A DNA stretch of 34,843 bases, taken from NCBI GenBank assembly GCA_007693845.1, contig RECV01000129.1, positions 1 through 34,843 of the forward strand, given 5' to 3'. Position 1 is the first letter of the stretch. The number at the start of each line of letters is the position of its first letter. The translations under genes were made by a program, and so were the position numbers. Shown here piece by piece: positions 1-34,843 of the stretch. Source of the DNA: Phycisphaerales bacterium. Lineage in GTDB: Bacteria > Planctomycetota > Phycisphaerae > Phycisphaerales > SM1A02. Under the pieces are notes generated by a model. That model did not search any database, was not told the origin of the DNA, and saw only the letters and a program-made list of their open reading frames with translations.

Positions 1-1129
1 GCGCGAGGGCATCGTCGCCGCGGCGGCGCAGGTCGATCAGGTCGAGATCGATGCCGTCGGTCAATCGTTCGGTGGTCCAGCCGGTCAGGCACGACCGGGC
101 ATGTTCATCGGCGAGGAGTTTCGGCGCGATGAACACGAGTGCTTCGGTGACCAGTCCGCCGGCGAAGAGGCGTCGCAGGAGACCCGATCCCGCTTCGGTG
201 AGCACGTTGGTGACGTCTTCCTCAGCGACCAGTGATCGCAACACCGGTTCGAGCGATACTTCTTCGAGCGATACTGCGGCCGGGTCTTCGTGCATGGCGG
301 GCACGTGCCGGATCACCACGCCGCGGCGTTCCAGTTCCTGCCGGGCGGATGCTTGCTGACGAATGGCCGCTTCGGTGGTGTAGATGATGGTCGGCACTTC
401 ATCTGCGGTGCGGACGAGTCTGGCATCGAGCGCCGTTTCGAGTTTCGGGTCGATCACGACTCGTTTCGCGGTGCGCCGCAGCCGCACGTTTCGTGCTGTC
501 AGCATCGGGTCATCGTGTTGCACGGTGCCGATGCCGGTCAGGATCGCATCGACGCGTGCCCGGCGGCGGTGGACCGTATGCCGACTGCGTGGCCCGCTGA
601 TCCACTGGCTTTCACCGGTGCGGGTCGCGATGCGGCCGTCGAGGGTTTGCGCCCACTTTGCGATGACCCAGGGCAGGCCGGTCGTGACGCGGTGGGCGAA
701 GGGGGCGCTGACCCGAATCGCTTCGGGGCAGATTTCGGTGATGCGGACCGCGATGCCGGCTTCCTTGAGTCGCTGAATGCCGCCGGAAGCGACCGGGTTC
801 GGATCGGGCCGGGCGATGACGACTTCCTTCACGCCGGCTTTGATGAGCGCTTCGGTGCACGGCCCGGTTCGGCCGGTGTGGTTGCAGGGTTCAAGCGTGA
901 CGTACGCCGTGGTGCCCCGGGCGGCGTTGCCGGCACGCCGCAGGGCTTCGACTTCAGCGTGCGGTTGGCCACAGGCGGTGTGATAACCCCAACCGACCAC
1001 GCGATCGTCCGGATCCACGAGCACGCAGCCGACCGGCGGATTGGGTTCGGCCCGCCCGATGCCGCGCGCCGCGAGGCGGGCAGCGGTGAGCAGGTGGTGG
1101 TGATCGCGCTTTGCGGCGGCTGGGTTCAT
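1..1129 (-). CDS. ribD: RibD, bifunctional riboflavin biosynthesis deaminase/reductase (3' end cut by the window edge)
   Basis: Reading the minus strand from the ATG at 1129 gives an uninterrupted frame of 376 codons to the left edge, beginning MNPAAAKRDHHHLLTAARLA. Residues about 10-150 are the cytidine-deaminase-like domain: the zinc motif is visible as HAEVEAL and then PCNHTGRTGPC, with the TLEPC context typical of RibD. After PWVIAKWAQTLDGRIATRTG comes the C-terminal RibD reductase domain, with SQWISGPRSR and later NVLTEAGSGLLRRLF. The enzyme deaminates and then reduces the pyrimidine intermediate made from GTP in riboflavin synthesis, in the cytoplasm. RibD is usually about 360-380 aa, so only the last residues should be missing. 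I see no good Shine-Dalgarno site before the ATG and no in-frame start just upstream. No FMN riboswitch was recognised upstream, and no other rib gene is in view. Confidence is high. Confidence 0.93.
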   Translation of the reverse strand, partial: MNPAAAKRDHHHLLTAARLAARGIGRAEPNPPVGCVLVDPDDRVVGWGYHTACGQPHAEVEALRRAGNAARGTTAYVTLEPCNHTGRTGPCTEALIKAGVKEVVIARPDPNPVASGGIQRLKEAGIAVRITEICPEAIRVSAPFAHRVTTGLPWVIAKWAQTLDGRIATRTGESQWISGPRSRHTVHRRRARVDAILTGIGTVQHDDPMLTARNVRLRRTAKRVVIDPKLETALDARLVRTADEVPTIIYTTEAAIRQQASARQELERRGVVIRHVPAMHEDPAAVSLEEVSLEPVLRSLVAEEDVTNVLTEAGSGLLRRLFAGGLVTEALVFIAPKLLADEHARSCLTGWTTERLTDGIDLDLIDLRRRGDDALA

Positions 1130-1247
1130 ACCGATGGCATGGTACCGCCATCGTTGGTCCGCGAGATGTGGCGTTCTTTCTCTCGGGTGACTTGTATCGA
1201 CAGGAATTCGAACTGCGGTGCCGGTCGTGGTGAAGATCGCAGTTCTA

Positions 1248-1269
1248 TCGACCGATAGTTATCGGTTGA
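1248..1269. promoter_or_regulatory. Inverted repeat in the ribD/kinase divergent region
   Basis: TCGACCGATA is followed after 2 nt by TATCGGTTGA, an inverted repeat with 9 of 10 positions matching. The left arm is also part of a perfect shorter palindrome, CTATCG-AC-CGATAG (1245-1258). It lies about 50 nt before the kinase start and about 120 nt before the ribD start, in the only divergent promoter region here, so a regulator-binding site is plausible. No regulator can be named. Confidence 0.35.
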
Positions 1270-1316
1270 CCTGCAAATCGCGGGCAAGGGTTCGTTGCGC
1301 AGAAGGTGGGCTGACC

Positions 1317-4300
1317 ATGACCGGTTTCAAAGGGAATCGCAACCTGCTGGTGATCGGTGATGGGAGCATCCTCGGTGATGGTGATCGGTCTCAACTGCGG
1401 GCGGACGGCTGGCAGGTGACCGTCGTCACTCCCCTCAATGTGATGGGGTGGGATGTGATGGGGTGGGCGGCCGGAGCGTCCTGCCGCGGCCTGACGCAGG
1501 ATTCCGAATTCAGCCCGGGCGGGGTGGACGCTGGTACCTCTTGCGCCGATGAAGAATCCGGCGGGATGCCCGATGGGTTCCTGCCCGATGCGTTTCTGCC
1601 CGATGCGTTTCTGGTGGCTTGGCGCGCGAATGACCCTGCCACGCTCGAACTGATCGCAGCGCTTCGGCGTCGTGCGGCGGAGGGGGCGGGGGCGGCGGTT
1701 CCGATTCTCGTGCTCGCCGATCGAGTGGAAGCGAGCGATGCGGAGGCCGCAAGCGCCGCCGGCGCGGATGATCTTCTGATCGCGCCGCTGGCGGAGGGCG
1801 AACTCCGGATGAAGCTCCGTTTCGCATGCGCGAAGCGTCAGACTCCACCGGCTCAGACAGACGCCCGTTTAATCCCGGGACCAACGCAGGATCTCGGCCA
1901 GATGTTGGCGATCTTCTGCGCTCCGGGTGGGCACACAACATCCTGTTCCTACGTGTCAGATGAACTCTGCGCTCTGTTTGGCTATACCCCGGGTTCCATG
2001 CGCGAAGTCCACGGCAACCGGATACTGGAACTGATTCATGCTGATGACAGAGCGCGCGTCGTGGAGTCGACTTCGCGTTGCCCGGGGGTGGGCAACCGGT
2101 ACGAAGTGGAGTATCGCGTTCATGGGGCGCACCAGACTCTCAAATGGGTGCGGGAACGTGGAAGCTGGCGGTTTAATGAACAGCAACAGATGTGGGAAAG
2201 AGTGGGCTATCTCATAGACATCACGCATGAGAAAGAATTGAAGGAAGCTCTGCGGCGGGAGACTCAGCAACTGACTGAGCGCAAGAAAGAGATGAACGTG
2301 GTTCGGATGGTCTCAAACGCGCTGCAGTTGCCCGGTGCTTCAATCGAGACGAAGCTGGAACGCATTGCGGATATTCTGGTTTCCGGTTTCACTCGTCCGG
2401 ACCTGACGTCCATTCGGATTGAGTACGGCGATCGGTGGATCAACTCACGGTCCGATGCGGGCTCGCAGCGCGTCTTTTGCGAGACCTTTACGCTGCCCGG
2501 CGGTGTCCGGTTTGCGATCGAGGTTTCGTTCCACGCGCATTATGGAGATGCCCCATCGACAACGCCGTTTCTCGAAGAAGAACGCGAGATGGTGCGGTTC
2601 GTGGGCAATCTCATCCGCACCTGGATCCAACTGGCATTGTCGGAAGCATCGATACGGGAGAGCGAGCAACGATATCGTGTCTTGGCTGAGACAAGTCTCG
2701 ACATGATTTCGCTGCACAAGGCGGATGGCACGTACAGTTATGCCTCACCGGCCTGCCGCGAACTGCTTGGCCGCGAGCCGAACGATCTGGTCGGTCTCAA
2801 CCCATATGAGCTGGTTCATCCGGATGATCGAGAGATTGTGCGGGAGAGTCATGAACGGCTGCTTCGGCATGGGATGTCCACGCCGGTGACCTACCGATTG
2901 CGGCATGGCCGCGGTGACTATATCTGGGTTGAATCAACCACCAAGCGTCTGGAGGACCAGACCGACCGTATCGTCGTCGTCAGCCGTGATGTCTCCATTC
3001 GCAAGCTGACGGAAGATGCTCTGCGTGGAAGCGAAATGATGCTGCGCGACCAGCGCCTGGTGCTTCAGCAAATCATCGGGAACATTCCGCACGCCATTTG
3101 CTGGAAGGACCGCTACGGCCGATACCTGGGCGGGAACGACCGTTTCGCCGAACTGGTGGGCGTCAGCGACGGGCAGGCAATCATCGGTCGTGACGACTCG
3201 CAGTTGAACTGGCCGCAGGAACAGAGTGAACGCATCGGCCGGCTTGATAAGGAAGTGGTGAGAACGGGGACTCCACTTTTGGATCTCGAAGAACCCCTCG
3301 AAACCAATGATGGCAACACGCGGATCATGCTGACCAGCCGCGTGCCCTGGTCCGATGCGGATGGACAGGTCATCGGCCTCATCTGCATCCGGGCCGATAT
3401 CACCGATCGCAAGCGCAGCGAAGATGCGATGCGCGAGAGTGAGGCAAATTTGCACGCCATCACCTCGCAGCTTCCCGCCGTTCTCTGGACCACTGACCGC
3501 ATGCTGCACCTGCAATCACTGAACGGCGCGATGATCGGTTACTTCATCGATGATGCCGGGCAGATGATCGGGCGCCATGTGAATCGTTTGCTCGAGTACT
3601 GTTCAAATGATGGCGCAGGAGCCGTGCAACAGGCGCACGAGCGAGCGTTGCTGGGCCAATCGGTCAGTCTTTCACAGAAGTGGGGCGAGCACGAGACGGA
3701 GATCTTCGTCGAGCCGCTGCATGATCAGGAAGGACAGGTTACCGGCTGTCTCACGTTGGTTCTCGATGTGACCGAGCGGAATCAGGCCCGCCTTTCTGAG
3801 CGTGAACGCGAACACATGCGCGAGGCGATCGCCGCGATGGAACAGGTTCTTGGCGTCATCGGTCACGAACTGCGGACGCCGCTCACCGGCCTCCGCGCGA
3901 TGTCCGAATTTCTGCTCAGCGATGTGACATCGCCCGAGCACGGGAACTTTCTTCGCAGTATCAACGAGGAAGTCGTGCGGATGTCCGGCATGGTCGACAG
4001 TCTCCTCGAAGCGGCACGGATCAACAGCGGCCGGGCCCAGTGGAATTGGACCGTCTGCTCGGTCCGAGAACTGGTCGAGGGCGCGGCGAGTCTCATTCAA
4101 TCGTTGATCGATCCGGATCGCGTCAGTCTGATCAGTCATGTCGAGTTGAAGTCCGATGAATTCGCAGGCGACTGTGATGCGGTCCATCGTCTCTTGGTGA
4201 ACCTGCTGAGCAATTCAGCCAAGCACACCACCGAAGGCAGGATCGAATTGTCTGCCCGTGAAAAGCAAGAGGATGGCGAGCGCTGGATTGAGTTCGTGGT

Positions 4301-4580
4301 TCGTGACGATGGAGGAGGTATTCCGCCTGAGACCGTCAAGAAGCTTGGCGAAGCATTTGCGCTGAACTCGGGGGTCATCGGCACGAGCCATGTTCGTGGA
4401 AGTGGATTGGGGCTGTCGATCTGCCGCGGCATTGTGCACGCCCACGGCGGACGAATCAGTGTGGATTCAACGGTCGGTGTAGGAACAACGTTCACGGTTC
4501 AAATCAGGGCAGATCTTCCCGGGCCGGTGAAAGCGTCGGCCGATATCTGCCCGATCGAGTATGAGGGTCAACATGTCTAA
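1317..4580 (+). CDS. Multi-PAS sensor histidine kinase with an N-terminal degenerate receiver domain
   Basis: This is a 1087-aa kinase starting at ATG 1317, chosen because AAGGTGG (1303-1309) lies 7 nt upstream; the frame is open further back, to 1218. Domains in order: a receiver-like fold (about 8-180), a PAS domain (about 194-303), a GAF-like region (about 328-441), three more PAS domains (about 451-561, 583-697 and 711-820), a dimerisation/phosphoacceptor domain with GHELRTPLTGL (phospho-acceptor His850), and an ATPase domain with the N box LLVNLLSNSAKHT, the G1 box DDGGGIP and the G2 box GSGLGLSI. No transmembrane segment is seen, so it is probably a cytoplasmic sensor. The receiver-like part has LVAWRAND where the phosphorylated Asp should be, so it is probably not phosphorylated. 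The stop overlaps the start of the next gene, a receiver-HDOD protein that is the likely partner. The signal is unknown. Confidence 0.9.
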   Translation: MTGFKGNRNLLVIGDGSILGDGDRSQLRADGWQVTVVTPLNVMGWDVMGWAAGASCRGLTQDSEFSPGGVDAGTSCADEESGGMPDGFLPDAFLPDAFLVAWRANDPATLELIAALRRRAAEGAGAAVPILVLADRVEASDAEAASAAGADDLLIAPLAEGELRMKLRFACAKRQTPPAQTDARLIPGPTQDLGQMLAIFCAPGGHTTSCSYVSDELCALFGYTPGSMREVHGNRILELIHADDRARVVESTSRCPGVGNRYEVEYRVHGAHQTLKWVRERGSWRFNEQQQMWERVGYLIDITHEKELKEALRRETQQLTERKKEMNVVRMVSNALQLPGASIETKLERIADILVSGFTRPDLTSIRIEYGDRWINSRSDAGSQRVFCETFTLPGGVRFAIEVSFHAHYGDAPSTTPFLEEEREMVRFVGNLIRTWIQLALSEASIRESEQRYRVLAETSLDMISLHKADGTYSYASPACRELLGREPNDLVGLNPYELVHPDDREIVRESHERLLRHGMSTPVTYRLRHGRGDYIWVESTTKRLEDQTDRIVVVSRDVSIRKLTEDALRGSEMMLRDQRLVLQQIIGNIPHAICWKDRYGRYLGGNDRFAELVGVSDGQAIIGRDDSQLNWPQEQSERIGRLDKEVVRTGTPLLDLEEPLETNDGNTRIMLTSRVPWSDADGQVIGLICIRADITDRKRSEDAMRESEANLHAITSQLPAVLWTTDRMLHLQSLNGAMIGYFIDDAGQMIGRHVNRLLEYCSNDGAGAVQQAHERALLGQSVSLSQKWGEHETEIFVEPLHDQEGQVTGCLTLVLDVTERNQARLSEREREHMREAIAAMEQVLGVIGHELRTPLTGLRAMSEFLLSDVTSPEHGNFLRSINEEVVRMSGMVDSLLEAARINSGRAQWNWTVCSVRELVEGAASLIQSLIDPDRVSLISHVELKSDEFAGDCDAVHRLLVNLLSNSAKHTTEGRIELSAREKQEDGERWIEFVVRDDGGGIPPETVKKLGEAFALNSGVIGTSHVRGSGLGLSICRGIVHAHGGRISVDSTVGVGTTFTVQIRADLPGPVKASADICPIEYEGQHV
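1438..1467 (+). repeat. Perfect 15-nt tandem duplication inside the kinase gene
   Basis: ATGTGATGGGGTGGG occurs twice, head to tail (1438-1452 and 1453-1467). It keeps the frame and duplicates five residues in the degenerate receiver domain, giving the run VMGWDVMGWA. The unit length of five codons is the same as in the second repeat about 100 nt downstream. Confidence 0.9.
1569..1613 (+). repeat. Three tandem 15-nt units inside the kinase gene
   Basis: Three head-to-tail copies of CCCGATGCGTTTCTG are present (1569-1583, 1584-1598 and 1599-1613). The first differs at two positions. They encode PDGFL-PDAFL-PDAFL just before the place where the receiver phospho-Asp strand is expected, so the third beta strand of the domain seems to have been duplicated in frame. 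Confidence 0.9.
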
Positions 4581-6459
4581 GATCATGATCGTCGAGGACT
4601 CTGCCGTCATCAGTCAGCCCATTGCCGCCACGCTCAAGCGGGAAGGGTACGACGCCGTGATCGCGGAACACGGGCAGGACGCGATTACGAAGCTGGCGGA
4701 CGGTTTGCCGGATGTCATCTTGCTTGATCTCGCCATGCCGGTCATGGACGGATTGACCTTCCTGAAGACGATTCGCGCCAACAGCCGGACGAAGGCCGTG
4801 CCGGTTATCGTGCTGTCCGCGGTCACTGAGAAGCCGAAGATCGTCCACGCGGTCAAGCTCGGCATTCAATCGTACCTGCTCAAGAGCCGATTCTCGCTGC
4901 AGGAATTGCTGCAACAGATTGAAGCGTGCATTCAGGGAAAGGCGAGCATCAAACCGGCGGCGGCCCAGCCCGCGACGCCCGCTCCGGTGGCGGCCAGTCC
5001 GCCCGCTGCCCAGGTTGCTGTTGAGAAGCCCGTCGGCAATGACGCCGCGCCATCCCCGGCCGCGAACATCGCATCGTCCGCCGTCCCGACTGATAGCGCG
5101 GCACCGACGAATCCGGTCGCAGCTCAAGTGCTACAGGATCCCGTTGAGGCGTTGAAATCGATCAAGCCGCTGATGACCCGGTCGGAAGTCATGGCACAAA
5201 TCGAATCGAATGCCGAACTGAAGGGGATGTCGCCGGCCGTGACGCAAGTGCTCAAGCTGACCGGCAATTCCCGGTGTTCGATTGAGCAAGTCGCCAAAGC
5301 GATCAGCACCGACCACGGGATGGCGCTCAAGATTCTCAAGCTCGCCAACTCAGCAGTGTATACGCGCGGCGAGCCGGTCGATTCCATCCAAATGGCGGTC
5401 ATGCGGATCGGACTGGATCAGATTCGGCAGACCGTGCTCAACATCGCGGTGGTCGAGCAGTTCAGCTCAAACAAAGTCGGTGGAATTGACATCGGACAGT
5501 TCTGGGAGCACGCCATCGCGACCGGATTCATTGCATCCGAATTGGCTTTTTCGCGGCAGGACAAGGACATTGACAGCGCGTTCACGATGGGACTGCTGCA
5601 CGACATCGGCCGGGTGTTCTTTGCCGATCAGTTCGGAGAGATCTACCAGCAGGTTCTGGAAACCGCGGAGAAACTTCAACTGCCGGTGGAACAGGTTGAA
5701 GCGCGCATGCTGCTCTACACCCACGCGGATGTCATGGACCGCATTCTGCACGGCTGGAAGTTCCCGAAACAGCTCATCAACCCGGTCGTGTTCCACCACC
5801 TCTCGGCGGGGAACATTCGCCGCAGTGCGCCGCGCGAAGTGACGGAAGTCGCTTCACTCGGACTGGCCAACCGCCTCGCGCACGCCATGATGCTTGGAAG
5901 CAGCGGCAACGAGACGATCTATCCGATTCACGATCTCTGCGAACTGTTGAAGCTCGACCCGAAAGTGCTGACCACGATTCGCGGCAAGGTGCGCGATGAG
6001 TGCGACAAGGTCAAATTCGCGTTACTGGCCAACGCGAACATGGGTGCGTGGACACCGTTGCGGCAGATGCACCAGGAAGAAATGCAGACCGAGTTCAGAC
6101 CGCTCTTTGCCAGCTCGGTGCCTGGATTCGATTCCTATGGGATCTTCTGCGAAGAACTTGCCGCCACGCCGTTTGCCGATGAGGAAGCGGAGGCGGAGAA
6201 GCCGAATATCGGGGTGATCCATATCTCCAACGCGCGGGAGCGCGTGGCGGTCACAAGTGCGTATCGCGCGGCGGAGAGTCAGGCGGGGGTCTCCGGACTT
6301 CCGCTGATCATTCTGTCGCCGGCGGGCAAGCTGATGCCGGAGTCTTCGTTGGTCAATGGGCGCCGGGTCCAGTCGCTCTCGACCCCGTTCCGGATTGCCC
6401 GGTTCATTGATGCGGTCAATCGGCTGGCCGAATCGGCCGATCAACAGAAGGCGGCCTGA
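4573..6459 (+). CDS. Response regulator with HDOD output domain
   Basis: A 628-aa protein. The start at ATG 4573 is preferred over ATG 4561 because GAGGG (4563-4567) is 5 nt upstream and the protein then begins MSKIMIVEDSAVISQP, a standard receiver start. Residues 1-120 are a receiver domain with acidic ED near the start, phospho-acceptor Asp52 in ILLDLAMPVMDG, and LSA and K farther on. An Ala/Pro-rich linker (about 130-195) leads to an HDOD domain (about 205-410) that keeps an HD pair (His343-Asp344 in LLHDIGRVFF). The last about 90 residues look like the second half of another receiver (LPLIILSPAGK, then SLSTPFRIARFIDAVNRL). HDOD proteins take part in signalling; their enzymatic activity is usually unproven. 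The gene begins inside the last codons of the kinase gene (ATGTCTAA), which suggests translational coupling and a shared phosphorelay. Confidence 0.9.
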   Translation: MSKIMIVEDSAVISQPIAATLKREGYDAVIAEHGQDAITKLADGLPDVILLDLAMPVMDGLTFLKTIRANSRTKAVPVIVLSAVTEKPKIVHAVKLGIQSYLLKSRFSLQELLQQIEACIQGKASIKPAAAQPATPAPVAASPPAAQVAVEKPVGNDAAPSPAANIASSAVPTDSAAPTNPVAAQVLQDPVEALKSIKPLMTRSEVMAQIESNAELKGMSPAVTQVLKLTGNSRCSIEQVAKAISTDHGMALKILKLANSAVYTRGEPVDSIQMAVMRIGLDQIRQTVLNIAVVEQFSSNKVGGIDIGQFWEHAIATGFIASELAFSRQDKDIDSAFTMGLLHDIGRVFFADQFGEIYQQVLETAEKLQLPVEQVEARMLLYTHADVMDRILHGWKFPKQLINPVVFHHLSAGNIRRSAPREVTEVASLGLANRLAHAMMLGSSGNETIYPIHDLCELLKLDPKVLTTIRGKVRDECDKVKFALLANANMGAWTPLRQMHQEEMQTEFRPLFASSVPGFDSYGIFCEELAATPFADEEAEAEKPNIGVIHISNARERVAVTSAYRAAESQAGVSGLPLIILSPAGKLMPESSLVNGRRVQSLSTPFRIARFIDAVNRLAESADQQKAA

Positions 6460-6510
6460 TGTGTCCGGTCGGCTGAACCGAATCGAAATCCGGAGCGGTC
6501 GGTCCGGTGA

Positions 6511-6541
6511 TTGCGCAAGCTTGTTTGCCTTGGCCTATCAT
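6511..6541 (+). promoter_or_regulatory. Possible promoter for pdhA
   Basis: TTGCGC (6511-6516) and TATCAT (6536-6541) are separated by 19 nt, in the 166-bp gap before pdhA. The -35 is poor and the spacer long, so this is only a candidate. A GGAGG at 6577-6581 lies downstream of it but has no start codon at a proper distance. Confidence 0.3.
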
Positions 6542-6625
6542 GTCGGGATTCGCAACCGCGGTTCTGGATGAGCCGCGGAGGTAATCGTTTCGAACTCTTT
6601 CTGTTTGTTCAGGATGCCGTCACTG

Positions 6626-7759
6626 ATGACGACCGCCACGCAACCCCAGGCCGAGGAAAATCTGGCTGCCAAGCTGCCGCCGGACACGCTCCAGCAGTGG
6701 CTGCGCGACATGCTGCTGATCCGCGAATTCGAGGTCCGCACCATGCAGGCCTACCAGGACCGCAAGATCGGCGGCTTCTGCCACGTGTATATCGGGCAGG
6801 AAGCCGTTGCCGTCGGCTGCACCGCCGCCGTCGAACACAAGGACCCCATCATCACCGCCTACCGGGATCACGGTCACGCCCTCGCGCGAGGAATGGATCC
6901 ACGCTACGCCATGGCGGAGATGTACGGCAAGATCGGCGGCTGCGCCAAGGGCAAGGGCGGCTCCATGCACCTCTTTGACAAACCGAACAACATGTTCGGC
7001 GGGCACGGCATCGTCGGCGCTCAGTGTCCGCTCGGCACCGGGCTTGCCTTTGCCACCAAGTACGAAGATGAAGTCATGAAAGGCGGGACGAACACCCGTG
7101 TCACGCTCTGTTTCCTCGGTGACGGCGCACTGAATCAGGGTGCCTTTCACGAAGCGATGAACCTCGCCGGCATTCTCGATCTGCCAATCATCTTCATCTG
7201 CGAGAACAACGGGTACTCGATGGGCACCGCCATCAGCCGCGGCACGACCATGGGGCATAACATCACCAGCAAGGCCGCTGGCTACGGCATGGAAAGCGCG
7301 ATCATCGACGGCATGGACATCTTTACCGTCTACAACGGCATGAAGCCGCTCGTCGACCGTTGCCGCGATACCAGCCGTCCCATCTTCGTTGACATGCGCA
7401 CCTATCGGTACAAAGGGCACTCGATGTCCGATCCCCGGAAGTACCGCACGAAGGAAGAAGAACAGCAGTACGAATCGAACGACGTCATTGACAAGCTGGC
7501 CAACTGGCTCATGCAGGAAGGCCATCTGACGGAAGATGCATACGACAAGCTGGTCAAAGAGATCCGCAAGGAGGTTCGTGCGTCGATGAAGTGGGCGGAC
7601 AACTCGCCCGAGCCGGACATCAAGGAGTTGTACACCGATGTCTTCGTTGAAGAGTGGGGGCCGTTCCTGGGAACGAGTCCGCCCCAGATCGTGAAGGATG
7701 CGGAAGGGGCGGGGAATGATGAAGATGATGATGAAACGCGCGAGGATGACGATGATTGA
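6626..7759 (+). CDS. pdhA: Pyruvate dehydrogenase E1 component, alpha subunit
   Basis: A 377-aa E1 alpha subunit of the alpha2-beta2 type, which decarboxylates pyruvate with thiamine diphosphate and passes the acetyl group to the E2 lipoyl arm. The thiamine-diphosphate motif is clear: GDGALNQGAFHEAMNLAGI, then IFICENNGYSMGT, as are FCHVYIGQEAVAVG and the YRYKGHSMSDPRKYR loop near the active site. I place the start at ATG 6626 (MTTATQPQAEE) with AGGA 11 nt upstream. ATG 6614 and TTG 6605 are in frame and cannot be excluded, as no start has a good ribosome site. The C-terminus is a run of acidic residues (DEDDDETREDDDD) that is not part of the usual fold. It is followed by pdhB and pdhC on the same strand. 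The beta subunit next door supports pyruvate dehydrogenase over a lone relative; branched-chain or acetoin substrates are less likely alternatives. Confidence 0.95.
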   Translation: MTTATQPQAEENLAAKLPPDTLQQWLRDMLLIREFEVRTMQAYQDRKIGGFCHVYIGQEAVAVGCTAAVEHKDPIITAYRDHGHALARGMDPRYAMAEMYGKIGGCAKGKGGSMHLFDKPNNMFGGHGIVGAQCPLGTGLAFATKYEDEVMKGGTNTRVTLCFLGDGALNQGAFHEAMNLAGILDLPIIFICENNGYSMGTAISRGTTMGHNITSKAAGYGMESAIIDGMDIFTVYNGMKPLVDRCRDTSRPIFVDMRTYRYKGHSMSDPRKYRTKEEEQQYESNDVIDKLANWLMQEGHLTEDAYDKLVKEIRKEVRASMKWADNSPEPDIKELYTDVFVEEWGPFLGTSPPQIVKDAEGAGNDEDDDETREDDDD

Positions 7760-7873
7760 GCTGCCCGGACGAAGTGCGGGGGATGCTCTCGCCCGCGAAA
7801 CGATTGCTCCAGGATGTTTTCTCTTGACTGCTGACCCCTTTTAGCCCCAGTTGACTACCGGTTCCACCAGCCC

Positions 7874-8857
7874 ATGCCCCGCGAAATTGAATTCCGAGAA
7901 GCCCTCCGTGAAGCGATGAGTCAGTGCATGCGCGATGATCCGCGCGTCTTTCTCATGGGCGAAGAAGTTGCTGAGTACAACGGCGCGTACAAAGTCAGCA
8001 AGGGCATGCTCGACGAGTTCGGCCCTCGCCGCGTGATCGACACCCCCATCAGCGAGAACGGTTTTGCCGGGCTCGGTATCGGTGCCGCCATGATGGGTCT
8101 GCGCCCGATCATCGAGTTCATGAGCTGGTCGTTCTCACTCGTTGCGGCGGATCAGATTCTCAACAACGCGCCGAAGATGCTCTATATGTCCGGGGGTCAG
8201 TTCGGGTGTCCGATCGTCTTTCGGGGCAACAACGGTGCCGGCGGGCAACTCGGGTCCACCCATTCCTGGTGCGTCGAATCGCTCTACGCCAACGTGCCAG
8301 GCGTCAAGATCGTGTTGCCCACCACGCCCTACGAAGCAAAGGGGCTGCTCCGCACCGCGATTCTCGACCCCGACCCGGTTTTCTTCCTCGAATCCGAACG
8401 CATGCTCGGCATGAAGGGCGATGTGCCGGAAGAGCCCTACGAAGTGCCTTTCGGCAAGGCGAGGATCGTCCGTGAAGGCACGGACTGCACGATCGTGAGC
8501 TTCGGCCGGCCGGTGCACTTCTGCATCGAAGCCGCGGAAACGCTGGAGAAAGACGGGATCGATTGCGAAGTCCTCGACGGCCGCTCGGTCCGCCCGCTCG
8601 ATATCGATGCGATCGTCAAATCGGTGCGCAAGACGAACTACTGTGTGGTGGTTGATCAGGCTTGGCCCTTTGCGTCGATTTCTTCCGAGATCGCCTCGCA
8701 GGTGCACAAGCGGTGTTTCGACGATCTCGACAATCACGTGCACCGCGTGAACGCGGACGATGTGCCGGCACCGTACGCGTACAACCTAGAGCAGGAAATG
8801 CTGCCCAACGCGCGGAAGATTGTCGAAGCGGTCCGCTCCGCCACGTATCAGGCCTGA
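7874..8857 (+). CDS. pdhB: Pyruvate dehydrogenase E1 component, beta subunit
   Basis: A 327-aa protein beginning MPREIEFREALREAMSQCM, the usual N-terminus of E1 beta. Family motifs follow: FLMGEEVAEYNGAYKVSKGM, DTPISENGFAGLGIGAAMMG, RPIIEFMSWSFSLVAADQI and the C-terminal PLDIDAIVKSVRKT. With PdhA it forms the thiamine-diphosphate-dependent E1 of the pyruvate dehydrogenase complex. The length is normal for the family. No Shine-Dalgarno site precedes the ATG (CCACCAGCCC), so initiation may be SD-independent. The 114-nt gap after pdhA contains TTGACT twice (7824 and 7851) but no matching -10 that I trust, so co-transcription with pdhA is the simpler reading. Confidence 0.96.
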   Translation: MPREIEFREALREAMSQCMRDDPRVFLMGEEVAEYNGAYKVSKGMLDEFGPRRVIDTPISENGFAGLGIGAAMMGLRPIIEFMSWSFSLVAADQILNNAPKMLYMSGGQFGCPIVFRGNNGAGGQLGSTHSWCVESLYANVPGVKIVLPTTPYEAKGLLRTAILDPDPVFFLESERMLGMKGDVPEEPYEVPFGKARIVREGTDCTIVSFGRPVHFCIEAAETLEKDGIDCEVLDGRSVRPLDIDAIVKSVRKTNYCVVVDQAWPFASISSEIASQVHKRCFDDLDNHVHRVNADDVPAPYAYNLEQEMLPNARKIVEAVRSATYQA

Positions 8858-8915
8858 TCAGACCTGATGCAAGCGATGGAGGGGGCGGCGCGATCCCGGT
8901 TGATGCCGCGTCCGT

Positions 8916-8943
8916 TCGACGGTTCCGCGCCCTTAGCTACAAT
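8916..8943 (+). promoter_or_regulatory. Possible promoter for pdhC
   Basis: TCGACG (8916-8921) and TACAAT (8938-8943) are separated by 16 nt, 76 nt before the pdhC start in the 161-nt pdhB-pdhC gap. The -35 resembles the TCGACA of the better rpoZ promoter in this window. It may give E2 its own transcript. Confidence 0.4.
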
Positions 8944-9018
8944 GTGGTCATTGGACGACGCCGTGGACTTTCCGCTCGTCGCTCCGTCGCTTCTTCGTTT
9001 CCTTCTCGAGGTCTTTCC

Positions 9019-10518
9019 ATGTCTATCGACATCACCATGCCCCGCCTCTCGGACACCATGGAGTCCGGGACCATTCTGAAGTGGAACGTCAAGGAGGGCG
9101 ATGAAGTCTCCTCCGGCGACGTGGTCGCCGACGTTGAGACGGATAAGGCCACCATGGAAATGCAGGTCTATGACGACGGCACGATCGCCAGGATCGTCGT
9201 CGATGAGGGGGACACCGTCGATGTCGGGACCGTGATCGCCATCCTCGCCGAAGAAGGCGAAGACCCCAGCGGGGTCGATTCATCGTCCGAATCTTCGGAG
9301 AAGAAGTCGAAGAAGAAAGAGGCCAAGGCGTCTGACGATGAAGACGAAGAAGATTCGTCGGATGAAGAGAAGAGCACCGCCACCGCGACGAAAGATCGCG
9401 ATGACGATGAGGATGACGACTCCGAGGAAGATGATTCGGATCGCGAGTCGAAGTCGAAGAAGAAGGACGATTCAAAGAAGGAATCTCGCCGTGAGGACTC
9501 CGAAGCCGAATCGGACGACCGCGGGGAGAAGGATTCCGATCGATCCCGCTCCGATGAAGGCGCCGGTGGAAACGGTCGCCTGCGCGTCAGCCCGGTCGCG
9601 CGGCGGTTGGCCGATGATCATCAGATCGACGTCCGCAACATTCAGGGCAGCGGCCCCAGCGGGCGCATCATCAAGCGTGATGTCATGAACGCGATCGAAT
9701 CCGGCGCGGAGACGCGGGCCAGCGTGCCGCCGGGCGCAAAGCGGAAATCAACCAGCGACGTCGCGCATCCGATCGTTCCCGCCGCGGCGCAGGATGAAGA
9801 TCAAGCGCCCGGCCCGCTCGAAGAAACGTCCATCAAACTCTCCAACATGCGGCAGACGATCGCCAAGCGGCTCGTTGAATCCAAGACCACGATTCCGCAC
9901 TACCAGGTCACGCTCACCTTCAACATGGACCCGCTGCTTGAGTTGCGCAAGACGCTCAATCAGCAGCTTGAGCCGCAGGGCGTGAAGCTTTCGGTGAATG
10001 ACTTTCTCGTCCGCGCGTGCGCGATCGCCATGCACCGCCACCACGAGGTCAATGCCTCGTGGGGTGAAGACCACATCAAGGTGCACGGCGAAGTCAATGT
10101 CGGGATCGCCATCTCGCTGCCCGCCTCGCGCGGCGGCGGACTGGTCGTCGGCGTCATCCGAAATGCGGATCAGATGGGGTTGCGCGGGATCTCCGCGGAA
10201 TCCAAACGCCTCGCAGAGAAGGCCCGCACGAAGGGCCTGACCACGGAAGAGATGAGCGACTCGACCTTCACGATTTCGAACCTCGGTATGTTCGGCGTGG
10301 AGCACTTCACCGCCATCATCAATCCGCCCAATTCCGCGATCCTCGCGGTCGGTGCTGCGATTCAGAAGCCGGTGGTTCGTGACGGCGCTCTGGCGGTCGG
10401 CCACGAGATGCAGGCCACGCTGTCTCTGGATCATCGTGTGATCGACGGCGCGATGGCGGCGGAATACCTGCGCACGCTCAAGCAGATCATCGAGAACCCC
10501 GCCTCGGTTCTGGTCTAG
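9019..10518 (+). CDS. pdhC: Dihydrolipoamide acetyltransferase (E2) with a highly charged linker
   Basis: A 499-aa E2 core subunit that carries acetyl groups on a lipoyl arm and transfers them to CoA. The start at ATG 9019 (MSIDITMPRLSDTMESGTIL) has GAGG 7 nt upstream; the frame is open farther back but that part is not protein-like. Residues 1-78 are one lipoyl domain with the lipoylated Lys43 in DVETDKATME. Residues about 186-226 are the peripheral-subunit-binding domain (RVSPVARRLADDH, GSGPSGRIIKRDV). Residues about 270-499 are the catalytic domain with the active site His472 and Asp476 (DHRVIDG). Between the first two lie about 100 residues made almost only of Asp, Glu, Ser, Lys and Arg, where E2 proteins usually have Ala/Pro-rich linkers. 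The E3 gene (lpd) is not in the window. Confidence 0.95.
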   Translation: MSIDITMPRLSDTMESGTILKWNVKEGDEVSSGDVVADVETDKATMEMQVYDDGTIARIVVDEGDTVDVGTVIAILAEEGEDPSGVDSSSESSEKKSKKKEAKASDDEDEEDSSDEEKSTATATKDRDDDEDDDSEEDDSDRESKSKKKDDSKKESRREDSEAESDDRGEKDSDRSRSDEGAGGNGRLRVSPVARRLADDHQIDVRNIQGSGPSGRIIKRDVMNAIESGAETRASVPPGAKRKSTSDVAHPIVPAAAQDEDQAPGPLEETSIKLSNMRQTIAKRLVESKTTIPHYQVTLTFNMDPLLELRKTLNQQLEPQGVKLSVNDFLVRACAIAMHRHHEVNASWGEDHIKVHGEVNVGIAISLPASRGGGLVVGVIRNADQMGLRGISAESKRLAEKARTKGLTTEEMSDSTFTISNLGMFGVEHFTAIINPPNSAILAVGAAIQKPVVRDGALAVGHEMQATLSLDHRVIDGAMAAEYLRTLKQIIENPASVLV

Positions 10519-10531
10519 CGCGCTGCCCCCG

Positions 10532-10573
10532 CGAAGCCGGGTCTGACAATACCTTTTCGAAGCCGGGTCTGAC
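10532..10573. repeat. 16-bp direct repeat after pdhC
   Basis: CGAAGCCGGGTCTGAC occurs at 10532-10547 and again at 10558-10573. The right copy also pairs with AGACCCGG at 10588-10595 to form an 8-bp stem with a 17-nt loop. GGGTCTGAC is reminiscent of the short palindromic repeats mobilised by REP-associated transposases, but no such transposase is in the window. This sits in the 146-bp gap between the convergent pdhC and the 240-aa gene. It could also act in transcription termination, although it has no T tract. Confidence 0.6.
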
Positions 10574-10664
10574 GACCGCAGGGAGGAAGACCCGGATCAT
10601 CGAGCCGGCGTCTGCGCGCAGACCCTCACCCGCACCTTCCTCACTTCGTTCGTCAGGTGCGGCT

Positions 10665-11387
10665 TCAGAATCCGCCGGCGCGCATGGTGTCGAGCGACTT
10701 CGGGAACGGATAATTTGCGAACACGCCCGTTGGCGCGAGTTCCCACATGCCGAGCGAGGGATACACATCGCCGCGGTAGCCCGCTTCGAACATTGTGCGC
10801 AGCACGGATTCGAAGCTGGGTTCATTGCCATCGCGCCCCATCAGCCGGTTCGACTTGGCGCCGAGAAAGCTCACCGAAGCGCAGGGCAGACGGTCATACC
10901 GGTTCTCGGTCATCTGCGCGACCTTGCGGAAGCCCCGGCCGAGATCATCGAGCGTGAAATGGTTGCGTCCCGGCGGCCTGAGCAGCGCCAGCACCGTGAC
11001 CGCATCCATGTCGTATTTCAGGACGAGCACTTCGTTTTCGGGAATCGAGCCGGCGAAGGTCTTTGCGTGGGTCGTGATCGATTTGGCGTTCCACTGACTG
11101 GTGGGCAGGAGTTCCGCGAGTTCACCGATCACGCCGTGGCTGTTGTCTTCGGGGTTCACGCCGCAGATCAGTGTGCGGTACCGGTGGGCGAGCAGATCGG
11201 CGAGCAGGTGCTGGCCCCATTGCATGCGAATCCGGTCGCGGTCCTTACTGGCCACGCGCGGGTCGCCGGCAGGCAGCATGATGATCCGATCAGAACGCTT
11301 GTCGGCCTGAAGCAGCAGTTCACCCTCATCGTCGTACAGACGCGGGGTTTCGGTGGGGGATTCACTGGCGGCGGAACTCTGCGGCAC
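10665..11387 (-). CDS. Unrecognised 240-aa cytoplasmic protein
   Basis: Starts at GTG 11387 (MPQSSAASESPTETPRLYDD), with an excellent ribosome site AAAGGAG (11394-11400) 6 nt upstream. I do not recognise the family. The protein has no signal peptide, no transmembrane segment and no cysteine pattern beyond Cys in LICGVNPED and LPCASVSF. It has well-mixed sequence typical of a folded soluble domain, including HLLADLLAHRYRTLICGV, KTFAGSIPENEVLVLKYDMD and a Gly/Tyr-rich end (MFEAGYRGDVYPSLGMW). GC and codon use look like those of its neighbours. It is followed by nothing on its strand up to pdhC, which ends convergently. Upstream on the same strand lies the broken small membrane-protein gene, and a -10-like TATACT sits between them, so it probably has its own promoter. 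Confidence 0.8.
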   Translation of the reverse strand: MPQSSAASESPTETPRLYDDEGELLLQADKRSDRIIMLPAGDPRVASKDRDRIRMQWGQHLLADLLAHRYRTLICGVNPEDNSHGVIGELAELLPTSQWNAKSITTHAKTFAGSIPENEVLVLKYDMDAVTVLALLRPPGRNHFTLDDLGRGFRKVAQMTENRYDRLPCASVSFLGAKSNRLMGRDGNEPSFESVLRTMFEAGYRGDVYPSLGMWELAPTGVFANYPFPKSLDTMRAGGF

Positions 11388-11420
11388 AATCGACTCCTTT
11401 CGTCATTCTGACGAACCGCC

Positions 11421-11426
11421 AGTATA
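11421..11426 (-). promoter_or_regulatory. -10-like element upstream of the 240-aa gene
   Basis: TATACT on the minus strand (AGTATA on plus), 34 nt before the GTG start at 11387, followed by the AAAGGAG ribosome site. The -35 position reads CCCGGC, which is not a match, so this rests on the -10 alone. Confidence 0.4.
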
Positions 11427-11453
11427 CCACATCCCCCGATCCTGCCGGGCGGA

Positions 11454-11657
11454 TCAGCCGCGCGGCTTGAAGAGTGCGGCATCGATGATCGACCAGATAT
11501 GGATGATCCAGCCGAGAACGAAGATCCACAGTACCGCGGCGAGAACAAACATGATCAACGCCATGAGCAGGCGGCCCTGCACGAGTTACCCCAGGCCGGG
11601 GATGAAGAAACTGCAGACCGCGGCAATAACATTGCCCGTTGAACCCTGTCCCGACAT
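11454..11657 (-). pseudogene. Small two-helix membrane protein gene interrupted by an in-frame TAA
   Basis: The frame starts at ATG 11657, with GGGAG 8 nt upstream, and reads MSGQGSTGNVIAAVCSFFI then PGLG. It hits TAA at 11586-11588 and continues in the same frame with LVQGRLLMALIMFVLAAVLW, IFVLGWIIHIWSIIDAAL and FKPRG to TGA at 11454. Small bacterial membrane proteins of this type have FIPGLGQLxxG, so TAA sits exactly where Gln (CAA) is expected, one C-to-T change away. Without the stop the product would be 67 aa with two hydrophobic helices. All nearby genes use standard stops, including TAA for the kinase, so a reassigned code is unlikely. It lies 32 nt after the ABC-2 permease gene, probably in its transcript. 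A sequencing error is the main alternative. The family name is not certain. Confidence 0.7.
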
Positions 11658-11689
11658 CGGCGTTACTCCCTTCTCGTTGGCGTTCTCAA

Positions 11690-13540
11690 TCAGCCGGCGG
11701 TGCCGGAGAGTTTGCGCACGGTCATCATGAAGGTGCGCTTCATGTTGGTGTGCATGCCGTAGACGATCACGGAGTACGTGACGGCCGCGATCGCCGCGCC
11801 CACGGTCAGACTGACGCGGCCGCTGCCCACGCCGGTGCGCATCGCGCCGGGCATTGCATCCGCCGGATACACCAGCGAGAACAGCAGGTTGATCGGGCTG
11901 AAGGCATTCAGCACCGCGCCGATGATGCTCAAACCGCCCCGGCCGGCAAACCCGCAGATGCTCACCACGCCGAGAATCGCAATTACGACGCCGACCGCGC
12001 CGATCACCGATCCGATGGTGCCTTTGCTCTTGATCGACCATTGCAGACCGACCATCACGCAGAAGGCCACGAATGGAATCAGCAGCAGCGGCAGGGCGAT
12101 CGCGGCTTCGGGGAGAACGACCTGCATCTGCACCGTTGCCGTGTCCACCGTGTCCTGCACGTAAACACGATCCTCGCGCCCCAGACCGCTGGTCATGACG
12201 TAGATCGCCACCATGAACATGGTGACGATCGGGACGAGCATCATCGGCAGGAGAAACTGGATCAGGCCGCGCAGTTTGCCGGCAAGATAAGGCCCCGGTT
12301 GAATCGGCGTCGTCAGAATGATGTCAAGTGAGCCGTCCTCGCGTTCGCGGCTGACGGCGGTTGCGCTCATGTTGAGCGCTGCGAGCACGATGACCACGAT
12401 CTCCGCGCCGACGATTGAAGCGATGGCTGCCCGGAACTGCGTCGCATCGATCGTGCCGACATGCAGGAGCACGATAAGGAAAAACCCGGCCAGCACGCCG
12501 GCGGCGCCGAAACCCCATCGACCGAGGACTGCGGGCAGCGACTTGCCTCGCGCCACGGCTTCGCGCCACGCCACGGGATTGTTCCCCACCGTGCGGGCCG
12601 GCCGTTCGAGCGCATCCTTCGCCCCGAGGCCGAACATCCGCCGGTACCACGGCACCGTGCCGACCCGAGCGCCCATCAGCCGGACACGCAACGTGGAAAA
12701 GGCGATCATGATCGTGCTGAGCCCGATGCACGTCCAGCAGAAGGCGGAGATCGGATTCGACAGCCACCAGCGAACGAACCAGACGGTGCCGATCAGATCG
12801 ATCGCGTCGTGCGGGATGTACATGTTCGACCGCAGCAGAACTTCCAGCGCGAGGAATGGATTCAGCGGCGTGACGAACGTAGTCAGCATCTCCGAACCCC
12901 CGGGCGTGGCGGGCGTGCGGAGTTGAAGATCAATCGCGTACGTGACGAACAGGTACATCACGACGGTGATGTAAAAGATGAAGACCGCGCGTTTCCCGGC
13001 GGTGCGCGTCGCGCTGAGTGTGATGGCAATGGCGGCGACGAGCAGCGCGCTCGTGCCCGCAATGGCGTAGCTGGCGAAAATGTCGTGACCCGGCACCCCG
13101 CCGAAGTACTGCGTGACCGCGAAGAGCGGCAGACTGGAAAAGAGTAGCGCGAGGATGAAGAACAGACGGCCGAAAAGGTTGCCCAGAATGATCTGTAGCG
13201 AGTTCAGCGGCGTGGTCAGCAGGATGTCCCACGTCTTCGGGTTCGCTTCCTGCGCGATCGCCCCGGCCATGAAGACCGGCGCGAGCAGGCAGATGAGAAA
13301 GACCTGCAGGTAGCTGACGAGCGCGAACATCGATGCGCCGCCGGTGGCGAGATCGCGTACGGATGGTGCGCCGCCGCCCAGCGAGTTGAGCAGCGCCAGC
13401 AGCAGCACGACGATCATGATCCCAAGGTATCCGGACCGGATATACAGGTGCCGCATGCGACGTGAGCCGCCCTGGATCAGGCGCATACAGATCGGATTGG
13501 TCGGCAGCAGACGCAGCAGCCAGTTCACAAACGCAGGCAT
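11690..13540 (-). CDS. Double-length ABC-2 type transporter permease
   Basis: A 616-aa integral membrane protein with about 12 hydrophobic segments. It appears to be two ABC-2 permease units in tandem: IAQEANPKTWDILLTTPLNS near residue 110 and VSREREDGSLDIILTTPIQP near residue 400 are the same motif (REREDGTLDLLLTTP type) that precedes the second helix of such permeases. The two units are joined by a cytoplasmic stretch around residues 280-340 (RMFGLGAKDALERPAR, NNPVAWREAVARGKSLP). Such proteins export substrates together with an ATP-binding subunit, which is not encoded in the window; the substrate cannot be told. The start ATG 13540 has no Shine-Dalgarno site, and a TACTAT lies only 8 nt upstream, so the message may be leaderless, or the true start may be the Met at residue 19. 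The broken small membrane-protein gene follows after 32 nt. Confidence 0.85.
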   Translation of the reverse strand: MPAFVNWLLRLLPTNPICMRLIQGGSRRMRHLYIRSGYLGIMIVVLLLALLNSLGGGAPSVRDLATGGASMFALVSYLQVFLICLLAPVFMAGAIAQEANPKTWDILLTTPLNSLQIILGNLFGRLFFILALLFSSLPLFAVTQYFGGVPGHDIFASYAIAGTSALLVAAIAITLSATRTAGKRAVFIFYITVVMYLFVTYAIDLQLRTPATPGGSEMLTTFVTPLNPFLALEVLLRSNMYIPHDAIDLIGTVWFVRWWLSNPISAFCWTCIGLSTIMIAFSTLRVRLMGARVGTVPWYRRMFGLGAKDALERPARTVGNNPVAWREAVARGKSLPAVLGRWGFGAAGVLAGFFLIVLLHVGTIDATQFRAAIASIVGAEIVVIVLAALNMSATAVSREREDGSLDIILTTPIQPGPYLAGKLRGLIQFLLPMMLVPIVTMFMVAIYVMTSGLGREDRVYVQDTVDTATVQMQVVLPEAAIALPLLLIPFVAFCVMVGLQWSIKSKGTIGSVIGAVGVVIAILGVVSICGFAGRGGLSIIGAVLNAFSPINLLFSLVYPADAMPGAMRTGVGSGRVSLTVGAAIAAVTYSVIVYGMHTNMKRTFMMTVRKLSGTAG

Positions 13541-13547
13541 ACCGGAA

Positions 13548-13553
13548 ATAGTA
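13548..13553 (-). promoter_or_regulatory. -10-like element right before the ABC-2 permease gene
   Basis: TACTAT on the minus strand, ending 7 nt before the ATG at 13540. If used, transcription would begin about at the start codon, giving a leaderless mRNA. No good -35 is seen. Confidence 0.25.
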
Positions 13554-13757
13554 GCGAATCCCGGCCGGGCGGGTTTGGGTTCTCTTGGAGACCGTTCCTT
13601 GAAAGGCTCATGCGGAGCGTGTCGCGGCTTGGTCAGTAAGATGGAGGAATGGCTGGCACTGGGGCAGGGGGGGCAGCATCGCTAACATCGTTTCCTCGAC
13701 CGGATGTGCCTTGCTTGACTGTTCCCTGAATCCTGAGAGCTGGCTGGAGATACATAC

Positions 13758-14234
13758 GTGACAGATGAGGTTGTCATTCGTGAATGTCGCACGTCGGATC
13801 TTGACGATCTGCCGCACATGGTGCGCCGCATGACCGGGCGCAAGCACGACTACGCGCTGCTTGCGGAGCGCGAAGGTAAAGTCATTGCCGCGGGCGTGTA
13901 CCAGCCGGACGGCAACGCGACGGAGCCGTCCCATCCGCATCTGCGCGTTCAACCGGTTGCGGACGCGTCGTCACTGGAGTCGAGTTCCGCCATGATCGAT
14001 GTCCTGCCCCAACTTCTCGACCGGCTGGTGCAGCACGCGCGCGAGCGCCAGGATGAGCGGGTCACCTTGTCGTGGGATCCGATGGATCAGGCCGGATTGC
14101 GGGCAGTCGAATCCGCGGGCTTCCGCGCTGCGGGGGGTGGGCCGTACCGCGAGCTCGGCGGGGGGATCGTCCAGTACGTCACCGGTTACGATGATGCCAG
14201 CGGCGCGGTCATCGATCTGCAACGGACGCTCTGA
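13758..14234 (+). CDS. GNAT-like acetyltransferase-fold protein
   Basis: A 158-aa protein starting at GTG 13758 (MTDEVVIRECRTSDLDDLPH), with GGAGA 8 nt upstream. The order of elements fits the GNAT fold: an N-terminal strand and helix with RECRTSDLDDLPHMVRRM, then YALLAEREGKVIAAGVYQP as the paired strands, then a helix (DVLPQLLDRLVQHARERQ), and finally LRAVESAGFRAAG, the usual AxxxYExxGF-like end. The acetyl-CoA-binding loop (Q/R-x-x-G-x-G/A) is not visible; SSLESSSAMID stands in its place, so it may lack normal activity or bind differently. It ends 19 nt before the acylphosphatase gene, and the two are probably co-transcribed. Other small alpha/beta folds remain possible. Confidence 0.55.
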   Translation: MTDEVVIRECRTSDLDDLPHMVRRMTGRKHDYALLAEREGKVIAAGVYQPDGNATEPSHPHLRVQPVADASSLESSSAMIDVLPQLLDRLVQHARERQDERVTLSWDPMDQAGLRAVESAGFRAAGGGPYRELGGGIVQYVTGYDDASGAVIDLQRTL

Positions 14235-14253
14235 AGCCGCTATCCTGACCCCG

Positions 14254-14529
14254 ATGAGTCAGAGCCGATACGACATTCGATTTACCGGCCGGGTGCAGGG
14301 CGTGGGCTTTCGCATGACCGCGCAGCGGGTCGCAAGGGATTACACGGTCGCGGGCTGGGTGCGCAACGAGCCCGATGGTTCGGTACGGTGCGTTACCGAA
14401 GGCGAGACCTCCGAATTGGACCGCTTCGTTGAAGCGGTTCAGCACGCCATGGCCGGCAACATTCAGGACACTCAGATCCAGCGGAGCACCGCGACCGGTG
14501 AGTTCACCGAGTTCTCGATTCGCCACTGA
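14254..14529 (+). CDS. acyP: Acylphosphatase
   Basis: A 91-aa protein of normal length for acylphosphatase. FTGRVQGVGFRMTAQRVA carries the phosphate-binding loop with the essential Arg, and GWVRNEPDGSVRCVTEG carries the essential Asn. The enzyme hydrolyses acyl phosphates such as carbamoyl phosphate and 1,3-bisphosphoglycerate in the cytoplasm. The start ATG 14254 gives MSQSRYDIRFTGRVQG. No strong Shine-Dalgarno site precedes it; the frame follows the GNAT-like gene by 19 nt and may be translated by coupling. A GACGC-GCCG-GCGTC hairpin lies right after the stop (14530-14543). Confidence 0.95.
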   Translation: MSQSRYDIRFTGRVQGVGFRMTAQRVARDYTVAGWVRNEPDGSVRCVTEGETSELDRFVEAVQHAMAGNIQDTQIQRSTATGEFTEFSIRH

Positions 14530-14558
14530 GACGCGCCGGCGTCTGCCCCGATGAACGG

Positions 14559-14580
14559 CTCATCGCTGGCTCATCGCTGG
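14559..14580. repeat. 11-bp tandem duplication at the lipoprotein gene end
   Basis: CTCATCGCTGG occurs twice head to tail (14559-14569 and 14570-14580), followed by a partial third copy, TCATCGG. It spans the TGA of the minus-strand lipoprotein gene (14571-14573), so it may have set the present C-terminus. It lies between convergent genes. Confidence 0.8.
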
Positions 14581-15122
14581 TCATCGGACATGATCGGATC
14601 GAACTCACGTGGCCCGCGTTCGCGTTGAGCCGGTTCCCGATCGACTTCGGAAGTAATCTCAACGAAGTCCGGATCGACGTAATCAGGGTCAAGCCGCGGA
14701 TCGGGGACGGGGCGTCCACCGAGAAGCTCCCAGACCTCGTTGAAGAAACGATCCGCTTCGAGTTGAGCGTGCATGGGGACGGCCGCGCCTCGGCTGAGGA
14801 AGGTGGCTGCGGGCGGATCGCCCTCATCGAGCGTGATCTGGAATCGCCACTGGCGGCGTTCATTGATCGGCCGGGCCTGCGGACGGTGCAGCGTTCGACG
14901 GGTGACGCGGTAGACCTCCAGCCGTGCGGTCTCGGGGTCGGTCCAGACCTCGTTCTCCATGACGTACCAGTCGTCGTACTCGGGTTCTTCCGCCACCGTG
15001 TTGATGGCGGTCCAGACCGTGCTCCGACTGTGGCCGGGGAACGACTCCTTGACCCGGAGGCATCCGGTCAGGGTCAGTGGCAACAGGGTCAGGAGCAATA
15101 GGACGATCAGCCGTGGGATCAT
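14571..15122 (-). CDS. Putative lipoprotein, function unknown
   Basis: A 183-aa protein starting at ATG 15122. MIPRLIVLLLLTLLPLTLTGC is a lipoprotein signal peptide with lipobox LTGC, so Cys20 should be lipidated after cleavage by signal peptidase II. The mature part is about 160 aa, charged and without cysteines, with a plausible mixed alpha/beta body (VWTAINTVAEEPEYDDWYVM, ARLEVYRVTRRTLHRPQ, RRQWRFQITLDEGDPPAA) and a Pro/Asp-rich, very charged tail. I do not recognise a family. It stands alone on the minus strand between acyP and rpoZ. No strong ribosome site is visible. Confidence 0.8.
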   Translation of the reverse strand: MIPRLIVLLLLTLLPLTLTGCLRVKESFPGHSRSTVWTAINTVAEEPEYDDWYVMENEVWTDPETARLEVYRVTRRTLHRPQARPINERRQWRFQITLDEGDPPAATFLSRGAAVPMHAQLEADRFFNEVWELLGGRPVPDPRLDPDYVDPDFVEITSEVDREPAQRERGPREFDPIMSDDQR

Positions 15123-15255
15123 GCCACATAGATTCGCAGAGCGGGCCGGTAAGTCAAGGGCCGGGAAGCAGCGGAATGGCCGGAATCGGAAGAGGAGCGG
15201 CCGTCCCCCGCCCAGCCCGTTCGGAGGTGCGGGGGTACCGGCTCGGAAATCACGC

Positions 15256-15284
15256 TCGACATCGGATCGGCAGCGTGGTATGAT
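15256..15284 (+). promoter_or_regulatory. Sigma-70-type promoter for rpoZ
   Basis: TCGACA (15256-15261), a one-base change from TTGACA, is separated by 17 nt from TATGAT (15279-15284), a one-base change from TATAAT. It lies 53 nt before the rpoZ start. This is the best promoter I see in the window and probably serves rpoZ and coaC. Confidence 0.7.
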
Positions 15285-15337
15285 CCCCGATTCGATTTCC
15301 TCCCCAGAAGGTGCCTGAACAAGGGTACGAGACTGCC

Positions 15338-15571
15338 ATGATTGAAGCGCTCAAGAACGACGACATCGTCAAGAAATTCGGCGGCCGATTCAAGCTGACT
15401 GCGCTGATCCAGCGGCGGTTGAAGGAACTGGTTGTTGATGGCGCCCGGCCACTGGTGGACCGGGAAGGGCGGACCGATCTCGAACTCGTCGTTGAAGAAA
15501 TCCTTCAGGACAAGATCGCCCCCGATTTTTCGGAAACGGGATATATCCCGACCGTCGTCAAGTCGATCTGA
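15338..15571 (+). CDS. rpoZ: DNA-directed RNA polymerase omega subunit
   Basis: A 77-aa omega subunit in its usual size range. MIEALKNDDIVKKFGGRFKL, then TALIQRRLKELVVDGARPLV, shows the N-terminal helix pair of omega, where bacterial RpoZ has RFxLxxxaxkRarqL. Omega helps assemble RNA polymerase by binding beta prime. I chose ATG 15338; AAGGG lies 12 nt upstream. GTG 15311 is in frame and would add nine residues, but its AGAAG is directly adjacent, so it is less likely. The next gene, coaC, follows after 42 nt, and rpoZ next to the coaBC flavoprotein is a common bacterial order, which supports the call. Confidence 0.85.
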   Translation: MIEALKNDDIVKKFGGRFKLTALIQRRLKELVVDGARPLVDREGRTDLELVVEEILQDKIAPDFSETGYIPTVVKSI

Positions 15572-15613
15572 TCGGCGAGAATATCGAATCATCGTTGATC
15601 GAAGGAGTGCCGC

Positions 15614-16216
15614 GTGGCGACCGAGGATGTCATTCCGACTGAGGTCTTCGGCGGACGCAGTTTCGTTGTCGGGTTAACCGGCGGGATCGCCTGTTACAAG
15701 ATGGCATACGTCGTCAGCGCGCTCGCCCAGGCGGGGGCGAAGGTCACGGTGATCATGACCGAGTCGGCCACTCGCTTCGTCACACCGTTGACGTTTCAGG
15801 CCCTTTCCGGACGTCACGTTTACACCGATCAATGGACGCATGTGGAGTCGCAGGACCCGCAGCACATTCAGCTGGCGCGTGCTGCCGACCTGATGCTGAT
15901 CGCGCCGTGCTCGATGGACATGCTCGCCAAACTGGTTACCGGCCGAACGGATGATGTTGTTTCATTGATCGCCTCGGCGGTGGACCGGTCCCGGCAGCCC
16001 ACGCTTCTCGCGCCTTCCATGAACAGCGTGATGTGGCAACAGCCGGCCACGCAGCGAAACCTGGCGCAGCTTGCTGAGGATGGTTTCAGGATTCTTCAAC
16101 CGGGGACCGGATGGCAGGCGTGTCGCACTGAAGGGGTGGGCCGACTTCCCGAGCCGGACGATCTGCTCCGGGCGATCGCAGATCATCTCACGCCGCATCA
16201 ATCCAGAGAAGTGTGA
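15614..16216 (+). CDS. coaC: Phosphopantothenoylcysteine decarboxylase-type flavoprotein (CoaC domain only)
   Basis: A 200-aa flavoprotein starting at GTG 15614 with AAGGAG (15602-15607) 6 nt upstream. VVGLTGGIACYKMAYVVSAL is the FMN-binding start, HIQLARAADLMLIAPCSMDM the conserved His-containing segment, and APSMNSVMW the substrate-binding clamp region (PAMNxxMW in most relatives). The enzyme decarboxylates phosphopantothenoylcysteine in coenzyme A synthesis. Most bacteria fuse this domain to a CoaB synthetase domain of about 200 aa; here the protein stops after the first domain, and no CoaB follows. Other FMN decarboxylases of the family (for example UbiX-like) are a less likely alternative, because the rpoZ neighbourhood is typical for CoaBC. 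Confidence 0.85.
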   Translation: MATEDVIPTEVFGGRSFVVGLTGGIACYKMAYVVSALAQAGAKVTVIMTESATRFVTPLTFQALSGRHVYTDQWTHVESQDPQHIQLARAADLMLIAPCSMDMLAKLVTGRTDDVVSLIASAVDRSRQPTLLAPSMNSVMWQQPATQRNLAQLAEDGFRILQPGTGWQACRTEGVGRLPEPDDLLRAIADHLTPHQSREV

Positions 16217-16356
16217 ACGAGATGGGCGGGGCGGGGGAGTGACATCAGGTACCGCGGTTTTGGGGGACATCCATCGTTCGGTGCGATCGCTGAAGACCGG
16301 GATTCCACTGTCCATGTTTGGCGCATCTCGTTTCCGGGTATGCGCGCACGGACCTG

Positions 16357-16396
16357 AAAAAATGCCCCTCCCGAACCAACGAGGTACGAGAAGGGC
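16357..16396 (-). terminator. Rho-independent terminator, minus strand
   Basis: On the minus strand GCCCTTCTCG (16396-16387) pairs over 10 bp, including two G-U pairs, with CGGGAGGGGC (16373-16364); three loop bases on each side (ACC/GGT) can extend it. It is followed by ATTTTTT. There is no T tract on the plus-strand side, so it serves minus-strand transcription. The only minus-strand unit upstream is the mini-ORF at 16469-16572. Confidence 0.75.
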
Positions 16397-16468
16397 TGGA
16401 AGTAGGGCAATCGTTCAACGTGACCACGCCTCGACGGGCCACCTTTCTCCCAAGGCGCAAGGCAAGAA

Positions 16469-16572
16469 TCATCCCTCCCCGAATTTGGTATCGGTCATGT
16501 CATCACGGGGATCCTCGTGTGGATCCAGATTCAGGCCGGATTGATCGTGTATCACCGGAAAAAGAATGTCAT
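16469..16572 (-). other. Micro-ORF of about 34 codons with a one-base frame defect, or small RNA
   Basis: On the minus strand a ribosome site AAGAAGGAG (16587-16579) lies 6 nt before ATG 16572. The literal frame is only MTFFFR-stop. One extra base in the CTTTTTCC run would give a 34-aa peptide that continues VIHDQSGLNLDPHEDPRDDM and TDTKFGEG, ending at TGA 16469. Alternatively, GTG 16555 opens the same frame directly, giving 28 residues. The peptide has no hydrophobic helix and is acidic. With a promoter at 16605-16633 and a terminator at 16357-16396, the transcript would be about 240 nt. It could be a microprotein, a programmed or accidental frameshift, or a regulatory RNA. I do not recognise a family. 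Confidence 0.35.
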
Positions 16573-16604
16573 GCGTGGCTCCTTCTTTCCCGTTCCTTGG
16601 GTGA

Positions 16605-16633
16605 AGTATAACCGCCAGGCAACGGACATCGAA
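16605..16633 (-). promoter_or_regulatory. Promoter of the intergenic mini transcription unit
   Basis: On the minus strand TTCGAT (16633-16628) is separated by 17 nt from TATACT (16610-16605). Transcription would start near 16598, about 26 nt before the ATG at 16572. Confidence 0.5.
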
Positions 16634-16907
16634 GTGAATTTCGTGAGTTTACCGTTCATCACTGCCCCCTGAGACCGCTCATTCGGAACTCGCGGCGGAC
16701 CGGGTTATCGGGCCGTATGTCGACCAAAACGGCGGTGCTGGCCCCCAGCCGGCCACGGAACTCGGACTTTGTCTGCTTCGCCAAGTCAAGCTAAATCATA
16801 CAGTTGCGCGAGATTCGTCGCGGACATTTGAGAATCCGGCATCTATCCGCGCCACGTTCCGAACCTAGCCGATACTCGCCGTTGGAGGCAACAGGAGGCA
16901 GAGACAC

Positions 16908-17417
16908 ATGGAGCTACGACTCGGACATGTTCTTCTTCAATCGGGCATCCTCACCGCGGAGCAGGTGGAGCAGGTGCTCGCCCGCCAACAACGTGATCGC
17001 AAGCCGTTCGGCCTGCTGTGCGAACAGATGTTTCAGCTTGATCCCAGCGTGATTGAAGAAGCATGGGCTCAGCAGTATGCATCCCTCACGCGGAACATCG
17101 AGCCGGCCATTGAAGTCTTTGAACCGCGCGCTTTGGAACTGATCACCCGACGACAGGCGTGGCAGTTCCGCGTCCTGCCCATTCGTTTCGACGATTCGGA
17201 ACTCATGATGGCCACGACGCCCATGCACCTCCGCCGCGCGCTGCGTTTCGCCAGCGAAGTGATTCAGGTGCCGCTCTATCTGGTCATGGCGGACCCCGAA
17301 GCGCTCGGCGAAGCGTTGTGCAAGCACTATGCATTGCCCGGCATGACGCCCCAGTCCGTGACCGACTGGGCCATGGATGATCTGCTCGCCGCCGTCACCG
17401 GCCGCAAAGCCGGCTGA
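16908..17417 (+). CDS. Stand-alone MshEN / GspE N-terminal domain protein, possible c-di-GMP receptor
   Basis: A 169-aa protein starting at ATG 16908 with AGGAGG 9 nt upstream. The first 28 residues, RLGHVLLQSGILTAEQVEQ and following, match the pattern RLGxxLxxxGxLxxxQ seen at the N-terminus of type II secretion and pilus ATPases (GspE/PilB/MshE), which binds cyclic di-GMP in several proteins. The second half (EPRALELITRRQAWQFRVLP, ELMMATTPMH, then DPEALGEALCKHYAL) matches the rest of that domain. The ATPase domain is absent, so this is a free-standing domain, perhaps an adaptor or sensor. No secretion or pilus gene is adjacent. Binding of c-di-GMP is an inference. Confidence 0.75.
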   Translation: MELRLGHVLLQSGILTAEQVEQVLARQQRDRKPFGLLCEQMFQLDPSVIEEAWAQQYASLTRNIEPAIEVFEPRALELITRRQAWQFRVLPIRFDDSELMMATTPMHLRRALRFASEVIQVPLYLVMADPEALGEALCKHYALPGMTPQSVTDWAMDDLLAAVTGRKAG

Positions 17418-17479
17418 CCATCGTCAACGGCTCGGGCCGTCCCGAACTATCTCTGGGATGAATTGAATCAACACACCTT

Positions 17480-17507
17480 CGAAGCCGGCCCTCAGGCGCC
17501 GGCTTCG
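17480..17507. terminator. Hairpin between convergent genes, possible terminator
   Basis: CGAAGCCGG (17480-17488) and CCGGCTTCG (17499-17507) form a perfect 9-bp stem with a 10-nt loop. It overlaps the last codons and stop of the DUF2237 gene and sits 60 nt after the MshEN-domain gene. Neither side has a T tract, so a role in termination is uncertain. Confidence 0.4.
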
Positions 17508-17875
17508 ATCGCGTGTGCCTTGAGCGCATCAAGGTCAGCGAACTCCAGCGCACCGATGTGCGTGGCTTCCAGTATCACGGGCGGCGCAACGTCGGCTTCG
17601 TACGCTTCCTGCCATCGCTGCGCGCACAGACACCAGCGATCGCCCGGCCTGAGGCCGGGAAAATCGAACGCCTTCATCGGTGTGGTCAGGTCATTGCCCT
17701 GAAGCCGGGTGAAGTCCAGAAACGCCTCGGTCATTTCGGCACAAACGACATGAACCCCCATGTCGCCGGGCCCGGTGCGGCAGTATCCATCACGGTAATA
17801 GCCGGTCATCGGATCCGTACAACAGGGTTGCAGCGGCGTCCCAAGAACATTGCGTGGCAGGGAGTCGGACATCAC
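17492..17875 (-). CDS. DUF2237 family protein
   Basis: A 127-aa protein starting at ATG 17875, MMSDSLPRNVLGTPLQPCCT. The family signature runs through the whole protein: CCTDPMTGYYRDGYCRTG, DMGVHVVCAEMTEAFLDF, GNDLTTPM and GDRWCLCAQRWQEAYEA, then APPVILEATH. DUF2237 proteins are small, soluble and found in bacteria and plants; no biochemical function is established that I know of. The protein is cysteine-rich (six Cys, several in pairs or close to each other), which would suit metal or redox chemistry, but that is a guess. It is convergent with the MshEN-domain gene and divergent from the mscS-like gene. Confidence 0.9.
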   Translation of the reverse strand: MMSDSLPRNVLGTPLQPCCTDPMTGYYRDGYCRTGPGDMGVHVVCAEMTEAFLDFTRLQGNDLTTPMKAFDFPGLRPGDRWCLCAQRWQEAYEADVAPPVILEATHIGALEFADLDALKAHAIEAGA

Positions 17876-18047
17876 ACGATTGTAGCGCCGCGATCACCGA
17901 TCGGCGAGGCATCCGGTCCCCGTCTTGGCTTCGCTGGCGAGCGAATGATGTCAACGTATGATGTCCGCCGACCGGACGATGGTGGACGAGCTTCACCGGT
18001 GTGGAGGCGGCATCGTCCGAGAAGAGATGAGCGAAGGAGAGATGCAC

Positions 18048-18953
18048 ATGCTTCGACAGGACGAGAACGCCGTCGCTTCCGAGGTTGCCGGCAATGATGT
18101 CAACGGACCGGAAGAAGAAACAACGAGCATCATTGATCTCGTCACCGATCCCGAGGTTGCGCTTGAACTCGCCACCAGCTACATGATCCCCGGCATCAAG
18201 GCGCTGCTCATCATTCTGGCCGCCTGGGTCATTGCCGCCTGGGTCCGGCGAATCACACGGACCGGGATGGATCGCGCACGAATCGAACCGACGATCAACC
18301 GCTTTGTGTCCAATGTGGTGCGCTGGGCGATCCTTGCGCTCGGCCTGATTCTCGTTCTCGGGGTGTTCGGCGTGGAGACCGCCACCTTCGCCGTCGTGAT
18401 CGGCGCGATGGGCCTCGCCATCGGCCTTGCGCTGCAGGGCACGCTCGGCAACGCCGCGGCGGGGCTTATGCTGCTGATTTTCCGCCCGTTCAAAGTCGGT
18501 GATGCGGTCAACGCGGCGGGGGTCTCCGGCAAGATCGTCGAGATCGAACTTTTCTCCACCATCATCGACACCTTCGACAATCGGCGCCTGTTCGTGCCGA
18601 ACGGATCGATCTTCGGCGCGACAATCGAGAATGTGAACCATCACCCGACGCGCCGGGTTGATGTGCACGTCGGGGTCTCTTATGAAGCTGACATCGCGCA
18701 GACGCGGCAGGTGCTGAAGGAAGCTGCGCACAGCATCGAGGAAAAACTCGAAGATCCCGCCCCCGCCATCGTGCTCAACGAGTTGGCGGATTCATCGGTG
18801 AACTGGACGGTGCGCGTCTGGGTCAACACGAGTGATTTCTGGCCGGTCCGCGACAAACTGACTGAACGTGTCAAGAATGCGCTCGACGAAGCAGGCATCA
18901 GCATTCCCTACCCGCAGATGGATGTCCACCTCAAGGGCAAAGTCACCGGATGA
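18048..18953 (+). CDS. mscS: MscS-type mechanosensitive channel
   Basis: A 301-aa inner-membrane channel. The start ATG 18048 is chosen because AAGGAG (18034-18039) is 8 nt upstream; upstream ATGs at 17958, 18027 and 18042 are in frame but badly placed. After an acidic N-terminus come TM1 (GIKALLIILAAWVIAAWVRR), TM2 (RWAILALGLILVLGVFGV) and the pore helix TM3 (VVIGAMGLAIGLALQGTLGN), followed by the beta domain FRPFKVGDAV, then FDNRRLFVPNGSIFGATIEN, and the C-terminal alpha/beta domain. This is the classic small MscS architecture, which opens upon membrane tension to release solutes during osmotic downshift. A TATGAT (17957-17962) upstream could be a -10, without a clear -35. Confidence 0.95.
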   Translation: MLRQDENAVASEVAGNDVNGPEEETTSIIDLVTDPEVALELATSYMIPGIKALLIILAAWVIAAWVRRITRTGMDRARIEPTINRFVSNVVRWAILALGLILVLGVFGVETATFAVVIGAMGLAIGLALQGTLGNAAAGLMLLIFRPFKVGDAVNAAGVSGKIVEIELFSTIIDTFDNRRLFVPNGSIFGATIENVNHHPTRRVDVHVGVSYEADIAQTRQVLKEAAHSIEEKLEDPAPAIVLNELADSSVNWTVRVWVNTSDFWPVRDKLTERVKNALDEAGISIPYPQMDVHLKGKVTG

Positions 18954-19002
18954 GCGGAATGGGCTTGTTCGTTTCGTTCAGAATCTCCAATTGGAGGCAA
19001 CC

Positions 19003-19689
19003 ATGCTGACCGCTTCACGCCATTCAACGTTGCTGGTGATCTGCTTGGGTTTCTTGATGTTTCCGCTCGCTGCGTGTGAAACGACGCGTCCCTACGCGTC
19101 TTCACCGCCGCAGGATCAGAGCGGCATCGATCGCAACCACGGCTACGCGCTGCTCTACGCCACGATCGAGTCCGAAGCACGGGTCGATCAGGTCTTGATG
19201 ATCAAGAATCCGCGCGAGGAAGTGCGTGATCTCCTGAAAGAGATCGGCGAGTTTGCGCGCGAGGCGCGAGACGTGCTGAATGAATGGGCGGAGCAGGATG
19301 ATTCGCTCGGCTACGACGAACACGGATTGCCCTGGGTTGAAGCCCGCACGCGCGATGCGATCGAACGGTCCACCAGCCGCGAGATCATCGCCGCCGGCGG
19401 GCGCCTCTTCGAGCATCGCATTCTTCTGACGCAGTACGAAGCGCTGAACTACATTCATCACCTGATCGATGTTTTGCGTGAACTGGATGAGGACGAGCAT
19501 CGCCTTGAGAAACTCGAAGCCATGGCGTATGACGCCAGGTCACTGCTTGAAAGGGTGGTCAACCTGCTCCGCACGCCCTATGCCGATGATGAATCAGCGG
19601 AAAAACCAGGCGGGGCGGTTCGTTACGGATCCTCGATATCCCGAGATTCATCGTCCGTGTCGGTCTCATTGGACGCGTCGCTTTCGTAG
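19003..19689 (+). CDS. Putative lipoprotein, helical, function unknown
   Basis: A 228-aa protein starting at ATG 19003 with GGAGG (18993-18997) 5 nt upstream, 49 nt after the mscS-like gene. MLTASRHSTLLVICLGFLMF then PLAAC is a lipoprotein signal peptide with lipobox LAAC. The mature part is largely helical and charged (REEVRDLLKEIGEFAREARD, then YEALNYIHHLIDVLRELDED) with a Ser-rich end. I do not recognise the family. The last 67 nt are also the 3' end of the convergent secreted protein gene on the other strand, so the Ser-rich tail is encoded opposite that gene's acidic tail. Spacing suggests co-transcription with mscS. Confidence 0.8.
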   Translation: MLTASRHSTLLVICLGFLMFPLAACETTRPYASSPPQDQSGIDRNHGYALLYATIESEARVDQVLMIKNPREEVRDLLKEIGEFAREARDVLNEWAEQDDSLGYDEHGLPWVEARTRDAIERSTSREIIAAGGRLFEHRILLTQYEALNYIHHLIDVLRELDEDEHRLEKLEAMAYDARSLLERVVNLLRTPYADDESAEKPGGAVRYGSSISRDSSSVSVSLDASLS

Positions 19690-20495
19690 CTCTGCTTCAG
19701 TTGTTCGCGCAGAATTCGGTCCGCTTCGTCGAGCGGCAGCAGCAGCCGCACATCGACGGTGAAATCAAACTCGGTGAACAAGCCGACGAATCGCGGTCGA
19801 TTGAACGGCCCCGGTTCGTAGCGATCTTCATTGAAACGAAGTTGGGGCGAAAGCTGGCCGCGAAGGACATACACCTCCGGACGGTCCTCCTCCGCGCGAT
19901 CCCGCATCTGCATCAAACGGTGCGCGGTGCTGCGCGAAATCGCCAGGTCGAACGCATCGCCGTAAACGATCGCCGGCTCATCGTACTGAACGACCTGCAC
20001 GCGCGCGTTAACGCTGCCGCGGTTCGTCGGATCAACGTCCACAATCCGTACCGCCCACACCACGGCGTGGCGACGACGGTTGACGTCAAAGTACCAGCGA
20101 TTGAGCGCCCGGTAATAGGATTCACGATCCCGCGATCCCACCCGGCCCGGCGGGCGGTCATCCATGGCTTCGGCGTGCTCCTTCTGAAGCTGCCGGAGCA
20201 GCGCTGCCGGATTGTGCGCCGGCCCCTGATCCGGTTCTCCCGTTCGCGTGGTCGGCGCATCATCACGAGCGTCCCGAGCCGGCGGCGTGCCCGGTCGCTC
20301 GCGGTCAGCGAGTTCGCGTTCCAGTTCGGCGATTCTCTGTCTGGCCGTCTCGAGTTCCTGCGTGAGCTCGCGAACCTCAGCGCGAAGCCGCTCGTTCTCA
20401 CGGCGAAGGTCGTTGTTGCTCTGCGCAGTCGCGGCTGAAGTCAACGCAAGGAACGCCGCGAAGGCGATCAGAAAAATCGGTTTCATCCATTTCAT
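19623..20495 (-). CDS. Secreted coiled-coil protein, function unknown
   Basis: A 290-aa protein starting at ATG 20495 with AGGAAGAA upstream. MKWMKPIFLIAFAAFLALTS then AATAQ is a cleavable signal peptide (AxA-type site after TAQ or ATA). Residues about 28-68 form a coiled coil (NDLRRENERLRAEVRELTQE, LETARQRIAELERELADRER). A Pro/Arg/Asp-rich linker leads to a globular domain (about 130-265: WYFDVNRRRHAVVWAVRIVD, YGDAFDLAISRSTAHRLMQM, FVGLFTEFDFTVDVRLLL) and an acidic tail. No family is recognised. It is convergent with, and overlaps by 67 nt, the lipoprotein gene. No promoter is clear. Confidence 0.8.
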   Translation of the reverse strand: MKWMKPIFLIAFAAFLALTSAATAQSNNDLRRENERLRAEVRELTQELETARQRIAELERELADRERPGTPPARDARDDAPTTRTGEPDQGPAHNPAALLRQLQKEHAEAMDDRPPGRVGSRDRESYYRALNRWYFDVNRRRHAVVWAVRIVDVDPTNRGSVNARVQVVQYDEPAIVYGDAFDLAISRSTAHRLMQMRDRAEEDRPEVYVLRGQLSPQLRFNEDRYEPGPFNRPRFVGLFTEFDFTVDVRLLLPLDEADRILREQLKQSYESDASNETDTDDESRDIEDP

Positions 20496-20655
20496 GGCAA
20501 TTCTTCCTGTGGGAACCGGATTGAACGAACACGCGAGCCGGCAGGAGGCAGGATATCTGACGACCGAGAATCAGGCGGAATCGCGGAGATCGGTTGATCG
20601 TGACCCCGATCTTCGGGCCCGCAGCCCGCACTTTCTCCAAACAGGTCCGGATTGA

Positions 20656-20687
20656 TTGATGCTTTGCCGGTATAGATGCGATACAAT
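20656..20687 (+). promoter_or_regulatory. Possible promoter for the Gln-rich membrane protein gene
   Basis: TACAAT (20682-20687) is a good -10; TTGATG (20656-20661) is 20 nt before it, which is longer than normal. It lies about 95 nt before the gene start and would begin the locus that runs to 33.5 kb. The remaining gap (20496-20655) shows nothing else. Confidence 0.35.
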
Positions 20688-20778
20688 GGAAACAATCGGC
20701 ACCGTCAGGCGTCTTTCCTGAGAACCTGATCGTCTGGTGCTGGTTTCAGTGTCGCCTCTCATTCCGGAAGGACCGACC

Positions 20779-22494
20779 ATGCACGAAATTCGTCAACTGC
20801 TTCGCATCGCGGCCCGTCGGCTTGAACTCGGCCAATTCCTGAAGCACCTCCATCTGGTCGCCCTTGTTTTGGCTTCGGCGACCGTGGTGCTCATGCTGCT
20901 GGATCGGCTTCGCGCGGAAACCGTTCTGCCGTGGGCGTGGCTGCTGCCCGTCATGATCGGGGCCGGACTGCTTGTCGCGCTGATGCTTTGGAGCCGGTCG
21001 CGGCCCAGTGAATTGCACGTGGCGGTGCAGGTTGATGAGCGGTTGGACCTGCGCGAAAAGCTGACCACCGCGCTTCAGGTGGCGGATCGCGATGATCCCT
21101 TCGCCCGCGCAGCGATCGAAGATGCCGTGCGCACTGCCAGCGACCCGCGGGTGCGCGAAACCGCGAAACGCCGGTTCAACGTTGCCGCGCCTTCCGGCTG
21201 GTGGGCGAGCCCCGCCCTGATCTTCCTCGCGATGGTGGTTTCGTTTCTTCAGCCGATGAATCTGTTCGAGCGTGAGCAGCCGGAAGATCCCGCCGTCACG
21301 CAGGCCCGCCATGAAGTCCGTGAAACGCTCGATGCGGTCATGAAAACGATCGAGGAATATCCGGAGTTGAGCGGTGAACTGTCCGATCTGCTCGGCGAAC
21401 TTACAAAGGACGGCACCGATCCGGATGCGCTTCGCCGGCCGGAAGACGTCCGCCGTGATGCGCTTCGCAGAATGAGCGATCTCAATCAGCGACTGGAAGA
21501 CATTCTCGGCGGGGAGAAGGGCAAGACCGCCGAAGCCCTCGAACGGTCCATGAAGAATCTGAAGCTTCCCGAAGACGGGCCGGCCAAGGAATTCGCCGAA
21601 GCGCTCGCGCAGGGCGACTTCAAACAGGCGAGAGAAGCGCTTCAGGACCTGATGGAACAGCTCAAGGGCGATGAACTGACGCCCGAGCAGCAGCAGCAAA
21701 TGCAGGAACAACTCGCCCAACTCGGCGAACAGCTCGAACAGATGGCCCAGCAGCAGGAGCAACTCGAAGAGGCCCTGCGCGATGCCGGCATGGATCCGCA
21801 ACTCGCTCAAAATCCCGAAGCGCTGCAGCGCGCCATCGAGCAGAATCAGAATCTCAACGAACAGCAGCGCCAACAGTTGCAACAAATGGCACAGGCGCAA
21901 CAGCAGGCCAACCAGATGTGCCAGAACCTCGCGCAGGCGATGCAGGACATGGCCCAGGCGATGCAGGGCATGGACGGCGAGGCCGGCGAAGGCGCCGGAC
22001 AGGCCGGGGAAGCCGCGATGGACGCCCTCGCGCAGATGGAGATGTTGCAGCAGATGCTCGATCAGGCGCAGGCCGCCGCCGAAGCGTGCCGCGGCAGTTG
22101 CCAGGGACTCGGTCAGGGACTCGGCATGTCGCAGGACTGGTTGCGAGCGATGGGGCAGGGGATGGGCGATCGGTCAGATCAGGGCAGCGCCGGTTCACGA
22201 CCCTCCGCGCCCACCCCCACGCGCACCCGAAAAGTCAGGGCCGAGGGCGAAACCGGCGAGGGGGACATCATCGCCCGCATGCTCGTCGACGGACCGCAGG
22301 TCGTCGGTGAATCACACATCAATCCCCGGCAGATCGTCGTGGAAACCGTCGAAGGCCTCGAGCAGGCGATCGAAGAGGAGCGTGTGCCCAGACGGTATCA
22401 CGAAGCGATGAAGCATTACTTCGGTGAACTGGATCGACAGACCCGCACCGTCGCGGAAGGCGACGCCCCGGCGTCTGCCGCGAACGAAGATTGA
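20779..22494 (+). CDS. Membrane-anchored Gln-rich coiled-coil protein, DUF4175-like
   Basis: A 571-aa protein with start ATG 20779; GGAAGGA lies 6 nt upstream. Two hydrophobic segments near the N-terminus (LVALVLASATVVLMLLDRL and LLPVMIGAGLLVALMLW) are followed by a short domain (VQVDERLDLREKLTTALQVA), a third hydrophobic stretch (ALIFLAMVVSFLQPMNLF), and then about 300 residues of long helix rich in Gln, Glu, Met and Ala, e.g. EQQQQMQEQLAQLGEQLEQM. A Pro/Thr/Arg stretch and a C-terminal domain (VPRRYHEAMKHYFGELDRQT) follow. The order resembles the DUF4175-type proteins that accompany MoxR/VWA loci; the resemblance is from memory of architecture, not an alignment. The position upstream of such a locus supports it. 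Three cysteines occur in the coiled part, in QMCQ and EACRGSC. The function is unknown. Confidence 0.75.
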   Translation: MHEIRQLLRIAARRLELGQFLKHLHLVALVLASATVVLMLLDRLRAETVLPWAWLLPVMIGAGLLVALMLWSRSRPSELHVAVQVDERLDLREKLTTALQVADRDDPFARAAIEDAVRTASDPRVRETAKRRFNVAAPSGWWASPALIFLAMVVSFLQPMNLFEREQPEDPAVTQARHEVRETLDAVMKTIEEYPELSGELSDLLGELTKDGTDPDALRRPEDVRRDALRRMSDLNQRLEDILGGEKGKTAEALERSMKNLKLPEDGPAKEFAEALAQGDFKQAREALQDLMEQLKGDELTPEQQQQMQEQLAQLGEQLEQMAQQQEQLEEALRDAGMDPQLAQNPEALQRAIEQNQNLNEQQRQQLQQMAQAQQQANQMCQNLAQAMQDMAQAMQGMDGEAGEGAGQAGEAAMDALAQMEMLQQMLDQAQAAAEACRGSCQGLGQGLGMSQDWLRAMGQGMGDRSDQGSAGSRPSAPTPTRTRKVRAEGETGEGDIIARMLVDGPQVVGESHINPRQIVVETVEGLEQAIEEERVPRRYHEAMKHYFGELDRQTRTVAEGDAPASAANED

Positions 22495-22551
22495 ATCAGC
22501 CGGGGGTATGGCGTGACCGGTGTGCACTGTTCTCAACAAGGATTCGTGTCC

Positions 22552-23613
22552 ATGTGTGTTTCTCATGGAAAGCCGCGACTGCTCTGGTGCGCGGTGGTGC
22601 TGTTGGCGTGCCTGCCCTTCCTGAACGGCTGCGGCGAAAAGGGCGAGGAAGTCATTGTCTACATCTCCGCGGATGAGTACGTGGCGCGCGAAGTCGTCCG
22701 CGCGTTCGAAGATGAGACCGGAATTCGCGTCCGGTTCGTGGGCGACACGGAAGCGCAGAAGACCACCGGACTCGTTGAGCGTCTCCGCGCGGAGCGCGAC
22801 AACCCACAGGCCGATGCGTTCTGGTCCTCGGAGGTTTTCCTGACCATCGCGCTGGCCGACGAGGGCGTGCTTACACCCTATGAATCACCGATCGCCATCG
22901 ACTGGCCCGAAACCTTCCGCGATGCGAACTCGTACTGGTACGGTCTCGCCGCACGGGGACGGGTGATCGTGTACGCGCCGGACCGCGTGCCGGAGGCGCA
23001 TCGGCCGCGCACGTGGCAGGATCTGACCAATGAGCGTTTCCGCGGCCGGATCGTCATGGCTGACCCACGTTTCGGGACGACGGGCGGACACTTTGCCGCC
23101 AAGAAGGTTTTCTGGGGCGATGAAGTGTACACCGAGTTTCTTCACGGTCTCGCCGCGAACGAAACGCGCCTGCTTGCCAGCGGTAACGCGGGTGTGGTCC
23201 GCGCGGTTGCCGACGGTGAAGCGGATGTCGGTATGACGGACACCGATGATGTCTGGGCCGCACAGGCGCAAGGGCTCAACGTCGAACTGATTTTTCCTGA
23301 TCACGCTGAGGGTGATGAGCGATCCACCGGCATCGGGACATTGCTGATTCCGAACACGGTCGCGATCGTGGCGGGAGGGCCGAAGCCCGAGAATGCCGCG
23401 GCATTCGTGGACTTCATGCTCGCCGGTCAGGCCGAACGGATTCTTGCGGAAACCGTGTCCGGCAACACGCCCGTTCGTCCGGGGCTCGCTGCGGAGTATC
23501 CCGATTCGGACATTCCCGATCCGCTCGCCGTCGATTTCCACGAAGTGGCCGCCGCCTTTGAAGACGCGGTCAGCCAAGCGATGCGCATTTTGCGCGATGG
23601 TGAAGAACGGTGA
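22552..23613 (+). CDS. ABC transporter substrate-binding lipoprotein, ferric-binding-like family
   Basis: A 353-aa lipoprotein starting at ATG 22552, with AAGGA 9 nt upstream. The signal peptide PRLLWCAVVLLACLPFLNGC ends in lipobox LNGC. The mature part follows the family of iron-type binding proteins (FbpA/FutA-like): VIVYISADEYVAREVVRAFE, FEDETGIRVRFVGDTEAQKT, ADAFWSSEVFLTIALADEGV, then GRIVMADPRFGTTGGHFAAK and GNAGVVRAVADGEADVGMTD. Ferric-binding members have a Tyr-Tyr pair after the GE-xx-VG motif; here it reads TDTDD, so the usual iron site is missing and the substrate is uncertain. The permease gene follows after 54 nt. No ATPase subunit gene is in the window. Confidence 0.85.
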   Translation: MCVSHGKPRLLWCAVVLLACLPFLNGCGEKGEEVIVYISADEYVAREVVRAFEDETGIRVRFVGDTEAQKTTGLVERLRAERDNPQADAFWSSEVFLTIALADEGVLTPYESPIAIDWPETFRDANSYWYGLAARGRVIVYAPDRVPEAHRPRTWQDLTNERFRGRIVMADPRFGTTGGHFAAKKVFWGDEVYTEFLHGLAANETRLLASGNAGVVRAVADGEADVGMTDTDDVWAAQAQGLNVELIFPDHAEGDERSTGIGTLLIPNTVAIVAGGPKPENAAAFVDFMLAGQAERILAETVSGNTPVRPGLAAEYPDSDIPDPLAVDFHEVAAAFEDAVSQAMRILRDGEER

Positions 23614-23667
23614 AGCGATCCGAGCGGTCAATGCGCTTCGGGCCGGCATGATCTACCATAACCCCCG

Positions 23668-26244
23668 ATGAAGCAGGCCCGCGATTCCGACGAACGGATT
23701 GTTGCCGGGCGGATCGGCCATCCGCTCGGGCGCTGCCTGCCGCCACTCCTGCCGAGTTTGGCGATTGGGTTGTTTCTCCTTGCGGGCGTCCTTCCCCTGG
23801 CGGGCGCGGTGGAAGTTCTTCTGACGCAGCCGGGCTCGGGCTACGAAGCTCGCTCGCCATGGCAACTGCTGGCGACGAGCACGTATTGGGCAGGCCTTGT
23901 CGCGCTGCTCGCGGTGGTGATCGGCTGGGCCCCGGGGCGCTGGCTGGGCAGTCTGGTCCAACGCGGCGGCTTCATCCCACTGGCGGTCTTTCTACTGGTG
24001 CCGATCTGTCTGCCGGCGTACGTGATCTTCTTTGCGTGGTGGCAGTCCTGGCCGGCGGATACGTGGCTGTACCGCTGGGCGGTGGAGCACCAGCAGGTGC
24101 AACTGGTGCGTCACCTTACGCTGCTGCTCGGCATGACGTGCTGGTCGTGGCCGATCGTGAGCTGGTGCGTGGCGGCGTCGATGATGCAGACGCCCGCTCA
24201 GCGCGAGGAACTGCTCGCGATCGACGGCGTCTCGCGAATCGGGCGCGCGATCGACCGCTTCCGCCGTGACCGCAGCATGCTCACGCTGGGCGGATTGATC
24301 GTCTTTATTGCAACCTTCAACAACGTCACGTGTTTCGACCTCGCGGAGATTTTTACAGTCGGCAACGAGCTGCGCGCGATGAAGGCGACCGGGGCGAATG
24401 AGCGCGATGTGCTCGTGGCGGCGTTGCCCGCCGCCGGACTGACCATGTTTGGCGCGATCTTGATCTGGATCATGCTCGGTTCGACGCGCCGCCACGGTGA
24501 GTCGGCGGTGCGCGCCGCAGCCGCCGGATGGTCCGCTCGGGTGTGGACCGTTGTCCTCTGGACGATTTCGGTGGCGATCCCGCTCGGCCTGCTCGCGCGG
24601 AATCTCTGGCAGAGCCCCGGCGGCCGGACGCCCGCCATGCAGTGGCGCGAGTTCACCAGTTTCTACGGCACGGGACTGATGAACACGGTCATCATCGCGC
24701 TGATCACGGCCTCCTGCGCTGTGGTGATCGCGATGGGGCTGGCGTGGATGTGGCAGGATCGTCGCGCATGGGTGCGCGGCCTCGCGCACGCTCAGGCGAT
24801 CGTCTGGTTGATCCTGGCCGCGGTGCCCGGGTCACTCATCGGGGTCGCGCTGATCGCAACGTACAACCGCCCGATCGCATTCGCCGGTGCGGGGGTGGAT
24901 GAACTGATCTACCGTTCGCCGGCGATCCTCATCCTGGGGCATGTCGCGCGGTATGCGTTTCTGGGCGCCCTGTTCGGGCGATGGATGGCGATCCGCGAGC
25001 CGCGATCGATCGTGGAACTGCGGGCGATGGATGGCGCACGCCGGCTCCCCGCGTGGTGGCGCTCCGCGCGGCCGCGTATCATGGCAATGTGCGCAGCGAC
25101 CTTCGCGATCGTGTTGGTCATGTCGCTGAGCGAGATTCCTGTGACCGCCATGGTCCGGCCCCCCGGGTTTGACGCCATTACGACGAGCATCCTGAACGAC
25201 ATGCACTTTCAGCGGCCGCAAACGGTCATGTTCGCCACCGGTATCTTCTTCATGCTTGCGCTGATCGCGGCGTGCGTGACCGCACTGCTTTGGCGGCCGA
25301 CACGACGCGTGTTCCGGGTTGTCTCCGTCAGCATGCTCGCGATCGGCATGATGCTCGTGCTACCCGGTTGCGGCGAGATTGACCCGGAGAACGTGGACCC
25401 GCTGCGCACCGAGATGACCTTCGGCATTGCCGGCCGCGCGCTCGGGCAGTTCAACTATCCGCGCTCGATCGACATCGATTACGACCGTGAGGTAATCTAT
25501 ATCGTGGATCGCTCCGGTCGTGTGCAGCGATTCGATATGGAGGGCAATCCGCAGAAGGCGTGGACCTTGCCGGATTTCGAACTCGGCCAGCCGACGGGAA
25601 TCACCGTGGATGATCAGGGCCGGGTGATTCTGGCGGATACGCATTACTACCGCGTGCTGATCTTCGATCACGATGGCAACGAACTGCTTCGGTTCGGAGA
25701 GTACGGATTCGACGAAGGGCAGTTCCTGTACACAACGCGCGTCGGTGTCGGGCCGGAAGGCAAGCTGTACGTCGGGGAAACGGGTGGCAACGATCGCATT
25801 CAGGTCTTCAGCCCGGACGGCGAGTTCCTGTTCAGTTTCGGGCAGTTCGGTGCCGGGGAGGGTGAACTCAGCCGGCCGCAGGGCATGGCGTTCAACCGCG
25901 AAAAGACGCGCCTCTACGTCGCGGATGCGTGTAACCACCGGATCGCGGTCTACGAGCCGGACGGCACGCTGCTTCGCTACATCGGCGAGCCGGGCCGCGG
26001 TTTGGGACAGTTGTCCTACCCGTACGATGTGCTGGTGCTGGAGGATGAATCGTTGCTGGTCGTCGAGTTCCACAACAACCGACTTCAGAAGTTCCGCAAG
26101 GACGGCACGCCGGTCGGACTCTACGGCCGCATCGGGTTTCGCGATGGCGAAGTGCAGTATCCGTGGTCGGTGGCGGGAAATCTCGATCGCATCTACGTGG
26201 TGGATTCGGGCAACAATCGTGTGCAGCGGGCGCGAACGCCGTGA
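23668..26244 (+). CDS. ABC permease (two-domain, FbpB-like) fused to an NHL beta-propeller
   Basis: An uninterrupted 858-aa frame from ATG 23668. Residues about 25-540 are a two-unit permease of the FbpB kind with about 12 membrane helices; the ATPase-docking loops read EELLAIDGVSRIGRAIDRFR and VELRAMDGARRLPAWWRSA. Residues 548-568, VFRVVSVSMLAIGMMLVLPG then Cys568, look exactly like a lipoprotein signal peptide with lipobox LPGC. Residues about 580-857 contain six NHL-type repeats (RSGRVQRFDMEGN, NDRIQVFSPDGE, CNHRIAVYEPDGT, NNRLQKFRKDGT among them), enough for one propeller. GTG 25309 and ATG 25333 could be internal starts for a separate NHL lipoprotein, but neither has a ribosome site, and there is no stop between the parts. 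The partner is the binding protein just upstream. The start has no Shine-Dalgarno site. Confidence 0.85.
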   Translation: MKQARDSDERIVAGRIGHPLGRCLPPLLPSLAIGLFLLAGVLPLAGAVEVLLTQPGSGYEARSPWQLLATSTYWAGLVALLAVVIGWAPGRWLGSLVQRGGFIPLAVFLLVPICLPAYVIFFAWWQSWPADTWLYRWAVEHQQVQLVRHLTLLLGMTCWSWPIVSWCVAASMMQTPAQREELLAIDGVSRIGRAIDRFRRDRSMLTLGGLIVFIATFNNVTCFDLAEIFTVGNELRAMKATGANERDVLVAALPAAGLTMFGAILIWIMLGSTRRHGESAVRAAAAGWSARVWTVVLWTISVAIPLGLLARNLWQSPGGRTPAMQWREFTSFYGTGLMNTVIIALITASCAVVIAMGLAWMWQDRRAWVRGLAHAQAIVWLILAAVPGSLIGVALIATYNRPIAFAGAGVDELIYRSPAILILGHVARYAFLGALFGRWMAIREPRSIVELRAMDGARRLPAWWRSARPRIMAMCAATFAIVLVMSLSEIPVTAMVRPPGFDAITTSILNDMHFQRPQTVMFATGIFFMLALIAACVTALLWRPTRRVFRVVSVSMLAIGMMLVLPGCGEIDPENVDPLRTEMTFGIAGRALGQFNYPRSIDIDYDREVIYIVDRSGRVQRFDMEGNPQKAWTLPDFELGQPTGITVDDQGRVILADTHYYRVLIFDHDGNELLRFGEYGFDEGQFLYTTRVGVGPEGKLYVGETGGNDRIQVFSPDGEFLFSFGQFGAGEGELSRPQGMAFNREKTRLYVADACNHRIAVYEPDGTLLRYIGEPGRGLGQLSYPYDVLVLEDESLLVVEFHNNRLQKFRKDGTPVGLYGRIGFRDGEVQYPWSVAGNLDRIYVVDSGNNRVQRARTP

Positions 26245-26438
26245 GGCGTGATTGGATATTCGTGAATCGGTCACCGGCGATCGGATGCGTGGCCAGTGGC
26301 GTATCGAAAGAGAAGCCGGGGAGAGAATCCAATGCGCCCAGTTGCTTTTTGCGGGCGTTCGGTGCGGATTTGCCTTACTATTGCCCACAGCAAACGCCCG
26401 TTGCCTGACCTCGCCAGCCCATCTTTCGGGAGCTCGCC

Positions 26439-29400
26439 ATGGACGGAGGATTGCCGCTTCAGTTTGAACAGCCGCTCGGGCTGCTGTTGTTGCTGCTGAT
26501 TATTCCGGCGCTTCTGATCGCCCGGCGGAGCGTGGGGATGCAGTCGCCCGTGCGCGCGACGGTGATCTTTTTCTTTCGCGTCCTCGTGATCCTGCTGATC
26601 ACCGCGGCCCTGGCCCATCCGAACTGGGAACAGCGGGGGGAAGGACTGACCGTTACGGTGGTCCTGGACCGCAGCCATTCGATCCCGATGCGATTGCGCG
26701 ATCGCGCGGAGCAGTTTCTGCGTGAGGCCAGTGAGCACCGTGAACCGGAGGACCGTCTCGGCTCGATCATCGTGGGCCGCGATGCAACGATCACCGCGAT
26801 GCCCGATCGGCTCTCTGCCGTCACCAGCGGGCTCGACGATGTGGATCGCAGCGCGACGAACCTCGCAGGGGGACTGCGTCTCGCGCTGGCCATCGCGCCG
26901 GACGATACCGCGAACCGGATCGTGATCGCTTCTGACGGCAACGAGACAATCGATTCAGTGTTGTCAGCGGCGGAACTGGCGCGCGCGAACAACGTGCCGG
27001 TCGATGTTCTCCCGCTGGAATTCAGCTACGAGAACGAAGTGCTCTTCGAGCGGATCATGGCGCCGGCCCGGGCACGGAAAGGGCAGACCGTCAACGTGCG
27101 CATGGTGCTGCGCAGTCAGCGCGAAGCGTCCGGCATGATCTACTTGCGCAAAAATGACGAGCCGCTTGATCTGGACCCCGATGAACCGGGGATGGGCCGG
27201 CACGTTGAGCTGTCACCCGGCGTGTCGGTGTTCCCCGTGACGATCCGGCTGGATGACCCCGGCCCCGCGCAATTCAGCGCGACCTTTGAGCCCGACTCCT
27301 CGGATATGGACACGCTGCCCCAGAACAACCACGCGATGGCGGTGACGTTCGTGGCCGGCGAAGGGCGCATCCTCGTGCTTGATGATTCGGAAATCGAATC
27401 CGCGAATCTCGTGCGCGCACTGCAGGAAAGCGATCTGGCGGTCGATGTCGAACCGCCGCAGGCATTGGCGGGAGGGCTGGTCTTTCTCAGCGCGTACGAT
27501 GCGGTCATTCTCGCCAACGTGCCACGCTGGGCGTTTGACGATGAGCAGGATCGCATGCTGCACGCGTACGTTCACGATCTTGGGGGCGGCCTGATCATGC
27601 TTGGCGGGCCGGAATCCTTCGGTGCCGGCGGATGGATTGACTCTGAAACCGCGCGAGTCTTGCCCGTGCGTCTGGACCCGCCGCAGACGCGACAGATGCC
27701 GCGCGGCGCGCTCACGCTGGTCATGCACTCCTGCGAAATGCCGCAGGGCAATTACTGGGGACAGGAAGTCGCCCGCGCGGCGATCAACGCGCTGAGCCGG
27801 CAGGACTATATCGGCATCGTCGAGTACGACTGGCGCGTGCGCGATAATCAGGGCGCGACCTGGGCGTTTCCGATTCAGGTAGCCGGGAACAAGCAGGCCG
27901 CCATCGCCGCGACCCGGCAACTGGTGGTCGGCGACACCAAGGACTTCGGCCCGCTCCTGCGCATCACGCATGAGGGCATGCAACCGCTCCGCGCCGGCCA
28001 GAAGCATGTCATCATCATTTCCGACGGCGACCCCCAGCCGCCCCCGCCATCACTCCTTCGCCAATTCGTGCAGGATAAGATCACCATCACCACCGTCATG
28101 GTCATCGGCCACGGCAGCGAGGCGGATCGGCAGAAGATGCGCGCGATTGCGGAGACGACCGGCGGTCGGTTCTATCACATCATGAACCCGAACCAACTGC
28201 CGCAGATCTTCATCAAGGAAGCGCAGCTTGTTTCCCGATCACTGATTCAGGAAGGTGAGCTCTTTCAGCCGCAGGTGGTCAGCCGCCTGCCCGGCCCGGT
28301 GGAAGGATACGACGCCGTGCCGGCCGTGGATGGATACGTGCTGACCGCCATGCGCGAAGGATTGAGCCAGACGCCGATTGTTCTCGCGACCAGCGAAGGT
28401 GAGGATCCGATCTTCGCGCACTGGAATTACGGCCTCGGCAAATCGCTGGCGTATACCTCCGACGTGATGGGCCGGTGGGGTGAGCGCTGGGCGACCTGGG
28501 CGGAGTTCAAGGCGTTCTGGACGCAGGCCGTTCGCTGGTCGATGCGGCCGAGTTCGCCGGCCAACTTCAACATCAACACGCGGGTCGATGGCGATCGGGC
28601 CGTGGTCGAAGTCGAGGCGCTCGATACCGATGCGTCGTTCCTCAACTTTCTGCGCATGCGGGCTGCAATGATCCAGCCCGACGGCAGCGCTGAGCCGCTG
28701 ACCTTGCAACAGGTCGGCCCCGGGCGCTATCGCGGTGAGTTCGAGATCAGCGATGAAGGCGCGTATCTGATCAATGTCAACTACGCCGCCGGCGCGGATG
28801 AAGAAAGCCAGGGCAATCTGCAGGCGGCGGTGACGGTGCCGTATTCGCAGGAGTATCGCGCCGTTTCGCACAATGCGGCACTGTTGCGTCAACTGGCGGA
28901 GATGACCGGCGGGCGGGTGTTGTCCGCGACGGCGAATCCGGCCGACGCATTGCTCTACGACCGGGCCGCGCTCGAAGTGCCCCGAAGCCCGAAGGCGATC
29001 TGGGATCTGCTGGCGATCCTCGCCGCGATTCTGTTCCTGTTCGATGTCGCCTCACGACGGCTGGCGATTGACGGCGCGAAGGTTCTCGCCGCGATGCGGA
29101 GCGCGGTCGGCCGACGTGATGAGGTGCAGGGCAGCACGGTTGAAGCGTGGAAAAAGGCGCGCGGCCAGGTCTCGCACCGTAAACCGACAGCGGAGAAGAA
29201 GGACGCGGACGCGCCGGATGGTTCCGCGCGATTTGAGGCGAGCGATGAAGACGCCGCCAGCGCGATCGACGTCGGTGCGGCAGAGTCGGCCGGCAAGGGC
29301 AAGTCCGACCCGAACGCGCCGTCCAAGCCGCAATCGAAACCCGCCGACACGCCGCAGCAGGATGAAGGCGAGTACACCTCTCGTCTGCTTGCCGCGAAAC

Positions 29401-29465
29401 GACGCGCCCAGCAGCAGAAGGAAAAGGGCAAGGATGCTGATGGCAGCGGGGGAGGGAACACGTGA
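26439..29465 (+). CDS. Large membrane VWA / glutamine-amidotransferase-like protein
   Basis: A 1008-aa protein starting at ATG 26439 with GGGAG 6 nt upstream. Two N-terminal membrane helices (LGLLLLLLIIPALLIA, VIFFFRVLVILLITAALA) are followed by a VWA domain with metal site Asp77-Arg-Ser-His-Ser81, Thr in SATNLAGGL and ASDGNE. Next is a class I glutamine-amidotransferase-like part (YDAVILANVPRW, DLGGGLIMLGGPESFGAGGW) without an evident catalytic Cys. A second VWA-like region starts LTLVMHSCEM, where the metal-binding Asp is missing, but keeps IIISDGD. A beta-rich region, a C-terminal helix (IWDLLAILAAILFLFDVASR) and a Lys/Asp/Ala-rich tail end the protein. This layout is known from planctomycete MoxR/VWA loci. 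Its stop overlaps the start of the moxR gene (GTGA). A TACTAT at 26376-26381 may be a -10. Confidence 0.88.
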   Translation: MDGGLPLQFEQPLGLLLLLLIIPALLIARRSVGMQSPVRATVIFFFRVLVILLITAALAHPNWEQRGEGLTVTVVLDRSHSIPMRLRDRAEQFLREASEHREPEDRLGSIIVGRDATITAMPDRLSAVTSGLDDVDRSATNLAGGLRLALAIAPDDTANRIVIASDGNETIDSVLSAAELARANNVPVDVLPLEFSYENEVLFERIMAPARARKGQTVNVRMVLRSQREASGMIYLRKNDEPLDLDPDEPGMGRHVELSPGVSVFPVTIRLDDPGPAQFSATFEPDSSDMDTLPQNNHAMAVTFVAGEGRILVLDDSEIESANLVRALQESDLAVDVEPPQALAGGLVFLSAYDAVILANVPRWAFDDEQDRMLHAYVHDLGGGLIMLGGPESFGAGGWIDSETARVLPVRLDPPQTRQMPRGALTLVMHSCEMPQGNYWGQEVARAAINALSRQDYIGIVEYDWRVRDNQGATWAFPIQVAGNKQAAIAATRQLVVGDTKDFGPLLRITHEGMQPLRAGQKHVIIISDGDPQPPPPSLLRQFVQDKITITTVMVIGHGSEADRQKMRAIAETTGGRFYHIMNPNQLPQIFIKEAQLVSRSLIQEGELFQPQVVSRLPGPVEGYDAVPAVDGYVLTAMREGLSQTPIVLATSEGEDPIFAHWNYGLGKSLAYTSDVMGRWGERWATWAEFKAFWTQAVRWSMRPSSPANFNINTRVDGDRAVVEVEALDTDASFLNFLRMRAAMIQPDGSAEPLTLQQVGPGRYRGEFEISDEGAYLINVNYAAGADEESQGNLQAAVTVPYSQEYRAVSHNAALLRQLAEMTGGRVLSATANPADALLYDRAALEVPRSPKAIWDLLAILAAILFLFDVASRRLAIDGAKVLAAMRSAVGRRDEVQGSTVEAWKKARGQVSHRKPTAEKKDADAPDGSARFEASDEDAASAIDVGAAESAGKGKSDPNAPSKPQSKPADTPQQDEGEYTSRLLAAKRRAQQQKEKGKDADGSGGGNT

Positions 29466-30523
29466 CGATGACGGTGGCGGCGGACTTCTCCAAAATCAGT
29501 GCAGCGCTGGGAACCTCGTTCAATGACATTGACTCGGCGAAACGCGCGTGCGCTTCGTTCCGGGAGGTTTATGCCGAACTACGCCGCGCGGTCGGCGAGA
29601 TCATCGTCGGTCAGGAGACGATCGTCGAGCAGGCCTTGATCGCGCTCTTTGCCGATGGTCATATTCTGCTTGAAGGCGTGCCGGGACTGGGCAAGACGCT
29701 GCTCGTGAGCACGCTCGGGCGCGTCTTGAGTCTGCCTTACGCGCGGATTCAGTTCACGCCGGACATCATGCCGGCTGACATCACCGGCACCAGCATCGTG
29801 ATCGACGATGAGAAGACCGGCAAGCGCACGTTCGAGTTTCGTCCCGGGCCGATCTTTCACCAACTCGTGCTCGCTGATGAAATCAACCGCGCCACGCCCA
29901 AGAGTCAGGCGGCCCTGCTGGAAGCCATGCAGGAACGTTCGGTGACGACGGCCGGGCAGACGCATCCGCTCGTGCGGCCGTTTTTCGTGATGGCGACCCA
30001 GAACCCGGTCGAGCAGGAGGGGACGTACCCGCTGCCGGAGGCGCAGCTCGATCGGTTCCTTTTCAAGATCGTTGTGCCGTACACCGACCGTCAGGAACTG
30101 AACACGATTCTCGAACGTACCACGCGGAATCGTGAAGTTGACCTGCAGCCGGTTCTGGATGGTGCGTCGATTATGCACGCCCAACGTTTGGCGCGGCGGA
30201 TCGTCGTCGCGCCGCAGGTGCAGGATTACATCATCCGGCTGGTGCTCTCGACGCATCCGACCGGGCCGCTCATTTCGGAAGAGCTGAAGACGTTCATTCG
30301 CGTCGGCGTGAGTCCGCGCGGCGCGCAGTCGTTGATCTCGGCCGCCAAGGTCAAGGCCCTCATCGACGGCCGATACGCGATCGCGATTCGTGATGTGCAC
30401 GAGATCGCTCGTGCGGCACTTCGACATCGGATCGTTCGAACGTTCGAAGCTGAGGCGGAGAACGTCACGCCGGACGATATCATTGAGAAACTGATCCGCC
30501 ACGTTCCCCGTGAAGCGGACTGA
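29462..30523 (+). CDS. moxR: MoxR-family AAA+ ATPase
   Basis: A 353-aa AAA+ ATPase. GTG 29462 is preferred since GGAGGG (29451-29456) is 5 nt upstream and the GTG overlaps the stop of the VWA gene (GTGA); ATG 29468 is possible. Walker A is GVPGLGKT with Lys78, Walker B is LVLADEINRA with Asp139-Glu140, sensor 1 is MATQNPVEQEGTYPLPEAQLDRF, and the C-terminal helical lid follows with sensor 2 near VSPRGAQSLI. MoxR proteins work with VWA proteins as chaperones in metal insertion, complex maturation or envelope stress; the client here is unknown. DUF58 and a second VWA protein follow directly. Confidence 0.97.
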   Translation: MTMTVAADFSKISAALGTSFNDIDSAKRACASFREVYAELRRAVGEIIVGQETIVEQALIALFADGHILLEGVPGLGKTLLVSTLGRVLSLPYARIQFTPDIMPADITGTSIVIDDEKTGKRTFEFRPGPIFHQLVLADEINRATPKSQAALLEAMQERSVTTAGQTHPLVRPFFVMATQNPVEQEGTYPLPEAQLDRFLFKIVVPYTDRQELNTILERTTRNREVDLQPVLDGASIMHAQRLARRIVVAPQVQDYIIRLVLSTHPTGPLISEELKTFIRVGVSPRGAQSLISAAKVKALIDGRYAIAIRDVHEIARAALRHRIVRTFEAEAENVTPDDIIEKLIRHVPREAD

Positions 30524-30546
30524 ATGCAGGATTTGACGGGAGCGAT

Positions 30547-31476
30547 ATGAGCCAGTTCGGCGTGCCAACCGAGACCCCGCCCCGACGTGTGGATGAGCTG
30601 ATCAGCAGTGAGCTGATGGCCAAGCTCAACCAGGTCGATGTTTTCAGCAAGAAGATCTTTGCGGGCAAGCTGCAGGGTGAACGTCGCAGCAAGAAACGCG
30701 GGCAGAGCGTGGAGTTCGCGGACTACCGGCATTACACGCACGGCGATGACCTGCGCTTCGTCGACTGGAACATCTTCGCCCGGCTCGACAAGCTCTTCAT
30801 CAAAATGTTTCTCGAAGAGGAAGACCTTTCACTCGTCATCGCTATCGACAGCAGTAAGTCGATGCACTGGGGAAATCCATCCAAGTTCATCTACGCTCAG
30901 AAGCTGGCGATGGCGCTCGGGTACATCGGACTCGTCAACCAGAATCGGGTTTCGCTCTTTTCCTTCAACTCCGGCGGTCTCTTGCCGCTGACCAATCTGC
31001 GCGGCGGACGCCGCGTGCAGGAAATGGGGGCGTGGCTGCTCAAGCTGGAAGCCGAAGGCGGCAGCGGTTTCGACGACGCCATGCGGTCGATCTCCATGAC
31101 GCGCCAGGGCAAGGGCGTGATGCTGATCCTGTCGGACTTCCTGTTCAAGGAGGGCTACGAAAAAGGCCTGCGCTATCTCGCCGGCGGGGGATACGACACG
31201 TTCTGCATGCAACTGCTTTCGCCCGAAGAAATCGATCCCGGCGCGGCCGGCCTGCAGGGCGATCTGCGCCTGACCGATATCGAGGACGATGACGTCGCGG
31301 AAGTGACCGTCAGCGGCGCGCTGTTGAAAAAATACAAGGACAATCTCAACGCCTACTGCGGCAAACTGCGCGAGTTCTGTGTCCGCCGCGGCATGATGCA
31401 CATGACGATCGACTCGAAGACCGACCTCAACGTGCTGCTCATGGACTATCTGCGTAAACGGGGGCTGTTGCGGTGA
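30547..31476 (+). CDS. DUF58 protein with a VWA-like metal site
   Basis: A 309-aa DUF58 protein with start ATG 30547, GGGAG 4-6 nt upstream, 23 nt after moxR. The DUF58 core is VEFADYRHYTHGDDLRFVDW and NIFARLDKLFIKMFLEEED, then LSLVIAIDSSKSMHW: Asp101-Ser-Ser-Lys-Ser105 is an intact DxSxS metal-ion site. SFNSGGLLPLTNLRGGRRVQ and MLILSDFLFKEGYEKGL complete the VWA-like fold. No membrane segment is seen, so it is probably a cytoplasmic partner of MoxR, as usual for this gene order. It is likely co-transcribed with its neighbours. Confidence 0.95.
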   Translation: MSQFGVPTETPPRRVDELISSELMAKLNQVDVFSKKIFAGKLQGERRSKKRGQSVEFADYRHYTHGDDLRFVDWNIFARLDKLFIKMFLEEEDLSLVIAIDSSKSMHWGNPSKFIYAQKLAMALGYIGLVNQNRVSLFSFNSGGLLPLTNLRGGRRVQEMGAWLLKLEAEGGSGFDDAMRSISMTRQGKGVMLILSDFLFKEGYEKGLRYLAGGGYDTFCMQLLSPEEIDPGAAGLQGDLRLTDIEDDDVAEVTVSGALLKKYKDNLNAYCGKLREFCVRRGMMHMTIDSKTDLNVLLMDYLRKRGLLR

Positions 31477-31546
31477 GATTTCGGAATGTCGAGACGGCGC
31501 CAAGGCCGGGTGATTCACTGACGCTTCAAGCAGGGGGACAGACCGC

Positions 31547-33529
31547 ATGACGTGGCTGACGCCATTGACGGGATTGATTCTTGCCGCCGCGGTGATTCCG
31601 CCGCTGGTGCTGCTCTACTTTCTGAAACTGCGCCGCCGCACGCAGAAGATCGCGTGCACGATTCTCTGGCAGCGATCAATCGAAGATCTGCAGGCCAACG
31701 CGCCGTTCCAGAAGTTACGCCGGAACATTCTGCTGCTGTTGCAACTGCTCGCGCTCATCCTGCTTGCGCTGTCCGTGATGCAACCCCAGGTCCGTGCGGG
31801 GGATCTGACCGGCGGCAAAACGATCTTTCTCATTGACCATTCCGCTTCGATGAACGCGACCGACACCGCGGACGGTCGCCCGCGCCTGGAACACGCCAAG
31901 GACCTTCTGCGCGAGCGCATTGAAGCACGGTACAGCCGCGGGTTGCTAGGCGGTGATCCCGGTGAGTCGATGATCATTGCGTTTTCCGACCGCGCGGAGA
32001 TCGTCGCCCGTTTCACGAGTTCCCGCCAGCAACTGCTGCGCGCGGTGGACCGCATTCAGCCGACGCACGGCGAAACGAAGATCGAGCAGGCGCTGGAACT
32101 CGCCCGTGCGTACACCACCAACATCGTGGATGAAATGGGCGAAGCGCGTCCGACCGGCGAGCCGGCCGACCTGGAGCTTTACAGCGACGGCCAGATTGCC
32201 GATCTCAATCGCCAGGTGCTGCGCGGCGAGACGTTGATCTACCACGCCTTCGGGTCCGATGCGCCGGACAATGTCGCCATCGCCGCCATGTCCGTGGAAA
32301 GGCCTTTCGCCCGGCCGACGTTCATTGAAGTCTTTGCTTCACTGGTGAATTTCAACGAGAATCCCGTCACCTGTGATGTGCAAGTGTCCGTCGACGGGAC
32401 CGCGCTCGGGATCCGAACGATCGAGATCCCCGCCGGGCGGTTCGACGAAGCGGCGGACCTGTTCATCCCGGGCCGGAACAACGTCGTGTTCGCGCCGTTC
32501 GAGCAGCCGCGCGGCGCGGTGATCGAGGTCGCGAATCTGCGTTCAGATGATCTTGGGTTGGACAACGTTGCGCAGCTTTCCATTCCGCCGGCCAAGCGAC
32601 TTGAAGTTGCGCTGGTCGCGCCGAAAAGCTTCGTCATCCGCTCCGCCCTGGAAGGCATGCCGCTCGAACGGCTTGATGTGCTCACGGCACGGCAGTTCGA
32701 TGAACTGGTCGAACACCAGCAGACCGATCGGTACGATGTGATCGTCCTGGACAGCCATGTGCCGGAGACCATGCCGAACGGGCGCTATCTGGTGTTCGGC
32801 GATGCGCCGCCGGTCGACGGGTTGAACGCTTACGGCGAAGGCGGCCGGCAACTCATTCTCAATGTCCGGGATGAGCATCCGGCGATGCGGTACGTCGATC
32901 TGAACAACCTGATCATTCAGAGTTTCACTGCTCTGCAGCCGGATGACGACGTGCGCATCCTCGCTGAGGGAAGCGCGGGGCCGGCCATCGTTGCCGTCGA
33001 TCGGTCCGGACTCAACATGATTTACGTCACGAACGATGTGCTGGACAGCAACTGGCCGATGCTGACGAGCTTCATCACCTTTGTGTTCAATGCGGTTGAA
33101 CACCTTGGCCACATCGGCGAGAGTCTGGTCAGTGAAAGTCTCCGACCCGGGGAGGCGTTGACCGCGCGTCTGCCGGCCGGCGCGCAGGACATCGAACTGA
33201 CTCTGCCGACGGGTCGTTCAGAGCGGTTGACCCCGCCGGACCCGACCCAGATGAGTTGGGGGCCGATCCGTCTGACCGGACCGCACGTGTTGAGCTGGAC
33301 CGATGCGGCCCGAGGCGAGCGGGAGACGCGTGCGCATGCGGTCAATCTGTTCAGTGAAACCGAAGGCAACCTGCGCGTTGTGGAGGAGTTGAGTTTCGGT
33401 GAGGACCGGATCGCGGGCCGTCGCGCGGGTGATGGGCGATACACGGCACTCTGGCCGTACGCATTGCTGCTCTGCCTCATGCTGCTCATGATTGAGTGGT
33501 GGGTGTACCACCGAAAGATGACGATCTGA
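31547..33529 (+). CDS. BatA-like membrane protein with a VWA domain
   Basis: A 660-aa protein starting at ATG 31547 with GGGGGAC about 10 nt upstream. The N-terminus (PPLVLLYFLKLRRRTQKIAC, then WQRSIEDLQANAPFQKLRRN, ILLLLQLLALILLALSVMQP) is the BatA/aerotolerance-regulator N-terminal domain with two membrane helices. A VWA domain follows with Asp97-His-Ser-Ala-Ser101 as metal site, then IIAFSDRAEIV, THGETKIEQAL and ELYSDGQIADL. The middle is a long extracytoplasmic beta-rich region, and a last helix (YALLLCLMLLMIEWWVY) ends the protein just before the C-terminus. It is the last gene of the MoxR/DUF58/VWA group and is closed by a strong hairpin. The role, by family, is in envelope-protein maturation or stress; no substrate can be told. 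Confidence 0.92.
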   Translation: MTWLTPLTGLILAAAVIPPLVLLYFLKLRRRTQKIACTILWQRSIEDLQANAPFQKLRRNILLLLQLLALILLALSVMQPQVRAGDLTGGKTIFLIDHSASMNATDTADGRPRLEHAKDLLRERIEARYSRGLLGGDPGESMIIAFSDRAEIVARFTSSRQQLLRAVDRIQPTHGETKIEQALELARAYTTNIVDEMGEARPTGEPADLELYSDGQIADLNRQVLRGETLIYHAFGSDAPDNVAIAAMSVERPFARPTFIEVFASLVNFNENPVTCDVQVSVDGTALGIRTIEIPAGRFDEAADLFIPGRNNVVFAPFEQPRGAVIEVANLRSDDLGLDNVAQLSIPPAKRLEVALVAPKSFVIRSALEGMPLERLDVLTARQFDELVEHQQTDRYDVIVLDSHVPETMPNGRYLVFGDAPPVDGLNAYGEGGRQLILNVRDEHPAMRYVDLNNLIIQSFTALQPDDDVRILAEGSAGPAIVAVDRSGLNMIYVTNDVLDSNWPMLTSFITFVFNAVEHLGHIGESLVSESLRPGEALTARLPAGAQDIELTLPTGRSERLTPPDPTQMSWGPIRLTGPHVLSWTDAARGERETRAHAVNLFSETEGNLRVVEELSFGEDRIAGRRAGDGRYTALWPYALLLCLMLLMIEWWVYHRKMTI

Positions 33530-33555
33530 TTCGACGCCACATGCTTCAATGTGAA

Positions 33556-33580
33556 AACCCCCGGCCGTTGGCCGGGGGTT
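33556..33580. terminator. Strong hairpin terminator between convergent genes
   Basis: AACCCCCGGCC (33556-33566) and GGCCGGGGGTT (33570-33580) form a perfect 11-bp stem with a 3-nt loop. It lies 27 nt after the BatA-like gene and 50 nt after the end of the convergent minus-strand gene. On the minus strand it is followed by GGTTTTCA, on the plus strand by TTCG only, so it may work in both directions, better for the minus strand. Confidence 0.7.
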
Positions 33581-33629
33581 CGATGGTGCACTCAGAGCCG
33601 ACCGCGTCGCGGCGTCTTGGGGGAGTAAC

Positions 33630-34843
33630 TCAGTCGCATGAACCCCAGTTCTCGAGGAGCAGCAGCAGATCAAAGACGTTGACCGTGCCATCATCATTGA
33701 GGTCAGCGGCGCAGCCGGGGCAGGCGCCCCAGTTCTCGAGCAATTGCAGCAGATCGAACACGTTCACCGTGAAGTCGTCATTCAGATCGCCGGTGCAGGT
33801 CGGGGCTGGTTCCTCGCAGATATCCGCGGTACCGCTGCCGGTGGTGTCGTCACAGTTTGTGCCGGGACCGGCCCAGCTTCCCGCGACGTTGATGCAGCTT
33901 TGCTCGGTCAGACCGATGCAGCTTCCATTGCTGAGGCAGCAGGCGCCTTGTGGTTGCGGGCAACTCGTAGACTCACAGGTCGAGCTATTGCCCTGGAAAG
34001 ATCCGTCGAGGTCTTCGCATTCTTCGGGGCTCACCTCATCGACACAGCTTCCATCGGGGAGGCAGCATGACCCGCTGGGGAAGCAGACGATGTCATTGCA
34101 CTGAACGCCTGCGCCCTGCCAGATGCCGTCGACGATATCGCAGATTTCCTCGGTGAACTGATCGCACGCGCCGGTGACTTCAATGCAGCATGCGCCGACC
34201 GGATCGCCACAGGCATCGTTGGAACAATCTGTTCCGGAGCCGAGCCAGGTGCCGCCCTCGTTGATGCAGAAGGCTTGGGGGACCGGCGTTTCGCAGGAGT
34301 CATCATCGTAGCAGCAGGCGCCAAAGAGGTTGATGCAGTTCACGCTGGAACAGGGCACATCTTCGCCGAGGAACAGACCCTGTTGCGCTGCACATTGACT
34401 TTCGGTCAGCACCTCGCAGAAGCCGGCGGGGAGACAGCATCCGCCGCTTACCGGGGGTGTGCAGGAGAGCGAAGTGTAAGTCGCGCGCATCACCCAGTCG
34501 CCGGAGGGGGCGCAGGAAATGCCAAACGGGCCGGTGAAGTTCTGGAAGGAGCTGAAGCCGGGCGCACACCCGAATGAGCCGCAATCAATTGCAAAAATCC
34601 AGTTGAGAGTCGGCTGGCTGAGCCCGACCGTCTCCGGATCTGTGGCTGGAAACGCATTCGAGGCGGGCGGCGGCGAGCTCAGGCAGCCATTGCCCGACTG
34701 GTTGTTGTGCTTGTCGATCCGGTAGCCGATCGAGAACGCATTGTCCGGATTGGCGAGCACGAAGATCTGATCCGGATCGCCCGGATCAACGGCAACTTGA
34801 ACATTGACCCCGCTCGTGCCGGGCGGCAACTGAATGTGCGGGA
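33630..34843 (-). CDS. Secreted Cys-rich repeat protein with dockerin-like C-terminus (5' end cut by the window edge)
   Basis: The minus-strand frame is open to the right edge (PHIQLPPGTSGVN at the edge), so the N-terminus and any signal peptide are outside; TTG 34829 need not be the start. The visible 400+ residues start with a segment of an unknown domain (VAVDPGDPDQIFVLANPDNA). Then come five Cys-rich modules of about 40 residues, each starting G-x-C-C and with Cys at similar spacing. The C-terminus has two calcium-binding, dockerin-like repeats (DLNDDFTVNVFDLLQLLENW and DLNDDGTVNVFDLLLLLENW). Such an ending is common on exported Phycisphaerae-type proteins, possibly as an anchoring or sorting signal, which is inference. 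It is not close to a cellulosome gene. The function is unknown. Confidence 0.85.
   Translation of the reverse strand, partial: PHIQLPPGTSGVNVQVAVDPGDPDQIFVLANPDNAFSIGYRIDKHNNQSGNGCLSSPPPASNAFPATDPETVGLSQPTLNWIFAIDCGSFGCAPGFSSFQNFTGPFGISCAPSGDWVMRATYTSLSCTPPVSGGCCLPAGFCEVLTESQCAAQQGLFLGEDVPCSSVNCINLFGACCYDDDSCETPVPQAFCINEGGTWLGSGTDCSNDACGDPVGACCIEVTGACDQFTEEICDIVDGIWQGAGVQCNDIVCFPSGSCCLPDGSCVDEVSPEECEDLDGSFQGNSSTCESTSCPQPQGACCLSNGSCIGLTEQSCINVAGSWAGPGTNCDDTTGSGTADICEEPAPTCTGDLNDDFTVNVFDLLQLLENWGACPGCAADLNDDGTVNVFDLLLLLENWGSCD
33636..33791 (-). repeat. Pair of dockerin-like Ca-binding repeats
   Basis: Two copies of (D)LNDDxTVNVFDLLxLLENWG, 29 residues apart, each with Asp/Asn at the calcium-ligand positions of an EF-hand-like loop. 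They form the protein's C-terminus before GSCD and stop. Confidence 0.85.
33816..34445 (-). repeat. Five Cys-rich coding modules
   Basis: Modules begin GGCCLPAGFC, GACCYDDDSC, GACCIEVTGAC, GSCCLPDGSC and GACCLSNGSC, each followed by Cys about 8-10, 20-25 and 25-30 residues on, with a Gly-x-(Trp/Phe)-x-Gly-x-x-x-x-Cys part. The last module is degenerate at its end. Six Cys per module suggest disulphide bonding outside the cell. Confidence 0.85.

Follow-up and report, generated by a model that had tools for sequence, protein, structure and literature searches.

The window, as the whole analysed stretch of 34,843 nucleotides is called here, comes from a bacterium of the order Phycisphaerales and carries a gene cluster in which an importer-type permease and an NHL propeller share one reading frame. 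This frame (23668-26244, forward strand) is translated into 858 amino acids without an internal stop. Its parts and the genes that flank it are listed below.

20737-22494: 585-residue glutamine-rich membrane protein; conserved upstream gene of the cluster, without a Pfam match

22513-23613, forward strand: extracellular solute-binding protein with a lipoprotein-like signal (...PFLNGC); SBP_bac_8, E 6.3e-20; conserved upstream neighbour

23668-25308, forward strand: FbpB-like permease part of an ABC importer; residues 1-547, with 12 transmembrane helices and a C-terminal basic cytoplasmic stretch, RPTRR

25309-25371, forward strand: internal lipoprotein-type signal, a predicted 13th helix or signal peptide; residues 548-568, VFRVVSVSMLAIGMMLVLPGC, with the lipobox LPGC

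25369-25371, forward strand: TGC codon of Cys568, the predicted lipidation residue and +1 position of the predicted signal peptidase II (SPase II) cut; cysteine in 136 of 136 fused homologs

25369-26241, forward strand: predicted mature product, a linker and a six-bladed NHL propeller; residues 568-858

26439-29465, forward strand: vWA-domain membrane protein, the most constant neighbour of the propeller across the phylum

29462-30523, forward strand: AAA ATPase of the MoxR type, a further member of this conserved cluster

In the family to which the window belongs, the conserved gene order is the 585-residue protein, the solute-binding protein, the permease/propeller, vWA, MoxR, DUF58 and a BatA-like gene. 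Towards the end of the window, on the reverse strand (33630-34829), lies a gene for a cysteine-rich repeat protein that has two dockerin-like repeats, GDLNDDFTVNVFDLLQLLENWG and ADLNDDGTVNVFDLLLLLENWG, at its C-terminus.

The permease half is of the FbpB type by its fold and by sequence similarity at the profile level. The first-pass annotation had described a 12-helix FbpB-like permease, and this description is backed by two comparisons. A profile of 28 homologs matched the iron ABC transporter permease of T. thermophilus (9j4r_A) over nearly the full length (E 7.5e-14), and the AF2 model of the permease was aligned by Foldseek with the same chain of FbpBC (TMt 0.76). It was only through the homolog profile that 9j4r_A was reached, as a phmmer search of the PDB with the permease sequence alone gave no match. 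With E values of up to 1 allowed, BPD_transp_1 (PF00528) is absent from the Pfam families listed for these 28 homologs, and the PF00528 matches across the genome do not include the permease-propeller protein; the window protein taken alone matches propeller families only. Within the alignment of the fused homologs, P387 and H513 are the sole columns of the permease half that are the same in all 136. By homology, ferric iron or some comparable small ligand is the probable substrate.

The second half of the protein is a propeller, and the six NHL repeats that had been read from its sequence are upheld by Pfam PF01436 (E 2.4e-26) and by a model with 24 strands, as is expected for six blades. The blades are modelled at a pLDDT of about 95, and the nearest folds found by Foldseek are the NHL domains of TRIM71/Thin. 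For the 858-residue protein as a whole, the AF2 model has a mean pLDDT of 86.7 and a pTM of 0.84. The joint, which lies between the two well-folded domains, is the stretch of lowest confidence in this model (about 48-58).

It was at this joint that a lipoprotein signal ending in LPGC had been noticed at residues 548-568, and this sequence observation is confirmed. Cys568 is invariant in the 136 fused homologs, a set that includes closely related genomes and whose members are not all independent. The residue at -1 is glycine, alanine or serine in 135 of them (G 99, A 24, S 12, N 1), and the -3 position is mostly L, I, M or V. In a smaller, diverse set of 56 fused homologs, which covers most of the genera found, both the cysteine and the small -1 residue are present in 56 of 56. 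The joint contains a small residue followed by cysteine, in line with the lipobox consensus of PMC9360617, and ahead of the cysteine a basic n-region and a short uncharged h-region. Position 547 is R or K in 124 of the 136 homologs, and the cysteine stands a median of 16 residues from the last charge (range 12-24, 56 homologs). C568 is also the sole invariant residue between H513 of the permease core and G589, where the invariant columns of the propeller begin. Other cysteines are far less conserved, the next best column reaching 78 of 136. The sequence around C568 drifts among these homologs, yet it stays hydrophobic up to the cysteine. In the translated chain of 858 residues this signal is not N-terminal; it becomes so only in relatives where the two halves are split.

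This layout was looked for in a scan of the window and the loci of its relatives, about 384 kb of neighbouring loci with 252 long frames. The pattern of a polytopic part, a basic stretch, an h-region, a lipobox and a soluble domain was found only in the permease-propeller fusion family. A second match to the pattern, at Cys537 of the stop-to-stop frame, sits within TM12 of the same window protein. As a separate observation, the NCBIfam model NF058595 was matched weakly over the last helix and the lipobox in six of 28 homologs (L004 and 27 aligned); the scores shown are 14.8 and 16.3 against a cut-off of 37 bits (alignment A1, residues 491-542 of the first row).

A continuous frame of this kind raises the question of an assembly or sequencing error that deleted a stop or a frameshift between two genes. 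The source genome is a draft of 303 contigs, and relatives with split genes do exist. Nevertheless, a match was found in 146 of the 181 genomes of the window's family, and 135 of these 146 carry the joint in a single open frame, as the window does over its 858 codons; those with the open joint include single-contig genomes and a congeneric genome that is 92% identical. An error of this kind is thus ruled out and its probability is negligible. The search of related genomes for a permease-NHL fusion, as the first-pass annotation had advised, therefore bears out its reading of a frame that runs from permease to propeller without a stop, and it excludes the artefact of a lost stop between two genes, an option raised there. 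It had also been held that close relatives with two separate genes would make the fusion an artefact. This rule fails: there are such relatives, but the fusion is genuine and occurs widely.

Two further families of Phycisphaerales also have the fusion, as do at least eight sister-family genomes; most genomes of this sister family with a match have two adjacent genes instead. Since the fusion is widespread and the two-gene form is common in the sister family, neither form is an artefact. Outside the order, one permease-propeller fusion was seen at locus L050 (G337:C144), with the lipobox ALAAGC and an assembly gap that interrupts the permease half.

The split relatives show what becomes of the signal when the two halves are encoded separately. 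In twelve split loci of the sister family, the propeller gene begins at or shortly after the stop of the permease gene, each time with a lipoprotein-type signal of its own that contains [GAS]C. Genome G005 belongs to the family of the window, and its permease and propeller genes overlap by ATGA; the propeller begins MTPSATINQPIPSRLGCRFVWFVLLVWTASC and its signal ends ...WTASC. In the propeller tree, G005 is nested inside the fused clade, and re-splitting has thus yielded a complete lipoprotein. For the order as a whole, the tree does not place either the fused or the split form as ancestral. The lipobox is likewise retained after separation in genome G025, where the propeller signal ends ...LLVVIAGC. 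At this locus (L109, G025:C61:72000-83000, positions 3414-7264), an insertion of about 4.5 kb parts the permease and propeller genes, both of which are intact; it carries genes on the opposite strand, frames of 827 and 178 residues among them.

Genome G568 has kept the permease but has no propeller at the locus: the gene that follows is vWA, and the permease ends without the lipobox cysteine. This permease (L110, G568:C46, about 916-2466, reverse strand) has a leftover hydrophobic tail and represents a natural loss of the propeller. As split propellers keep the lipobox and the G568 permease, in this one genome, lacks the cysteine, the cysteine tracks the propeller and not the permease. These relatives also bear on the idea that the joint signal is a functionless relict of gene fusion. 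Such an origin would suit the split forms, where a separate gene opens with the signal. A relict would drift, though, and the cysteine never varies among homologs of which most share 30-50% identity with the protein in the window. Fusions without it number 0 of 136, and it was lost where the propeller was missing, in G568. A relict is therefore highly improbable.

If the signal is functional, it could still serve in an uncut fusion, with the hydrophobic segment staying in place as a 13th helix, an anchor of the propeller to the permease, and the cysteine either lipidated without a cut or kept for another reason. The strong retention of the continuous frame is in keeping with this. Moreover, OpuA (OpuABC) offers an example of a substrate-binding domain fused to a permease, in which an anchoring helix of unconserved sequence stays uncut (PMC11065425). 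It is this lack of conservation that separates the two cases: the anchor and linker of OpuA vary even within the same order (PMC11065425), whereas the cysteine and the -1 residue are near-absolute here. Further, the segment is short for a helix at its median of 16 residues, and the same segment is a complete lipoprotein signal in the split relatives. An OpuA-like uncut anchor is thus disfavoured by the invariant cysteine with a small residue before it, and we regard an uncut fusion as unlikely.

Another route to a free propeller would be an internal translation start within the joint, by which the propeller is made as a normal lipoprotein, either alongside the fused chain or in its place. Most homologs have start codons in frame within the joint; in the window gene these are GTG and ATG codons, with a GTG at -20. 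The share of TTG among leucine codons is also somewhat raised at the joint (0.223 against 0.144). The other start codons do not follow: GTG makes up 0.451 of the valine codons in the n-region against 0.454 in the permease body, and ATG is not raised relative to TM12 (0.031 against 0.040). Between -13 and -35, 19 of the 136 fused homologs have no ATG or GTG, and eight of them, from eight genera, have no ATG, GTG or TTG. Since these eight lack a start codon where it would be needed, a second start is rejected as the general route, and we consider this explanation very unlikely. In the window's own genome, an internal start may operate, as its joint sequence is compatible with it.

The reading that we prefer is that of a polyprotein, which is probably inserted once, after which lipidation and a cut at C568 would yield the permease and the propeller lipoprotein as separate products. 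The cut at C568 is rated the most likely because of the invariant cysteine with its small -1 residue, the weakness of the alternatives and the fact that the genome encodes both enzymes required, LspA (PF01252, E 9.6e-29) and Lgt (PF01790, E 6.2e-56). To our knowledge, LspA substrates have N-terminal signals, and a signal placed after 12 helices is unusual. The single chain would start with the insertion of the 12-helix FbpB-like permease in the membrane, its last helix ending on the cytoplasmic side at the basic RPTRR. The short hydrophobic segment that follows would then act as a mid-chain lipoprotein signal peptide, and the propeller would be exported. Lgt would add diacylglyceryl to C568, and LspA, the SPase II, would cut between G567 and C568. 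Two products are predicted from this: a permease with the used signal peptide left at its C-terminus as a 13th helix, and an NHL propeller lipoprotein that is anchored to the membrane and equal in number to the permease. An SPase II polyprotein route had been put forward in the first-pass annotation. The invariant lipobox supports this route well; the cleavage, like the lipidation and the equal supply, is what we infer.

The gene neighbourhood suggests where the freed propeller may work. Outside the order, propellers of this family are mostly encoded as proteins of their own. Of 19 such loci, 13 have a vWA gene of this kind in the 1.5 kb flank, and two more have one within about 3 kb. The permease adjoins the propeller, or is fused to it, in only four of these loci. 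Thus, the vWA/MoxR cluster is the more constant partner of the propeller. It had been proposed that the propeller senses substrate beside the pore. As the vWA/MoxR cluster is a steadier neighbour than the permease, with the propeller usually separate across the phylum and near vWA/MoxR whether a permease is present or not, we do not favour a pore-side sensor. Once freed, the propeller most likely acts at the membrane together with the adjacent vWA/MoxR cluster and not as a fixed part of the pore, a partnership that we infer from gene order. In the Phycisphaerales loci examined, no ABC ATPase motif was found near the importer genes (22513-26244 in the window); two TOBE_2 ATPases are encoded elsewhere in the window's genome, on contigs C174 and C36.

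Taken together, we lean towards a conserved polyprotein that is matured by the lipoprotein signal peptidase, in which a cut at an internal lipobox would free a lipoprotein for the vWA/MoxR cluster in a fixed ratio to the permease across much of the order. Should the cleavage be confirmed, the reach of LspA and Lgt extends beyond N-termini to signals far inside a polytopic chain. Signal-peptide predictors based on the N-terminus would then miss such lipoproteins, and the lipoprotein counts for these bacteria would be too low. The fused, split and re-split forms within one order also allow the same two proteins to be compared directly as products of one gene or of two.

Our searches of the open-access literature gave no account of a transporter cut at an internal lipobox, and no direct precedent for an internal lipobox. 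The closest precedent known to us is the cytochrome b/c1 polyprotein FbcH (gene fbcH) of Bradyrhizobium japonicum, which is cut by signal peptidase I. In FbcH, one frame encodes a polytopic membrane protein followed by an exported one, and the internal signal peptide is cut after insertion. The same layout of a polytopic part, an internal signal and an exported part in one frame is present in the window. FbcH differs in that it involves signal peptidase I, no lipidation and a respiratory complex, whereas here an SPase II-type lipobox follows an ABC permease.

OpuA and similar ABC importers with a fused substrate-binding domain resemble the present protein in that a domain outside the cytoplasmic membrane is joined to an ABC permease via a hydrophobic helix. 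In OpuA, however, a substrate-binding domain is joined through a variable anchor, in contrast to the NHL propeller and invariant lipobox described here. The likeness to T. thermophilus FbpBC (9j4r) lies in the permease fold and profile-level sequence similarity; FbpBC has no propeller and was solved with its ATPase, whereas the cluster here has no ATPase gene. NF058595, the 'lipo-invert putative C-terminal anchoring domain', differs as well, since in the present protein a large domain comes after the lipobox and not the C-terminus. Finally, the other NHL propeller lipoproteins of Planctomycetota that are encoded beside vWA-MoxR-DUF58 belong to the same propeller family, have a lipobox in many cases and share the same downstream neighbours; they are encoded by separate genes, whereas the propeller of the window forms the second half of a permease gene.
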